Of a DNA stretch of 64,000 bases, positions 1 through 64,000 are shown in pieces. A model generated the notes under the pieces. That model searched no databases and was not told where the DNA came from. It was given only the letters and a program-made list of their open reading frames with translations. Origin of the DNA: Streptomyces violaceusniger Tu 4113 (GTDB lineage Bacteria > Actinomycetota > Actinomycetes > Streptomycetales > Streptomycetaceae); NCBI RefSeq assembly GCF_000147815.2, contig NC_015957.1:1488001-1552000 (forward strand), in the 5' to 3' direction. Position numbers and translations under genes: made by a program. Positions within the stretch are counted from its first letter, which is position 1, and the number at the start of each line of letters is the position of its first letter.

Positions 1-80
1 GGGGCCATGGGCTCGCCCTGCTGATCGGCGTCGTCTGCTGGCTCTATGTCCGGCGAAACGCCAGGTGGCGGCCCTCCTAG
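1..80 (+). CDS. C-terminal end of a membrane protein (partial)
   Basis: The frame beginning at base 3 stays open to a TAG at 78-80 and reads a hydrophobic stretch (GLALLIGVVCWLYV) followed by a basic, tryptophan-rich tail (RRNARWRPS). This looks like the last membrane helix of an integral membrane protein with a positive cytoplasmic end. The rest of the gene lies left of the window, so no family can be named. Confidence 0.5.
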   Translation, partial: GHGLALLIGVVCWLYVRRNARWRPS

Positions 81-175
81 AAGGGCGGCGACGCCGCCGA
101 GGGCGGCTTCGCTCACAGCGAACGAGCGTCCGGGAACACCTGAGACCCCTCCGTGCATTGAGTGGGCATTGATTA

Positions 176-196
176 TTTGAGTCTCGCCGACTCAAG
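176..196 (+). promoter_or_regulatory. HAIR-type HspR operator upstream of lon
   Basis: The sequence reads TTTGAGT, seven bases, then ACTCAAG. It matches the HspR-associated inverted repeat (CTTGAGT-N7-ACTCAAG) at all but the first base. It lies 21 bases before the lon start codon, where bound HspR would block transcription or early elongation. HspR control of lon has been reported in Streptomyces lividans, so heat-shock derepression of this lon is expected; this is inferred from the site only. Confidence 0.8.
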
Positions 197-217
197 TTGC
201 CTGCCGAAGGGGAGATC

Positions 218-2635
<2,418 letters not shown>

Positions 2636-2771
2636 CGGACGCTGCCGGTGGCGCCGTGGCCCGGGATCCCGTGTCGAACGGAATTCCGGGCCACGCGTGA
2701 CCTGTCGGCCGTGCGTATCGTTGGACTAACCGGCCGCAGCTTCGGTGTTCGCGGCGGGGAGGAGCGGCACA

Positions 2772-3365
2772 GTGACCGTCATGGCGATTGACAGGATCGA
2801 GATGGCCGACAGCAGCGACGAACTCACCTTGGACGCGATGTTCGAGGCGCTCGAGAAGATGCCCGTCCCCGAGGGAATCAAGGTTGAGATTGTCGAGGGG
2901 AACATCTACATGTCGCCGCAGCGGGACGTCCATTGGCACATCATCCGCAAGATCGTGCGGGCTCTCGAAGATCGCTTCGGGGTGAACGTGAACGTGCTGT
3001 CGGATGTCCGTATCGACTATCCCGGCTCTCTCAACGGCTTCGCGACCGATGTGACGCTGATCGCCGAGGGCGCTGTTAAGAACTCCAAGGGCCTGTGGCG
3101 CCATCAGGACGTCGAGTTCGTGGCCGAGGTGATCTCGAAGCGCACGGGTGCCAATGATTACGGCCCCAAGAAGGCGGCATACGCCACTGCCGAGGTCCCC
3201 GTCTACCTGATCATTGACCCCTACACCGGCAGGTGTCATCTGTTCACCGAGCCCAAGGAAGGCGCCTACGTCAACGAACGCACGGTGTCTTTCGGTGATG
3301 ACGTGGATCTGACCAACACCCTTGTGGGCCTCACGCTCAAGACCGACGAGTTCCCCCGCGACTGA
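2772..3365 (+). CDS. Uma2 family putative PD-(D/E)XK endonuclease
   Basis: About 197 residues of the Uma2 (COG4636, DUF820) family, which has a restriction-endonuclease-like fold and is common in Streptomyces with unknown biological role. The core is visible as GFATDVTLIAEG followed by VEFVAEVISKRTG, giving the Asp ... Glu-x-(Ile)-Ser arrangement of the family. The GTG at 2772 is preferred because GGGGAGGAG (2755-2763) is 8 bases upstream; the ATG at 2781 is also possible. It stands alone, with no obvious partner. Its start-proximal codons are less GC-biased than lon, which hints at more recent acquisition. Confidence 0.85.
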   Translation: MTVMAIDRIEMADSSDELTLDAMFEALEKMPVPEGIKVEIVEGNIYMSPQRDVHWHIIRKIVRALEDRFGVNVNVLSDVRIDYPGSLNGFATDVTLIAEGAVKNSKGLWRHQDVEFVAEVISKRTGANDYGPKKAAYATAEVPVYLIIDPYTGRCHLFTEPKEGAYVNERTVSFGDDVDLTNTLVGLTLKTDEFPRD

Positions 3366-3432
3366 CTCACCCGCGCTGCCTGGTTCCCACAGGGCCAGGC
3401 GGCGCGCCCCGCGCTCCGGCACGCTGGGCCGC

Positions 3433-4038
3433 ATGAAGATCATCGTGATCGGAGCGACAGGAACCATCGGGCGTGCCGTGGCGGACGCCCTCGAAGGTCG
3501 GCATGAGGTCGTACGGGCCTCCCGCACCGGCGCCACCGGCGCCGTACGCGTCGACATGGCCGACCCCGCCACCCTCGACCACCTCTTCGCGACCGTCCAG
3601 GACATCGACGCCGTCGTCTGCTGCGCCGCCTCCGGCGCGCTGACCCCGCTCGGTGGGGACGCCTCGGACGAGGAGTTCACCGCCGGTCTGGACGCCAAGC
3701 TGCTGGGCCAGGTCGCCCTCGTGCGCCGGGCCCTCCACCACCTCCGCGACGGCGGGTCCATCACCCTCACCAGTGGGGTCTTCGAGAAGCCCACCCCCGG
3801 CGGGGCCTTCGGCGCGCTGGTGAACGCGGGGCTCGACGCCTTCGTCCGGGCCGCCGCGATCGAGCTGGAGCGCGGGCTGCGGGTGAACGCGATCTGCCCG
3901 GGATGGGTGCGGGAAACCTTGGAGAAGCTGGGCATGGACCCCGCCGAGGGGACCCCGGTGGAGACCGTGGCCCAGGCGTATGCGCAGGTCATCGAGGGGG
4001 CGGCGCAGGGGCAGGTGATCGTGTCCGGCCGCGGCTGA
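3433..4038 (+). CDS. short-chain dehydrogenase-like protein lacking the YxxxK motif
   Basis: A 201-residue Rossmann protein with the N-terminal dinucleotide motif GATGTIG, an NAG-like region (CCAASGALTP), and the SDR C-terminal signature VNAICPGWV. The catalytic helix, normally YxxxK, reads GALVNAGLDAF here, so both Tyr and Lys are replaced (Gly and Asn by alignment). This sub-type is seen among short SDRs and may be a non-classical reductase or a binding protein. The ATG at 3433 starts directly at the Rossmann strand MKIIVIGATG. Confidence 0.85.
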   Translation: MKIIVIGATGTIGRAVADALEGRHEVVRASRTGATGAVRVDMADPATLDHLFATVQDIDAVVCCAASGALTPLGGDASDEEFTAGLDAKLLGQVALVRRALHHLRDGGSITLTSGVFEKPTPGGAFGALVNAGLDAFVRAAAIELERGLRVNAICPGWVRETLEKLGMDPAEGTPVETVAQAYAQVIEGAAQGQVIVSGRG

Positions 4039-4066
4039 CCCGGGACGGGGCCGGATCTGTTGGCAG

Positions 4067-4084
4067 CCGGACAGGTCTGTCTGG
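4067..4084. promoter_or_regulatory. TetR-type operator copy 1
   Basis: CCGGACAG, two bases, CTGTCTGG: a palindrome with one mismatch and the same GACAG-N2-CTGTC core as the sites at 4100 and 5460. It lies about 60 bases before the oxidoreductase start, likely overlapping its promoter. Confidence 0.7.
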
Positions 4085-4099
4085 TAGCTTCGCCAGCGA

Positions 4100-4119
4100 A
4101 ACAGACAGACCTGTCTGTT
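4100..4119. promoter_or_regulatory. TetR-type operator copy 2 (perfect palindrome)
   Basis: AACAGACAG, AC, CTGTCTGTT: perfect 9-base arms around a 2-base centre, ending 25 bases before the GTG start of the oxidoreductase at 4145. It shares its core with the site before the TetR gene at 5413, so that TetR probably represses this gene. Confidence 0.78.
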
Positions 4120-4144
4120 CGCACTCGTCATCCCGGAGGGATCC

Positions 4145-4699
4145 GTGCCGCGCACCCTGCTCGTCCTCGCCCACCCCAACCTCGCCGCGTCCCGCATCAA
4201 CGCCGCGCTCGCCGAGGCGGCCCGGCCGGTGGACGGGGTCACCCTCCATGACCTCTACGCCACCTATCCCGATCTGCGGATCGATGTCGAGCACGAGCAG
4301 CGGCTGCTGCTGGAGCACGACCGGATCGTGCTGCAGTTCCCCTTCTACTGGTATTCGGCGCCGCCGCTGCTGAAGAAGTGGCTGGACGAGGTGTTCCTGC
4401 GCGGCTTCGCCTTCGGCGCCGGCGGCACCTCGCTGCACGGCAAGTCGCTGCTCATCGCCACCTCGACGGGCGGCGCCGAGAAGAAGTACCGGCCGGACGG
4501 GCTCCACCGCTTCCCGGTCGTCGAGCTGCTCAAGCCGTTCGACAACACCGCCCACCTCACCGGGATGCGCTACGAGGAGCCGCTCATCGTGCACGGCACC
4601 CATACGCTCGACGACACCGAGCTCGCCGCGCACCAGGACCGCTATCGCGAGCTGCTGGCCTCCGGCGTGATACGGGAGCGGGAGCTGACCGCCGTCTGA
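4145..4699 (+). CDS. NAD(P)H dehydrogenase (quinone), flavodoxin-like fold
   Basis: A 184-residue FMN-dependent oxidoreductase of the KefF/NQO type (Flavodoxin_2). The family marks are LVLAHPNLAASRINAAL at the start (FMN phosphate loop), the mid-protein IVLQFPFYWYSAPPLLKKWLDEV, and LLIATSTGG. It probably reduces quinones or electrophiles at the expense of NAD(P)H in the cytosol. The start is GTG at 4145 with GGAGGG upstream. Two palindromic operators lie directly upstream and a third precedes the convergent TetR gene, so it is probably an inducible detoxification gene. Confidence 0.88.
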   Translation: MPRTLLVLAHPNLAASRINAALAEAARPVDGVTLHDLYATYPDLRIDVEHEQRLLLEHDRIVLQFPFYWYSAPPLLKKWLDEVFLRGFAFGAGGTSLHGKSLLIATSTGGAEKKYRPDGLHRFPVVELLKPFDNTAHLTGMRYEEPLIVHGTHTLDDTELAAHQDRYRELLASGVIRERELTAV

Positions 4700-4701
4700 G
4701 C

Positions 4702-4737
4702 CACGCGTCACGCCCCACCCACGCGTCACGCCCCACC
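4702..4737. repeat. two perfect 18-base tandem copies
   Basis: CACGCGTCACGCCCCACC occurs twice head to tail just after the oxidoreductase stop codon and before the shared terminator. Confidence 0.9.
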
Positions 4738-4750
4738 CGCGCGACACGGC

Positions 4751-4799
4751 GAAGGGCCCGGCCGCACCCCATGGGACCCCATGGGCGGCCGGGCCCTTC
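4751..4799. terminator. long bidirectional hairpin between convergent genes
   Basis: A perfect 15-base stem (GAAGGGCCCGGCCGC with GCGGCCGGGCCCTTC) closes a loop that is itself a CCCATGG repeat. It lies between the converging oxidoreductase and TetR genes and should terminate both. Confidence 0.85.
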
Positions 4800-4834
4800 G
4801 CGTACGTACGAGAGCCAGACGCTGTGTACGAGGG

Positions 4835-5413
4835 CTACACCCGCGCCGGGCACGCCTCCGCGACCAGCGCCCGCGCCGCGTCCTGGGCCGCCTCCGCGCA
4901 CTCCGGCCGCGGCTCCAGCGCGGCCGCCGCCATCGTCCCGTCCACGAGCACGGAGATCTGCAGGCCGAGCCGCTCGGGGTCGGCGGCCCCGGCCTCCCGG
5001 GCCAGCTCGGTCAGCCAGGCCCGTATGGCGCGCTTGTGCTCGGCCGTCGTGGCGTGCGGGGCGGTGCCCGGCTCGGTCTCGCCCGCGGTCCTGGTGAACG
5101 CGCAGCCGCGGAAACCGTCCCGCCTGGTCGTCGCGATCAGCGCGTCGAAGACTCCGACGAGACGGTCCCGGGGATCGGCGCCGGCCGCCTCGGCGGCCTG
5201 CCGCAGCGCCGCCCGCCAGTGCTGGTCCGACCGGTGCAGATAGGCCAGGACCAGATCGTCCTTGGTGCGGAAGTGGGAGTAGAGCGTCGCCTTCGCCACG
5301 CCCGACTCGGCGATGATCCGGTCCACGCCGACGCCGCGCACCCCATGGGCGTTGAACAGCGCGGTCGCGGTGGACAGGATCCGCTCATGGGCGGAGGGGC
5401 GGGCGGTGCTCAT
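4835..5413 (-). CDS. TetR family repressor
   Basis: About 192 residues. The N-terminal TetR helix-turn-helix is clear (ERILSTATALFNAHGVRGVGVDRIIAESGVAKATLYSHFRTKDDL) and is followed by an all-helical ligand-binding domain containing GFRGCAFTRTAGE, typical of the TetR_C_33-like group. ATG at 5413 has AAGGAG 7 bases upstream; the ATG at 5419 is too close to it. A palindrome at 5460-5481 upstream suggests autorepression, and the same motif before the convergent oxidoreductase marks that gene as the target. Confidence 0.93.
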   Translation of the reverse strand: MSTARPSAHERILSTATALFNAHGVRGVGVDRIIAESGVAKATLYSHFRTKDDLVLAYLHRSDQHWRAALRQAAEAAGADPRDRLVGVFDALIATTRRDGFRGCAFTRTAGETEPGTAPHATTAEHKRAIRAWLTELAREAGAADPERLGLQISVLVDGTMAAAALEPRPECAEAAQDAARALVAEACPARV

Positions 5414-5459
5414 GATCATGCTCCTTGACTTGGCCGTAGGACGACCGACGCCCTCCAGC

Positions 5460-5481
5460 GTACAGACAGACCTGTCCGTAC
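5460..5481. promoter_or_regulatory. TetR-type operator copy 3, before the TetR gene
   Basis: GTAC-A-GACAG-AC-CTGTC-C-GTAC, a palindrome apart from the single bases flanking the core. It lies about 47 bases upstream of the TetR start and shares the GACAG-N2-CTGTC core with the two copies at 4067 and 4100. Confidence 0.78.
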
Positions 5482-5527
5482 ACCGGAGGGCGGACGCGCC
5501 GGATGTGGGGGGTGAGGAGGCGCGGGC

Positions 5528-6376
5528 TCAGCCGTTGGCGAGCGCCTGCAGCCGGTCCATGGCGCCGTTGAACTTGTTGTGGTCGCCGACCGTCGGGCCG
5601 GAGGAGGTGTACTGCCAGATGGTGTGGAAGCCCCAGCCCGCCGGAAGCTCGCCGACGGACGAGCCGTAGCGCGGAATCCACAGGGGGTTGACACCGCCGA
5701 AGGCGGCGGAGTTGCCCGTGCAGCTCTTCCACCAGCTCGTGGAGGTGTAGATCACCGGGTCGCGGCCGGTGCGCGCCTTGTAGGTGCTGTTGAAGGACTT
5801 GATCCAGTTGACCATCGCGCCGGCGCTCAGCCCGTAGCAGCTCGCGCCGTAGGGGTTGTACTCCATGTCGAGCGCGCCCGGCAGCGTCTTGCCGTCCTTG
5901 GACCAGCCGCCGCCGTGGTCCACGAAGTAGTTGGCCTGCGCGGCGCCGGTCGAGTTGTTCGGCAGGGCGAAGTGGTACGCGCCGCGGATCATGCCGACGT
6001 TGAGCGAGCCGTTGTACTGCTGGGCGAAGTTCGGGTTGGTGTAGCTCGTGCCCTCGGTCGCCTTGACGTAGGCGAACCGGACCCCGCTGCTCCACAGCGT
6101 CGCCCAGTTGACGTTGCCCTGGTGGCTGCTGACGTCCACGCCCTCGACGGTGGCGAGCAGCCCCGTGGGCGCCTCGCCGGCCGTGGATCCGCCCTCGTGC
6201 TTGAGTATCTGTGAACCCGCCCAGTCGTCCTCGGGGTGGGGGATGGCCTTGTCGCCCTGGCTCTGGGCGGCGAATGCCGCACCGGGCAGTGCGATGGTCA
6301 TGGCGAGGAGAGCGGCGAGGAGTCCGATCAGCGCGCTGAGGGCGCGTCGGACCGAACCAGGTCTGTGCACGAGCAT
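5528..6376 (-). CDS. secreted GH25 lysozyme (N,O-diacetylmuramidase)
   Basis: A 282-residue protein with a signal peptide (basic start, hydrophobic core about 12-34, cleavage near AAFAAQS) and one glycoside hydrolase family 25 domain from about 78. Family marks are GVDVSSHQG (catalytic Asp region), FAYVKATEG, GAYHFA and LDMEYNPYG, which carries the acidic D-x-E pair. It should cut the muramic acid-GlcNAc bond of peptidoglycan outside the cell, like the Streptomyces Chalaropsis-type lysozymes. No separate cell-wall-binding domain is present. Confidence 0.95.
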   Translation of the reverse strand: MLVHRPGSVRRALSALIGLLAALLAMTIALPGAAFAAQSQGDKAIPHPEDDWAGSQILKHEGGSTAGEAPTGLLATVEGVDVSSHQGNVNWATLWSSGVRFAYVKATEGTSYTNPNFAQQYNGSLNVGMIRGAYHFALPNNSTGAAQANYFVDHGGGWSKDGKTLPGALDMEYNPYGASCYGLSAGAMVNWIKSFNSTYKARTGRDPVIYTSTSWWKSCTGNSAAFGGVNPLWIPRYGSSVGELPAGWGFHTIWQYTSSGPTVGDHNKFNGAMDRLQALANG

Positions 6377-6551
6377 GGCGTTGCCTCCGAAGCCTCGGTG
6401 GGGGGAGAGAGGGACGTCAGATTGTTATGACCATGTCAGGACTGACGCTACGGGCGTAGATAGGCCGACGGAAGGGGGAGGGTGTGATGCCGTTGGTCTA
6501 ATCCTGCGAAATACTGGTGGAGCTGCGGTAACAACCGCGCGTGGTAGAAAC

Positions 6552-6566
6552 TTTCACGAAGTGAAA
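6552..6566. promoter_or_regulatory. candidate MarR operator
   Basis: TTTCAC-GAA-GTGAAA, perfect 6-base arms, lies 19 bases before the MarR start and within the region shared with the divergent GH25 gene. It is a plausible autoregulatory site by position and symmetry only. Confidence 0.5.
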
Positions 6567-6585
6567 ACCCGGAGAGGGCTCTGAC

Positions 6586-7155
6586 GTGCACAACAACGCG
6601 GCACTGCCACCCGAACAGGGTGCGGGTGGCACCGTGGGCGGCATTGGTGTGGACCACGCATTCCTGGCTCTGGAGCGCGAATTGGCGGTTTTCCTCCGCA
6701 GAGCCCGAGCCGCTTCGGGGGAATTGGCCCGGGAGGTCCACCCGGAGCTCGAATCCGCCGCCTATGGCCTGCTGATGCGGCTGGAGGACGCGGGTCCGCA
6801 GCGCGCCACCGACCTCGCGGGCTTCGTGGGCGTCGGAAAGGCCACGATGAGCCGTCAGCTCCGCGCCCTTGAGGGGCTCGGGCTGGTGACGCGGACGCCC
6901 GATCCGGCGGACGGCCGGGCCTTTCTGGTGGAGTTGACCGAGGAGGGCCGCAGCCGCTTCAGCGCCGTACGGGTCGCCCGGCGGGCGCGCTACGCCCGCC
7001 GCCTCGCCGCGTGGGAGCGCGACGAGGTCGCCGAACTCGCCAGACTGCTGCACCGGTTGAACGCGGAGCAGGAGGCCGAGGACCCCGGTCAGGCGGCGCG
7101 GGCGGAGCAGGAGGCCGGGGATCCCGGTCAGGCGGCGCGGGCGACGCAGGAGTAA
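6586..7155 (+). CDS. MarR family regulator with repeated C-terminal tail
   Basis: 189 residues. A winged helix-turn-helix is seen at about 55-140 (AYGLLMRLEDAGPQRATDLAGF, GVGKATMSRQLRALEGLGLV, TPDPADGRAFLVELTEEG), typical of MarR. The last 30 residues repeat a 14-residue unit (EQEAxDPGQAARA, twice, then ATQE) encoded by near-identical DNA, so the tail has grown by tandem duplication and is probably disordered. GTG at 6586 is the start, with GGAGAGG upstream. The divergent neighbour is the GH25 gene; the effector is unknown. Confidence 0.88.
   Translation: MHNNAALPPEQGAGGTVGGIGVDHAFLALERELAVFLRRARAASGELAREVHPELESAAYGLLMRLEDAGPQRATDLAGFVGVGKATMSRQLRALEGLGLVTRTPDPADGRAFLVELTEEGRSRFSAVRVARRARYARRLAAWERDEVAELARLLHRLNAEQEAEDPGQAARAEQEAGDPGQAARATQE
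7063..7150 (+). repeat. tandem coding repeat in the MarR tail
   Basis: Two copies of about 42 bases (GCAGGAGGCCG ... GGTCAGGCGGCGCGGGCG) sit at the 3' end of the MarR gene and keep the reading frame. Confidence 0.85.
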
Positions 7156-7208
7156 GGCGCTCATACCCGCCAGGATCGGCGACCCCCACGCATCCGGCGA
7201 CGCGGACG

Positions 7209-7356
7209 TGGCAACCGCGCTACTCCGCCCCGGAGGCAGGGCAACCGCGCTACTCCGCCCTGGGGACGGGGCAATCGCGCTGCCTCGCCCCGGAGGCAGG
7301 GCCGCCGTGTCACCCCGCCCCGGAGGCATGGCGCCGTGTCGCCCCGCCCCGGAAGA
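7209..7356. repeat. 30-base tandem repeat, about five copies
   Basis: The unit begins GCAACCGCGCTACTCCGCCC and ends CGGAGGCAGG; copies decay from left to right. It fills the gap between the converging MarR and phosphatase genes. No gene is visible in it. Confidence 0.85.
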
Positions 7357-7371
7357 GGGCGCCTCCGCCGG

Positions 7372-8142
7372 TCAGGGCTCCACGAAGACCACGGCCGCGT
7401 CGTCGTGGGTCTTGCCCCGCGGAAACGCCGTACCGTCCGGATCGGCGTGCTCGGCCGCCCGTACCCGGTCGATCAGCGCCTGCGGGCCTTCCTTGCGCAG
7501 CAGCGCGAAGCACTCGGCCCAGTCGCCCTCGCCGAACCGCTCCACCCAGCGCGTCGCGCCGTCGGTGAGCGCCGCCAGCGCCCGTACCTCGCCGCGCGGG
7601 AACTCCCCGGTGACGGCCTTGTCGGAGACCGTGGGGTCGGCGGCGGCGGTGAAGAAGCCGCCCTCCGCATTGCGCAGTGGGGCGAGCCGCCGGCCCTCGG
7701 CCCGCAGCCGGTCGATGCGGTCGTCCAGTACCGGAGTCACTCCGCCATGGGCCGGCTCGATGAGCAACACCGAGTCGGAGAGCACCAGATACTCGATGCG
7801 CTCGGCGCTCCAGCGCGCCGCGACCACGGTTGCCTGCGGAGTGAGATGGTGAGAAAGGTCACACGTTGAACCATGTGACGCGGCGGTTCGGGCGATCGCC
7901 TCGGAGAGGCACTGTGTCAGGGGCATATCCCGTCGCGAACCGGACAGTTCGAGCAGCGATCCGCCGAGGCGCGCGGTGAACCAGCTCACGCTGTGTACGC
8001 ATCCGTCGTCGCCCGCGGGCGGGGTCACCCCGTCCAGAACCACCAGCGCACCGCCGGTCCCCGAGGCCGGAAGGGCTACCGATGCGTAGTCCTCGTTGGG
8101 ATATTGCTGATCGCCGGGGGCGGTCGCGAGTTCGATGCGCAT
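7372..8142 (-). CDS. PP2C-like protein serine/threonine phosphatase
   Basis: 256 residues with the order of short PP2C-type motifs: NEDYASV near the start, VVLDGVTP (first metal-binding Asp), YLVLSDSVLLI, LTDGATRWVERFG (third metal Asp) and KTHDDAAVVFVEP at the end. It is a compact metal-dependent phosphatase without membrane segments, probably acting on phosphoproteins in the cytosol. Only a few residues differ from the canonical RSxNxD start, where NED is retained. Its target is unknown. Confidence 0.85.
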   Translation of the reverse strand: MRIELATAPGDQQYPNEDYASVALPASGTGGALVVLDGVTPPAGDDGCVHSVSWFTARLGGSLLELSGSRRDMPLTQCLSEAIARTAASHGSTCDLSHHLTPQATVVAARWSAERIEYLVLSDSVLLIEPAHGGVTPVLDDRIDRLRAEGRRLAPLRNAEGGFFTAAADPTVSDKAVTGEFPRGEVRALAALTDGATRWVERFGEGDWAECFALLRKEGPQALIDRVRAAEHADPDGTAFPRGKTHDDAAVVFVEP

Positions 8143-8531
8143 TCCCTCAGTCTGCCGGACCGCTGTTGATCACCGCCGCCGTGGTGAGCTGGGCGGGTGT
8201 TGGTCCGTACCAAATCCCGCGCCGGTTTCTCGGCTGCCTGATTGGGGAGGGATTGACACTTCTGGGAAGCTGCGGGTGGGCATCTTGTCAGGGCGGTGAG
8301 GTCTTTACCAATCCGCGTAAGGTGGCGGGTGGGTATGGCCGCGAGCCAAAGTTGGTGGTCAACTACCCAATGCGGTTCACTCGTTCGGGTGGCCGGGTGG
8401 GTGATGCATGCCCGCCCCAGACCCGTCCTGGAAGGGTCGGAATCCCTACCAGAGGTGGGGAAACACAATTGTTGATCCGTCGTCACCTCTGGTTCACAGA
8501 GCGGTCGGGCGAGAATGGATTGTGAGCACCG
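8143..8531. other. non-coding gap before the conservon
   Basis: This 389-base divergent region has lower GC than its surroundings and no convincing gene. It holds a TTGACA-like hexamer near 8254 and A/T-rich patches around 8310-8380 and 8470-8490. It should contain the promoters for the phosphatase and the conservon kinase. Confidence 0.5.
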
Positions 8532-11500
8532 GTGCGGAAGAAGCGGCTTCGGGGCACCACGCGCGATGCGGTAAGCGAGCCACGCCAGGACGAGGCGACG
8601 CCGCGACGGCACACCGCACGAGTCCGTCGTCGGCTGACCACATCGGTCGCCCTCGTCTCCGTCGCCGTCCTCGGGGCCGGGACTCCCGCCGTCCTGCTCG
8701 CCCTCGATGACACCACCGACGCCCAGCGGCTCGTCGACCTCGCGGAGACCAACCGCGGCGCGGTGACCCTCGCCCACGCCCTCGCCGACGAGCGCGACGC
8801 CATGACGCGGTACGTCGCCGACGGGCGCACCACCGCCTCCGGCCGCGGGGTCTCCGAGGAGATGCGGGCCCGGGTCGACCGCCGCGTCCGCGAGGTGCGG
8901 GGGCAGGTCCCGGCCTCGGTCCGGCGGCTCCTCGACGCCCTGCCCGAAGTGCGGCAGCAGGCGCTGACCGGCAAGGGCTCGGCCGTCGACGTCTTCACCT
9001 CGTACACCCGGACCGTCCAGGCGCTGAACGGGATCACCGACACCCTCGCCCGCCGGCTCCCCGCCGACGCCGAGTCCGCCGCCACCGCCGCGCTGGCCCC
9101 GCTCGGCCGCGCGGTGGAGGAGGCGTCCGCCACCCGCGGACTGCTGCTGGCCGCGCTCGACGCGGGCGGCGGCCAGCCCACGCTGGTCTCCGCCGCCCAG
9201 CGGACCAACCTCCGCGAGCAGTCCGCGCTCGCCGACTTCGAGCAGCTCGCCCCGGCCGCCATGCGCGACGCCTACGGCCGCACCGTCAACGGCACCGAGG
9301 TCACCGACGCCGAGCGCTACCTCGCCCGGCTCACCGACCAGAACCGCTTCGCGGGCAATGACTTCTTCCTCGACAAGGACCGCGTCGAGGCCGGCCTGGC
9401 CACCCGGATCGACCGGATGCGCGGCGCGCAGTCCTCGCTGGCCTCCTCCGAGGCCGCCCAGCTCGCGCGGTTGCGGGACGACGAGGTCACCGACCTCGAG
9501 CTGCGCATCGGCATCGTCGGCGCCGCCCTGCTGGTCGCCCTCGGCGCCGGGGTGCACAGCGCCCGCTCGATGACCCGGCCGCTGGCCGCGCTGCGGCTCG
9601 GCGCCCGGCGGGTCGCGGCCGATCCGGCGGCCGAGGAGCCGGTCGCGTTCAAGGGCCGCGACGACGAGTACGCGGACGCCGTACGGGCCGTCAACGAACT
9701 CCACGCCAAGGCCGCGCAGGCGTACGAGCGGGTCGCCGAGCTGGAGACCGAGCGCACCCGGCTGGTCGGCGAGCGCCAGCGGATGGCCGATGAGCGGGAC
9801 GGGCTGCGCGCCGAGCGGGACGCGGTCGCCACCCGGCTGGAGGGGCTGCGGGCCCGGGTCCACGGCAGCTTCGTCGGCCTCGCGCTGCGCTCGCTGGGCC
9901 TGATCGAGCGCCAGCTCGCCATCATCGAGTCCCAGGAGGAGCGGGAGCAGGACCCGGACCGCCTCGAGACGCTCTTCCAGCTCGACCACCTGGCCACCGG
10001 GATACGCCGCTACGGCGAGAACCTCCTGGTCATCGCGGGCTCCGAGCAGAAGGCCACCCACCCGGGGCCGGTGCCGCTGCTGGATGTGCTGCGCGCCTCG
10101 ATCAGCGAGGTCGAGCGGTACGACCGGGTGCAGATCCAGGCGCTGCCGCCGCATGCCCAGGTCGCCGGGTTCGCCGCGGACAGCGTCAGCCACCTGATCG
10201 CCGAACTCCTGGAGAACGCGACATCGTTTTCTCCGCCGGACGCGGCGGTCCAGGTCTCCGGCTGGCTCCTGGAATCCGGTGAGGTCATGCTCTCCGTCCA
10301 GGACGAGGGCATCGGCATGATGCCCGAGCGGTTCCTGGAGCTGAACACCCGGCTCGCCGACCCGGTGCCGGAGTACTGCCAGGGCCCCCAGCCGGAGGAC
10401 CCGCTGGGCCTTGGGCTGTATGTGGTGACGCGGCTCGCCGCGCGCCACGGCATCCGGGTGCAGTTGCGCGAGCAGCAGCCGGGCGGGGTGGCCGCCGTGG
10501 TCGTCCTCCCGACGAAGATCCTCCCGGCCGGTCAGCCCGGCTCCGGGCTGCCGCCCGCCCCGCCGGTGAGCGTGAGCGCGACGTTCGGCAGCACGGGACC
10601 GTCGTCCTTCCTGGGTTTCCCGGGGTCCGAGGCCGAGGCGAACTCCAACACGCTTCCCGGGCAGGCCCGTTCGGTCTCCCGGGACCAGGAGGGTGTGCCG
10701 AGCGCGGGCGCCGGCGCCGCGGTGGGCGTCGGTGTCGACGCCGAGCCGTCGGCCGAGCCGGTCGCGCCGCCCGCGGGGCCGGATCCGGCGCCCCAGGCCG
10801 CCGAGCCGGAGCCCGAGCCCCCGCTCGACCCGGAGCCCACGCCCGTCGATGCGGCCCCGGACTCCGAGCCGTCCGCTTCCTGGGCCGTCCCCGCCGGGCA
10901 GTGGGGGCAGACCGCGGACACGGGCCGTGACTACCCCATGGAGCCCACGCCGCCGCGCGGCCATCCGAGCCCGGGGAACGGCGGTGCGCTGCCCACCCTG
11001 CCCAAGCGCGTCCCCAAGTCGGCCCGGGCCGACGGACAGGACGGCGCACGGCGCGGCGCGGACGCACCGGCCACGGCATCCCAGGCCGCCCCGGCACCCC
11101 AGACGGCCCCGACCGCCCAGGTCGAGGAGCCGGAGGTACCGGCCGTGGAGCGGACGATGGAGCTGACCCTCCATCGCATGAGCCGCGAGAGCCATGAGGA
11201 CCACGACGACCGCGAGGGCCGTGCGAGCCGTGAGGGCGGCGCGGACCGCGCCGACGGCGACGACCACGAGGACTTCGAGGACTTCGACCGGCGGTTCGGC
11301 GGCCCGGGCCACGGCATCCGCCCCGTCGGCGCGGACGCCTGGGGCCCGGCGGTCGGCGGCCCGACGGCGCAGGGCGGCCCGGCGGCGGCCGGTGAGCCGT
11401 CCCCCGTCGATCCGTACGCCATCGGCCCCGACCAGCACACCCGCCCGCAGGACCAGGCGGCGCGCACCGACAAGGGGCTTCCCAAACGCACACCGCGGAA

Positions 11501-11723
11501 CCTGGCGCTCCGGGAGCCCGACCCACGGGAGCGGACCGGCTCGGTGAACGCGGAGGAGCTGCGGCGTCGGCTCGGTGGCTTTCAGCGCGGCGCCCGCGAC
11601 GGACGCCGGGACGCCGCCGCCGAGGTCGCCGCCCGGGGCGAGCCCGCGCGGCGGCAACGGGGAACAGCAGGACAAACGGGGGCGCAGAACGTGGGTGGCA
11701 CGGTTGAGGAGGCACGCGGGTGA
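8532..11723 (+). CDS. conservon sensor histidine kinase (CvnA type) with nitrate-sensing-like domain
   Basis: A 1063-residue membrane kinase. A membrane helix at about 34-57 leads to a large extracytoplasmic helical domain (to about 323, NIT type), a second helix at about 324-345, HAMP and coiled coil to about 450, then a phosphoacceptor-like helix (LFQLDHLATGIRRYGENLL, about 480). The ATPase domain has ELLENATSFSPP (about 554), DEGIGM (about 589) and GLGLYVV (about 625). The last 380 residues are Pro/Ala/Glu-rich and probably disordered. It overlaps the next gene by 4 bases, as in conservons, where it forms a membrane complex with the B, C and D proteins. Confidence 0.95.
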   Translation: MRKKRLRGTTRDAVSEPRQDEATPRRHTARVRRRLTTSVALVSVAVLGAGTPAVLLALDDTTDAQRLVDLAETNRGAVTLAHALADERDAMTRYVADGRTTASGRGVSEEMRARVDRRVREVRGQVPASVRRLLDALPEVRQQALTGKGSAVDVFTSYTRTVQALNGITDTLARRLPADAESAATAALAPLGRAVEEASATRGLLLAALDAGGGQPTLVSAAQRTNLREQSALADFEQLAPAAMRDAYGRTVNGTEVTDAERYLARLTDQNRFAGNDFFLDKDRVEAGLATRIDRMRGAQSSLASSEAAQLARLRDDEVTDLELRIGIVGAALLVALGAGVHSARSMTRPLAALRLGARRVAADPAAEEPVAFKGRDDEYADAVRAVNELHAKAAQAYERVAELETERTRLVGERQRMADERDGLRAERDAVATRLEGLRARVHGSFVGLALRSLGLIERQLAIIESQEEREQDPDRLETLFQLDHLATGIRRYGENLLVIAGSEQKATHPGPVPLLDVLRASISEVERYDRVQIQALPPHAQVAGFAADSVSHLIAELLENATSFSPPDAAVQVSGWLLESGEVMLSVQDEGIGMMPERFLELNTRLADPVPEYCQGPQPEDPLGLGLYVVTRLAARHGIRVQLREQQPGGVAAVVVLPTKILPAGQPGSGLPPAPPVSVSATFGSTGPSSFLGFPGSEAEANSNTLPGQARSVSRDQEGVPSAGAGAAVGVGVDAEPSAEPVAPPAGPDPAPQAAEPEPEPPLDPEPTPVDAAPDSEPSASWAVPAGQWGQTADTGRDYPMEPTPPRGHPSPGNGGALPTLPKRVPKSARADGQDGARRGADAPATASQAAPAPQTAPTAQVEEPEVPAVERTMELTLHRMSRESHEDHDDREGRASREGGADRADGDDHEDFEDFDRRFGGPGHGIRPVGADAWGPAVGGPTAQGGPAAAGEPSPVDPYAIGPDQHTRPQDQAARTDKGLPKRTPRNLALREPDPRERTGSVNAEELRRRLGGFQRGARDGRRDAAAEVAARGEPARRQRGTAGQTGAQNVGGTVEEARG

Positions 11724-12205
11724 ATGCGCCCAGTAGTACGTACGGGTTGAGTCGCGAGGCCCGTAATCTGCACTGGTTGCTGGCCAACCTGGTCGAGGAG
11801 GTGCCGGGCGTCCGCTCGGTTGTGGTCGTCTCGACCGACGGGCTGATGCTGCTCTCCTCCGACACACGGCACCATGCCGCGTCGTCCGATCCGGCGGCAC
11901 AGGACGGCCCCAAGGGCTCCAGTGCGGATCTCGCGACGATTGTCTCGGGGGTCGGCAGCCTCACGCTCGGCGCGGCGAAGCTGATGGACGCCGGCGGCGT
12001 CAAGCAGACGATGGTGGCGATGGACGAGGGCAGTCTGTTCGTCATGTCGATCAGCGACGGTTCGCTGCTCGGGGTGCATGCCACCCCCGACTGCGACATG
12101 ACCGTCGTCGCCTACCACATGGCACTGTTCGTGGGCCGGGCCGGACATGTGCTCACCCCCGAACTCCGCAATGAACTACGCAGGTCGCTGGAGCACGCAC
12201 AGTGA
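11720..12205 (+). CDS. roadblock/LC7 domain protein (CvnB type)
   Basis: 161 residues with one roadblock/LC7 fold: LHWLLANLVEEVPGVRSVVVVSTDGLML is the hallmark opening. The GTG start overlaps the kinase stop and its own end overlaps the next gene. In conservons this protein bridges the kinase and the small GTPase, and roadblock proteins commonly act as GTPase-activating or scaffolding partners. Confidence 0.95.
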   Translation: MNAPSSTYGLSREARNLHWLLANLVEEVPGVRSVVVVSTDGLMLLSSDTRHHAASSDPAAQDGPKGSSADLATIVSGVGSLTLGAAKLMDAGGVKQTMVAMDEGSLFVMSISDGSLLGVHATPDCDMTVVAYHMALFVGRAGHVLTPELRNELRRSLEHAQ

Positions 12206-12594
12206 CGACCGCCGGGTCCGGCCGGCCCGCCCGTAAACCCGCTCGCGTACGTCCGTACTCACTCACCGGCGGTCGCACCCGCTCCGGCCATGTGCTGCTG
12301 GTGGAGACCTTCGTGGCGTCGCTGGAGTCTCCGGACGGACCGCTCGACCCGGCTCCCAGCGGGTTGAACGCCCGGATGATGCCGGAGATCCGGGCGATCA
12401 TCGAACTGTGCGACAGGATGCGCTCCGTCGCGGAGGTCTCCGCGATGCTCAAGATCCCACTCGGGGTGGTGCGCGTCCTGCTCAGCGACCTGGCCGACCA
12501 GGGAAAGATCCGCGTCTACGGCACCGGGCGGGGTCCCGGCCAGCCGGACCGCGCGTTGCTCGAAAGGGTGCTCAGTGGACTTCGCAGGCTCTGA
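12202..12594 (+). CDS. DUF742 protein (CvnC type)
   Basis: 130 residues. The conserved RPYSLTGGRTRSGHVLLVETFVAS opening and a winged-helix-like C-terminal half (RMRSVAEVSAMLKIPLGVVRVLLSDLADQGKIRVY) identify DUF742, the third conservon partner. It overlaps the genes on both sides. The helix-turn-helix-like end suggests nucleic-acid or protein binding; the family's biochemical role is unsettled. Confidence 0.95.
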   Translation: MTTAGSGRPARKPARVRPYSLTGGRTRSGHVLLVETFVASLESPDGPLDPAPSGLNARMMPEIRAIIELCDRMRSVAEVSAMLKIPLGVVRVLLSDLADQGKIRVYGTGRGPGQPDRALLERVLSGLRRL

Positions 12595-13240
12595 GACGAT
12601 CACGGCGACCCCGCCGGCGACGTCGGAGATACCCGGGGCCGGGATACCCGGGGCCGAGGAGGTGCTCCAGAGGTGGCAGACGGACCGCTCCCGCGCGCCG
12701 ATCGCCACCAAGATCGTGATAGCGGGAGGGTTCGGGGTCGGCAAGACGACCTTCGTCGGCGCGGTTTCGGAGATCACTCCGCTGCAGACCGAGGCGCTGA
12801 TGACGCAGGCCAGCGAGAGCGTGGACGACCTCGAGGCGACGCCGGAGAAGCTGACCACCACCGTCGCGATGGACTTCGGCCGGATCACGCTGGAGAACGA
12901 TCTGGTCCTGTATCTCTTCGGCACCCCCGGCCAGCAGCGCTTCTGGTTCATGTGGGACGACCTGATGCGCGGGGCCATCGGCGCGGTGGTGATGGTCGAC
13001 ACCCGGCGCCTGGACGAGAGCTTCCCGGCGCTGGACTACTTCGAGAGCCTCGGTCTGCCGTATGTGGTGGCGGTCAACCACTTCGAGGGGACCCCGCTCT
13101 ACGAGCCCGAGGATGTGCGGGACGCGCTCTCCGTGGCGTCCACGGTGCCGGTGGTGATGATGGACGCCCGGCGCCGGATCGCGGTCGTGGACGCGCTGCT
13201 GGCGCTGGTGAGACACGCCGTTGACGCCTCACCCGAGTGA
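12575..13240 (+). CDS. conservon small GTPase-like protein (CvnD type)
   Basis: 221 residues with P-loop GGFGVGKTTFVGAVSEI (about 50), a switch-like stretch TTTVAMDFGRI, the G3 variant LYLFGTPGQQRF and the G4-like VAVNHFEG. These are the marks of the bacterial MglA/Cvn-D group of GTPases. It starts 20 bases inside the DUF742 gene, so the four genes are translationally coupled. It probably switches with GTP under control of the roadblock partner. Confidence 0.95.
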   Translation: MDFAGSETITATPPATSEIPGAGIPGAEEVLQRWQTDRSRAPIATKIVIAGGFGVGKTTFVGAVSEITPLQTEALMTQASESVDDLEATPEKLTTTVAMDFGRITLENDLVLYLFGTPGQQRFWFMWDDLMRGAIGAVVMVDTRRLDESFPALDYFESLGLPYVVAVNHFEGTPLYEPEDVRDALSVASTVPVVMMDARRRIAVVDALLALVRHAVDASPE

Positions 13241-13317
13241 CGTAACCTCAGCTCCGCCCGCGGGAAGGAATGCTCCATTCCCTTTACCGGTCCGAGCTTG
13301 AGGGAGAGTCGACAGCC

Positions 13318-14682
13318 ATGCGGAAGATACTCATCGTGGGTGCCGGTCAGTCCGGCCTCCAACTCGCTCTCGGCCTGCAGTCCAAGGGCTACGAGATCAC
13401 GCTGATGTCCAACCGGACGTCCGATGAGATCCGCGGCGGACGGGTGATGTCCACCCAGTGCATGTTCCACACCGCGCTGGGCCATGAGCGCGATCTGGAG
13501 CTCAACTTCTGGGAGGAGCGGGCGCCGCGGGTCGAGGGCCTCGGGGTCTCCGTCGCCGGGCCGCCGGCTTCCGAGGGCCAGGCCCATCCGCGGGTCATCG
13601 ACTGGGTCGGCCGGCTGGACGGCCACGCCCAGTCCGTCGACCAGCGGATCAAGATGGCCGGCTGGATGGAGACGTTCGAGCAGCGCGGCGGCCAGGTGGT
13701 CGTCCACGGCGCCGCCGTCTCCGACCTGGACGTCCTCGACAGAAAGTACGACCTGGCGCTGGTGGCCGCGGGCAAGGGCGAACTGGTCTCGCTCTTCGGC
13801 CGGGACGCCGCCCGCTCCCCGTACGACACTCCGCGGCGCGCCCTCGCGGTGGCCTATGTGCACGGGCTCGGCCCGCGCCCCGAACACCCCGGCATCGAGG
13901 CGGTGCGCTGCAATCTCGTCCCCGGCGTCGGCGAGCTGTTCGTGATGCCCGCGCTCACCACCACCGGCCGCGCCGACATCCTCTTCTGGGAGGGCGTCCC
14001 GGGCGGTCCGGTCGACGCCTTCCAGGGCATCACCGACCCCTCGGAGCATCTGGCGCGCGTCCTGGAGCTGATGGAGCGGTTCACGCCCTGGGAGTACGCG
14101 CGCGCCACCAAGGTCGAGCTGACGGACGCGGGCGGCACGCTGTCCGGGGGGTACGCCCCGACCGTGCGCAACCCGGTCGCGCGGCTGCCGGGCGGCGGGC
14201 TGGTCCTGGGCGTCGCCGATGTGGTGGTGGCCAACGACCCGATCACCGGGCAGGGCGCCAATTCGGCGGCCAAGTGCGCGGCGGCCTATCTGGAGAGCAT
14301 CGTCGAGCACGGCGACCGGCCGTTCGACGAGGAGTGGATGCGGACGACCTTCGACCGCTACTGGGAGTCCGCACGGCACGTCACCAAGTGGACCAACGCG
14401 ATGCTGGGCCCGCCGCCGGAGTACATCGTGGACCTCCTCGGGGCGGGGGCCGCCTTCCCCGCCGTCGCCCACCGCATCGCCAATGGCTTCGACGACCCCT
14501 CCGACTTCGAGAACTTCTTCTACGAGCCGGAGAAGACGGCCGCCTATCTGGACGAGGTCAGGAAAGAGGCCGAGGCCGCGGAGGGTGAAGCCGGGGCCTG
14601 TGGGGGAGCTGAGGTCTGTGAGGAGGCCGGGGCCGACGACCGGGCCGGGGCCGAGGCCAGGGCGGGCCGGTACGTCGGCTGA
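13318..14682 (+). CDS. styrene/indole monooxygenase-like FAD protein (StyA type)
   Basis: 454 residues. The Rossmann start MRKILIVGAGQSGLQLALGLQ, the StyA-like GYEITLMSNRTSDEIRGGRVMSTQ and a late VVVANDPITGQGANSAAKCA (FAD-binding GD-like motif) place it with two-component flavin monooxygenases that epoxidise alkenes or indole. No separate flavin reductase lies nearby. The ATG at 13318 follows GAGGGAGAG; the ATG at 13270 would precede the Rossmann fold by 16 residues. The last 50 residues are Glu/Ala/Gly-rich. It begins 78 bases after the conservon, so it may be cotranscribed. Confidence 0.88.
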   Translation: MRKILIVGAGQSGLQLALGLQSKGYEITLMSNRTSDEIRGGRVMSTQCMFHTALGHERDLELNFWEERAPRVEGLGVSVAGPPASEGQAHPRVIDWVGRLDGHAQSVDQRIKMAGWMETFEQRGGQVVVHGAAVSDLDVLDRKYDLALVAAGKGELVSLFGRDAARSPYDTPRRALAVAYVHGLGPRPEHPGIEAVRCNLVPGVGELFVMPALTTTGRADILFWEGVPGGPVDAFQGITDPSEHLARVLELMERFTPWEYARATKVELTDAGGTLSGGYAPTVRNPVARLPGGGLVLGVADVVVANDPITGQGANSAAKCAAAYLESIVEHGDRPFDEEWMRTTFDRYWESARHVTKWTNAMLGPPPEYIVDLLGAGAAFPAVAHRIANGFDDPSDFENFFYEPEKTAAYLDEVRKEAEAAEGEAGACGGAEVCEEAGADDRAGAEARAGRYVG

Positions 14683-14702
14683 CACCGGCGTCGCCGGGGC
14701 GC

Positions 14703-15950
14703 TCAGCGCTTGGCCACGGTGGCCGGACCCGGGCGCACCGCGCCGTGCAGCGGATTGGAGGCGAGCGGGGAGAGCTTCACCCGCTGGCCGGGGCGCGGCG
14801 CCTGGACCACCTGGCCGTTGCCCGCGTACATCGCCACATGGCTCGCACCCTTGTAGTAGATCACCAAATCGCCGGGGCGCAGCTTGTTGAGCGGCACCCG
14901 TGGAAGTTGGCGCCACTGCTCCTGGCTGGTGCGCGGAATGAGCCGCCCGGCATACGCCCAGGCGGAGGAGGTCAGCCCCGAGCAGTCGAAGGAGTTCGGC
15001 CCCTCGGCGCCCCAGACGTACGGCTTGCCGATCTGGTTCAGCGCATAGGTGAGCGCCCGCTTCCCGGCCTCCGCGGTCGCCGTTCCGGGGCGGCCGGGGG
15101 CCGGGCGCGGGCCGGGCGCGGTGACGGTGGCGACCGGGGCGGGGGTGCCCGGGGCGGGGGTGCCCGCGGGGGTGGCCCGTCCGCTTCCGGGGGCCGGGGC
15201 CGGGGCCGGGGTGGTGCGGGTGCCGCCGTCTGTGGCGGGGGCGTCCGGCGAGGCGCCGTTCGCGGGGCCGAGCGCCCCGGAGCCGAGCAGTTTGCGCTGC
15301 GCCTTCGCGGTCTCCTGGCGCTCGCGCTGCGCCACCTGGGCGATCTGGCGGGCGCTGAGCGCGGCGAGCAGCTTCTCGATGGAGTGGAGCTTTTTCTCCA
15401 CCTTGTCCCGCTGTTTCTTTCGTTTCGCCGTCAGGGAGAGCTGTTTGTCCAGCGCGGTCCGGGCCCGGGTGGCGATGGTGTCGGCGTGCCGCTCGCCCCT
15501 GGTCAGCCGCTGCATCAGGGCGGCCTCGCGGCCCGCCGCCCGCTCCAGCTCACGGGCCTCGTCGGCGGCGCTCTCCGGGTGGGGGGTGAGCAGGGTCAGC
15601 AGAAAGGTGTAGGAGGAGAGCGTGCTGTGGCCCTGGTACTGCTGGCGGGCCAGCCGTCCCGCGTCGTCGTGGCTGTCGGCGAGCTCCGTACGGGCGTGCA
15701 TGAGCTCGGTCGTGAGCTCCCTGGTTCTGGTGCGCTGCTTGCGCAGCTTCTCCTCGGTCGCGTTGTACGTCTCCGTCGCCTCCTCGGCCTTCCGGTACAG
15801 CGTCTTGAGCTGCGTCAGCAGCTCGGACACGGACCGGTCGGCGGGGCGGGAGGGGGCGGCCGTCGCCGTCGCCGCCGGAACGGCGGGTACCAGCGCGGCG
15901 GTCGCCGTGATCGCCGCCGCCCAGACCGAGCCCACGATCCTTCCTGACAC
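14703..15950 (-). CDS. secreted NlpC/P60 cell-wall endopeptidase
   Basis: 415 residues: signal peptide (about 1-32), a long coiled-coil region (about 40-215) that may gate the enzyme, a Pro/Ala/Gly-rich linker, and a C-terminal NlpC/P60 domain from about 285. The catalytic Cys is in NSFDCSGLTS, and the His lies in GASHVAMYAG within GDLVIYYKGASHVAMYAG. It should cleave D-Glu-diamino acid bonds in peptidoglycan, like RipA-type hydrolases. GTG at 15950 follows a strong GGAGGTGAT. Confidence 0.95.
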   Translation of the reverse strand: MSGRIVGSVWAAAITATAALVPAVPAATATAAPSRPADRSVSELLTQLKTLYRKAEEATETYNATEEKLRKQRTRTRELTTELMHARTELADSHDDAGRLARQQYQGHSTLSSYTFLLTLLTPHPESAADEARELERAAGREAALMQRLTRGERHADTIATRARTALDKQLSLTAKRKKQRDKVEKKLHSIEKLLAALSARQIAQVAQRERQETAKAQRKLLGSGALGPANGASPDAPATDGGTRTTPAPAPAPGSGRATPAGTPAPGTPAPVATVTAPGPRPAPGRPGTATAEAGKRALTYALNQIGKPYVWGAEGPNSFDCSGLTSSAWAYAGRLIPRTSQEQWRQLPRVPLNKLRPGDLVIYYKGASHVAMYAGNGQVVQAPRPGQRVKLSPLASNPLHGAVRPGPATVAKR

Positions 15951-16077
15951 GTGATCACCTCCGGCTCACTGACGCCTCTGTTCGGCGTCCAGCTCAGCAG
16001 GATCGTGGCATGACGTTCGTATCTTCAGGAGAATTGTGGGCGAGTCGGGTGAATATGGTCACCCGTCCGGCGGGCCG

Positions 16078-16344
16078 TCAGCTCGGCTTGGACCACGGCC
16101 ACTTCAGCCCGCCGCCCGGTTTTCCCTCCGGGTCGTACTCATAGGCCCAGCCCCGGACCAGGCCCAGCCGCTTGGACGTGGCGGCCGGAACCCTGCGGTA
16201 GACATGCACCGTCGGCGGTGCGCCCGCCTCGTTCTCCACCGGCACCTCGTAGGTCTTCGGCGGCTGGCCGGTGAGGCCGACCAGCACCGGCAGCACCCGG
16301 CCGTCCAGCGGCCCGCCCACAAAGGGCGTCTCCTCGCTTCTCAC
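16078..16344 (-). CDS. small conserved hypothetical protein
   Basis: 88 residues starting [21 protein letters not shown]. The VGGPLDG turn and the charged, Trp/Tyr-containing end ([13 protein letters not shown]) resemble small actinobacterial proteins of unknown function. There is no signal peptide or membrane segment. Third-position GC bias supports this frame. Confidence 0.6.
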
Positions 16345-16355
16345 CGCACCAGTCT

Positions 16356-16470
16356 CACAGCATCGCCCGCGCCCCGGCCGTCACCGGCCGCGCCCCCCAC
16401 AGCAGTCACCGATCGTCCCCGTCACAGCGGTCACCCACCGCATCCATCACGGCTGTCACCGATCGCACCC
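16356..16470. repeat. degenerate GTCACMGC-type repeats
   Basis: The motif CGTCACAGCxGTCACC recurs several times with drift between the small hypothetical gene and the TetR gene. No gene is seen here. Confidence 0.6.
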
Positions 16471-16471
16471 G

Positions 16472-17299
16472 TCACAGCAGATGCGACGCCTCGCCCAGCG
16501 CGGGCACAACACGGCGTGCCAGCCGCCCCACCAGGCCCTCGGCGGGCTCCATGATGAGCGCGGCCCGTATCACCCGGGCCGCCTGCGGATCGGTGGTCGC
16601 GGTGGCGGTCAGCATCGCCACGAACTGGTCCACCAGCCAGTCGCGGAGCTCCTCCACCGGCGGCTGCTTCTCCTCGTCCAGCCAGATCAACGAGGCCGCC
16701 TCGACGGCCGTGATCCAGGTGCGCACCATCATCCGCAGCCGCGCACCGGGCTCCTTGACCGCCAGATGGAGCAGAATCTCCTCGGCCGCCGCCCGCCGCA
16801 CCTCGTCCACGATCGCGTTCGTCCGCGAGGTCTCGACCACGCTGCCGCTCTGCAACAGCGCGCTGAACCCCGCGTCGTGCTTGTCCACGAAGGCCAGATA
16901 GCGGTCCAGCACCCGGCTCAGCCGGCGGCTGAGCGGACCGCTCCTGGGCTCCGCGAAGCACAGTTCCAGCTCATCGGCGGCGCTGCGCAGCGCCGCCTCG
17001 TACAACTGCTGCTTACCGCCCGGGAAGTAGCGGTAGACCAGCGGACGGGAGGCACCGGCGGCCAAGGCCACATCGTCCAGCGACACGTCCTCGGGCGCGC
17101 GGTGGGCGAAGAGGCCGAGCGCGGCGGTGAGGAGTTCGGCCCGCCGCGCCTCGACGCTCAGCCTGCGGTAGCTCCCCCGCCGGGCGGCCGGCGGGCGGGC
17201 GGTGGCCGGGGGTTCCGCCGCCGGGCGTGCGGCGGCGCTCGCCTCCGCCGGGGGTGTCGCCTCCGGGGGCGCCGAAGCGGTGCCGCTGCCTGTCGTCAT
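16472..17299 (-). CDS. TetR family regulator beside the di-iron genes
   Basis: About 275 residues. A Pro/Ala-rich leader of about 45 residues precedes the helix-turn-helix (RRAELLTAALGLFAHRAPEDVSLDDVALAAGASRPLVYRYFPGGKQQLYEAAL); the rest is the helical ligand domain with ILLHLAVKEPGARLRMMVRTWI. ATG at 17299 was chosen; upstream sequence in frame is low-complexity. It reads the same way as the AurF-like gene upstream and may regulate the two di-iron genes. Confidence 0.88.
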   Translation of the reverse strand: MTTGSGTASAPPEATPPAEASAAARPAAEPPATARPPAARRGSYRRLSVEARRAELLTAALGLFAHRAPEDVSLDDVALAAGASRPLVYRYFPGGKQQLYEAALRSAADELELCFAEPRSGPLSRRLSRVLDRYLAFVDKHDAGFSALLQSGSVVETSRTNAIVDEVRRAAAEEILLHLAVKEPGARLRMMVRTWITAVEAASLIWLDEEKQPPVEELRDWLVDQFVAMLTATATTDPQAARVIRAALIMEPAEGLVGRLARRVVPALGEASHLL

Positions 17300-17490
17300 G
17301 CCTGGCAGCGTAACCGGCCATCGTGACGAAGCGGATGCCCCCTTGGTCCCGGCCCGATGTCGGGCGGAGGCGACGACGAGTCCATCACCGTCCACCTCGG
17401 TGGCCCCTCGTGGGTCCCGGCCCGGGGCCGCCTTGGGGCCCGAGGCGGTATCCCCTCGGGTCCCGGCCCCGCACCGCCTTGGGCCCGGCC

Positions 17491-18420
17491 CTAGGCCAGG
17501 AGCCCCGAGCTCTTCCACAGTCGGCGGCCCACGCCCCGCATCACCCCGACGTCGTCGAGGAATTCGGTCAGCTTGCCGGCGCCGCTGCGCATCACCTCAC
17601 GGCGATGGGCGCTGGCCCGCACTTGAGCGACGGCCGCGCGCCGGTCGAGCCCCACGTCCGAATAGACCTTGGGGTTGATGAACGCCTGCGAGAAGATCCG
17701 GGAGAACTCGCCCGACCCGATCCGGGTCAGCTCCGCCTCCCAGCGCGGCGCCCGCAGCATCTGGCGGCGCAGCTCCTCGCGTGCGTACCGCACATGGCGC
17801 GCCTCCTCGACCACATGGATCCGGGTCACCCCGCGCACCAGCGGCTGCACGCGCTCGTCGGGGAAGGTCAGCCGCTGCATCCAGTCCAGGATCTCCTCAC
17901 CGAGGAGGGTCGCGGTGAACGAACCGGGCGTGGTGGAGATCGCCTTGAAGATCCGGCCCAGATTGTGGTGGAGCCGGGTGACCGGATAGGCCGGGGTGCC
18001 GCTCTTGGTGATCAGCCGCGCGAACATCTTGGAGTGGCGGCATTCGTCGGCGATCTCGGTGAGCGCGTACCGCACATGGGCGCTGGTCGCGGGCTTGTCG
18101 TAGATGTGCCGGGTCATGAGCTGGATGAGGATGATCTCGAACCATATGCCCAGGGAGGCGAGCGCCGCCGCCTCGTGCCGGGCCAGCAGTTGCCGCTGCT
18201 CCTCGGGCATCCGCCGCCACATGGGGGTGTCGTAGAGCGAGACCAGCTCCGGTGGCCAGAACCACTTGCCGGGCTCGAACGGCGCGTCCCAGTCGAGTTC
18301 GGTGTCGGGGTCGAAGGAGTGCCTGGCGGAGGACTCGAGCAGTCGCTCCGCGACCCGTTCGCGGTCCTTGATCAGCCCGAGCGCGTCCCGGAGCGCGGGG
18401 GGTTCGGTCGTGGTGGTCAT
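17491..18420 (-). CDS. AurF-type di-iron oxygenase
   Basis: About 309 residues, all helical. Iron-ligand motifs of the AurF N-oxygenase family are seen: RHEAAALASLGIWFE, EIADECRHSKMFAR (about 127), LLGEEILDW (about 180) and HVVEEARHVRYAREE (about 208). AurF proteins oxidise aryl amines or other substrates with a di-iron centre. ATG at 18420 has GAGG about 11 bases upstream; the GTG at 18432 is the alternative. It is divergent from the ferritin-like gene at 18612, so the two probably work together. Confidence 0.88.
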   Translation of the reverse strand: MTTTTEPPALRDALGLIKDRERVAERLLESSARHSFDPDTELDWDAPFEPGKWFWPPELVSLYDTPMWRRMPEEQRQLLARHEAAALASLGIWFEIILIQLMTRHIYDKPATSAHVRYALTEIADECRHSKMFARLITKSGTPAYPVTRLHHNLGRIFKAISTTPGSFTATLLGEEILDWMQRLTFPDERVQPLVRGVTRIHVVEEARHVRYAREELRRQMLRAPRWEAELTRIGSGEFSRIFSQAFINPKVYSDVGLDRRAAVAQVRASAHRREVMRSGAGKLTEFLDDVGVMRGVGRRLWKSSGLLA

Positions 18421-18432
18421 CGCTGAGGGCAC

Positions 18433-18611
18433 CTCACTGGTGGCTCGGACAAACGCCGGTGGGATGGGTTACCGGTGGATATCTCTTATGAGACTCTGTG
18501 TCAGCAACGGCGTCAATCCCTTGAGGAGGTCTTATTGACCGGCGAGTAACGGTCATGTGAGCCTGCCGAGTACGCATCCGTTCACGGGGGAGCGAGGCGA
18601 AGGAGGCGTCG
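18433..18611. promoter_or_regulatory. divergent promoter region of the two di-iron genes
   Basis: 179 bases between divergent starts. The middle (about 18480-18540) is clearly A/T-richer, with TATCTCTTATGAGACTC near 18479, containing a short inverted repeat (CTCTTATGAGA-like). This is the likely site for a common regulator, perhaps the adjacent TetR. Confidence 0.45.
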
Positions 18612-19727
18612 GTGTCGACGCAAGAGCTCTACGCGATGGATCCCGGGGACCCCCTGTGGCAGGTGCCCGCCGGTGGCGCCGCCCGATTCAACTGGGAGTA
18701 CGACGACCACCGGGCCCGGCTGCTCGCCCTCTACCAGAAGGGCAAGGACAAGCAGTGGGACGCGGCCAAGCGCATCGACTGGGGCCTGGAGGTGGATCCG
18801 AACGACCCCCTGGGCACCCCCGATGAGTCGCTCGCCCTCTACGGCACCCGCCACTGGGACCGGATGACCGAACGGGACAAGGGCGAGCTGCGGCATCACG
18901 TCGCCGCCTGGCAGTTCAGCCAGTTCCTCCACGGCGAACAGGGCGCGATGGTGTGCGCGGCCCGGATCGTCGAGGCCGCGCCCGACCTCGACGCGAAGTT
19001 CTACTCCGCCACCCAGACCATGGACGAGGCGCGCCACGCCGAGCTCTACAGCCGCTTCCTGCACGACAAGCTCGGCACGTTCTACCCCATCAACACCGAT
19101 CTGCGGACCCTCCTCGGCGACACCCTCCGCGACTCCCGCTGGGACATGGCCTATCTGGGCATGCAGGTGCTCATCGAGGGCCTGGCGCTCGCCGCGTTCG
19201 GCCTCATCCGCGACACCACCGACAAGCCGCTGCCCCAGCAGATCCTCGCCTACGTCATGCAGGACGAGGCCCGCCATGTCGCCTTCGGCCGGATGGCCCT
19301 GCGCGACTACTACCGGCAGTTGAGCGACGCGGAGCTGCGGGAGCGCGAGGAGTTCGTCATCGAGGGCTGCTACCTGATGCGCGACCGGCTGCGCGGGGTG
19401 GAGGTCCTGGAGAACTTCGGCATCCCGAAGGCCGAGGCCGAGGAGTACTGCGAGCAGTCGCCGTTCCTGCATATGTTCCGCAAGCTGCTGTTCAGCCGGA
19501 TCGTCCCCTGTGTGAAGGACATCGGGCTGTGGGGCGAGCGGCTCCAGCGGGCGTACGTCGACATGGGCGTGCTGGAGCTGGGCGACAGCAACCTCGACCT
19601 GCTGATGAGCCAGGATGAGGAACTCGCCGAGCGGCTGGACGAACGGCGCTTCGCGGCGGAGGAGGCGGCGCGCACGGGCGAGGTCGAGGAGGCGATCGCC
19701 GAGGGCGCGGCCGAGGCCGAGGCATGA
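18612..19727 (+). CDS. ferritin-like di-iron protein
   Basis: 371 residues with a carboxylate-bridged di-iron ligand set: Glu in HGEQGAMV (about 109), TMDEARHAELY (about 138), Glu in IEGLALAAF (about 189) and MQDEARHVAFGRM (about 218). This is the E..ExxH..E..ExxH pattern of ferritin-like/ribonucleotide-reductase-like oxidases; the substrate is unknown. GTG at 18612 follows GGCGAAGGAGG. The C-terminal 40 residues are Glu/Ala-rich. It is divergent from an AurF-type oxygenase, so two di-iron proteins share one control region. Confidence 0.88.
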   Translation: MSTQELYAMDPGDPLWQVPAGGAARFNWEYDDHRARLLALYQKGKDKQWDAAKRIDWGLEVDPNDPLGTPDESLALYGTRHWDRMTERDKGELRHHVAAWQFSQFLHGEQGAMVCAARIVEAAPDLDAKFYSATQTMDEARHAELYSRFLHDKLGTFYPINTDLRTLLGDTLRDSRWDMAYLGMQVLIEGLALAAFGLIRDTTDKPLPQQILAYVMQDEARHVAFGRMALRDYYRQLSDAELREREEFVIEGCYLMRDRLRGVEVLENFGIPKAEAEEYCEQSPFLHMFRKLLFSRIVPCVKDIGLWGERLQRAYVDMGVLELGDSNLDLLMSQDEELAERLDERRFAAEEAARTGEVEEAIAEGAAEAEA

Positions 19728-19730
19728 GGA

Positions 19731-19870
19731 CGCGTGGGGCCGCGTGAGGCGTGAGGCCGGATGGGACCTCGTGGGGCCGCGTGAGGCGTGAGGCGTGAGG
19801 CCGGATGGGACCTCGTGGGGCCGCGTGAGGCGTGAGGCCAGATGAGATCTCGCGAAACCGCGTGAGACCT
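19731..19870. repeat. tandem repeats downstream of the ferritin-like gene
   Basis: About three copies of a 45-60-base unit built from CGTGGGGCCGCGTGAGGCG, TGAGGCCGGATGGGACCT. Length differences come from an inner GCGTGAGG duplication, and the last copy has drifted. There is no coding potential. Confidence 0.85.
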
Positions 19871-20076
19871 CGTGGCCCCCTCAACCTCCCCTCGAATCAG
19901 TGTTCTTGGTAGGTTCTTGATCATCGCCAACGGAGAAGGCCGAGGTCATTGGGGTGACCTCGGTCCGGTGGCGTTCATATGCCTTCATATGAAGGAACGA
20001 AGGAACGGCCGAAGGGTGCTCTCCACGGCGGTGGGGGGCACACCTTTGTTCCGGCGTTCCGGAGGATGATGGTGGG

Positions 20077-20589
20077 GTGCGGATTCGAACGAGCACCAGT
20101 GAAGAGCTCCCCGTCCTCCAGGACATAGAGCGCGCCGCCGGACTCTGCTTCCGGGACGTCGGGATGGACGAAGTCGCCGATGACGAGCCCCTGAGCCTGG
20201 AGGAGCTGAGCCGCTACCAGCGGGCCGGACGGGCCTGGGTCGCGGTGGACGACGCCGACCGGGCGATGGCGTATCTGATCACCGACCCCGTGGACGGAAA
20301 CGTCCACATCGAGCAGATCTCGGTCCACCCCGACAGCGCCCGCCGTGGCGTGGGCCGGGCCCTGATCGACCACATCGCGGTACGGGCCGCCGACGACGGC
20401 GTCCCCGCGCTCACCCTGACCACCTTCGTCGACGTGGCCTGGAACGCCCCGTACTACGCCGCACGCTGCGGCTTCCGGACCCTGGCCGAGGCCGAGCTGA
20501 CCCCCGGCCTCCGGGAGATCCGGCGCTGCGAGGCGGGCCACGGGCTGGACCGCTGGCCACGGGTGTGCATGCGCAGGGATGTGGGGTAG
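20077..20589 (+). CDS. GNAT family N-acetyltransferase
   Basis: 170 residues. The acetyl-CoA loop is seen in EQISVHPDSARRGVGRALIDHI (RxGxG/A type), followed by TLTTFVDVAWNAPYYAARCGFR, the usual GNAT motif B. Substrate unknown; such single-domain enzymes often acetylate amines, antibiotics or protein N-termini. GTG at 20077 starts the fold at MRIRTSTSEELPVLQDIE. It is followed 135 bases later by an MFS gene on the same strand. Confidence 0.9.
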   Translation: MRIRTSTSEELPVLQDIERAAGLCFRDVGMDEVADDEPLSLEELSRYQRAGRAWVAVDDADRAMAYLITDPVDGNVHIEQISVHPDSARRGVGRALIDHIAVRAADDGVPALTLTTFVDVAWNAPYYAARCGFRTLAEAELTPGLREIRRCEAGHGLDRWPRVCMRRDVG

Positions 20590-20723
20590 CGGGGAGGCCG
20601 AGGTGGGGTGAGGCGGCAGAGGTGGCGCGGGGCGGCGAGGTGGCCGCGGCGCGGTAACGGGGCGGGGGAGGCCGACGAGGCCAGGGTGTTGTTCCCGCAG
20701 GGGCACAGCAGTTCGCTCAAGGC

Positions 20724-22010
20724 ATGTCCAATAGCACGGAACTCACCGCTCCGGCAGGCACATCCGGGTCACCTCCGGTGGTGCGCTCGCCGCTCAGGGC
20801 CTGGCTCGCCGTCGCCGCCGTCGCGGTCGGCACCTTCTCGGTGGTCACCACCGAGATGCTGCCGGTCGGCCTGCTGACATCGATCGGCTCCGCGCTCGGC
20901 GTCTCGGACGGTACGGCGGGCCTGGCCATGACCGTGCCCGGGCTGGTCGCCGCGTTCGCCGCCCCGTTGCTCACCGTCACCGTCGGCCGCTTCGACCGGC
21001 GGCTGGTGCTGTGCGGTCTGATGGGGCTGCTGGCCGTGGCCAATCTGCTGTCCGCGTTCGCGTCCGGCTTCGCCGTCCTGCTGTTCGCCCGGGTGCTGGT
21101 CGGGGTGAGCATCGGCGGGGTGTGGTCGATCGCGGGCGGGCTCGCGGTGCGGCTGGTGCCCGAGCGGTCCACGGGCCACGCCACCACGCTGATCTTCAGC
21201 GGTATCGCGGTGGCCTCGGTGCTCGGGGTGCCGACCGGGACGCTCCTCGGCGATCTGGTCCACTGGCGGGTCGCGTTCGCCGCCATCGCCGCGCTGTCGC
21301 CGGCCGTGGCCGCCGCCATGGCCGTCCCCCTGCCGCCGTTGCCCATGGCCGGGACGATTTGGCTGCGCGAGGTGCCCGGGCTGTTCCGCAACGTCCGGCT
21401 GCGGACCGGCCTCATCACCACACTGCTGCTGGTCACCGGCCACTTCGGGGCCTACACCTACGTCCGCCCGGTGCTCGAGGACGTCGCCGGGGTCGGAACG
21501 GGCCTGATCAGCATGCTGCTGCTGGCGTACGGCGTGGCGGGCATCGCCGGGAACTTCCTGGCCGGCACCACCGCCCACCGCGATCCACGCCGCACCCTCA
21601 TGGTCATCTTCACCCTGCTCGCGGCGGCCGAGCTGCTGATCCCGGTCGCCGGTGCCACGACGGCGGGGGCGGCCGTACTGCTGCTGGTGTGGGGCCTGGC
21701 GTACGGCGGGGTGTCGGTGACCTGCCAGACCTGGGCGCTGCGCGCGGCGCCGGACGCGCGGGAGGCGGCGTCGGCGCTGTTCGTCGGGGTCTTCAACGTG
21801 GCGATAGGGCTGGGCGCACTGCTCGGCGGCCGGGCGGCGGACGTGATCGCGGCCCCCAGCGTGATGTGGTTCGGGGGCGCGCTGGCGGTCCTCGCCCTGG
21901 CGAACATGGCGCTCTTCGGCAGCCGGGGGGCCGTCGCGGCGTCCGGCCGGACGGGGGCCTCCTCAGGCCATGGGGCCACGTCAAGCCAGGTGGACCAGGC
22001 GCTCAGGTGA
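20724..22010 (+). CDS. MFS exporter, 12-helix DHA1 type
   Basis: 428 residues with about 12 hydrophobic helices. The opening AWLAVAAVAVGTFSVVTTEMLPVGLL is the TE-x-x-P-x-G signature of the AraJ/YdhP and chloramphenicol-efflux branch; the loop 2-3 motif VGRFDRRLVL and the helix 5 motif SGIAVASVLGVPTG(T)LLGD match this drug/sugar exporter group. The substrate is not predictable. ATG at 20724 fits the fold. Confidence 0.93.
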   Translation: MSNSTELTAPAGTSGSPPVVRSPLRAWLAVAAVAVGTFSVVTTEMLPVGLLTSIGSALGVSDGTAGLAMTVPGLVAAFAAPLLTVTVGRFDRRLVLCGLMGLLAVANLLSAFASGFAVLLFARVLVGVSIGGVWSIAGGLAVRLVPERSTGHATTLIFSGIAVASVLGVPTGTLLGDLVHWRVAFAAIAALSPAVAAAMAVPLPPLPMAGTIWLREVPGLFRNVRLRTGLITTLLLVTGHFGAYTYVRPVLEDVAGVGTGLISMLLLAYGVAGIAGNFLAGTTAHRDPRRTLMVIFTLLAAAELLIPVAGATTAGAAVLLLVWGLAYGGVSVTCQTWALRAAPDAREAASALFVGVFNVAIGLGALLGGRAADVIAAPSVMWFGGALAVLALANMALFGSRGAVAASGRTGASSGHGATSSQVDQALR

Positions 22011-22052
22011 GACCCTGAACCCAGGGGACTCGTCTGCGCGGGAGTGGGTCCG

Positions 22053-22289
22053 ATGGCAGTGAGCATGCATGTGGTCTGGAGCAAATGCGAGCCGGGACGC
22101 GTCATCTACGAGACGCATGCGATCGAGACGGTCACCGACGGCTCGGGCGTCCACGCGACCGTCGACAGCCACACGTATGAGATCTCCGTGCGCAGCCGTG
22201 CCCAGGCGGAGTCCATCGCGGACGAGGAGGGCTACGAGCTGTACCGGAAGGGCGAGGCGTGGGAGAGCCTCCCCGAGGAGGAGGAATGA
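22053..22289 (+). CDS. small conserved hypothetical protein
   Basis: 78 residues (MAVSMHVVWSKCEPGRVIYETH ...) with alternating beta strands and an acidic end (WESLPEEEE). It has a strong coding bias and a GGGAG upstream. It resembles small actinobacterial proteins without known role. An upstream GTG at 22044 is possible. It is followed directly by a strong terminator. Confidence 0.65.
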   Translation: MAVSMHVVWSKCEPGRVIYETHAIETVTDGSGVHATVDSHTYEISVRSRAQAESIADEEGYELYRKGEAWESLPEEEE

Positions 22290-22303
22290 GCGGGAGGAAT
22301 AAG

Positions 22304-22333
22304 AAGGAGCAGCGCCCGGGGGCGCTGCTCCTT
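22304..22333 (+). terminator. intrinsic-type terminator
   Basis: AAGGAGCAGCGCC / GGCGCTGCTCCTT, a perfect 13-base stem with a 4-base loop, ending in CCCTC. It closes the small hypothetical gene. Confidence 0.85.
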
Positions 22334-22339
22334 CCCTCT

Positions 22340-22590
22340 GGACGCCGCTGACCTGACGGGCCTGCCGTCGCCTGACGGCCTGCCGTCGTCGCGTAGAGCC
22401 TTCAGCGGGGGCCCCGGAGCTTGAGACGACGGGGCCGCCGCTAGCTCCGGGGCCCGGTTGAGACGACGGGGTCGCCGCTAGCTCCGGGGCCGGGGACGGA
22501 CCGCCTCAAGTTCCGTGCGGAGGCGGGGTCGCCTCAAGCTCGGGGCCGGAGGCGGGCCGCCTCAAGCTCCGGGCCCGAGACGGGGCCGTC
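22340..22590. repeat. degenerate GC-rich repeats between convergent genes
   Basis: The motifs CTAGCTCCGGGGCC, GAGACGACGGGG and CGCCTCAAGCTCCGG recur with variation. Nothing codes here; it resembles the repeat-filled gaps at 7209 and 19731. Confidence 0.75.
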
Positions 22591-25014
22591 TCACTCCTCG
22601 CCGTGACCCAGCAGGAAGTCCACATCCCGCCGCTCGGTGCCCGCCGCGCCGCCGACCGTGATCTGGCGGGTCGCCGGGGCGTAGCCGCTGGCCACCACCG
22701 TGTAGTGATCGCCGGTGAGCGCCTCGAAGCCGAAGGACCCGTCGTCACCGGTGATGACTTGGCCGACCACGTCACCGGACGCGTCCAGCAGCGAGACCCG
22801 GGTGTCCCCGAGCGGTCGGCCGCCCCGGTCCCGTACGGTGCCGCGGACCCGGGCCGCCGGCGCCAGCTCCGCGTCCACCCGCACCGGCTCACCGACGGTG
22901 AGTTCCACCTGGGTGGCGTACGGCCGGTGTCCGGCGGCGGCCACGGTCAGCGTGTACGTCCCCGGGGCCAGCTCCGGCAGCGCGAACTCGCCCTTCTCGT
23001 CGGCGGTCGCGGACGCCGCCACGTCGCCCTCGGGCCCGGTGGCCGTGGCGGTCGCACCGGCCAGCGGCTCCCCGCCGACGGCCCGTACGGACCCGGTCAG
23101 CCCGCCCCCGCCGGACAGCCGCAGATCGCAGACCACCGGCAGGTCCGTCACCAGCAGCGTGGCGGCCTGCGGTTGGTACCCGGTGGCCGAGCCGATGAGG
23201 ACGACGCTCGCGGTGTCCGGGGCGGGCACGCGGTACCGGCCGTCGCGGCCGGTGACCGTACGGCCGAGCTGACGGCCGCCGGTGTCGATGAGGGTGATGG
23301 CGGCGTCGGCGAGCGGGGTGTCGCCGGGGCCGAGGACCCGGCCGTGGATGACGCTGCCGGTGAGGGCGGGCATGTCCTCCGCCCCGTACTCGGCGTAGGC
23401 GACACCCCCGACCTCTGCCGCGGTCTCTGTCGCGGCCGAGGTGGCGACGGCGGCCGGGGCGCCCACGAGCGCGGGGGCGGCCACGGGTGCGGAGTCGGCT
23501 ATCGGGGCGGAGTCCGCCGCGGTCGCGGTCGCGGGGGCCGAGGTGGCCACGGGAGCCGAGCCCGCCAGCCCGGCGCGCCGCCGCGCGGGCAGGAACAGGG
23601 CGATCAGCAGTCCGCCGACCGAGGCCGCGCACGCCACCAGGAACGACGTCTGGAACCCGTCCTTGCTCGGCAGCGCCACCCCGCCGAAATCGGTCGTCTG
23701 GTGCGCCAGGATCACGCCCACCACCGCGCTGGAGGTGGACATGCCGATGGACCGCATGAGGGTGTTGAGCCCGTTCGCCGCCCCCGTCTCGGCGGCCGGA
23801 ACGGCGCTGACGATGAGCGTGGGCATGGCCGAGTACGCGATGCCGATGCCGACGCCGAGCGCGGTGGACAGCACCACGATCTGCCAGATGTAGTCCATCA
23901 TCATCAGGCCCGCGCCGTACGTCGCGCCGATCACGATCAGCCCGAGGACCAGCGAGACCTTCGGCCCCTTCGCGGCGTTGATCCGCGCGGACAGCGGCGA
24001 GACCAGCATCATCGCCACGCCCATGGGGGCGAAGTAGAGCCCCGCCATGACCATCGACTGGCCCAGGCCGTAACCGGTGGCCTTCGGGAGCTGCAGCAAC
24101 TGCGGAAGGATCAGCGACATCGCGTAGAACGAGAAGCCGACCATGATCGAGGTGAGGTTGGTCAGCAGCACCTGACGCCGAGCCGTGGTCCGCAGATCGA
24201 CCAGCGGCTCGGCGGTGCGCAGCTCGAAGACGCCCCACAGGAGCAGGATCACCACGGCCGCGCCGAACAGCCCGAGACTGGTGCCGCTCGTCCAGCCCCA
24301 GTCACCGCCCTTGGTGATGGGCAGCAGCAGACAGACGAGTCCGGCCGTCAGCCCGAGCGCGCCGATGACGTCGAAGCGGCTGGGGGTGCGGACGGCGGAC
24401 TCCGGGATGACGGCGAGTACCAGGGCGATCGATATCACGCCCAGGCCGGCGGCCCCGTAGAACAGCACATGCCAGCTCGTGTGCTGCGCCACGAACGCGG
24501 CGGCGGGCATCCCCAGCGCGCCGCCGATGCCCAGCGACGAGCTCATCAGAGCCATCGCCGAGCCCAGCTTCTGCGGCGGCAGCTCGTCGCGCATGATGCT
24601 GATGCCGAGCGGGATGGCCCCCATGGCCCCGCCCTGGATGGCCCGGCCGATCACCATCACCACCAGGTCGGAGGTGACGGCGCAGGTCAGCGAGCCGATG
24701 ACCATCAGCGCCAACGCGACCATCAGCATCCGGCGCTTGCCGAACATGTCCCCGAGCCGGCCCATGACCGGGGTGGAGACGGCGCCGGCGAGCAGGGTGG
24801 CGGTGACCACCCAGGACGCGTTGGAACTGGTGGTATGCAGTAGCTGGGGCAGCTCGGTGACCAGCGGAACGACCAGCGTCTGCATGACGGACACGGCGAT
24901 ACCGCAGAACGCGAGCACCGCCACGAAGCCACCGCCGACCTCCCGCGGGAGCGGCGTGCCGGAGGGCGCGGCGCTCAGAGGTTCCGCGAGGCGAGGTGGG
25001 GCTGACTGGGGCAT
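22591..25014 (-). CDS. 14-helix MFS exporter fused to three carboxypeptidase-regulatory-like domains
   Basis: 807 residues. Residues 1 to about 470 are a DHA2-type drug exporter with 14 helices; the loop GRLGDMFGKRRML (motif A) and LGIGGALGMPAAA (motif C of antiporters) are clear. A long Ala/Pro/Ser linker leads to three successive Ig-like carboxypeptidase-regulatory domains at about 560-640, 645-720 and 725-795, each ending near TGDDGSF/TADEKGEF/TGRDGRY. Such domains are usually extracellular or on secreted proteins, so their place on an exporter's C-terminus is unusual. A divergent MarR gene probably controls it. Confidence 0.93.
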   Translation of the reverse strand: MPQSAPPRLAEPLSAAPSGTPLPREVGGGFVAVLAFCGIAVSVMQTLVVPLVTELPQLLHTTSSNASWVVTATLLAGAVSTPVMGRLGDMFGKRRMLMVALALMVIGSLTCAVTSDLVVMVIGRAIQGGAMGAIPLGISIMRDELPPQKLGSAMALMSSSLGIGGALGMPAAAFVAQHTSWHVLFYGAAGLGVISIALVLAVIPESAVRTPSRFDVIGALGLTAGLVCLLLPITKGGDWGWTSGTSLGLFGAAVVILLLWGVFELRTAEPLVDLRTTARRQVLLTNLTSIMVGFSFYAMSLILPQLLQLPKATGYGLGQSMVMAGLYFAPMGVAMMLVSPLSARINAAKGPKVSLVLGLIVIGATYGAGLMMMDYIWQIVVLSTALGVGIGIAYSAMPTLIVSAVPAAETGAANGLNTLMRSIGMSTSSAVVGVILAHQTTDFGGVALPSKDGFQTSFLVACAASVGGLLIALFLPARRRAGLAGSAPVATSAPATATAADSAPIADSAPVAAPALVGAPAAVATSAATETAAEVGGVAYAEYGAEDMPALTGSVIHGRVLGPGDTPLADAAITLIDTGGRQLGRTVTGRDGRYRVPAPDTASVVLIGSATGYQPQAATLLVTDLPVVCDLRLSGGGGLTGSVRAVGGEPLAGATATATGPEGDVAASATADEKGEFALPELAPGTYTLTVAAAGHRPYATQVELTVGEPVRVDAELAPAARVRGTVRDRGGRPLGDTRVSLLDASGDVVGQVITGDDGSFGFEALTGDHYTVVASGYAPATRQITVGGAAGTERRDVDFLLGHGEE

Positions 25015-25072
25015 GCGAATGCCGCCTCCAAAGAGATTTCGAGAGATGTGCGATAAGTGGAACGATGAGAGA

Positions 25073-25105
25073 TGTGCATCCTACACATGGCGTGTATCGT
25101 GCACA
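25073..25105. promoter_or_regulatory. nested palindromic operator between MFS and MarR genes
   Basis: TGTGCA-N3-TACAC-N5-GTGTA-N3-TGCACA: two perfectly symmetric inverted repeats one inside the other, 33 bases in all. GAGAGATGTGC also occurs twice just to the left (25051 and 25069). It lies between the divergent exporter and MarR starts, the place expected of a MarR operator. Confidence 0.78.
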
Positions 25106-25142
25106 CTTCCATTGAGGGGCGCGGGGGAGACGAGGAGGAATC

Positions 25143-25721
25143 GTGCTGGATCGGCGGCTGGAGCGGCTGGAGCGCGAGCTCATGCTGGTGGCCAGGTGTT
25201 CTGTCCTGACACCCCGCGAACGGAAGTGCCAGGCGACGGAGGCCCACGAGGCGGAGCCCCGGAAGCCCAGCACGAAAGCGGACACCGGCAAGGAAGCCCA
25301 CACAGCTCCCCCAGCCAACCTCGGCGCCGAATCCTGCACCCCCACCCGCCTGGACCGCTCCGGCTATCTGCTCCTCTCCCGCCTCGACGTGGAGGGCGCG
25401 ATGTCCATCGGCCAGTTGGCCGACGCGTTCCAGCTCGACGTCTCGACCGTCAACCGGCAGACCGGCGCCCTGCTCCGGGCCGGTCTCGTAGAACGCATCG
25501 CGGACCCCGACGGCGGCCTGGCCCGCAAGCTCCGCATCACCCCGCAGGGCGCCGACCGCATGGCGGCGGAACGGACGTGCCGGCAGACCGACCTGTCCCG
25601 GCTGCTGGAGTCGTGGCCCTCCGAGGATGTGGCCCGCCTCGAGGACGTCCTCACCCGCTTCAACCGCGAGGTGGAGCGCCAGGATGGCCGGGCCTGGCCC
25701 CGCGAGACGGGCGAGGCGTAA
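25143..25721 (+). CDS. MarR family regulator with internal insertion
   Basis: 192 residues. The start MLDRRLERLERELMLVARC is normal for MarR helix 1, and the winged helix follows from about residue 61 (LDRSGYLLLSRLDVEGAMSIGQLADAFQLDVSTVNRQTGALLRAGLVER). Between them lie about 42 Lys/Ala/Glu/Pro-rich residues (19-60) absent from ordinary MarR proteins. It may be an insertion or an intact low-complexity loop. GTG at 25143 follows GAGGAGGAA. It is divergent from the exporter, with a nested palindrome between. Confidence 0.88.
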   Translation: MLDRRLERLERELMLVARCSVLTPRERKCQATEAHEAEPRKPSTKADTGKEAHTAPPANLGAESCTPTRLDRSGYLLLSRLDVEGAMSIGQLADAFQLDVSTVNRQTGALLRAGLVERIADPDGGLARKLRITPQGADRMAAERTCRQTDLSRLLESWPSEDVARLEDVLTRFNREVERQDGRAWPRETGEA

Positions 25722-25809
25722 CGCCTCCGGAATGACGCGCGCCTCTGGAATGACGGCGGCGCCGAGGACGTTCCCGTAGACAAGACCATACCGAGGAGGC
25801 CAGGAAGAG

Positions 25810-26205
25810 ATGCCCACCCCCGCTTCCCACCCGCAGACCACCGGCACCGGCGGACACCGCGTGGACGTGGAGCACGGCTCCCAGCACGTCACGGTGACGA
25901 TCGACGGCCGCGTCGTCGCGGAGTCGAGCCGCCCCCTGCTCGTCCACGAGACCGGTCTCCCGGTCCGCTACTACCTCCCCCCGGAGGACGTGGACCTGAC
26001 CCTCTTCCAGCCGACCGACTCCCACACCACCTGCCCCTTCAAGGGCGAGGCCGCGTACTGGACCTACCGCGGCGCGGCAGGCGACGAGGCGGAGCCCCGG
26101 CCGGACGTGGTGTGGGCGTACCCGCAGCCGATCGAGAAGGTGGCGGAGATCAAGGACCATCTGTCGTTCTACGACGCGGTAGCGAAGATCGACGTCTCAA
26201 AGTAA
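25810..26205 (+). CDS. DUF427 protein
   Basis: 131 residues of the small beta-rich DUF427 (NTP-transferase-like) family: VTVTIDGRVVAESSRPLLVHETGLPVRYYLPPEDV and TTCPFKGEAAYW are its typical blocks. Role unknown; the family is common in actinomycetes. AGGAAGAG precedes the ATG by a few bases. Confidence 0.92.
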   Translation: MPTPASHPQTTGTGGHRVDVEHGSQHVTVTIDGRVVAESSRPLLVHETGLPVRYYLPPEDVDLTLFQPTDSHTTCPFKGEAAYWTYRGAAGDEAEPRPDVVWAYPQPIEKVAEIKDHLSFYDAVAKIDVSK

Positions 26206-26290
26206 GAGAACACCCGGCAGGGCGGCACCCCACCCTGACATCACCCCATCAGGGGCCTTCCGGGAACTCCCCGGGGGGAACCCCTGACGC

Positions 26291-26773
26291 GTGCACATCC
26301 ACGCGTACTCGTGGCTGGGCGAGAAGGAGCTCTTCGACCGGGAGTCCCTCCGCCGCCCACCCAACCGCCCCCGCCCGCCCACCACGGCGGCGGACGAGGA
26401 GTACCACCGCGAGGACCAGGAGCGCTACCGCACGCTCCTGGAAACCTTCCGCCACTCGGAGCTCCCCCCACTGGAAACGTCCCTCTGGCTCCTGAAGTCC
26501 CCCACCCTCGTCCGCGCCACCTTCGAGGAGCCCAAGGACGCGGCGGCCTGGCTGGGCCGCGAACTGACCGAACACGCCCCCGGCTTCCTCTCCCACCAGG
26601 AAGCCGACACCGCCCGCCTGGCCCGCCTGGTCACCACGGCCGCCGACCGCCTGACCCACGGCACGGACGTCTCCTTCGGCTTCTACCTGGGCCGCACCTC
26701 ATTCCTCTCCCTGGCCCTGGTCACCTGCACCCCCAACCACTGGGCCCCGGACCTGCCCTGCCCCCTCATCTGA
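26291..26773 (+). CDS. conserved hypothetical protein
   Basis: 160 residues, starting MHIHAYSWLGEKELFDRESLRRPP, with a charged N-terminus, a helical middle (RTLLETFRHSELPPLETSLWLL) and a hydrophobic end (FGFYLGRTSFLSLALVTC). No recognised domain, signal or clear membrane helix. GTG at 26291 follows GGGGGGAA. It lies 85 bases after the DUF427 gene on the same strand and before a terminator. Confidence 0.7.
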   Translation: MHIHAYSWLGEKELFDRESLRRPPNRPRPPTTAADEEYHREDQERYRTLLETFRHSELPPLETSLWLLKSPTLVRATFEEPKDAAAWLGRELTEHAPGFLSHQEADTARLARLVTTAADRLTHGTDVSFGFYLGRTSFLSLALVTCTPNHWAPDLPCPLI

Positions 26774-26802
26774 CCCCGCCGGACAGGGCGCATCCGGCGG
26801 GG
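26774..26802. terminator. hairpin between convergent genes
   Basis: CCCCGCCGGA paired with TCCGGCGGGG, a perfect 10-base stem, separates the hypothetical gene from the LPMO gene and may serve both directions. Confidence 0.8.
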
Positions 26803-26838
26803 TCGTGGCGCGGGTGCCTGAGCCGCTGGGGGCGCCGC

Positions 26839-27507
26839 TCAGCCGAAGTTCACGTCACTGCACAGGAAGTACGTCTGGTCCATGTGCGACGCCTGCCAGA
26901 TCGTGTAGACGACGTGGCGACCGGTGTAGCCGGAGGTGCTGACGTCGATCGCGTAGTTCTGGCTGGGGGCGTACTTGCCGGTCGTGGTGACCAGTTGCAG
27001 GTCACTCCACTTGAGCGGCTGGGTGGTGGGGTCGTACCCCTCACGGGACACATACACCTTGAAGTAGTCCGCACCGTGGCTGGCCTGGTCGTACAGCTTG
27101 ACGGTGAACTTGCCGCCGATGTTCGTCGTCTGCCAGGCGCCCGGTGTGTCCAGCGAGTTGTAGCGGCCGCCCTCGGTGTGGCCACCGCTGCACAACTGCC
27201 CGTCCGGGATCACCGCCGGGAAGTTACCGGCGGAGCCGTTGCGGTACAGCCCGTTCCAGTTCCACATGGCGTTCGGGTTGTCCTGCCATGCCTGCCAGCA
27301 CATGGGGTCCAACTTCGCCATCTCAGGGTTCTGGAAGTCGTCTCCCCAGCGCAGCCAGCACCCGTAGTTGCGGGAGGCTGGGTCGACGACCGATCCATGG
27401 GCGTTCGCGGTGGTGGACCACGGGATCAGGCACAACAGCGCCGCGGCCGGCAGACCAAGGGCGCGAGACGCCCAACGTAAGGAATTGCCGCGTTCATGAC
27501 AAATCAT
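26839..27507 (-). CDS. secreted AA10 lytic polysaccharide monooxygenase (chitin/cellulose-active)
   Basis: 222 residues with a signal peptide ending at ANA and the mature chain beginning HGSVVDPASRNYGCW, so the N-terminal His of the copper brace is present. The second copper His is in NSLDTPGAWQTTNIGG/HTEGGRY context and the Phe/Tyr-rich C-terminus ends YFLCSDVNFG. It is a single-domain AA10 enzyme with no extra binding module. It should oxidatively cut chitin or cellulose outside the cell. ATG at 27507 has GGAGGAA upstream; ATG at 27525 would overlap that site. Confidence 0.93.
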   Translation of the reverse strand: MICHERGNSLRWASRALGLPAAALLCLIPWSTTANAHGSVVDPASRNYGCWLRWGDDFQNPEMAKLDPMCWQAWQDNPNAMWNWNGLYRNGSAGNFPAVIPDGQLCSGGHTEGGRYNSLDTPGAWQTTNIGGKFTVKLYDQASHGADYFKVYVSREGYDPTTQPLKWSDLQLVTTTGKYAPSQNYAIDVSTSGYTGRHVVYTIWQASHMDQTYFLCSDVNFG

Positions 27508-27721
27508 TTCGCGATCTTCCTCCATCGTCCTTGGGGGTGTCGGGATATGATGGGAGCGCTCCCAAGTTGGCTGCTTCCCGAACGACGAGACCTCGAAACC
27601 TGGAGCCGAGGCGGCAACAACCCATCCGAAGCGCCCGACTGACCCCGAACAGCCCAAAACCCAAGGCTGGTTGACCTCCCCGACGGTGCCGCCCGCCCCG
27701 ACCCGGGGTAGTCGGCAGGGC

Positions 27722-28090
27722 ATGGGCGAGATTCTGGTCGGCACCTGTTCATGGACGGACCGCGCGCTGGTTGTCCAGCGGTTGGTACCCGCCGGGGCTG
27801 CGCGACGCGGAGGGGAGACTGCGGCACTACGCTGCCCAGTTCCCGGTGGTGGAGGTCGACGCCACGTACTACTCCCTGCCCAGCGCCCGTAACAGCGGCC
27901 TATGGACCGAGCGCACTCCGGACGGATTCCGCTTCGACGTCAAGGCGTTCTCCCTGCTCACCGGGCACCCGACAACCCCGAACGCCCTGCCCGCCGATTT
28001 CCGCCCAGCACTGGCCGGACGAAGGGACCACCGGCCGCGGCCCGCAGACGTCGATCCCGGACTGCTCGACGAGGTGTGGCAGCCGTCACG
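27722..28090 (+). pseudogene. DUF72 gene, frameshifted and truncated
   Basis: The opening MGEILVGTCSWTDRAL is the DUF72 start, but the frame then shifts near 27770 and continues in another frame with SSGWYPPGLRDAEGRLRHYAAQFPVVEVDATYYSLPSARNSGLW. The conserved fold ends after LLDEVWQ (about 28080), where unrelated sequence begins. Full DUF72 proteins are about 250-280 residues; only 110 remain. It is a remnant at the left edge of the accessory region. Confidence 0.82.
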
Positions 28091-28405
28091 GACACCTGAT
28101 GGCGTCAAACCGCTCCGGGCTTCGGCCCATCCATACCCGTCGGGAACCAACGGCGCGACCTGCTCTGCACTTCCGTGCCGTGGTCCGCCCGACGGGCTGG
28201 ATGGCTGGGAACATGCGCCGCCCGGATGGGCGATGACAGACCGCCTGGGGAAGCCGGGCGGTCTGCGGTCGGCCGGCTCCGGCTTCCGGACTCTCGGTGC
28301 GGCGGTGGCGGAGGGGCGAGGACCGCTGTTGCGGCGAGGTCCGGGGTGTTGCCAGGGCCTCGACGCCCTCGGCGACGAATCGGCAGGCCGTAAAAGGCTC
28401 GGTGC
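28091..28405. other. non-coding stretch after the DUF72 remnant
   Basis: No gene is supported. A hairpin CAGACCGCC / GGCGGTCTG at 28237-28265 could act as a terminator. The sequence has lower third-position bias than its neighbours and looks like decayed DNA. Confidence 0.5.
28237..28265. terminator. candidate hairpin terminator
   Basis: Perfect 9-base arms CAGACCGCC and GGCGGTCTG around 11 bases, inside the gap between the DUF72 remnant and the MerR gene; no run of T follows. Confidence 0.5.
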
Positions 28406-28771
28406 TCAGCCGGCCCGGTCAGCCACCCGGAAGGGACATCCGGTGCCGACGCGCTCTTCGAGATCGGCCCGCAGAACGGCAAGCTCGGCCATACGCGTGT
28501 CGATGACCCGGATCTTCTCCTCCAACAGCGCAGACAACGCCTCAGCGGCATCCGGCGCGTCGCTCAATTTCTCCCCGTGCTGTGCGATCTCGGCCAGCGA
28601 GAAGCCGAGCGTTTGTGCGGTGCGGACGTAATGCAGCCAAGTCACTGTCTCCGCCGGGAAGTCGCGATAACCATTCGCCAGCCGCTGACCTGCGACGAGG
28701 CCGATCTTCTCGTAGAAACGAATGGTGTCCTTGGTCATACCCGCGTGCGTGGCCAGCTCTCCGATACGCAT
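28406..28771 (-). CDS. MerR family regulator
   Basis: 121 residues. The MerR winged helix is complete (MRIGELATHAGMTKDTIRFYEKIGLV, ANGYRDFPAETVTWLHYVRTAQTLGFSLAEI), followed by the dimerisation helix and a short end with one Cys (GTGCPFRVADRAG). One Cys in this tail could be a sensor, but the metal-binding pair of CueR or the Cys cluster of SoxR is not present, so the signal is open. ATG at 28771 starts the fold. It faces a small membrane gene with a MerR-type promoter between. Confidence 0.9.
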   Translation of the reverse strand: MRIGELATHAGMTKDTIRFYEKIGLVAGQRLANGYRDFPAETVTWLHYVRTAQTLGFSLAEIAQHGEKLSDAPDAAEALSALLEEKIRVIDTRMAELAVLRADLEERVGTGCPFRVADRAG

Positions 28772-28794
28772 GGCTCTCCCCCCGAACCGCGGAC

Positions 28795-28825
28795 TTGACC
28801 TTGGAGAGTACTCCACTGTTTACGG
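28795..28825 (+). promoter_or_regulatory. MerR-type promoter with over-long spacer
   Basis: TTGACC (28795-28800) is followed by 19 bases centred on the palindrome GGAG-AGTA-CTCC and then a weak -10 (TTACGG, 28820). A 19-base spacer with a palindrome in it is the signature of promoters that MerR proteins untwist to activate. Confidence 0.72.
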
Positions 28826-28866
28826 TGAGGCGTCGCTGCCGTGAGACCAGCAGGAGCCTTGTCGTG

Positions 28867-29340
28867 ATGCATCTTTTCGCCCCTTCTCGCCGCACCTATC
28901 TCCGCCTCGTCCGCGCGAGTGCTTGGTACGACCTCGTGGTCACAGCGGGATTTGCCACACCGTGGACCTACGCGCTGCTGCACACCGCACTGTCGTCGCT
29001 GGGCGACACACTCGGGCTGGGCGTTCTGCCCGCCCGTGACCCGATGCAGACCTTGTATGCGAATCTGATGGGTTCGGTGGTGGTCGTCTGGGCAGTCCTG
29101 CGGATCGTCAAGCCGCTGCCGTTGCACGGACTCCTCGATGGTGTCGCGCGCACGCTGTTCGCCGCGTGGCTGGCGTATGCGATGGCCCACGGTGCCCCGC
29201 GGCTGCTGTGGCTCTTTCTCGTTGTCGAGGTGGCGTTCGACGTCGTCCAGCTAATGCCGTGGTGGCGGGCCCGCACCAACCTCATGGACGGCCCCGCCGG
29301 TCCGGCCGCCGAACACCCGCTCAGCGCCGAGGCTCGGTGA
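28867..29340 (+). CDS. small membrane protein under MerR control
   Basis: 157 residues with about four hydrophobic helices (WYDLVVTAGFATPWTYALLHTAL, LMGSVVVVWAVLRIV, TLFAAWLAYAMAH, LLWLFLVVEVAFDVVQL) and a hydrophilic tail. No recognised family. The divergent MerR gene and the special promoter in between suggest it is inducible, perhaps for resistance to the MerR effector. Confidence 0.75.
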   Translation: MHLFAPSRRTYLRLVRASAWYDLVVTAGFATPWTYALLHTALSSLGDTLGLGVLPARDPMQTLYANLMGSVVVVWAVLRIVKPLPLHGLLDGVARTLFAAWLAYAMAHGAPRLLWLFLVVEVAFDVVQLMPWWRARTNLMDGPAGPAAEHPLSAEAR

Positions 29341-29851
29341 TGTCCGGGTCGGATCAGAAGCGGCACGCGGGACGGACGGCGCCGATCGAGAGGTCAGGCC
29401 ACCTGGTCACTTTGCTGGATCAACACAGTGAAACCACACCACAGTGGAAGCACGATTACCACTGTGGTGGCCTGCACGATGCCGCTTCCGGCCGCCGGCG
29501 AATGAGTTCGATCTCGATGGCCAAAGCGCCAGGGGCTTCCTTCTCGGGCGGGCGAATGGCGCGAATGCCGACGAGTTGCTGGGCGCGGGTGTCGGTTGGG
29601 CCGGGCTGATCCGGAGAGCGAGCCGGAGGCGTTCTGGCTGAGGCCCGCTGCGGGGTGGTTGCCTGGCTGCTCGCGAGCGTAACCGGGGCCGGGCCGAGGG
29701 GTGTGCCGAGGCTCGCTGCGTGCTTCCGGAAGGACGCGGATTCAGAGGAAGCTGAGAACTTTCTGTGCCAGGCTGACGCGCCCTACCGGCCGGCACGGGG
29801 AGACCGTGCGTGTGTCGATTCCGCACGGTTGCTTTCTGGAGGAAACACCCG
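29341..29851. other. gap before the DUF2231 gene, with one inverted repeat
   Basis: 511 bases without a supported gene. The only notable element is ACCACAGTG ... CACTGTGGT at 29438-29468 (perfect 9-base arms, 13-base loop), preceded by another CACAGTG at 29424. The rest looks like decayed or regulatory DNA. Confidence 0.55.
29438..29468. repeat. 9-base inverted repeat
   Basis: ACCACAGTG and CACTGTGGT, 13 bases apart, in a locally A/T-richer patch; it could be a hairpin or a protein-binding site. Confidence 0.7.
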
Positions 29852-30388
29852 ATGAGCCTCACCGTTGTCAACGGTCTGCCCGCACACGTCCTGATCGTGC
29901 ACTTCGTCGTCGTGCTCGTTCCCCTGAGCGCACTGGCGGTCGTGGTCGGCGCCATATGGCCGAGTGCCGCCCGGCGCATGGGCGTTGCACTGCCACTCCT
30001 GGCATTGGTGACCCTGGCGTGTGTGCCGCTGGCCACGGGGGCCGGCGAGTGGCTGGAAAAGCACGTGGACAGCGACGCCCTGGTGCGCAGGCACGCCGAA
30101 CTCGGCGACGGGTTGCTCCCCTGGGCTGTGGCCTTGTTGGTCCTCGCGGCGGTGATCTGGTGGACGGCCCGCAGGTCGGCCGCGGCGGAGGCCGCCTCCG
30201 GAGAGCGGACCCAGGCCGTCGCGTCGCGGTATGCGCTGCTAGTCCGTGTCGCGGTGGCGGTGCTGTGTGTCGGGGTGGCCGCGGGCGCAGTCGTGGACGT
30301 GCACCGGATCGGGGACTCCGGGGCGAAGGCCGCCTGGCACGACGGCTTCTCCAAGACCGCCCACGGCGACCGGGATCACAACGGCTGA
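29852..30388 (+). CDS. DUF2231 membrane protein
   Basis: 178 residues with four membrane helices: VNGLPAHVLIVHFVVVLVPLSALAVVVGAIW, VALPLLALVTLACVPLATGAGEWL, LLPWAVALLVLAAVIWW and LLVRVAVAVLCVGVAAGAVV. The LPAHVLIVHF (PxHP-like) opening and HxE-type residues place it in DUF2231, a predicted haem- or redox-linked membrane family. ATG at 29852 follows GGAGG. Its last codons overlap the IS fragment that follows. Confidence 0.88.
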   Translation: MSLTVVNGLPAHVLIVHFVVVLVPLSALAVVVGAIWPSAARRMGVALPLLALVTLACVPLATGAGEWLEKHVDSDALVRRHAELGDGLLPWAVALLVLAAVIWWTARRSAAAEAASGERTQAVASRYALLVRVAVAVLCVGVAAGAVVDVHRIGDSGAKAAWHDGFSKTAHGDRDHNG

Positions 30389-30517
30389 CGGCATTGGCTC
30401 AGTTGCCGGTGGGTCATGAGGCAGCAGGCCAGTTTCAGGAGCGCTTCGTGGATGTCGGCTCGCTGTTCCCAGCGGACGCGAAGGCGCCGGAAGCCGTGCA
30501 GCCGCCCAAGCCTCCGC
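30377..30517 (-). mobile_element. IS5-family transposase 3' fragment
   Basis: On the minus strand the sequence reads RLGRLHGFRRLRVRWEQRADIHEALLKLACCLMTHRQL and stops at 30377-30379. This is the usual C-terminal end of Streptomyces IS5-type (DDE) transposases, including the ER-x-DIHEA-x-L-x-LACCL block. The rest of the element is missing and no terminal repeats are seen, so it is dead. It abuts a truncated antitoxin gene at about 30518. Confidence 0.75.
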
Positions 30518-30519
30518 GG

Positions 30520-30664
30520 GCTTGTTGAGGTTGCCGCGCTCGATCTGGCGGGCCACGGCCGCGGCGGCGTAGGCGGACAGGCCGGACGGCCGGCTGCGAG
30601 CGCGAGCGGCTTCGGCGATGTCCCGAGGCATCGTGATCGAGTACTTCTGGGTGGGCTCGGAGAT
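30520..30664 (-). pseudogene. truncated copy of the antitoxin gene at 49211
   Basis: The minus strand reads ISEPTQKYSITMPRDIAEA followed by ARARSRPSGLSAYAAAAVARQIERGNLN, nearly identical to the first 47 residues of the intact antitoxin at 49211-49474. The start codon is ATC where the intact gene has ATG, and the coding sequence ends at the transposase fragment. DNA upstream of the start is also related. It is a dead relative of the intact locus, directly after the Wadjet-type jetD stop. Confidence 0.85.
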
Positions 30665-30706
30665 GCCCCTTATGCTACCGCGCATCCTCCAGGCGGCCGT
30701 GAGTTG

Positions 30707-31954
30707 TCAGGGTGCGAGGTCGGTCAGGAGATCGTCGAGGACGGTTTCCTCCTCGATGCGTACGCCGAGTTCGCTGAGGGCGGCCCGCAGGTTCGGGTCC
30801 CAGGGAGCGGTGGCAGGTGTGCCCGTCAGGGATGGTGCCATGGGGCTTCTGCTGGCGGCGGCGCGGTAGTCGACGGTGGTGTAGCGCCAGGGGCGCCAGG
30901 GCACGCGCTGCAGCAAGGCGGCGGCGATGCGTATGCCGCCCCAGTCGAAGTCGCCGTGGTAGAGCAGCCTTGCCCGGTGGGAGTGCAGGTGGCGCAGGAG
31001 GGTGAGGGCGGCGGCCGAGGGCTGGCCCTGGAGACAGATCAGGGGTGGGCAGGCAGGGCCGTAGGTGTCGGCCGCGGTGGCGAGCACGGTCGGGTTCTCG
31101 CAGATGTGCACCACCGGGGGCGTTGTGCGGGGAGGGGTGCGGGTGAGCTGGCGCAGGGTGAGCACGGCGGGTTCCCCGGTGCCGGTGGCCCAGTCGAGCG
31201 CGGGTGTGCCGCGTAGGCCCAGGGTCAGGACGGTGGAGGACAGGGCGTCCTTGAGGAGGCCCGCGGAGGCCCATGCTTCGCGGCGCCACTCGGCTCCGGT
31301 GCCGTCGGGGAAGCCGGTCAGGGCGCGGATGCCGGAGTGGACGAGGGTGGCGAGCGGGGTGCCGTCATCGAGGGCGTGGGCATCGCCGAGGGTGCGGGCG
31401 GCGAAGGCCGGGAGGGAGACGGCCGGATCCGTGGGCAGGCTCCGCAGCGCCGTCGCGGTGGAAGTGAGCAGGGCCCGGGCGGTCTCCGGGCCGCGTGCGA
31501 GGCGGCGGACGAGGCCGCTCACGCGTATGTGCTCGCCCCAGTCGGTCAATTCGGGCCGCTCGGAGCACAAACCGGTGAGCGGGGTGTACGCGTCGTGCCA
31601 GGCGTCCGCCTCCCGCCGGCGTGCGTCGCTGCGGAGGGTGACGGGTCCGGTGAGGGCGATGACGGCGGTGGCGAGGCCATCGGGGCTGATGCCGGAGCGG
31701 CGCAGGATGGTGTCGACGGCGTCGAGCCGGATGCTCAGCGAGCGCCCGCCGCCGGGGGCTCGGCCCAGCAGGCGCTCGACGGCGGCCCGCTCGCCGTCGG
31801 TGGGCGCGGCCAGGATGACCGAGCCGGTGAGTGGCTCGGCGCGTTCCATGCGGCGGCGTATCCGGTCCAGCAGCCAGGCACAGCCCGGATCGCCGAGGAG
31901 ACGGGTGAGGCGCTCGTGGTCGACGTGCCCGGCGGGGGCGTCGGGTGCGCTCAT
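30707..31954 (-). CDS. jetD: Wadjet-type JetD nuclease (TIGR02679, DUF3323/DUF2399, Toprim)
   Basis: 415 residues. An N-terminal DUF3323-like half is followed by a C-terminal Toprim half (DUF2399): the Glu is in VVHICENPTVLATAAD (about 283) and the Asp-x-Asp in LLYHGDFDWGGIRIAA (about 334), as in topoisomerase VI/Spo11-type nucleases. In characterised Wadjet systems JetD cuts plasmid DNA looped by the SMC complex. It is last in the four-gene run, 46 bases after the SMC gene. ATG or GTG near 31954 is the start. Confidence 0.9.
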   Translation of the reverse strand: MSAPDAPAGHVDHERLTRLLGDPGCAWLLDRIRRRMERAEPLTGSVILAAPTDGERAAVERLLGRAPGGGRSLSIRLDAVDTILRRSGISPDGLATAVIALTGPVTLRSDARRREADAWHDAYTPLTGLCSERPELTDWGEHIRVSGLVRRLARGPETARALLTSTATALRSLPTDPAVSLPAFAARTLGDAHALDDGTPLATLVHSGIRALTGFPDGTGAEWRREAWASAGLLKDALSSTVLTLGLRGTPALDWATGTGEPAVLTLRQLTRTPPRTTPPVVHICENPTVLATAADTYGPACPPLICLQGQPSAAALTLLRHLHSHRARLLYHGDFDWGGIRIAAALLQRVPWRPWRYTTVDYRAAASRSPMAPSLTGTPATAPWDPNLRAALSELGVRIEEETVLDDLLTDLAP

Positions 31955-32000
31955 GTGAGGGTCTTCCCTTTCCTCTCCACGGGCGGTCCTGCGTCACGTC

Positions 32001-35000
32001 TCAGGCCCACAGGGCGTCCTGGCCGGGTGCGGGGTTCTCGGTGGGGGTGGGCTCGGGCTCTCCGGGGGAGTGTGCCGGTGCGAGGACCGTCGCCAGGCGG
32101 CGGTCGGGTTCGGGGGCCCGTGCCCGCTCGGCGCCGTCCCACTGCCAGCGGGTCACCAGGACCGCGGCGATGTCGTCGACGCGGGAGAGCTGCGCGATGG
32201 CGATGCCGGGCACTTGCGGGTAGCAGGCCCATTCACGCTCGCTGGTCATCACCACGTCCAGGTCGAAGGCGTGGAGCAGGCCCAGGCACTTGGCGCGGGA
32301 GTCGTCGTCGACGCCGGCGAAGGCTTCGTCCAGGGTGACCAGGCGCGGGGCGTGTGGAGCGGCGGTGGCGTAGTGAGCGGAGGCGGCGGCGAACAGGGGT
32401 ACGGAGACGGCCAGGACGCGTTCGCCGCCGGAGGCGGGCCCGGTGGCGGGCACCCATGTGCCGTGCTGGTGGCGTTCGATGCCGAATTCGTGCCAGGCGC
32501 GGTAGTCGAGCGCGGTGGTGAGCACTTCCAGCCAGCTGCCTGTGGCGTTTTCGGCCTGCGCGCGGGCAATCTGGACTTGCAGAAACTCGCCGACCGCCGC
32601 CCGGTCCTCGGCCGCCCAGGCGTCGGCGGACTGGCGCAGCCGTGCCCGCGCCTGTGCCAGTCCGGCCGGTGCCTTGCGGGAGGGCCGCCAGATCAGGCGC
32701 AGCTTCATGCCGGTGGAGGTGGGCCGCTGCTCAAGTTCGGTGTTCATGGCGTGTACCTGGCGCTCGGCAGTGTCGATCAGCTCCTGCAGGGTGCCGGCGA
32801 CCTCGGTCAGCAGGTGGGTTTCCAGGATTTCGCGTTCGTGCGCCGACAGTATGCGGGTCAGCTCCTGGACCTCGGTGGCCAGGGCCCCGGCCAGTTCGGG
32901 CACGGCCCGCCCGTGGCCCTGGTAGACGAGGTCGACGATCATCCCGTCCTCGGTCATGCGCGCCGTGGCGCTGTGGCCGCCCCGGGAGAGGACGTCCTGG
33001 AGCTTCTTGTACTCCTCGCTGAGCCGCTTCTGCACGCGTTCCCAGGCGCCCTCGGAGTCGTCCGTACCCGACAGTGCCGCCTCGATCGCCCGGGCGAGCC
33101 CGATCGCCGGGGTGGCGGCCCAGGATCCGCCGTCCAGCGGCGGTACGGGAGCCTCGGGCAGAGCGACGGTCAGCAGGCCGGTGGCCGCGAACCGCTGGAG
33201 CGCGGCGATGGCCTCGGCGCGCGTGGCCGCCGCTTCATGGACGTCCTTGTCCAGCTGCTCGATACGGCCCTCGGCGCGGCCGGCGCGGCGATCCGCGGCG
33301 GAGTACTCGTGACGGGCCTGCTTCTGGTCCCGCTCGCATGTGGCGAGGGCACCCGCGGTTTCGGCCAGACGGCGCTCCAGCTCGGCGACAGCCGCGCCGA
33401 CGGTCGAGCGGAGAGTGGTGTGGTGTTCGTCCGCGGCGGCGGCGAGCCGGGCCGCCTCGGCCATACGCTGGTCCAGTTCGGCCACCCGTTCCCCGGTCCG
33501 GCCGGCTTCCGCCTGCTCGTCGGCGACAGCGCGTCGCGCCTCGGCCCGGTCGCGCAGGGCCGGCCACAGGGCGGCGAGGGCGGCCGTGTGGTCGGCCAGG
33601 GCCTGGCGGACGGCCGTGAGGGCCGGTCGGTCGGCGGGCAGGTTCACGGCGTCGGCCGTCTCGGTGAGTGCGGTGGCCGCTTCGGCCTCGCGGCGGGCCG
33701 CCTCGGTGAGTTCGGCCGCGCGTTCCTCCTGGCGGGTGCGGGCCCGGTGGGCGGCGTCCGCCGCTGCGGCGGCCACCGCGTGGGCGTGGCGCAGGGGGGC
33801 GTCGTCGGGGACGGCGGCCAGTTCGGCGTCCAGGGTGCGCCGGCGCGCGGCCACCGTGGCGCGTTCGGCTTCACGGCGTGCCGTGCTGGCGGCCAGGGCG
33901 TCCAGTTCGCCGCGCAGGGTGCCGATCCGGGCGCGGCGTGCTTCCTCGCGGGCGCCTTCACCCACGTACACGGCCGCCTCCTTCGACCAGCTGCCGGTCA
34001 GCGCGCCGATGCGGAAGTGACCGTCCGCCGCCACCCACGTGCCGGGTGCACCGGTATCCCCGAGACCGACGGCCGCCAGGAGAGCGGACACGGCCGGTTC
34101 ACCGACCTGCGTGGCCCGGGGATCGCCGTGGTCGACGGCGGGCCGCAGCGCGTCGGCGAGCACGGAGCCGGCCGGCGACGCATGCGAAGGCAGCGGGGAC
34201 AGCAGCACGTCGTGCCCGCTCGCCTCCAGCATGGTGCCGTCCGGGCACACCCACGCGTCCAGGAGCCCGGACGCCTCCAACGCGGCCTCCAGCCCCGCCC
34301 GTTCGTCCGGAGTGACGTGGTCGTGGAAGTCGATCAGCTTCCACAGAGGCGCTCCGGGAGTCCGGTCGCGCAGGCCCGGGGTGCGGGTGCGGGGTGCCTC
34401 CGGCCCGTGCTGGCCACCGGCCTCCAGCTCCGCCAGCTCCCTTTCGGCCGCGGTGCACCGCTCGGCCAGTTCGGCCAGCCGGTGGCCGAGTGCGGCGGCC
34501 TGGTCGGCCAGGTCCGCGGCCTGCCCGCGGTGGGCTGCCGCGGGCTGCTCCCGGGCGGGGCTGGGGCCGTGCAGATGCGTGCCCCAGTCGTGCAGAGCGT
34601 CCAGGAGCCCCGTCGGGTCGGGAAGGTCCAGTTCCGTGCACCGGTCGAGGTGTTCGCGTACGGCACCCACCAGGTCTTGGCCCGCCTGTGTGGCGGACGC
34701 CTCCGCCTGGGCCTGGCGTTCGGCGGTGTGGGCGGCCTCGGTCTGGGCCTCGTCCAGGCGGCGGGCGGCGGCCCGCCGTTCGCGGGCGGCCTGTTCGGCC
34801 CCCGCGGCCAGCTCCTCCACGTGGTCGAGGGTCCGCCTCCGGCGTGCCACCGACTCCTCGGCCGCGTGGCGCAGTTCCGCCTCCGGGACCGCGTCGTGGG
34901 GCCCCAGCACGTCGTCGAGCCGGGCCGCCCGGGCCGTCTCCCCTGCCTGGCGCAGCGTGTTCCCGACCTGCTGCTCGGCCGCTGCCAGCCGCCCTTCGGC

Positions 35001-36146
35001 GCCCGTCAGGCGGCCGAGGGCGCGGGAGTTCGCCTGGGCGGCCTGGTCCCGGTCCGTCTCCGCTCGGGCCCGCTCGCCGGCGGTGCGCCGCGCATCGGCC
35101 GCCGCCTGCTCCAGCTTCCGGGCGCTGCGCATCTCCGGACCCGCGCGCAGCGCGGCGTCCTGGGCCGTCAGCCGCACGGACGTCTCCTCCAGCTGGGCGA
35201 TCCGCTCCGCGGCCTCCGCCCGTTGCCGCTCGGCCTCCTCCCGATCGGTCCGCGCCTGGGACAGGTCACGGTGCAGCTGTTCGTAGCGGGCGTGTTCGCT
35301 GCGCGGCAGCCGGGCCCGCCGACGGGTGGCCACGCGGGCGTAGCGGCGGTAGTGGTCGAGGAAGGCGGAAGCGGCCCGTTCGGCCTCACCGGCCGCTCGC
35401 AGTTCCTCCTTCTCCTCGTCCAGGGAGCGGAACGCCTCGGCCACATCGGCGATCACCGCCTGGTCCATGGGCGGCAGCGCCTCGGTCAGCGCGCGGGACA
35501 GCGCCGTCTCATTGGGGCGCTTGGACAGCTGGGGCTGGCGCAGCTGGATGAGCAGGTCGACCAGGGCGGCGTAGCGCCGCTCGCCGAGCCCGAACAGCGC
35601 CTCGTCGACCGCCCGGCGGTACGCCTTCGCCTGGTCGTAGACCATGCCGCGTGCGGCGACGGCCTCGGCCAGGCGATCCCGCGACAGCGCGGTGCCGGTG
35701 GCGTCGAGCAAGGTCAGCTCCTCACCGACGCGCTGGTCGGTGACCGCGTACCAGTGGCGGGCGATGCCGCGGCCCGCTACCGCTTTCAGCCCGCACAGCA
35801 GCGTGCGGAAGTGCGCCTGGCCCGAGTCCTGGTCGCGGCGGCCGAATTCGATCCAGGTGTAGCCGAGCCGCTCCGGGTGCGGGTGCCGGCCGCCGAGCAG
35901 CAGGTTCCACTCCATGCGCTTGCCCGGGTCGGCGTCGGGTTCCACCCGGCGGGCGGACAGGTCGCCGTCCAGGAGGAAAGGCAGGGTCAGGGCGAGCACC
36001 TTGGACTTGCCGGTGCCGTTGTTGCCGCGCAGCAGCAGGCGGCCGTCACGGAACCAGAACTCCTCCGTGTCGTAATGGAAGAGGTCGACCAGGCCGATGC
36101 GCAGCGGCTGCCACCGGCCGGGTGTCGGGTCGGGCAGGGCGGTCAC
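32001..36146 (-). CDS. jetC: Wadjet-type JetC SMC-like ATPase (TIGR02680)
   Basis: 1381 residues. P-loop GNNGTGKSK at 41-49, long Glu/Ala/Arg coiled coils in the middle, ABC signature SGGERVL (about 1239) and Walker B RLVTLDEAF (about 1268) with a terminal TSEREW. This is the head-coil-hinge-coil-head plan of condensin-like MukB/JetC proteins that extrude DNA loops. GTG at 36146 overlaps the previous stop by 4 bases. With jetA, jetB and jetD it completes the TIGR02677-02680 cassette. Confidence 0.93.
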   Translation of the reverse strand: MTALPDPTPGRWQPLRIGLVDLFHYDTEEFWFRDGRLLLRGNNGTGKSKVLALTLPFLLDGDLSARRVEPDADPGKRMEWNLLLGGRHPHPERLGYTWIEFGRRDQDSGQAHFRTLLCGLKAVAGRGIARHWYAVTDQRVGEELTLLDATGTALSRDRLAEAVAARGMVYDQAKAYRRAVDEALFGLGERRYAALVDLLIQLRQPQLSKRPNETALSRALTEALPPMDQAVIADVAEAFRSLDEEKEELRAAGEAERAASAFLDHYRRYARVATRRRARLPRSEHARYEQLHRDLSQARTDREEAERQRAEAAERIAQLEETSVRLTAQDAALRAGPEMRSARKLEQAAADARRTAGERARAETDRDQAAQANSRALGRLTGAEGRLAAAEQQVGNTLRQAGETARAARLDDVLGPHDAVPEAELRHAAEESVARRRRTLDHVEELAAGAEQAARERRAAARRLDEAQTEAAHTAERQAQAEASATQAGQDLVGAVREHLDRCTELDLPDPTGLLDALHDWGTHLHGPSPAREQPAAAHRGQAADLADQAAALGHRLAELAERCTAAERELAELEAGGQHGPEAPRTRTPGLRDRTPGAPLWKLIDFHDHVTPDERAGLEAALEASGLLDAWVCPDGTMLEASGHDVLLSPLPSHASPAGSVLADALRPAVDHGDPRATQVGEPAVSALLAAVGLGDTGAPGTWVAADGHFRIGALTGSWSKEAAVYVGEGAREEARRARIGTLRGELDALAASTARREAERATVAARRRTLDAELAAVPDDAPLRHAHAVAAAAADAAHRARTRQEERAAELTEAARREAEAATALTETADAVNLPADRPALTAVRQALADHTAALAALWPALRDRAEARRAVADEQAEAGRTGERVAELDQRMAEAARLAAAADEHHTTLRSTVGAAVAELERRLAETAGALATCERDQKQARHEYSAADRRAGRAEGRIEQLDKDVHEAAATRAEAIAALQRFAATGLLTVALPEAPVPPLDGGSWAATPAIGLARAIEAALSGTDDSEGAWERVQKRLSEEYKKLQDVLSRGGHSATARMTEDGMIVDLVYQGHGRAVPELAGALATEVQELTRILSAHEREILETHLLTEVAGTLQELIDTAERQVHAMNTELEQRPTSTGMKLRLIWRPSRKAPAGLAQARARLRQSADAWAAEDRAAVGEFLQVQIARAQAENATGSWLEVLTTALDYRAWHEFGIERHQHGTWVPATGPASGGERVLAVSVPLFAAASAHYATAAPHAPRLVTLDEAFAGVDDDSRAKCLGLLHAFDLDVVMTSEREWACYPQVPGIAIAQLSRVDDIAAVLVTRWQWDGAERARAPEPDRRLATVLAPAHSPGEPEPTPTENPAPGQDALWA

Positions 36147-37408
36147 GACTGCGGTGCCTTTCGCTTGAGTGTGTGGGGCGTGCGAGGAACACGGGGTGTG
36201 CGGGAGGAAGCCTGTCCCGGTTCCGTCACGACGGTCTCGCCGACCGCGTACCGCGCGAGCGCGGGCAGCGGGACGATGCCCTTCGGGGTGGCGGCGACCA
36301 GGCCGAGCGCGGTGAGCCTCTCCAGCGCCTGGCCGACCAGCTCCGCCTCCGCGCCGGGCTGTTTGGCGCTCTTCGACCAGAACGCACCGTGTTCGGCGGC
36401 CAGCTCCTGAACCTTGCGCTCGAGGTCGGCGCGGCTCACCCCGCCGTCCATGGCCGCCAGGTGTTCGGCGACCAGCAGGGTGACGTGCCCGTGCGTGCCC
36501 TGCTCCGGCATTCGTACGTCGGTCAGATCGTCGTGCGGATCGACCATGGCGACGCCCTCGGCCCGCACCTCGGGAACCAGGCCGGTCAGTTCCGTGATGC
36601 GGGCGGTGAGGAAGGCGCGTTGGCGGGTCAGGTAGACGAGTTCCTCGTCGGTCAGCTCCTCGTAGTACAGCACCGGGTCGTCCAGCAGCCTCCGGGTCAG
36701 CCGCTGGCGGATCGCGCGGAACCGGAGCTCGTCGCTGTCCAGCGCGCTCTCGGCGGTCAGCTCGGCCAGCCGGTCCTCGAAGTCCTCGGTGATGATCGTC
36801 GACGGACCCCGGCGGGCGGCCAGCAGCCCGGCCAGGACGCGCCGCTGCACGTCGTAGAGCACGTCGCCGCTACCGCTGACGTATGCCTCCTCCTCACCGG
36901 CCACCCGCCGCAACACTCCATAGCGCAGCAGCAGCCGCACCACCGCCGCCAGATCCAGGCGTTCGTCGCGGCGCTCCATGGTGAACTCCACCCCGGCGGC
37001 GGCCAGGTGGGGATCGGCGGCGTCCAGCACCACCTGCTCGGCCAGGCGGCCCAGGGCGATCTGCGCCTCACCCCGCTCCAGCGCGGCCAGCGCCAGACAC
37101 AGCAGCACATACCGGCGGCGCGTGAACGCGACGCGGCCACGGGACGCCTCGCGCGCCGGATGGGTGGGATCGGCCAAGGTGCCGGGCGTCCGGGCCAGCC
37201 GGGCGGCCTCCGCATCCACCCGCAGCGACCAGCCGGTGTTGCGGTCGAACCAGTCGCGCAGCTCCGAGGCGTGCTGCCGCACCAGCCGGAACTCGTCCGC
37301 GTGCGGGCCCCGCGCCAGCAACAGCGGCTCCTTCAACAGCGTCCGGGCCGCCTTGTGTACCTCGGCCGTTCGCCGGCCGTCCAGCACCTCGCCCAGGGGC
37401 GTGGTCAT
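36143..37408 (-). CDS. jetB: Wadjet-type JetB (TIGR02678, DUF2398)
   Basis: 421 residues matching the TIGR02678/DUF2398 plan: RRTAEVHKAARTLLKEPLLLARG near the start, FTRRRYVLLCLALAALERGEAQIALGRLAEQV, and LTDEELVYLTRQRAFLTARI. In Wadjet-like complexes this position is the KITE-type subunit that binds the kleisin-like JetA and the SMC protein. It starts about 10 bases after the jetA stop. Confidence 0.88.
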   Translation of the reverse strand: MTTPLGEVLDGRRTAEVHKAARTLLKEPLLLARGPHADEFRLVRQHASELRDWFDRNTGWSLRVDAEAARLARTPGTLADPTHPAREASRGRVAFTRRRYVLLCLALAALERGEAQIALGRLAEQVVLDAADPHLAAAGVEFTMERRDERLDLAAVVRLLLRYGVLRRVAGEEEAYVSGSGDVLYDVQRRVLAGLLAARRGPSTIITEDFEDRLAELTAESALDSDELRFRAIRQRLTRRLLDDPVLYYEELTDEELVYLTRQRAFLTARITELTGLVPEVRAEGVAMVDPHDDLTDVRMPEQGTHGHVTLLVAEHLAAMDGGVSRADLERKVQELAAEHGAFWSKSAKQPGAEAELVGQALERLTALGLVAATPKGIVPLPALARYAVGETVVTEPGQASSRTPRVPRTPHTLKRKAPQS

Positions 37409-37417
37409 GGCTCCCCC

Positions 37418-39007
37418 TCAATCGTCTCGGCCGGTGCGTGGCCGTCCCGCGCGGCCGGGTCGGGTGAGGTCGGTGATCTCGATCAGGTGGTCGGGGCCGC
37501 GGAAGGTCCCGCCCGGCGTACGGATTTCGGCCGTCGTCCCGTCGGCGAGAGCCGTCAGCCGGATCTCCAACGAGCCGTCGTTGCTGGTCGCCACCGTGTT
37601 CGTCATACCGGGTCGCCACGTGGCCAGGGCATCGCCGAGCAACTGCAAGAACAGCCCGAAGGCCGCCGGGTCGAGTTCTCCCAGCGCGGACAACCGTATG
37701 GTGTCGTCCGTCGCGAGCCGGGCACGGGCGGCGGCGATCTCCTCCGCCTGCCTGGCGGCGATCTCGGCGAGCCGGTGTCGCTGCTCGGAGCGGTCCTGCA
37801 CCCGGCGGGCCCGCCCGCGGCGTTCGTAGCTGCCGGTACGGCGCAGTTGCGGGCTGATCCGCAGCGGCTCGGCCTCGGCCCACGACATGGACGCGGGCAC
37901 CGGGCGGGCCGTGCGCTCGGCCAGGGTATCGGCGTCCACGGTCAGATGACGCGCGGAGTACAGACCGAAGGCGGCGCGCCACAGCCGGTGCCGCGCCTCG
38001 TCGTCCGGGGCCTCGGCGAACCAGCGGGCCAGGGTACGGAAGTCCGCGGACCGGTCCGAACGCCCGGCCCGCCGCTCGTTCAACTGCCTGACAACCGCGA
38101 GGAGTTGCGGGATCGCCCCGAGGGCCCGCCCGCGCAGCAGCCGGGCCTGCGACTCACGGCCGTCCGCGGAGATGAACCAGGCGGTGAGCCCCGACCACTT
38201 CGCCGCCCACCGCTCATACGCCTGCTCCTCGGCGCTTTCGGTGTCCTCGGGCGCGGCGTCGGCCGCCTCACGGGCCGCCGCCAGCCGCAGCAGCACACCG
38301 GCCCGCCCGTCCTGCTCCAGCTCGCCGATGAGCACCGCGATCCGCCCGCCCAGCGTGATCAGGTCCTGGATGAACCGCTCCAGGTACTGGATCAGCCGGT
38401 CCTTGTAGGCGAGGAACACCTCGACCTCCACACCGTGCAGATCCATGGTGCGCTGCAGCGACCCCATGAACGCCCGCGCGTTCTCCGCCAGCGCCTTGAA
38501 CCGGCCCGTCAGCGCCGACAGCGCCAGATGCGCCTTCGCCGCGTCCGGCCCGCCCTCCTCCCGCTCGGCCGCGATCACCAGAAGGGCCCGCAGCTGCGTG
38601 ACGATGTCGTGCAGTGCCACCGCCTGCAGCGCACCGCGCCGCCCCAGCGCCTCGTCGTACACCGACAACGCCTGCTCGGCGGCCTCCCCGGCCTGCGTGA
38701 GCTGGTAGATGAACCGCTTGCGGTAGAAGTCCTCGACCGCGGTGACCCGGGAGGTGTCCGGATCCGCCCGCAGATTGCCCCACTCCACGAGGCTGTCCAG
38801 AGCCTTCACCACCGCGTCCGGATCCGTCGGCCGGTGCTCCGGCGGCAGCGCGGCATGCACGTCCTCGGGCCGCAGATGCACCGCGAACCGCTCCTTCGCC
38901 GCGAGGAACGCGCACATCACCTGACGGTACAAGGCCGCGTTCGGCACGGTCAGATGGATGAACGGCGCGTGCTCGCTGCCGCGCGGACCGGAAGCTGGTG
39001 ACGTCAT
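37418..39007 (-). CDS. jetA: Wadjet-type JetA (TIGR02677, DUF2397)
   Basis: 529 residues of the TIGR02677/DUF2397 family: FIHLTVPNAALYRQVMCAFLAAKERFAVHLRPEDV is the family's opening block, with a winged-helix-like N-terminus and helical middle (about 120-300), as expected of the kleisin-like subunit. The true start is the ATG at 39007, since upstream reading frame is unrelated; the start is followed by MTSPASGPRGSEHAPF. It is first of four genes with 10-base and 4-base spacings. A palindrome and direct repeat at 39046-39089 lie just upstream. Confidence 0.88.
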   Translation of the reverse strand: MTSPASGPRGSEHAPFIHLTVPNAALYRQVMCAFLAAKERFAVHLRPEDVHAALPPEHRPTDPDAVVKALDSLVEWGNLRADPDTSRVTAVEDFYRKRFIYQLTQAGEAAEQALSVYDEALGRRGALQAVALHDIVTQLRALLVIAAEREEGGPDAAKAHLALSALTGRFKALAENARAFMGSLQRTMDLHGVEVEVFLAYKDRLIQYLERFIQDLITLGGRIAVLIGELEQDGRAGVLLRLAAAREAADAAPEDTESAEEQAYERWAAKWSGLTAWFISADGRESQARLLRGRALGAIPQLLAVVRQLNERRAGRSDRSADFRTLARWFAEAPDDEARHRLWRAAFGLYSARHLTVDADTLAERTARPVPASMSWAEAEPLRISPQLRRTGSYERRGRARRVQDRSEQRHRLAEIAARQAEEIAAARARLATDDTIRLSALGELDPAAFGLFLQLLGDALATWRPGMTNTVATSNDGSLEIRLTALADGTTAEIRTPGGTFRGPDHLIEITDLTRPGRAGRPRTGRDD

Positions 39008-39045
39008 CGTCCCGGCATTCTTCCCGACACGTACACCGGGGCGGA

Positions 39046-39089
39046 AATCCCCGCCGCGGGGATTGACAGGATGAGCCGCGGGGATTGAC
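39046..39089. promoter_or_regulatory. candidate operator of the Wadjet-type operon
   Basis: AATCCCCG-CCG-CGGGGATT is a perfect palindrome at 39046-39064, and CCGCGGGGATTGAC occurs again at 39076-39089 (first copy 39054-39067), 22 bases apart, two helical turns. It lies 39-82 bases before the jetA start, an operator-like position. No dedicated repressor gene is visible nearby. Confidence 0.65.
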
Positions 39090-39551
39090 GGGACGCCCTG
39101 CCGCTGACACGTCACACCCCGCATGCGCAGAGCGACCGGTCGCTCGCAGACCACACCGACCTCCCACCGAGAGCACGATGACACGACGTACCTCTTCGGC
39201 AGCCGGCTCCGCCCCCAGAAACATCGCCGGCCACGAAGAAAACCGTACGGCGCACCACTGACAAACCCGGCGGACACAGCACGACCGCCGCCGCGTGCGG
39301 GAGGTGAGGGCGCGGCTCGCCCACGTCCGCGCTCAGATCCTGATGACGGTGACCCGGCTGCCGCACAGCGCGGCGAGGTCTTCGGGATCCCTTCCTGACC
39401 AACACCCGCACCTGGTTTCCCAGCGGTCACGGAACGCGCCGTCAGTGCCCCCCGCGCGCCCCCCGTGCGCACTGAGTCGGCCCATTCACCTCCAATAAGG
39501 CTGTGTCTGCGGTGATCCACCGCCCGAGACCACAGCCTGTAGGGGGACAAG
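39090..39551. other. gap between Wadjet and restriction genes
   Basis: No intact gene is supported. It contains the toxin-tail remnant at 39333-39389 and the two divergent promoters. A locally A/T-rich patch lies at about 39485-39505, before the restriction gene start. Confidence 0.5.
39333..39389 (-). pseudogene. remnant of the toxin gene's 3' end
   Basis: The minus strand encodes DPEDLAALCGSRVTVIRI then stop, matching the last 18 residues of the intact PIN toxin at 48801 (DPEDLTALCGGRVTVIKT). Homology stops on the 5' side, so only the tail survives, 326 bases before the Wadjet-type operon. Confidence 0.8.
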
Positions 39552-42500
39552 GTGCCGGAGGAGTGGATACGGGCTCTCGTGGCAGACTTCGGATCCGAGT
39601 GCAGGGAGCGCCTGCGGGTCAGCGACACTGAGGCATCCATCAGCCCGCCGGTGGTGAAGCTGGTGGAGACTTCCGGGGCACGCTGGAAGCTGAGTCCTCG
39701 CCTTCACCCTGAGTACCCCTTGCCCGAGGCCCGGGTGCGTCCGGACTACGCGGTGGAGACCTCGGGGCGAATCGCTGGCTTCCTGGAGCTCAAGGCCCCT
39801 GGACACGACGTCACGCCCGACGGCTTCACGAAGCGAGACCGCGAGCAGTGGGAGCTGATGCGCCGACTGCCCAACGTGCTGTACAGCAACGGCCACACTT
39901 GGTGCCTGTACCGAGGCGGTTCGCGGCCTCTCCGCACGGTCCGGCTCGACGGTGATCTATACCGGTCCGGCAGCCGGTTGCGTACCCGTGAAGCCGACGG
40001 CGCGGCGTTTCGGGATCTGCTCCGGGATTTTCTCGGATGGCAACCTCAACGCATCACCACTGTGAGTCAGTTGGTGACGTCCATCGCTCCACTGTGCCAG
40101 TACCTGCGAGAGGAGGTGCTGGAGCAGCTTGCCCTCGAACGCAGAGCACCGGACGGCCCCCGCAGTCGGCGGCGTGTTCCCAAGCCCTTCACCGCTCTCG
40201 CGCATCACTGGAGCAAGGTGCTCTTCCCCTCGACCGATGGGCAAGACCCCGACCACCTCTTCGCCGACCGCTACACCCAGACGATCGCCTTCGCCCTGCT
40301 GCTGGCCCGTATCGAGAACGTACCGCTCGCCGACCGGAACTTCGTTGACGTTGCACGTGAGTTGAAGGCCGAGAACACGGTCATGGGCCGAGCCCTGCAG
40401 TTGCTGACGGAGACGGTAGACGCAGAGTTCGCCCGCCGTATCGACACGCTCGTGCAGGTCATCGACGCTGTCAACTGGGAGGCGATCCGAGCTCAGAAGC
40501 CCGACGCCCACGTTCATCTCTACGAGAATTTTCTCCAGGAATACGATCGCGAGCTGCGTAAACGCTCCGGCACGTATTACACTCCGCCCCGCCTCGCGAG
40601 GGAGATGGTCCGCCTCACGGACGCCGTACTGCGCACCCGACTGGGTTGCGTGGAGGGGTTCGCCGACGAGCAGGTGACGATCGTCGACCCCGCCATGGGC
40701 ACCGGCACATTCCTCAGCGAGATCATCGACAGGGTCGCCGAGGAGCGCTCCCGCCGCGGGGAGGGCTTCCGCGGCGAAGCGGTGGAACAGTTGGCGGGCC
40801 GACTGATCGGCTTTGAGCGCCAGATGGCTGCCTACGCGGTCGCGCAGATGCGGATCACCCAGACCCTCCGCGAGCAAGTCACCGACACTCAACTCGGCGA
40901 TTTGCGGCTCCATCTCGCCGACACCCTCGCAGACCCCTACGAGAGGGCCACGCTCTTCACGTTCCTGCCCGATGGTGATCCTCTGGTCGAGAACACCCGC
41001 AAGGCGGACTGGATCAAGCGTGAGCAGAAGGTCACCGTCATGATCAGCAACCCGCCGGATCGAGAGAGAGCCGAGGGTGAGGGCGGCTGGGTGGAGAAAG
41101 GCCACGAGGGCGACGACAGAGCGCCTCTGCTGGATGACTTCCGCCTCGGTGGCAGAAACGGAGTGCACGAGAATAAACTCAAGAACTTGTATGTCTACTT
41201 CTGGCGCTGGGCCACCTTCAAGGTCTTCGAACAGCATCGTTCCGAGTCGGACCGCGGAATCGTCGCCTTTATCAGTACCGCGGGCTTCCTCAGTGGCCCT
41301 GGTTTCCGGGGGATGAGAAAGTACCTACGTGAGACTTGTTCGGAGGGCTGGATCATCGACCTTAGCCCGGAGGGCATTCAGCCGCCGATGCGGACACGCC
41401 TCTTCGAAGGCGTCCAGCAGCCACTGGCGATCGCCGTGTTCGTCCGCAGCAGGGCGGACACCGAACTCGCCCACATCAGGTACGTCGCCCTGGACGGAAG
41501 CACCCGTGAGGAGAAGTACGCGCAGCTCGAGGCTCTTGAGCCGGACAGCCACCAGTGGCGGTCGGTGCGCCAGGACGCCCAAGCCCCGTTCACGCCCACC
41601 GCACGAGGAGCATGGGACACATACCCCGCATTGGGTGACCTGCTGCCATGGACTGTGCCCGGCATCTTGCCGAAGCGGACGTGGGTCTACTCCCCGGACT
41701 CTGACACGCTGCGCTCCCGATGGCGAAGGTTGACCGCCGAGACGGACATTGCCGAGAAGCGTGCCTTGTTCAGGGAGACCCAGAGCCGTACCGTCGACCG
41801 GCAGGTCAAGCCCCTCCCAGGGGCAACACAGCGACGGGGGTCGATGCTGGAGGCGGTCCCCGAGTGCCCGGAACCGGTACTTTTCGCGTTCCGTCCCTTC
41901 GATCGGCAGTGGATCATCCCGGACAACAGGGTCCTCGATAGATGCTCGCCGGAGCTATGGGAGAACCGGGCCGAGGGGCAAATACACATCGTTGAGAAGC
42001 ACTCCGGACGTTTCGGCGACGGCCCCGCCACGCTGTTCACCGCGCTGATGCCGGATATGGATCACTTCGCTGGCTGGGGCGGTGGCAGGGTGATCCCTCT
42101 CTTGCAGAAGGATGGCACCCCCAATGTGGTTCCCGGCCTTCTCCAGCACCTTCGTAACTCCTATGGTGGTGTGCCTGTCACCGCCGAGGACCTGGCCTCG
42201 TACATCGCCGCGATCACGGCCCACCCCGGTTTCCGCTCCCGCTTTGACGACGAACTCACCACCAACGGCGTCCGCGTACCGGTCACCGGTGACGCCGCCC
42301 TGTGGTCGGAGGCGCTGCATGTCGGGCGGAAGGTGATCTGGGCCTCGACCTTTGGAGAGAGGCTCGTGGACCCGGTGGCGGGGAGGCCCGGTGGGTCTCG
42401 GGGTGTCTGGACGACCGCGCAGCCGGCGATCACGTACCGGAGGCAGGTCGGTGGGGACGAGCTACCCGATGGCTTCGTCCACGATCCCGACGGTCTCGAA

Positions 42501-43019
42501 CTCCATTTTGGCCAGGGAGCCTTCGGGCCGGTGACTCAAAAGATGCGGGAGTACCAGGTCAGCGGACAGAACGTTCTCGACGGCTGGTTGAAACGCCGGA
42601 CCGGGCCGCCGTCACGCAGGGCCGTCAGCCAGCTGGACCGCATCCGGCCCGACCGGTGGTGCCCGGCCTGGAGCGAGGAACTTCAGCATGTGCTTGCCGT
42701 CCTGTGGCATCTGGTCGAGCTGCAGTCGGCTCAGGACGAGCTGCTCGACGGTGTCCTCACGTCACCGCTGGTCAGTGTTGCCGAGCTGCAGCGTCGGAAC
42801 GTCCTGCCCGTCCCTGACACCGCACGTCGTTCCGCTCCCGCACCGACACAGGCCGACCCCATCCCCGGTACCGAGGGGATCGAGGCGCGCGAGCCGCACG
42901 CCGTCAGGCCACTCACCGCGGAGAGGGGCTCACCGGCCACCGATCCGATGAGGCGGCCACGGAGGAGTCGGAACTCCGACGCTACGCAGGCACCCCGCAG
43001 GAAGCGACAAGATCCGTAG
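39552..43019 (+). CDS. single-chain restriction-modification enzyme (type IIG/ISP-like) with altered motif IV
   Basis: 1155 residues. An N-terminal PD-(D/E)XK-like nuclease shows Asp65 (VRPDYAVE) and Glu79-Leu-Lys81 (FLELKAPG). The adenine methylase domain has motif I DPAMGTGTFLSEI (about 380) and motif IV SNPPD at 499-503, where this family has NPPY followed by RERA. The C-terminal third should recognise DNA. There is no helicase domain. GTG at 39552 follows AGGGGGACA. Whether it still methylates is uncertain because motif IV lost its aromatic residue. It lies between two toxin-gene remnants. Confidence 0.88.
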   Translation: MPEEWIRALVADFGSECRERLRVSDTEASISPPVVKLVETSGARWKLSPRLHPEYPLPEARVRPDYAVETSGRIAGFLELKAPGHDVTPDGFTKRDREQWELMRRLPNVLYSNGHTWCLYRGGSRPLRTVRLDGDLYRSGSRLRTREADGAAFRDLLRDFLGWQPQRITTVSQLVTSIAPLCQYLREEVLEQLALERRAPDGPRSRRRVPKPFTALAHHWSKVLFPSTDGQDPDHLFADRYTQTIAFALLLARIENVPLADRNFVDVARELKAENTVMGRALQLLTETVDAEFARRIDTLVQVIDAVNWEAIRAQKPDAHVHLYENFLQEYDRELRKRSGTYYTPPRLAREMVRLTDAVLRTRLGCVEGFADEQVTIVDPAMGTGTFLSEIIDRVAEERSRRGEGFRGEAVEQLAGRLIGFERQMAAYAVAQMRITQTLREQVTDTQLGDLRLHLADTLADPYERATLFTFLPDGDPLVENTRKADWIKREQKVTVMISNPPDRERAEGEGGWVEKGHEGDDRAPLLDDFRLGGRNGVHENKLKNLYVYFWRWATFKVFEQHRSESDRGIVAFISTAGFLSGPGFRGMRKYLRETCSEGWIIDLSPEGIQPPMRTRLFEGVQQPLAIAVFVRSRADTELAHIRYVALDGSTREEKYAQLEALEPDSHQWRSVRQDAQAPFTPTARGAWDTYPALGDLLPWTVPGILPKRTWVYSPDSDTLRSRWRRLTAETDIAEKRALFRETQSRTVDRQVKPLPGATQRRGSMLEAVPECPEPVLFAFRPFDRQWIIPDNRVLDRCSPELWENRAEGQIHIVEKHSGRFGDGPATLFTALMPDMDHFAGWGGGRVIPLLQKDGTPNVVPGLLQHLRNSYGGVPVTAEDLASYIAAITAHPGFRSRFDDELTTNGVRVPVTGDAALWSEALHVGRKVIWASTFGERLVDPVAGRPGGSRGVWTTAQPAITYRRQVGGDELPDGFVHDPDGLELHFGQGAFGPVTQKMREYQVSGQNVLDGWLKRRTGPPSRRAVSQLDRIRPDRWCPAWSEELQHVLAVLWHLVELQSAQDELLDGVLTSPLVSVAELQRRNVLPVPDTARRSAPAPTQADPIPGTEGIEAREPHAVRPLTAERGSPATDPMRRPRRSRNSDATQAPRRKRQDP

Positions 43020-43102
43020 AGCTGTTGCCTGACTCGGTGTCATGGGTGAGTTCGTCGGGGCGCCGTCCGTGGGAGGGCTGACCTGACCCGGCCTTGTGTG
43101 TG

Positions 43103-43225
43103 AGGTCTTGACGACGGTGACGCCTTTGCCGCACAGAGGGGGAAGGCCTCCGGGGCGGAGGCGAGCACGGTGGCTGGCGCAGGCTTGGCGATGGCGTCGA
43201 TGGCAGGCCTATGGCCGTGCGGGCC
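43103..43225 (-). pseudogene. degraded 3' part of the PIN toxin gene
   Basis: On the minus strand one frame reads GPHGHRPAIDAIAKPAPATV, then LASAPEAFPL, and another frame ends LCGKGVTVVKT; together they follow the intact toxin's C-terminal part (LHGHKYAIDAM ... ALCGGRVTVIKT) with small deletions and a frameshift. The stop codon is also lost. It is a dead copy in the same orientation as the intact toxin at 48801. Confidence 0.8.
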
Positions 43226-43414
43226 GGTCGCCGCACGTGATCGACGGATCCGCCTTGCGGCTTTCTGGCCCACGTATGTCCCACAGAAATTGGATTTTGC
43301 GGAATCGTGCGATTGGGATTTCGTTCCCCTGGCGATGGGAAAACCCCTGATCAGGGCCATGAGGGCTCGAGTGGGGACGGCCGAACAGGCCGTGTGTTTT
43401 GGCATGCGCAAGAA

Positions 43415-43448
43415 AGGCCCTGGCAAGCGTTTCTGCTGGTCAGGGCCT
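43415..43448. terminator. hairpin terminator
   Basis: AGGCCCTG / CAGGGCCT perfect arms around an 18-base loop containing GCAAGCGTTTCTGC. Similar hairpins end operons in Streptomyces integrative elements; the local gene it serves is unclear. Confidence 0.6.
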
Positions 43449-43723
43449 AGGTTTCCGGTGCCCCCGGCGAAATGCTCGTCACATGGGGATGCACCGAACC
43501 ATCGATGCCCGGTGAGCTGGTGATCCAGACCGCCTTCCGGGCGACGGTGAATCGAGCTCGCACGTAGCCGACCGGCGCTCCGACCGCACGGGGAGCCGCC
43601 CCTGACGGCTTCCATGCCACCAGCCCGGCGGCTCGGCCGTGGGGCGACCCCCTCACCTATGGGTGTGCCCCCGGATACAGTGGGTAGCCACAGCGTGCTC
43701 GACCACCTCGACCGGAGGCAGAC

Positions 43724-43993
43724 ATGGCCCGTGCCTGGGAGGCTGACCCGTCCGCGTTATTCGAGCGTCGGCTGGGGAAGTCGGCCGAAGAACTCGGGAA
43801 CTCCGACGGCAATGACGAGTGTCCGGACATCTGGCAGCTCGACAACGGTGATGTGGCTGTGATCGGCAGGGATCTGACAGCCGTCTACGGCCCCCGCCTG
43901 CCGCAGGGCGTGAGCCTCGCTCCTGATGAGCGGCTGGTCGTCATCCCGGGGAACATGCTCCGCGCGGCGAAGAAGGACATCCCCGATGCTTGA
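43724..43993 (+). CDS. small protein paired with DUF6879, with a TTA codon
   Basis: 89 residues; the middle IWQLDNGDVAVIGRDLTAVYG and end LVVIPGNMLRAAKK are seen in small actinobacterial proteins that precede DUF6879 genes. Function unknown. Leu12 is encoded by TTA (43757-43759), the codon read by the developmentally regulated bldA tRNA. It overlaps the DUF6879 gene by 8 bases, so their translation is coupled. ATG at 43724 follows GGAGG. Confidence 0.75.
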   Translation: MARAWEADPSALFERRLGKSAEELGNSDGNDECPDIWQLDNGDVAVIGRDLTAVYGPRLPQGVSLAPDERLVVIPGNMLRAAKKDIPDA

Positions 43994-44621
43994 TCTCCTC
44001 GCCCCCGTTCTCGTTCCCGAGCAGGGCGATCGGCTCACCCGCACCGCCTACAAGCAGGACTTCCGGCAACGGGAGGACGCGGTCCGTAACGGGAGTTCCT
44101 GGAAGCTGGAGCGCCGACAGCACTTCGAGGAGCAGGGCAGTCCGAGCCGGGACGCCCTGCGCCGGGGTGACTGGGAGGAGGCGCTTCGGCTCCTCGCCGA
44201 CCGGCGCGACACCTTGGCCGCGACCGCTCAGGAGGACGAGCGCAGGGGGTATGCCTTTCACCGTGTGCGGGTGGTCGAGAGTCCACTGACGCCGTATGTG
44301 CAATGGGAACTCCACTCCCAGCGGCAGCGTGCGCAGTACGGGCAGCGGATCAGGGTCGTTCCGGCCGAACAGGTGGCCGCCTCGGAGGACAGCGGCCCGC
44401 TTCCGGAAGTGGTTGTGCTGGGCGGCCGCACCCTCTTCCAAGTCGTCTACACCGAAGCAGGAGTTGCGAACGGCGCGATCCGCTTCACCGACCGTGATCT
44501 TGTCGAGCGCTGGGAGAACTACATCAAGGCGCTCTACGCGGTGGGTGAAGAGGTGATCTCCTACTTCGACCGTGAGGTGGCGCACCTTGAGCCGCCGACG
44601 CTGGGCGCGGGAAGGGAGTAG
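43986..44621 (+). CDS. DUF6879 family protein
   Basis: 211 residues: YKQDFRQREDAVRNGSSWKLERRQHFEE, HRVRVVESPLTPYVQWELHSQRQRAQYGQRIRVV and RFTDRDLVERWENYIKALYAVGEEVISYFDRE are the DUF6879 blocks. The family is typical of Streptomyces, often beside STAND or helix-turn-helix genes, and its function is unknown. ATG at 43986 starts inside the preceding gene. The next gene begins within this one or just after it. Confidence 0.85.
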   Translation: MLDLLAPVLVPEQGDRLTRTAYKQDFRQREDAVRNGSSWKLERRQHFEEQGSPSRDALRRGDWEEALRLLADRRDTLAATAQEDERRGYAFHRVRVVESPLTPYVQWELHSQRQRAQYGQRIRVVPAEQVAASEDSGPLPEVVVLGGRTLFQVVYTEAGVANGAIRFTDRDLVERWENYIKALYAVGEEVISYFDREVAHLEPPTLGAGRE

Positions 44622-47043
44622 GCCGATCACATCGCCAGGCGGACAGGACGAGCACTTCGGTAGCACCCACTCCGAGCTGTCGGGATCCTCACGTGACGTC
44701 GTCCAGGCGAGAAGTGTGCACGGAGGCATCCACTTCCACGCGCGGGGCACACCGGACGCGGGGGGTTCCTCCAGCCCCATCCCACGCCAGTTACCGGCCG
44801 ACGTGGGCGGATTCGTCAACCGAACCGATGAGCTCGGCCAGTTGAATGCCGTCCTCACCACCGAGGACGGCGATCCGCTCGTCGTTTCGGTATACGTGAT
44901 CGCCGGCACCGCCGGCGCCGGAAAGACATCGTTGGCACTGCGCTGGGCGCACCAGGTCCGGGAGCGTTTCCCGGATGGCCAGTTGTACGCCAATCTGCGC
45001 GGCTACGACCCCGGAGAGCCGGTCGCGGCACGCGAGGCCCTGCACCGCTTGCTGACCTCGCTCGGTGTCCAGCCCGAAGCCGTACCGCAGGATCTCGACG
45101 CGGCCGCCGCGTTGTACCGCTCGTTGCTGGCCGACCGCCGGGTACTGGTGGTCCTGGACAACGCGGCCACCGTCGGCCAGGTCAGGCCGTTGCTGCCGGG
45201 GAGCGCACACAGCCTGGTGCTGGTCACCAGCCGCAGCCGCCTGTCCGGCCTCGCCGTCCGCGACGGGGCCCGCCGGCTCACGCTCGGCGTGCTGCCGGAG
45301 CCGGAGGCGGTTGCCCTGCTGCGCGTCGTCACCGCGGGATACCGGCCGGTCGATGACGAACGGCAGCTCGCCGAACTGGCCCAGTTGTGCGCACGACTTC
45401 CGCTCGCCCTGCGGATAGCCGCGGAACGCGCCGCCAGTCACCCCCACCTACGGCTGGACGACCTGATTGCCGACCTACGCGACGAATCGGCCCTCTGGGA
45501 CGCCCTGAGCACTGGCGACGACGAGGAAGCCGAAGCGGTCCGCACCGTCTTCGCGTGGTCCTATCGCGCCCTGTCCGAGCAAGCCGCCCGCCTGTTCCGC
45601 CTGCTGGGCCTACACCCCGGACCCGAATTCGGGCTGCAGGCAGCGGCGGCCCTGGCAGGGTCGGCCAGCACCAGTCGGTCCCGGCAGTCGCTGGACTCTC
45701 TGGTCGGTGCACACCTCCTGGAACAGACCGCCCAGGACCGCTACCGGTTCCATGACCTGCTGCGTGCCTACGCCATCGACCAGGCCCAGCACGAAGAGCC
45801 GCCGGCCGAGCGGGAGCCAGCTCTGCGCCGCGTGCTGGAGTGGTACCTGCACACCGCCGATGCCGCGCAGAGCTGGATCAACCCCGCCGAGGATCGCGTG
45901 CCCCTCACCCCTGCCCCGGACGACGTCAGCCCGCTGACGTTCTCCGAGTACGACGCCGCCGTGGACTGGGCCGAGCGGGAGCACGACAACCTCATCCAAG
46001 CAGTGCGTACGGCGGCCGACGCCGGCCATGACCGACTGGCGTGGCAGTTGGCCACAGTGCTGTGGAACGCGCAGTTCCCCTCCGCCTCGGGCACAAGCTG
46101 GCCGGCCGTGGGCCGCATCGGGCTGGAGGCAGCCGAACGCCTGGGGGAACGCGCTGCACAAGGCGCACTCCACACCTACCTCGGCATGGCCTACACCCGC
46201 ATCAACCGCCAGGCCGAGAGCCTCGAATCCCACGAGAGCGCGCTGACGATCCGGCGCGACCTGGACGACCGCCTTGGCGAAGCACGCTCACTCAACCTGA
46301 TCGGGCTGAACCATCTCCGCGGCAGACGACTCGACTCCGCTGCCCGCTACTTCGAGCAGGCCATCTCCGCCTTCCAGGACCAGGACGCCGCCCACTGGGC
46401 CGCCACGGGGATGTCCAATCTCGCGACCACCCACTACCGCGCAGGGCGGCTTCCGGCGGCGGCGACCGTCATCGACCAGGTCCTGGCAGCGCACCGGGCC
46501 CTCGGCGATCAGCGCGGCGAGGGCAACATCCTCCGTGTGCTGAGCGACGTCCAACGCGAACGGGGCGACGTCGAGGCATCCCTGGTCTCGGCCCAGGCCG
46601 CCCTCGACATCGCTCTCAGCCTCCGTAACCTCCGCCTGGAGGGCTTCTGGCTGCTGACCCTGGGCGATGCTCAGCAGGCGAACGGCCAGTACGCCGAGGC
46701 CCTGACCTCCTACCAGCGGTCCGCCACACTGCACCGGCGCCTCGCCGACCGCAGCCGAGAGGCGCTGGCCTGGCAGGGCGTGGGCGAGGTCTACCGCCGC
46801 CTTGGACGTCAGGCGGAGGCGGCCGACTTCCACCGCCAGGCTGCCTCGACGCACCGCGATCTCGCCGATGCGTGGCACCAGGCCCTGGCCCTCGACGGCC
46901 TGGCCTCGGCCGTACTCGGCGAAAGCCCCGAAGAAGCCCACCGACACTGGAGACTGGCGCTGCGGCTTCTCGCCGACTTCGGAGATCCTCGCGCAGTGGT
47001 GGTCCGGGAGAGAATCCAAAGTCGGCTGACAGAAACAAGCTGA
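44572..47043 (+). CDS. STAND NTPase with TPR repeats (NB-ARC type)
   Basis: Up to 823 residues. A short head with RDVVQARSVHGGIHFHARG, seen in Streptomyces NB-ARC proteins, precedes the NTPase: P-loop GTAGAGKTSLALRWA (about 111), Walker B RVLVVLDNA (about 190), and LVTSRSRLSGL. A winged-helix stretch (about 330-400) and TPR repeats (about 520-820) follow. Leu74 is a TTA codon (44791). The GTG at 44572 or TTG at 44587 overlaps the DUF6879 gene; the true start is uncertain but must precede the RDVVQARS block. It resembles AfsR-like regulators without the DNA-binding domain. Confidence 0.88.
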   Translation: MRWRTLSRRRWAREGSRPITSPGGQDEHFGSTHSELSGSSRDVVQARSVHGGIHFHARGTPDAGGSSSPIPRQLPADVGGFVNRTDELGQLNAVLTTEDGDPLVVSVYVIAGTAGAGKTSLALRWAHQVRERFPDGQLYANLRGYDPGEPVAAREALHRLLTSLGVQPEAVPQDLDAAAALYRSLLADRRVLVVLDNAATVGQVRPLLPGSAHSLVLVTSRSRLSGLAVRDGARRLTLGVLPEPEAVALLRVVTAGYRPVDDERQLAELAQLCARLPLALRIAAERAASHPHLRLDDLIADLRDESALWDALSTGDDEEAEAVRTVFAWSYRALSEQAARLFRLLGLHPGPEFGLQAAAALAGSASTSRSRQSLDSLVGAHLLEQTAQDRYRFHDLLRAYAIDQAQHEEPPAEREPALRRVLEWYLHTADAAQSWINPAEDRVPLTPAPDDVSPLTFSEYDAAVDWAEREHDNLIQAVRTAADAGHDRLAWQLATVLWNAQFPSASGTSWPAVGRIGLEAAERLGERAAQGALHTYLGMAYTRINRQAESLESHESALTIRRDLDDRLGEARSLNLIGLNHLRGRRLDSAARYFEQAISAFQDQDAAHWAATGMSNLATTHYRAGRLPAAATVIDQVLAAHRALGDQRGEGNILRVLSDVQRERGDVEASLVSAQAALDIALSLRNLRLEGFWLLTLGDAQQANGQYAEALTSYQRSATLHRRLADRSREALAWQGVGEVYRRLGRQAEAADFHRQAASTHRDLADAWHQALALDGLASAVLGESPEEAHRHWRLALRLLADFGDPRAVVVRERIQSRLTETS

Positions 47044-47425
47044 AGTAGCGGCTGCGCCGTTCCGGACGGTGCCCGGCGGCGCTGATCAGCCGAAGACCCC
47101 ACAACGGTTTCCCTGCTGCACGGCGAGCTGCGGGTGCTGGCCGCGCTCCCGGCCGGGTACGGCTGGACGACGGCGTCGTGGCCGCTCCTATACGGCTCGA
47201 CGCATCCCACTTACTTGAGCCCGCCGCGTGAGCCGCTGCCGAGCGGTCCACGCCGTTGTGAGAGCACTATGCACATCAGCGGAGAGGCACGGGCCTTGGC
47301 TCCTCGGCCCCTTGCCCCTGACGCATACACGCCGTCGTGGCTGATTGGCGTCCTTTCCGGACTCCGGAACCCCATTCACCCTGGAGGTCGGGAGACGACA
47401 CGGTCTGCGCCGAGGGGGAGCTGCC
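47044..47425. other. gap before the Beta-family gene
   Basis: 382 bases with no convincing gene. Third-position bias is weak throughout, and a purine-rich GAGGGGGAG just before 47426 is the ribosome site of the next gene. Confidence 0.45.
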
Positions 47426-48478
47426 ATGTCCGAGCCACTGTATGTTTCCGTGCTGCCTACCCGGCCGCATGCCATGGCCGCTTACCGGGGGCTGCGGCCC
47501 GACATTCAGGCCAGGGTCGCCCCGCTGTGGACCTTGCCGCCCCGCACTGGCATGCTGCCGGACCTCCTGGCCGTGGAACTTCGCAAGGATGCGGGCCGCG
47601 TTTCCACCGCGCACCGTTACCAGTCGGCCTGGCTGGACGCGCCGTTCACCGACGAGAATGAGGCCGCTGTCCTGGCCGAAACCCTGCCGCCCGAGTGGTG
47701 GGCCCAGCGGAACCTGCATCCGGTGACCGGCCCTTGTCGGCCCGTCCCTCAGCAGTCCCTGGCTCTCGCGGCAGCCCAGCGGCGTGGCGGCGGTCTGGGT
47801 ATACGTGTGCGGGTCCCGGGTGAGTGGCACGACCGGGATATCCCATGTCTGTGCGCACTGCTCGACCGTGCTTGTCCCATCGGCCCAGTCGACCTGTTCC
47901 TCGATCTGGGCGCCGTACCGCCCTCCCGCAGGGGCGCCGCCAAAGAGGCTCTGCGTGCTCTCGACGTGCTGGTCCCGCTCGCCCCCTGGCGGACGGTATT
48001 CGTTGTGGCAGGCGGCTTCCCCGAGCCGCCCGAGGGCTTCCTGGAGAGCGCCTGGCATGAGGCCCCACGACCGGACTGGGACACGTGGCACGAGATCCAC
48101 CACAGCGGGCGCTCCTACCTCCCGCTGCTGCACTACGGCGACTACGGCATCCTCCCCGCCGGGTACGTCGCCCAGACCCCGCTCTCGGGCAACGGAGGAC
48201 CGAAGTGGGGCATCCTCCGCTACACCACCACCCGTTCTTATTTCCTGGCCAAGGTGCTGCAGCGCGGCGATGACCGCGATGCAGTCAACCGCGATGCCGC
48301 GCGGCGCCTCACCCGCCTCGCGGACTTCCGTGGCCCGTCGGTCGGAACAGGGGAGGGCTGGCTGCGCGACTGCGCTCAGGGATCCGTCGCCACCGGCAAC
48401 CATTCCGTATGGAACCGAGTGGGAAACATCCAGCACATGACGTTCGTCGTCAATTGTCTCGCTGGGCCACTTCGTTGA
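47426..48478 (+). CDS. Beta family protein (T4 beta-like, PF14350)
   Basis: 350 residues with the family's opening YVSVLPTRPHAMAAYRGLRPDIQARVAPLWTLPPR and the C-terminal blocks WDTWHEIHHSGRSYLPLLHYGDYGI and WGILRYTTTRSYFLAKVLQRG. The family is named after a phage protein; its members in bacteria have no known function but often sit in defence-related regions. ATG at 47426 follows GAGGGGGAG. It lies between the STAND gene and an ATP-binding pseudogene. Confidence 0.82.
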   Translation: MSEPLYVSVLPTRPHAMAAYRGLRPDIQARVAPLWTLPPRTGMLPDLLAVELRKDAGRVSTAHRYQSAWLDAPFTDENEAAVLAETLPPEWWAQRNLHPVTGPCRPVPQQSLALAAAQRRGGGLGIRVRVPGEWHDRDIPCLCALLDRACPIGPVDLFLDLGAVPPSRRGAAKEALRALDVLVPLAPWRTVFVVAGGFPEPPEGFLESAWHEAPRPDWDTWHEIHHSGRSYLPLLHYGDYGILPAGYVAQTPLSGNGGPKWGILRYTTTRSYFLAKVLQRGDDRDAVNRDAARRLTRLADFRGPSVGTGEGWLRDCAQGSVATGNHSVWNRVGNIQHMTFVVNCLAGPLR

Positions 48479-48500
48479 GACGGTGAGACGGCCGTGCGGT

Positions 48501-48780
48501 TCAGGACGGGAAGTCGGCGCTGAGCTGGATCTCGGTCCAGACGGTCTTGCCTACCGGGTGCCTGGGTTCGAAGCCGCACCGCGCTGCGAGGGACTCGACG
48601 ATGACCAGACCTTGCCCGTGCTCCTCCCAGGCGTCCGGCGGAGTGACGGGGGCCGGACTGGGAAGCCTGCCTTCTCCCTAGACGCGGCCACTATGCCAAT
48701 GGCAGCCCAGCCTATGCCGTGCCCGCCCTGGGCGGCGTTCGTCACGGCAAACGTGATTTGCGGTTCGCGAATGAGGCGTC
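48501..48780 (-). pseudogene. decayed ATP-binding (HATPase, anti-sigma-like) gene
   Basis: The minus strand reads QITFAVTNAAQGGHGIG, a TAG near 48680, then GEGRLPSPAPVTPPD and AWEEHGQGLVIVESLAARCG followed by FEPRHPVGKTVWTEIQLSADFPS and a stop at 48501. This is the N-box, G-box and C-terminal end of the common Streptomyces ATP-binding protein beside anti-sigma genes, but the frame changes and an internal stop kills it. Confidence 0.8.
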
Positions 48781-48800
48781 TCTACCGCGCTGGGAGCTGT

Positions 48801-49214
48801 TCAGGTCTTGATGACGGTGACGCGTCCCCCGCAAAGGGCAGTGAGGTCCTCAGGATCTGACGTGAGGATCGTGACGGCTCCGGGAGCGGCGAGGGCGGTC
48901 GCGCTGAGCATGGCGTCGATGGCGTACTTGTGGCCGTGCAAGCCGGCGTCGGCGAGGAGAGCGGCGGCGTGGCGGGCGAGGGGCTCGGTGACCGGCTCGA
49001 CGACAAGGCGGGACAGCGTCCACTCAAGTGCCGGGCGGTTGATTCGGGGATGGACAACTTCCACCAAGGTGGCCGCGGACGTGATCACCCGTAGGTCGTC
49101 GGCGCGAGCTAGAGCGAGCCACGCGGTGACGGTGCGGTCGCGTAGGACGGCCTTGGCCAGTCCCTCGCTGTCGAGGACCAGAGTGCCACCGGGAGCGGCG
49201 GGGGAGCGGGTCAC
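48801..49214 (-). CDS. PIN-domain toxin (VapC-like)
   Basis: 137 residues with the PIN-type acidic residues: LVLDSEGLAKAVL near the start, TLVEVVHPR, and the late GHKYAIDAMLSATALAAP; the end DPEDLTALCGGRVTVIKT is family-typical. It should be a ribonuclease toxin neutralised by the antitoxin next to it. GTG at 49214 overlaps the antitoxin stop by 4 bases. Degraded copies of its 3' end lie at 39333 and 43103. Confidence 0.88.
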   Translation of the reverse strand: MTRSPAAPGGTLVLDSEGLAKAVLRDRTVTAWLALARADDLRVITSAATLVEVVHPRINRPALEWTLSRLVVEPVTEPLARHAAALLADAGLHGHKYAIDAMLSATALAAPGAVTILTSDPEDLTALCGGRVTVIKT

Positions 49215-49474
49215 GCAGCGTCCGCCTCGCCGCTTGTCTGCTGCTGGCGGGCTCGGTGCAACTGGTCGCGCATGGACTGGATCTCTTCCTCGGTGATCGG
49301 TCCGTGTTCGGCCTCGGCGACTTGGATGAGTTCGTTGAGGTTGTCGCGCTCGATCTGGCGGGCAACGGCAGCGGCCACGTATGCGGATAGGCCGGAGGGG
49401 CCGCTGCGGGCACGGGCAGCTTCCGCGATGTCGCGCGGCATGGTGATCGAGTACTTGCTGGTGGCCTCACTCAT
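49211..49474 (-). CDS. ribbon-helix-helix-type antitoxin (VapB-like)
   Basis: 87 residues: KYSITMPRDIAEAARARSGPSG starts a ribbon-helix-helix DNA-binding fold, and the helical tail ELIQVAEAEHGPITEEEI would wrap the toxin. It is followed by the PIN toxin in a 4-base overlap, the normal antitoxin-toxin order. ATG at 49474 is preferred. A truncated copy lies at 30520. The intact pair stands next to a tRNA-Arg gene. Confidence 0.88.
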   Translation of the reverse strand: MSEATSKYSITMPRDIAEAARARSGPSGLSAYVAAAVARQIERDNLNELIQVAEAEHGPITEEEIQSMRDQLHRARQQQTSGEADAA

Positions 49475-49621
49475 GCCACTGATCCTACCAACTATGCCCC
49501 CTCTCTCTGGCGATCCAAGGATGCCGGGGAGAATGCTGCAACAAGGGGAGCGCCTGAGGGGGTTGCAGTTTCGGGGCGCTTGGACCCTGTTGGCGCCGGG
49601 GCGCAAGTCGGCTTGCGCACG

Positions 49622-49663
49622 AAAAAGGACCCCGCTCTCAGCGCTTCCGCTGTGACGGGGTCC
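49622..49663 (-). terminator. intrinsic terminator of the tRNA-Arg gene
   Basis: Minus-strand stem GGACCCCG ... CGGGGTCC with an inner AGCG-GAAG-CGCT hairpin and five T after it. It follows the tRNA 3' end by about 19 bases. Confidence 0.92.
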
Positions 49664-49681
49664 ATCGGGCACTCGCTTGAG

Positions 49682-49753
49682 TGCCCCCGGCAGGATTCGA
49701 ACCTGCGCACACGGCTCCGGAGGCCGTTGCTCTATCCCCTGAGCTACGGGGGC
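49682..49753 (-). tRNA. tRNA-Arg (anticodon CCG)
   Basis: The minus strand folds as a tRNA: acceptor GCCCCCG/CGGGGGC with discriminator A, D-arm AGCTCAGGGGATAGAGCA, anticodon stem ACGGC/GCCGT around loop CTCCGGA (anticodon CCG for CGG codons), and T-arm CAGGTTCGAATCCTG. CCA is not encoded. Its 3' end faces the accessory region. Confidence 0.96.
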
Positions 49754-49966
49754 CTGTCGCTGCTGTTTTGCGGCGACGGGTAGAACCTTACCAGCTCGAT
49801 CAGGGTGGTCATGAACGGTTATCGGGGGCTGGTCGGAGGGGGAGCGGAGAGGTGTATACCGCATGTGGGGGTGGGGGTGCAGGGGTCTCGGGGAAAGGTC
49901 CCTCGCACGGGGCGGAAGTGGGGAAAACCCGGACGCGGTCGTGGCTGCGCGCCTACTCTTCAGGGT

Positions 49967-50398
49967 GTGCCTGGCTTGTCCGGCCGGGTCCTTGTCGTCG
50001 ACGACAACAAGGTCATCCGGCAGCTGATCAGGGTCAACCTCGAGCTGGAGGGCTTCGAGGTCGTGACCGCGGCCGATGGTGTCGAGTGCCTGGAGATCGT
50101 TCACCAGGTGCGGCCCGATGTGATCACTCTCGATGTCGTGATGCCCAGACTCGATGGGCTGCATACGGCGTCGAGGTTGCGCGCTGATGCTCGTACGTGT
50201 CATGTGCCCGTCGCGATCATCAGTGCGTGTACGCAGTACGAGATGGACAGTGGGAAGGCGCTGGGTGTCGATGCCTTCCTCGCGAAACCGTTCGAGCCCG
50301 TCGATCTTGTCGAGCTCGTGCGGAGGCTGATGCGGCAGGGGGCGGCCGGTGCGGCGGCTCCTGGTGATGCCGAGCCGGTTGTGGGGCCCACCGGGTAG
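49967..50398 (+). CDS. single-domain response regulator
   Basis: 143 residues of one receiver domain: acidic pair DD (VLVVDDNKVIRQLIR), phosphoacceptor Asp in VRPDVITLDVVMPRLDG, Thr/Ser switch AIISACTQ, and Lys in FLAKPFEPVDLVELV. No output domain follows, so it must signal to a partner. GTG at 49967 starts just before LSGRVLVVDD; upstream frame is arginine-rich and unlike coding. In Streptomyces it is usually next to nrtL, as here. Confidence 0.92.
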   Translation: MPGLSGRVLVVDDNKVIRQLIRVNLELEGFEVVTAADGVECLEIVHQVRPDVITLDVVMPRLDGLHTASRLRADARTCHVPVAIISACTQYEMDSGKALGVDAFLAKPFEPVDLVELVRRLMRQGAAGAAAPGDAEPVVGPTG

Positions 50399-50572
50399 TG
50401 GTGGGCCCCAGGGCCGTTCCGTGCGGTCGGTCCGGGGGCTTGGTTTTGAGTTCGTTGGTGGGGGCTGGGGCTCCTTCTCGTTTCTCTTGCGGCTCGGGGT
50501 CCCGCCTTCCTGCGCGTCCGATGGGCGAAACCGGTTCGCTTCGGGACCCCCCTCCTCCCATACGCTGGTCCC

Positions 50573-51598
50573 GTGACTCCCGCCCAGCTCTCCCGCACTG
50601 TGCTGCACACCGTGCGTCGTGCCGTTGAGGACGACGAGCTGTGCGTTGCCGTGCCGGAGCGGGTGAAGGTGCGGATTCCTCCTCGGCCCGGGTGTGGGGA
50701 TTACGCCACCAATGTCGCCCTGCTGCTGGCCAGCGGCAGTGGTGATGGTGGTGATGGTGATGCGCTGGGCATCGCCGAGGTGCTGCGGCGGCGGCTTGTT
50801 CTCGACCCCGGGATCGCCCGCGTCGATATCGCCGGCCCCGGGTTCCTCAACATCACCCTCGAGGGCACCTCCCATGCTCAGCTCGTGCGGGCCGTGCTGT
50901 CCCAGGGGCTTCGCTACGGGCATGGGGATGCGCTCGCCGGGGTGTCGGTTCCGCTCGGGGCCAGTGATGAGGTGCGGGCCGCGCTCGTCGCTCATGTGGT
51001 GCGGGGGCTTGTCGGCGTCACCGGGGGAGTCGTTGTTCCTGGTGACGGGCCCGTCGTGCGGGCCGTTCCGGTCTCCGGGCGTGATCTGCTCACCCGTCTC
51101 GGGCCCGACGCCGCCCGTTGGGCGCTGCTTCGGCCCGCCGGGCATGATCTGCCCGATCTCGACCCCGCCCACCTGCTCTCCCAACGCGAGGACAACGCTC
51201 TCTTCCGGGTTCAGTACGCCCACGCCCGCACCCGGGCCCTGATGCGGAACGCCAGCCAGTTCGGCATCGTCCCCGAGCCCCAGTCCGATTCCGGTTCTGA
51301 TTCCGAGCCCGGCATGTACGGCCACCCCGCCGAGGCCGCCCTTCTCGCGCTCCTCGCCGATCACCCCCGCACCATCGAGGCCGCCGCCCGGCACCGTGCG
51401 CCCGATCGGCTCGCGCGGCAGCTCGTCGCCGTCGCCGATGGCTTCTTCCGGTTCCATGACGCCTGCCCGGCCCTCCCCGCAGGCGAGTGCAAACCCTCGG
51501 CCGTCCACCGTTCCCGGCTGGCCCTTGCCGACGCCGCCGGGGCGGTGCTCGCCGGCGGCCTGCACCTGCTCGGCATCAGTGCACCCGAACATCTGTAA
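50573..51598 (+). CDS. nrtL: ArgRS-like anticodon-binding protein NrtL
   Basis: 341 residues. The N-terminus resembles the first domain of arginyl-tRNA synthetase (PPRPGCGDYATNVALLLA) and the C-terminus has a DALR-type anticodon-binding helix bundle (RVQYAHARTRALMRNA, ... LARQLVAVADGFFRFHDACPAL), but the catalytic HIGH and KMSKS motifs are absent. It is therefore a tRNA-binding paralogue and not a synthetase. GTG at 50573 is the start. Its stop lies in the first of two 15-base repeats before lysA. Confidence 0.9.
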   Translation: MTPAQLSRTVLHTVRRAVEDDELCVAVPERVKVRIPPRPGCGDYATNVALLLASGSGDGGDGDALGIAEVLRRRLVLDPGIARVDIAGPGFLNITLEGTSHAQLVRAVLSQGLRYGHGDALAGVSVPLGASDEVRAALVAHVVRGLVGVTGGVVVPGDGPVVRAVPVSGRDLLTRLGPDAARWALLRPAGHDLPDLDPAHLLSQREDNALFRVQYAHARTRALMRNASQFGIVPEPQSDSGSDSEPGMYGHPAEAALLALLADHPRTIEAAARHRAPDRLARQLVAVADGFFRFHDACPALPAGECKPSAVHRSRLALADAAGAVLAGGLHLLGISAPEHL

Positions 51599-51624
51599 GA
51601 CCTTGAACTTCTGTAAGACCTTGA
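51592..51624 (+). repeat. 18-base tandem duplication between nrtL and lysA
   Basis: TCTGTAAGACCTTGA occurs at 51592 and 51610, 18 bases apart. The first copy contains the nrtL stop codon, and GAGACAGCA is also doubled just before lysA. Confidence 0.9.
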
Positions 51625-51643
51625 GAGAGACAGCAGAGACAGC

Positions 51644-53035
51644 ATGAGCCGTTCCGCCCACCCTGCCGGGCCCCGCCACGCCGATGTCCTTCCCGAGGGG
51701 CACTACGCCGCGCCGCCCGCCGATCTCAATCAGCTCGACCCCCGCGTGTGGTCCCGTACGGTCGGCCGGAACGCCGACGGCGTCGCCACCGTCGGCGGGA
51801 TCGACGTCAAGACGCTCGCGGAGGAGTTCGGGACCCCCGGCTACTTCCTCGACGAGGACGACTTCCGGGCTCGCTGCCGGTCCTGGCGGGAGGCGTTCGG
51901 GGAGGACGCCGACGTGTTCTACGCCGGGAAGGCGTTCCTCTCCCGCGCCGTCGTGCGCTGGCTGACCGAGGAGGGGCTCAACCTCGACGTGTGCTCCGCC
52001 GGGGAGCTGGTCACCGCGCTCGCCGCCGGGATGCCCGCCGAGCGGATCGCGCTGCACGGGAACAACAAGTCCACCGGCGAGATCGAGCGGGCCGTCGAGG
52101 CGGGTGTCGGGCGGATCGTGCTCGACTCGTTCCAGGAGATCGCGCGGGTCGCGCACATCGCCCAGCGGCTCGGCAAGCGCCAGCGGGTGCAGATCCGGAT
52201 CACCGTGGGTGTGGAGGCGCATACCCACGAGTTCATCGCGACCGCCCACGAGGACCAGAAGTTCGGCATTCCGCTCGCGGGCGGGCTGGCCGCCGAGGCC
52301 GTACGGCGGGCGCTCAAGCTGGACGGGCTGGAGCTCATCGGGATCCATTCGCACATCGGCTCGCAGATCTTCGACACCTCGGGCTTCGAGGTGGCCGCCC
52401 ACCGCGTCGTCGGGCTGCTGGGGGAGATCCGGGACGAGCACGGCGTCGAGCTGCCCGAGATCGACCTCGGCGGCGGCCTCGGCATCGCGTACACCTCGGG
52501 GGACGATCCCCGCGAGCCGCACGAGATCGCCAAGGCGCTGCGCGACATCGTCCACCGGGAGTGCGACGCGGCCGGGCTCGCGGTGCCGCGGCTGTCGGTC
52601 GAGCCGGGGCGGGCGATCGTCGGGCCGACCGCGTTCACGCTGTACGAGGTGGGCACGGTCAAGGAGCTGCCGGGGCTGCGGACGTACGTCAGTGTCGACG
52701 GCGGGATGTCCGACAACATCCGTACCGCGCTCTACGACGCGGAGTACTCCGTGGCGCTGGTCTCCCGCTCCTCCACCGCCGAGCCGATGCTCTCCCGCGT
52801 GGTCGGCAAGCACTGCGAGTCCGGCGACATCGTCGTACGGGACGCCTTCCTGCCGGCCGATCTGGCGCCCGGCGACCTGATCGCCGTCCCCGCCACCGGC
52901 GCGTACTGCCGCTCGATGGCGAGCAACTACAACCACGCGCTCCGTCCGCCCGTCGTCGCCGTACGGGACGGTCAGGCGCGCGAGATCGTCCGGCGCGAGA
53001 CGGAGGAAGATCTCCTGCGGCTCGATGTCGGCTAG
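51644..53035 (+). CDS. lysA: diaminopimelate decarboxylase
   Basis: 463 residues, a PLP-dependent fold-III decarboxylase converting meso-diaminopimelate to lysine. The PLP lysine is in [13 protein letters not shown], with [18 protein letters not shown] and a C-terminal Gly-rich/Cys region ([11 protein letters not shown]) as expected. It is followed by hom, thrC and thrB, giving an aspartate-family amino acid block. ATG at 51644 follows GAGAGAG. Confidence 0.97.
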
Positions 53036-53146
53036 CGAGAAATGGATCTCGGATACTGGACCTGGGACAGGAAATCCCGTCCAGTGCATGAGACTGGTGC
53101 ACTAACGCGCTGATGCAGTAACGCGATGGATGAGAAACGAGGTCGG

Positions 53147-54439
53147 ATGATGCGTACGCGTCCGCTGAAAGTGGCGCTGCTGGGCTGTGGAGTGGTCGGC
53201 TCAGAGGTGGCGCGCATCATGACGACGCAGGCGGACGATCTCGCGGCGCGCATCGGGGCCCCGGTCGAGCTGGCCGGGATCGCCGTGCGGCGCCCCGGCC
53301 GGGTCCGGGAAGGGGTGCCGGCGGAGCTGGTGACCACCGATGCCACGGCCCTGGTCAAACGCGGGGACATCGATGTGGTGGTCGAGGTCATCGGCGGGAT
53401 CGAGCCCGCCCGCACCCTCATCACCACCGCCTTCGACCACGGCGCGAGCGTGGTGTCCGCCAACAAGGCGCTGGTCGCCCAGGACGGCGCGGCGCTGCAC
53501 GCCGCGGCCGAGCAGCGCCGTGCGGACCTCTACTACGAGGCCGCGGTCGCGGGGGCGATCCCGCTGGTGCGGCCGCTGCGCGAGTCGCTGGCGGGCGACA
53601 AGGTCAACCGCGTCCTCGGCATCGTCAACGGCACCACCAACTTCATCCTCGACCGGATGGACGGCAGTGGCGCCGGGTACAGCGAGGCGCTGGACGAGGC
53701 CACGGCCCTGGGCTACGCCGAGGCCGACCCGACCGCCGATGTCGAGGGTTTCGACGCCGCCGCGAAGGCCGCGATCCTCGCCGGGATCGCCTTCCACACC
53801 CGGGTCACCCTCGACGATGTGCACCGCGAGGGCATCACCGAGGTGACCGCCGCCGACATCGCCTCCGCCAAGCGCATGGCCTGCACCGTCAAGCTGCTCG
53901 CGATCTGCGAGCGGGCCGCCGACGGCCGCTCGGTCACCGCGCGGGTGCATCCGGCGATGATTCCGCTGAGCCACCCCCTCGCCTCCGTCCGCGAGGCGTA
54001 CAACGCGGTCTTCGTGGAAGCCGACGCCGCGGGGCAGCTCATGTTCTACGGCCCGGGCGCGGGCGGTTCGCCGACCGCCTCGGCCGTCCTCGGTGACCTC
54101 GTCGCCGCCTGCCGCAACAAGCTGGCGGAGGCCACCGGACCGGGGGAGTCCGCGTACAGCAGGCTCCCGGTGAGCCCGATGGGCGATGTGATCACTCGCT
54201 ACCACATCAGCCTGGACGTCGCCGACAAACCGGGAGTTCTCGCACAGGTCGCCACAGTCTTCGCCGAGCATGGCGTGTCCATCGATACGGTCCGCCAGCA
54301 GGGGAAGGACGGCGAGGCGTCCCTCGTCGTCGTGACCCACCGCGCGAGCGACGCCGCGCTGTCGTCGACCGTGGAGGCGCTGCGCCGGCTCGACACCGTC
54401 CGCGGTGTCGCGAGCATCATGCGGGTCGAGGGCGAGTAG
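53147..54439 (+). CDS. hom: homoserine dehydrogenase
   Basis: About 430 residues. NAD(P)-binding LKVALLGCGVVGSEVARIM is followed by the substrate domain (SANKALVAQDG, GTTNFILDRM, AEADPTADVEGFDAAAKAAILA) and a C-terminal ACT domain (RYHISLDVADKPGVLAQVATVFAEHGVSI), the usual threonine feedback site. It reduces aspartate semialdehyde to homoserine. Of two adjacent ATGs (53147, 53150) after ACGAGG either may start; the upstream ATG 53126 has no ribosome site. Confidence 0.96.
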   Translation: MMRTRPLKVALLGCGVVGSEVARIMTTQADDLAARIGAPVELAGIAVRRPGRVREGVPAELVTTDATALVKRGDIDVVVEVIGGIEPARTLITTAFDHGASVVSANKALVAQDGAALHAAAEQRRADLYYEAAVAGAIPLVRPLRESLAGDKVNRVLGIVNGTTNFILDRMDGSGAGYSEALDEATALGYAEADPTADVEGFDAAAKAAILAGIAFHTRVTLDDVHREGITEVTAADIASAKRMACTVKLLAICERAADGRSVTARVHPAMIPLSHPLASVREAYNAVFVEADAAGQLMFYGPGAGGSPTASAVLGDLVAACRNKLAEATGPGESAYSRLPVSPMGDVITRYHISLDVADKPGVLAQVATVFAEHGVSIDTVRQQGKDGEASLVVVTHRASDAALSSTVEALRRLDTVRGVASIMRVEGE

Positions 54440-54498
54440 AGGCCGGGTAGCGGCCGCGCTGAGGCCGAATAGAGGGTGAGCGGAGAGTAAGGGAAATC

Positions 54499-55617
54499 AT
54501 GAACGCAATCGCCGACGCCGGGCCTCGAATGTCCGGCACCCGCCAGTGGCACGGCTGGCGGGGCATCATCGAGGAGTACCGCGACCGTCTCCCGGTGAGC
54601 GAGACGACGCCCGTCGTCACCCTGCGCGAGGGCGGTACGCCGCTGGTCCCCGCGCAGGTGCTCTCCGAGCGCACCGGCTGCGAGGTGCACCTCAAGGTCG
54701 AGGGCGCCAACCCCACCGGGTCGTTCAAGGACCGCGGGATGACGATGGCCATCAGCGAGGCCAAGGAGGCCGGCGCCAAGGCCGTCATCTGCGCCTCCAC
54801 CGGCAACACCTCGGCCTCGGCGGCGGCGTATGCCGTACGGGCCGGGATGGTCTGTGCGGTGCTGGTCCCGCAGGGCAAGATCGCGCTGGGCAAGATGGGT
54901 CAGGCGCTCGTCCACGGCGCGAAGATCCTCCAGGTCGACGGCAACTTCGACGACTGTCTGACGCTGGCGCGCGGACTGTCGGAGAAGTACCCGGTGGCGC
55001 TGGTCAATTCGGTCAATCCGGCCCGGATCCAGGGGCAGAAGACCGCCGCCTTCGAGATCGTGGACATGCTCGGGGACGCGCCCGACGTCCATGTGCTGCC
55101 GGTCGGCAACGCGGGCAACATCACCGCCTACTGGAAGGGCTACAAGGAGTACGCGGCGCCGTTCGCCGACAGCGAGCCGCGCGCCTCCCGTACGCCCCGG
55201 ATGTGGGGGTTCCAGGCGTCCGGCTCGGCGCCGATCGTGCGCGGTGAGCCGGTCAAGGAGCCGAGCACCATCGCCACCGCCATCCGCATCGGCAACCCGG
55301 CCTCGTGGACCTACGCCGAGCAGGCACGCGACGAGTCCGGCGGCTTCATCGACGAGGTGACCGACCGTCAGATCCTCGCCGCCTACCGGCTGCTCGCCGC
55401 GCAGGAGGGCGTCTTCGTGGAGCCGGCCTCCGCGGCGAGTGTGGCGGGTCTGCTGAAGGCGGCCGAGCAGGGGCTGGTCGACCCCGGCCAGCGCATCGTC
55501 TGCACGGTGACCGGAAACGGGCTCAAGGACCCGGACTGGGCGGTGGCGGGCGCGCCGCAGCCGGTCGTGGTCCCGGTGGACACGGACGCCGCGGCCGTAC
55601 GGCTCGGGCTGGCCTGA
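54499..55617 (+). CDS. thrC: threonine synthase
   Basis: 372 residues, PLP-dependent, converting phosphohomoserine to threonine. The PLP lysine is in [14 protein letters not shown], with [13 protein letters not shown] and [11 protein letters not shown] as cofactor loops. It starts 60 bases after hom. The Streptomyces-type short form is complete. Confidence 0.96.
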
Positions 55618-56018
55618 TCCGGCCCTGCGAGGGGCTCGATACGGCGTGCCCCGACCCGGCCCCGCAATGGGGCCGTGACCTGGGGCGATGAGGGTTTCGG
55701 CGGGGCGCCGCTCCGCGGCTCGCCGGGGCCCCTCCGGGCCGTACTCTAAAGATCCACTCAAGTGGTGGCAGAGCAGCGCGAGGGCGCGCGGAGCGACCCA
55801 GTAGAGTGGTCGCGGATGGTTGCAGGGGGCGCGACACGCATCGTGCGCCTCCCGTGCGCCCTATGTCGCCACAGAACCTTCCTTCGATAGGCTGTACTGA
55901 ATCCGCCCCGACGCAGAGTGCTCGCCTCTGCGCGGCGTCGCCGTACGTGTCGCGGCCCCCGCGGTGTTCCGTACCTCTTCGAGCAATCGCACGTAACCAC
56001 AAGGAGAGTCATCGAGCG
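55618..56018. other. gap before thrB
   Basis: 401 bases without a supported gene. A hairpin GGCCCC / GGGGCC near 55659-55674 and further GC-rich stems may end the thrC message; AAGGAGAG at 56001 is the thrB ribosome site. Confidence 0.5.
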
Positions 56019-56933
56019 ATGGCCGGTCCAGCGTTCCGCGCCGCCGCCGTCCGAGTGCGCGTCCCCGCATCGAGCGCCAATCTCGGTCCCGGCTTCGACG
56101 CCCTCGGCCTGGCCCTGGGCCTCTACGACGACGTGGTGGTCCGGGTGGCCGACTCCGGTCTGCACGTCGACATCGCCGGCGAGGGCGCGGAGACGCTGCC
56201 GCGCGACGAGAGCCATCTGCTCGTACGCTCCTTGCGCACCACCTTCGACCTGCTGGGCGGACAGCCCCGCGGCCTCGAAGTGGTCTGCGCCAACCGCATT
56301 CCGCACGGCCGGGGCCTGGGCTCCTCCTCCGCCGCCATCTGCGCCGGGATCGTCGCCGCGCGCGCGGTGACCATAGGCGGCGCCGAGCGGCTCGACAACG
56401 AGGCGGTGCTGGAGCTGGCCACCGAGATCGAGGGCCACCCCGACAATGTCGCCGCCTGTCTGCTCGGCGGCTTCACCCTTGCCTGGACGGACGCGGGATC
56501 CGCCCGGGCGATCAGGATGGACCCTGCGGATTCCATCGTTCCGGTGGTCTTCGTCCCTGGCCGGCCGGTGCTCACCGAGACCGCCCGCGGGCTGCTGCCG
56601 CGCACCGTCCCGCATGTGGACGCGGCGGTGAACGCGGGCCGGGCCGCACTGCTCGTCGAGGCCCTGACCAGGCGTCCCGAGCTGCTGCTCGCGGCTACGG
56701 AGGACCGGCTGCACCAGGAATACCGTGCTCCGGCGATGCCCGAGAGCGTGAGCCTGGTGAACCGACTGCGGACGGACGGCGTCCCTGCGGTCATCTCCGG
56801 TGCGGGCCCCACGGTGCTCGCGCTGGTCGAGGACGGTGCGGCCGACAAGGTCGCACGACTGGCGGGCGAGGGGTGGGCGGCCAACCGGCTGGCTCTCGAC
56901 GCCGGGGGGGCGAGCGTCCTGCCGCTCACCTGA
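56019..56933 (+). CDS. thrB: homoserine kinase
   Basis: 304 residues of the GHMP kinase superfamily: RVPASSANLGPGFDALGLALGL at the start and the ATP loop PHGRGLGSSSAAICAGI. It phosphorylates homoserine for thrC. ATG at 56019 follows AAGGAG; the open frame to 55806 upstream is not coding-like. Confidence 0.96.
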   Translation: MAGPAFRAAAVRVRVPASSANLGPGFDALGLALGLYDDVVVRVADSGLHVDIAGEGAETLPRDESHLLVRSLRTTFDLLGGQPRGLEVVCANRIPHGRGLGSSSAAICAGIVAARAVTIGGAERLDNEAVLELATEIEGHPDNVAACLLGGFTLAWTDAGSARAIRMDPADSIVPVVFVPGRPVLTETARGLLPRTVPHVDAAVNAGRAALLVEALTRRPELLLAATEDRLHQEYRAPAMPESVSLVNRLRTDGVPAVISGAGPTVLALVEDGAADKVARLAGEGWAANRLALDAGGASVLPLT

Positions 56934-56939
56934 CACCGC

Positions 56940-56959
56940 GGTCCGGGGCGTCCCGGACC
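56940..56959 (+). terminator. hairpin after thrB
   Basis: GGTCCGGG / CCCGGACC perfect 8-base arms with a 4-base loop, followed by CGGAAAAAC. It sits 6 bases after the thrB stop. Confidence 0.7.
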
Positions 56960-57335
56960 CGGAAAAACTCGATAGCCGGTCTTGGAAAGGGGGAATGTTT
57001 GTTGGATCCGGTAGTGTTAACCTCAAGTCAGCACTTGATGCCTCTTGGATCTATTCAGAGGCGAGGTGCCCAGTGTCCCCATCCGGGACCACCCTTCTTC
57101 CGGGAGCCTCCCCCACTGCCTGAGCAGCCTGCCTGAGCAGTAGCGAGCACGCTCCGGAATCGGCGTGGCGGATCTCAGTGAACCCTCCACCGCGTCGGAA
57201 CCATGAATTGATCTCTCCGCCGTACCCCGGCGGACCACCGCCCCGGCCCGGTCCGTTACGGAAGGACCACAGCCGGACAGCACAACCGGTCGCCGAGCCA
57301 GACAGGCCGACGCCCGCTCCAGGGAAGGACCCTTC
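56960..57335 (+). promoter_or_regulatory. long leader of rho
   Basis: 376 bases between the thrB terminator and the rho start, without a gene. GGTAGTGTTAAC near 57008 resembles a -10 region (TAGTGT). The leader continues for about 320 bases with possible stems such as CCGCCGTACCCCGGCGG at 57218. Rho genes often have long leaders for autocontrol. Confidence 0.5.
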
Positions 57336-59498
<2,163 letters not shown>

Positions 59499-59527
59499 GC
59501 GGATATCCGCCGGAACGCTCCGTAGAC

Positions 59528-59554
59528 GAGGCCCCCCGCACCGCGGGGGGCCTC
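59528..59554 (+). terminator. terminator of rho
   Basis: GAGGCCCCCCG / CGGGGGGCCTC, a perfect stem, 30 bases after the rho stop. Confidence 0.88.
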
Positions 59555-59779
59555 GCTGCGTTCGATGAGAGGTGAGCCACAGCGGCAAGCCGGGCCACGG
59601 ACCGGTCCTGATCATGTTATCGCCCGCGAAAGTGCAGGTCAGGGCGGTAAGGCGGACGAAGGGGACGAACGGAGCGCCCGGTGGCCCGGACGAAAACCGG
59701 CCATGGCAGGTATGCAACCCTGGCGCACGGCCTTCCATCTGTCAGGTCGGAATACGGGGCCGGAACACAGGCAGACTCC

Positions 59780-59832
59780 ACCGCGACACCGCGACACCGC
59801 GACACCGCGACACCGCGACACCACGACACCAC
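59780..59832 (+). repeat. octamer tandem repeat ACCGCGAC
   Basis: Five perfect copies (59780-59819), then ACCACGAC and part of another. It lies about 55 bases before the LCP gene and could vary in copy number by slippage, changing promoter-to-start spacing. Confidence 0.9.
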
Positions 59833-59887
59833 GCCTGACCGTGACGGCAGGGGGTACTCGGGCAGCACATAGAGGACTGAGGAGCAC

Positions 59888-61012
59888 ATGGCCGAGGACA
59901 GCAACAACGCACCGGTAACGCCGGGCCGCCACCGCGCCCGCGCCGCAACGCCGGGCCGCCGCCGCAAGCGGCCCAGCACGCGCCGCAGGGCCGTGGTCTA
60001 CACGGTGTGGACGCTGGCCGCCGTGCTGGTGCTGGGCGGTGCCGGACTCGGCTACCTCTATTACAAGCTGAACGGGAACCTCACCGGCGTCGACGTCAAC
60101 GCCGCCCTCGGTGCCAACCGCCCCAAGAACGTCGACGACGGCTCGATGGACATCCTCGTGCTCGGCTCCGACTCCCGGGCCGGCAAGAACGCGAAGTACG
60201 GCACGGACGAAGGCACATCGCGGTCCGACACGGCGATGATCGTCCACGTCTACAAGGGCCACAAGAAGGCCAGCGTCATCAGCATCCCGCGCGACACCCT
60301 CATACAGCGGCCGTCCTGCACCACCAAGGGCGGGCAGCAGACGCCCGCCGTGCAGGCGGCGATGTTCAACAGCGCGTACGAGGCCGGCGGCCCGGCCTGC
60401 ACCATCAAGACCATCGAGTCCATGACGGGCATCCGCATGGACCACTTCCTCGAGGTCGACTTCACCGGCTTCAAGCAGCTCATAAACGACCTCGGCGGCG
60501 TCAACCTCACCACCACCGCCCCGATTCACGACCCGAAGAGCCACCTCGACCTGGAGCCCGGCCCGCACACGCTGGACGGGGAGCAGTCCCTGGGCCTGGT
60601 GCGCACCCGGCACGGCGTGGGCGACGGCAGCGACCTCGGCCGGATCAAGCTCCAGCAGGCGTTCGTCAAGGCGCTGCTGGACCAGGTCAAGCACGTGGAC
60701 GTGTTCGGCAACCCGAAGAAGCTCTACGACCTCGCGGACACCTCCACCAAGGCGCTCACCACCGACTCCGAGCTGGCCTCGGTGAGCAAGCTGAAGGGCT
60801 TCGCCGAATCCATGAAGGGCATCGGCTCGGGCGACATGAAGATGACCACGCTGCCCGTCGAGTACGACCCGCAGAACCCGGCCCGGGTGCTGCCCATGGA
60901 GCGCAAGGCCAAGCTCATATGGACGGCGCTCCGCAACGACCAGCCGGTCCCCGCCTCGGCCACCAAGGGCTCCGCGGGCGACGCCACCGACGCGGGCAAG
61001 GTCGTCCAATAG
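59888..61012 (+). CDS. LytR-CpsA-Psr family cell-wall ligase
   Basis: 374 residues. A basic N-terminus, one membrane helix (about 37-59, VVYTVWTLAAVLVLGGAGLGYLYY) and an extracytoplasmic LCP domain: DILVLGSDSRAG, RSDTAMIVHVY, VISIPRDTLI, MDHFLEVDFTGFKQLINDLGGV and the catalytic-site Arg stretches GLVRTRHGVGDGSDLGRI. LCP enzymes attach teichoic acids or other polymers to peptidoglycan. ATG at 59888 follows GAGG. It is between rho and rpmE as in other Streptomyces. Confidence 0.95.
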   Translation: MAEDSNNAPVTPGRHRARAATPGRRRKRPSTRRRAVVYTVWTLAAVLVLGGAGLGYLYYKLNGNLTGVDVNAALGANRPKNVDDGSMDILVLGSDSRAGKNAKYGTDEGTSRSDTAMIVHVYKGHKKASVISIPRDTLIQRPSCTTKGGQQTPAVQAAMFNSAYEAGGPACTIKTIESMTGIRMDHFLEVDFTGFKQLINDLGGVNLTTTAPIHDPKSHLDLEPGPHTLDGEQSLGLVRTRHGVGDGSDLGRIKLQQAFVKALLDQVKHVDVFGNPKKLYDLADTSTKALTTDSELASVSKLKGFAESMKGIGSGDMKMTTLPVEYDPQNPARVLPMERKAKLIWTALRNDQPVPASATKGSAGDATDAGKVVQ

Positions 61013-61158
61013 CCTCCCGGGAGGGGTCGGGAATATCCCGGCCCGACCCCCGGTTTTGGGAGATGCGGCCAGTACTGGCAAACTGGATCGTCGGTCCCGG
61101 TTCACGACAGGGCATTCCGCCCGTCGACCCGGTGCCCTCCCGAACCTAGGAGATTCCC

Positions 61159-61383
61159 TTGAAGCGCGACATCCACCCGGAGTACGTCGAGACGCAGGTG
61201 AGCTGCACCTGTGGCGCCTCCTTCACCACCCGCAGCACCGTGGACGGCGGCACCATCCGTGCCGACATCTGCTCCGAGTGCCACCCGTTCTACACGGGCA
61301 AGCAGAAGATCCTCGACACCGGTGGCCGCGTGGCGCGGTTCGAGGCCCGCTTCGGCAAGAACGCCGGGTCCGCCAAGAAGTAG
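61159..61383 (+). CDS. rpmE: 50S ribosomal protein L31 (zinc type)
   Basis: 74 residues. It keeps all four zinc ligands: Cys in VSCTCG and [22 protein letters not shown] is the usual start. Zinc-type L31 is replaced by a zinc-free paralogue under zinc shortage in Streptomyces; no Zur box was looked for beyond the visible region. TAGGAG precedes a TTG/ATG-type start at 61159. Confidence 0.97.
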
Positions 61384-61395
61384 CGACCCGCACGG

Positions 61396-61444
61396 CGCCG
61401 GTCTTCGGTCGCCCCTTCCCTGGGGCGACCGGACCGGCGTTTTG
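61396..61444 (+). terminator. terminator after rpmE
   Basis: A long two-part stem: CGCCGGTC / GACCGGCG outside and GGTCGCCCC / GGGGCGACC inside, then TTTTG. It is a strong intrinsic terminator. Confidence 0.92.
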
Positions 61445-61512
61445 TCGTCACCGGCTCTTCCGGCACTTCTTCTCCGCAACACCACCACGCAGACCACCCA
61501 GGGAGCCCCCCG

Positions 61513-62592
61513 ATGTTCGAGGCGGTCGAGGAACTCATCGGCGAACACGCCGACCTCGAAAAGCGGCTCGCCGACCCCGCGGTCCACGCAGACCAGCGGG
61601 AGGCGCGTCGGCTCAACAAGCGCTATGCCGAGCTGACCCCGGTGATCGCCGCCTACCGCGCCTGGAAGCAGGCCGGGGAGGACATCGAGACCGCCCGGGA
61701 GCTGGCCCAGGACGACCCCGACTTCGTGGAAGAGGCCAAGGAGCTGGAGCAGTCCCGCGAGGGGCTGACCGACCGGCTGCGGCTGCTGCTCGTCCCCCGC
61801 GACCCGAGCGACGACAAGGACATCATCCTGGAGGTCAAGGCCGGAGAGGGCGGCGAGGAGTCCGCGCTGTTCGCCGGCGACCTGCTGCGGATGTATCTGC
61901 GGTACGCCGAGCGCGTCGGCTGGAAGACCGAGATCCTCGACGCCAACGAGTCCGACCTCGGCGGCTACAAGGACGTCCAGGTCGCGGTGAAGACCAAGGG
62001 CGGGAACGGCGCCACCGAGCCCGGCCAGGGCGTCTGGGCCCGGCTGAAGTACGAGGGCGGGGTGCACCGGGTGCAGCGGGTGCCCGCCACCGAGTCCCAG
62101 GGCCGTATCCACACCTCCGCGGCCGGTGTGCTGGTCACGCCCGAGGCCGAGGAGGTCGAGGTCGAGATCGGTCCCAACGACCTGCGGATCGACGTGTACC
62201 GCTCCTCGGGACCCGGCGGCCAGTCGGTCAACACCACCGACTCCGCGGTGCGCATCACCCACCTGCCCACCGGCATCGTCGTCTCCTGCCAGAACGAGAA
62301 GAGCCAGCTCCAGAACAAGGAGCAGGCGCTGCGCATCCTGCGCTCGCGGCTGCTGGCCGCGGCCCAGGAGGAGGCCGAGCGGGAGGCGTCGGACGCGCGC
62401 CGCAGCCAGGTCCGCACCGTCGACCGCTCCGAGCGCATCCGTACGTACAACTACCCGGAAAACCGGATCTCGGACCATCGAGTCGGTTTCAAGGCGTACA
62501 ACTTGGACCAGGTGCTCGACGGTGAACTCGAACCGGTCATCCAGGCGTGCGTCGACGCCGACGCGGCCGCCAAGCTGGCGGCCGCGGGCTGA
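61513..62592 (+). CDS. prfA: peptide chain release factor 1
   Basis: 359 residues. The codon-recognition tripeptide PAT is in [14 protein letters not shown] and the catalytic GGQ in [26 protein letters not shown]1 reads UAA and UAG stops. The following gene, prmC, methylates the GGQ glutamine. Confidence 0.98.
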
Positions 62593-62646
62593 GCCACCCA
62601 CCATCGTAGGCTTCGTGCTCTTGTCCGGACCGGCTGGAGGAATTCA

Positions 62647-63492
62647 GTGAACGTGCTGCTCGCCGAGGTGGCGCAGGCCACTCAGCGGCTGGCCGACGCG
62701 GGCGTGCCCTCACCGCGCTTCGACGCGGAGGAGCTCGCCGCCTTTGTGCACAGCGTCAAGCGGGGAGAGCTGCACGGCGTGCCCGACGCCGACTTCGACG
62801 CCCGCTACTGGGAGGCGGTCGCCCGGCGCGAGGCCCGCGAGCCCCTTCAGCACATCACCGGCCGCGCCTTCTTCCGCTACCTGGAACTCCAGGTGGGACC
62901 CGGGGTCTTCGTGCCCCGGCCGGAGACCGAGTCGGTGGTCGGCTGGGCGATAGACGCGGTCCGCGCGATGGATGTCGTCGAACCGCTCATCGTCGATCTG
63001 TGCGCCGGTTCCGGGGCCATCGCCCTGGCGCTCGCCCAGGAGGTGCCGCGCTCCCGGGTGCACGCCGTGGAGCTGGACGAGGGCGCCCTGCGCTGGGCCC
63101 GCAAGAACGTCCAGGGGTCCCGCGTCGTTCTCCATCACGCGGACGCCTTGACGGCCCTGCCCGAGCTCGACGGGCAGGTGGACCTCGTCATCAGCAACCC
63201 GCCGTACATCCCGCTGACCGAGTGGGAGTACGTGGCGCCGGAGGCCCGCGACCACGACCCCCAGCTCGCGCTCTTCTCCGGAGAGGACGGCCTCGACGTG
63301 ATCCGTGGCCTGGAGCGCACCGCCCACCGGCTGCTGCGCCCCGGGGGTGTGGTGGTCATCGAGCACGCAGACACCCAGGGCGGCCAGGTGCCGTGGATCT
63401 TCACGGAGGAGCGTGGCTGGGCGGACGCCGCCGACCACCCCGACCTGAACAACCGGCCCCGGTTCGCCACCGCGCGGAAGGCCATGCCGTGA
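62647..63492 (+). CDS. prmC: release factor glutamine methyltransferase
   Basis: 281 residues: SAM loop VDLCAGSGAIALALAQEVP and the NPPYIPLTEWEYV catalytic motif, preceded by the helical N-terminal domain (QHITGRAFFRYLELQVGPGVFVPRPETE). It modifies the GGQ glutamine of RF1 encoded just upstream. GTG at 62647 follows CTGGAGG. Confidence 0.97.
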   Translation: MNVLLAEVAQATQRLADAGVPSPRFDAEELAAFVHSVKRGELHGVPDADFDARYWEAVARREAREPLQHITGRAFFRYLELQVGPGVFVPRPETESVVGWAIDAVRAMDVVEPLIVDLCAGSGAIALALAQEVPRSRVHAVELDEGALRWARKNVQGSRVVLHHADALTALPELDGQVDLVISNPPYIPLTEWEYVAPEARDHDPQLALFSGEDGLDVIRGLERTAHRLLRPGGVVVIEHADTQGGQVPWIFTEERGWADAADHPDLNNRPRFATARKAMP

Positions 63493-63541
63493 CGGCGGCA
63501 CCGCACCACACATTGGCCACGTACGAGGAGGTCCGTTAAAG

Positions 63542-64000
63542 ATGGCACGGCGATACGACTGCGGGGACGCGACCGACCGCAAGACCGGCCTGCGCGAGGC
63601 CGCCTCCGCCGTCCGCCGCGGCGAACTGGTCGTGCTGCCCACCGACACCGTCTACGGGATCGGCGCGGACGCCTTCAACGCCGAGGCGGTCGGCGATCTG
63701 CTCGAGGCCAAGGGCCGCGGCCGCAACATGCCCACGCCGGTACTGGTCGGCTCCCCGAACACCCTGCACGGACTGGTCACCGACTTCTCCGAGATGGCCT
63801 GGGAGCTGGTCGACGCCTTCTGGCCCGGTGCGCTCACCCTCGTCGCCCGGCACCAGCCGTCCCTCACCTGGGACCTGGGGGAGACCCGGGGCACCGTCGC
63901 GGTGCGGATGCCGCTGCACCCGGTCGCGATCGAGCTGCTGACGGACTTCGGCCCGATGGCGGTCTCCAGCGCCAATCTGACCGGACACCCCTCTCCGCAG
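63542..64000 (+). CDS. tsaC: threonylcarbamoyl-AMP synthase (partial)
   Basis: The first 153 residues of a Sua5/YrdC/TsaC-type enzyme: LREAASAVRRGELVVLPTDTVYGIGADAF, EAKGRGRNMPTPVLVG, FWPGALTLVARHQP and VAVRMPLHPVAIELL. It makes the threonylcarbamoyl-AMP used to modify tRNA position 37. The window ends inside SSANLTGHPSPQ; a normal protein would be about 210 residues. ATG at 63542 follows a GGAGG. Confidence 0.95.
   Translation, partial: MARRYDCGDATDRKTGLREAASAVRRGELVVLPTDTVYGIGADAFNAEAVGDLLEAKGRGRNMPTPVLVGSPNTLHGLVTDFSEMAWELVDAFWPGALTLVARHQPSLTWDLGETRGTVAVRMPLHPVAIELLTDFGPMAVSSANLTGHPSPQ

Follow-up and report, generated by a model that had tools for sequence, protein, structure and literature searches.

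Do four adjacent genes in the genome of Streptomyces violaceusniger Tu 4113 encode a complete Wadjet system, and if so, of which type? The stretch of DNA that we analyzed (the window; 64,000 nucleotides) covers positions 1,488,001 to 1,552,000 of a 10.66-Mb contig in a genome totaling 11.14 Mb. The original prediction, made from the letters alone, had placed a four-gene SMC/Toprim cassette at 30707 to 39007 and had suspected a Wadjet type other than type I. Both points hold. With a probability of about 95%, we regard the four genes as a complete chromosomal Wadjet type II operon, which would encode a loop-extruding motor and a Toprim nuclease that cuts small circular DNA. Judged from its sequence, the operon is complete and probably working, and it is ordinary for Streptomyces.

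The four open reading frames were found at the predicted place and on the predicted strand (Table 1). They follow the gene order A-B-C-D on the minus strand, with jetA and jetB 9 bases apart, jetB and jetC overlapping by 4 bases, and jetC and jetD separated by 46 bases, as calculated from the coordinates. The open reading frames thus form the four-gene, operon-like run on one strand that characterizes Wadjet type II. The jetA frame stays open farther upstream, to 39640; we placed its start at the ATG at 39007 because the JetA2 family match fits that start (profile positions 14 to 514 of 518 aligned to residues 9 to 517).

Table 1. Features of the window, with family scores of the Jet proteins and conservation of their motifs
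Feature	Positions	Strand	Description
DUF72 gene	27771-28631	+	
IS-like stretch	~30390-30520		
vapB-like repeat, first copy	30524-30679		partial, truncated vapB-like gene just 3' of jetD
jetD (type II)	30707-31954	-	TIGR02679, DUF3323 + DUF2399; predicted CAP + Toprim nuclease, 415 aa; PADLOC JetD2 E 1.8e-149; TIGR02679 339.7 bits (cutoff 196)
JetD C-terminal EEE (residues 401-403)	30746-30754	-	same in 80/81, one gap
JetD Toprim GDFD (residues 334-337), D335 + D337	30944-30955	-	same in 81/81
JetD Toprim CENP (residues 285-288), E286	31091-31102	-	same in 81/81
jetC (type II)	32001-36146	-	TIGR02680, SMC-like ATPase, 1381 aa; PADLOC JetC2 E 0, 1510 bits; TIGR02680 1218 bits (cutoff 462.85)
JetC Walker B LVTLDE (residues 1269-1274)	32325-32342	-	D1273 and E1274 same in 74/74
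JetC signature ASGGE (residues 1238-1242)	32421-32435	-	same in 74/74 aligned JetC
JetC Walker A GNNGTGKS (residues 41-48)	36003-36026	-	same in 74/74 aligned JetC
jetB (type II)	36143-37408	-	TIGR02678/DUF2398; predicted KITE subunit, 421 aa; PADLOC JetB2 E 4.9e-151; TIGR02678 372.7 bits (cutoff 124.65)
jetA (type II)	37418-39007	-	TIGR02677/DUF2397; predicted kleisin, 529 aa; PADLOC JetA2 E 3.6e-207; TIGR02677 551.7 bits (cutoff 165.85)
vapC-like piece	39333-39389		
Type ISP/IIG restriction-modification enzyme	39552-43019	+	Pfam Type_ISP_C; PADLOC REase_MTase_IIG E 1.5e-268
vapC-like piece	43101-43227		
NB-ARC/TPR protein	44572-47043	+	related to HaaT and AfsR models, below their cutoffs
Beta-protein (PF14350)	47345-48478	+	weak PADLOC PD-Lambda-2_C match, 9.4e-11
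vapBC-like pair	48801-49474		next to tRNA-Arg(ccg)
vapB-like repeat, second copy	49334-49489		within the vapBC-like pair
tRNA-Arg(ccg)	49681-49753		

The family set named in the original prediction (TIGR02677/DUF2397, TIGR02678/DUF2398, an SMC-like ATPase, and DUF3323/DUF2399) was recovered with PADLOC, NCBIfam, and Pfam alike. All four proteins are members of these families: each had its own type II subunit as the top PADLOC model, over nearly its full length (E of 1.8e-149 to 0), and each exceeded the NCBIfam cutoff (E of 2.2e-101 to 0), values that exclude chance matches. The Pfam domains were DUF2397 in JetA, DUF2398 in JetB, SbcC_Walker_B in JetC, and DUF3323 plus DUF2399 in JetD. Because the best PADLOC model for every subunit is a type II model, these profile scores settle the subtype as Wadjet type II. 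The type I models matched JetD at E values of at least 1.2e-4 and JetC at 5.4e-9, and none matched JetA or JetB at E values up to 0.001; type I was rejected on these scores. The PADLOC comparison had been proposed as a check on the prediction, and neither of the contrary outcomes named there, hits to unrelated families or lost SMC or Toprim catalytic residues, was seen.

We then assessed conservation at the loci of the best 80 of 283 JetD relatives, drawn from named genomes; alignments included the window protein (n = 74 for JetC and n = 81 for JetD). JetC was expected to be a 1,381-residue protein with intact P-loop, signature, and Walker B motifs, and all three motifs are kept throughout the 74 aligned sequences. 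Variation in the Walker B strand was limited to single V/I and T/M swaps at two positions, each varying once. The Toprim acidic residues of JetD (E286, D335, and D337) are likewise intact. By JetD identity, the nearest named relatives are S. rugosispiralis and S. coffeae (94% each), followed by S. samsunensis (93%) and S. hygroscopicus (89%), and the strain probably belongs with that group. In the 80 loci, tblastn detected JetC and JetD every time; matches to JetB were present in 74 loci and to JetA in 73. The seven that lack JetA, or both JetA and JetB, start within ~150 bases of the first gene detected. Frames reaching 90% or more of the length of the window protein were present for JetD in 80/80 loci, JetC in 73/80, JetB in 73, and JetA in 70. 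Five of the seven short JetC frames are cut by locus ends, and two are short in themselves (L091 and L097). In one locus (L098), the JetD frame is interrupted by a stop at residue 60, and the remaining in-frame stops in the relatives fall near the natural ends of the frames.

These broken relatives lend something to the idea that the window operon has decayed or is silent, its frames intact but unexpressed or unassembled, as do the broken pieces at its flanks (the partial vapB-like copy 3' of jetD and a vapC-like piece 5' of jetA) and the IS-like stretch, a reading by eye. The four frames in the window are nonetheless full length with intact catalytic residues, and the loci of S. rugosispiralis, S. 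coffeae, and S. samsunensis (L042, L043, and L107) encode JetA to JetD in the same order at 93 to 97% identity (best segment). We therefore consider decay the least probable of the explanations weighed here, and hardly credible, and retain the reading of a working type II operon. A hidden fifth gene was also considered and not adopted. In locus L045 (80% JetD identity), likeness to the window is confined to 30706 to 39042, and vapB/vapC-like matches occur in just 6 of the 80 loci (L042, L043, L090, L106, L107, and L112); this is a weak test, as most loci extend only ~3 kb upstream of jetA.

Among structures in the PDB, entries 9qe0 and 9qe1 were the sole Wadjet entries reached by sequence, via JetC and JetA. 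These presumably represent the Neobacillus vireti LMG 21834 type II complex cited in PMC12647877. JetC (E of 4.8e-73) resembles its 9qe0 counterpart over residues 8 to 323, 588 to 749, and 1085 to 1344, the middle stretch aligning with residues 594 to 745, and the two proteins are of similar length (1,381 residues in the window and 1,371 in 9qe0). JetA (E of 3.1e-28) is alike over residues 18 to 463. The sequences are otherwise distant: a single-sequence search of PDB sequences with JetB gave no match, its profile reached 9qe0 JetB at an E of 0.45, and, if our assignment of the organism is correct, the complex comes from a different phylum. The AlphaFold model of JetB had a mean pLDDT of 47.4, and the family profiles are what predict a KITE subunit.

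JetD found its relative in the PDB by fold comparison only. A search of PDB sequences with the JetD sequence gave no match at E values up to 1, and a search with its alignment gave no relative and one unrelated chain at an E of 0.96. In the fold comparison, the JetD model resembled topoisomerase VI-A, Spo11, and a Corynebacterium glutamicum nuclease (8b7f), which we presume to be the MksG of PMC10123090, with Foldseek TM-scores against 8b7f of only 0.28 to 0.31. The match to Pseudomonas aeruginosa JetD (7til; VIA Z of 6.8, rmsd of 16.0) did not surpass those to generic Toprim rows. Model confidence was low from residue 331 on (53 to 68 per block), D335 and D337 included, and below 50 at residues 399 to 404, which hold the C-terminal EEE. 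The model suggests a CAP plus Toprim-like fold, an arrangement shared with type I Wadjet/MksBEFG (8b7f and 7til), from which the window operon differs in that type II models give the best score for each of its four subunits. Judged by motif, E286 and D335/D337 of JetD probably correspond to the metal residues E236 and D279 of MksG (PMC10123090). Candidate counterparts of MksG Y258 are Y298 (Y in 22/81) and Y332 (Y in 80/81), the two tyrosines that JetD has in the interval from E286 to D335.

How would such a system act? By analogy with other Wadjet systems, JetA (kleisin), JetB (KITE), and JetC (SMC ATPase) would assemble into a dimeric loop-extruding motor. On small circular DNA, two motor units would reel in the whole circle and then stall against each other, which would allow the JetD Toprim nuclease to cleave the DNA; linear molecules and very large circles would be spared. 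This total-extrusion model of Wadjet action is set out in a review (PMC10586767). For type II, the N. vireti system nvJET is described as cutting circular DNA and as having a hinge without a channel (PMC12647877). Activity is thus reported for nvJET, whereas the window operon is known from its genes, and complex assembly, loop extrusion, sensing of DNA size and shape, and plasmid cutting by the latter would follow from its likeness to these systems.

Reduced plasmid uptake in the host would follow in the same way, and resistance to plasmid establishment, as the original prediction had it, may fairly be expected of a member of this family. The title of a study on Clostridium cellulovorans states that a native Wadjet system prevents plasmid transfer (PMC12287153). 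In Cupriavidus necator, electroporation and plasmid stability were reported as unaffected by deletion of a type III Wadjet operon (PMC12645576), and an intact operon therefore need not give a visible phenotype. That deletion also bears on another explanation, in which an intact type II homologue serves chromosome organization or repair rather than plasmid defense, like MksBEF without JetD; P. aeruginosa MksBEF is said in the review to contribute to chromosome organization (PMC10586767). We find such a role very improbable for the window operon, although slightly less so than decay, as the operon includes a jetD whose acidic residues are intact, and jetC is followed by jetD in 80/80 relatives (within ~0.5 kb, except for ~3.9 kb in L052). 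The patchy occurrence of the JetD-type domain in the genus (see below) also suits an accessory defense better than a housekeeping function. If the operon acts in plasmid defense, small circular plasmids would be expected to establish poorly in this strain, and genetic work might become easier once jetABCD is deleted. Linear replicons are frequent in Streptomyces, which makes this a natural genus in which to ask whether Wadjet II spares linear and very large plasmids in vivo.

We next considered how common the system is. The JetD-type domain (PF09664) was above the cutoff in 82 of 199 genomes of the genus, the window's own genome included, and in 85/199 at an E of 0.001 or below. An order-level draw gave 38 of 99 genomes, mostly of the same genus and some shared with the first draw. 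Weak and partial matches are included, so that complete type II operons are at most this frequent. According to a survey, 42% of actinobacterial genomes and 7% of others carry Wadjet (PMC10482375). Wadjet II is already known, has a solved relative (PDB 9qe0), and is common in Streptomyces; the window operon is one more copy. Literature searches under six of the family names returned nothing related, with partial coverage and names that may rarely be printed.

JetD had no match in 50,697 phage records and 19 matches in 72,556 plasmid records, all below 60% identity. Eighteen of the 19 were on records of at least 177 kb; the remaining record is 72.7 kb, and its match covers 28% of the query. Self-avoidance would give such a bias toward large plasmids, but so would their greater gene content, and we draw no conclusion from it. 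The circle-size limit of Wadjet is put at roughly 50 to 100 kb, mostly from type I work (PMC10586767). The two other contigs of the genome (290,055 and 191,151 bases) both exceed this limit, which fits but is no test, as these contigs may be linear or circular and the assembly may lack small plasmids.

The less usual aspect of the operon is its setting. It sits among other likely defense genes in an island by a tRNA-Arg gene, with vapBC-like pieces at the joints between modules. The restriction-modification gene is divergent from the Wadjet operon, and farther along lie the NB-ARC/TPR gene, preceded by a gene for a DUF6879 protein, and the gene for the beta-protein, for which no PD-Lambda-2 partner was found among the ten frames given to PADLOC. 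In the vapBC-like pair, the vapC-like label reflects a PIN match (27.0 bits; cutoff, 23.6), and the vapB-like label reflects position only, as no antitoxin family matched. The two vapB-like copies form a direct repeat of 156 bases, 81% identical and 18.8 kb apart. That they bound a single mobile element was considered and not adopted: no integrase appeared in Pfam scans of a chosen subset of neighboring frames, and the repeats are just 81% alike. The IS-like stretch adjoins the truncated vapB-like copy and resembles, by eye, an IS-type transposase end.

Pieces of vapC-like sequence flank the restriction gene on both sides (Table 1), and the relatives differ at this joint. In S. coffeae (L043:2232-2643), the sequences matching window positions 39389 and 43483 lie ~355 bases apart with a vapC-like piece in between; the corresponding gap is ~0.2 kb in S. 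samsunensis (39379 to 43477) and ~2.2 kb in S. rugosispiralis (39387 to 43639). The restriction gene had no match in these three loci, each reaching ~2.5 to 2.9 kb past jetA, and this cassette therefore came or went at the vapC-like joint. S. rugosispiralis and S. samsunensis also have nearly full-length vapB- and vapC-like matches after jetD, at the tblastn level. It is conceivable, if rather doubtful, that the island consists of defense cassettes (Wadjet II, the type ISP/IIG enzyme, and the beta-protein/NB-ARC group) joined at vapBC-like copies, such that recombination between copies swaps cassettes and the toxin-antitoxin pair serves as both glue and exchange site. The rarity of vapB/vapC-like matches among the best 80 of 283 Wadjet loci, given above, argues against the generality of such joints.

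Next to the island, positions 49681 to 51598 hold the tRNA-Arg(ccg) gene, a response-regulator gene, and nrtL (ArgS related; NF045898 above the cutoff). Among the matches listed, vapBC-like DNA lies within 70 kb of the tRNA-Arg/nrtL locus on the same contig in four genomes (G007, G009, G027, and G028), far from it in two (G004 and G012), and on different contigs in the others. On the other side of the operon, the DUF72 gene is apparently truncated in the window (profile positions 1 to 69 of 217); in S. rugosispiralis (L042:12364-16715), the parts matching it lie ~3.9 kb apart.
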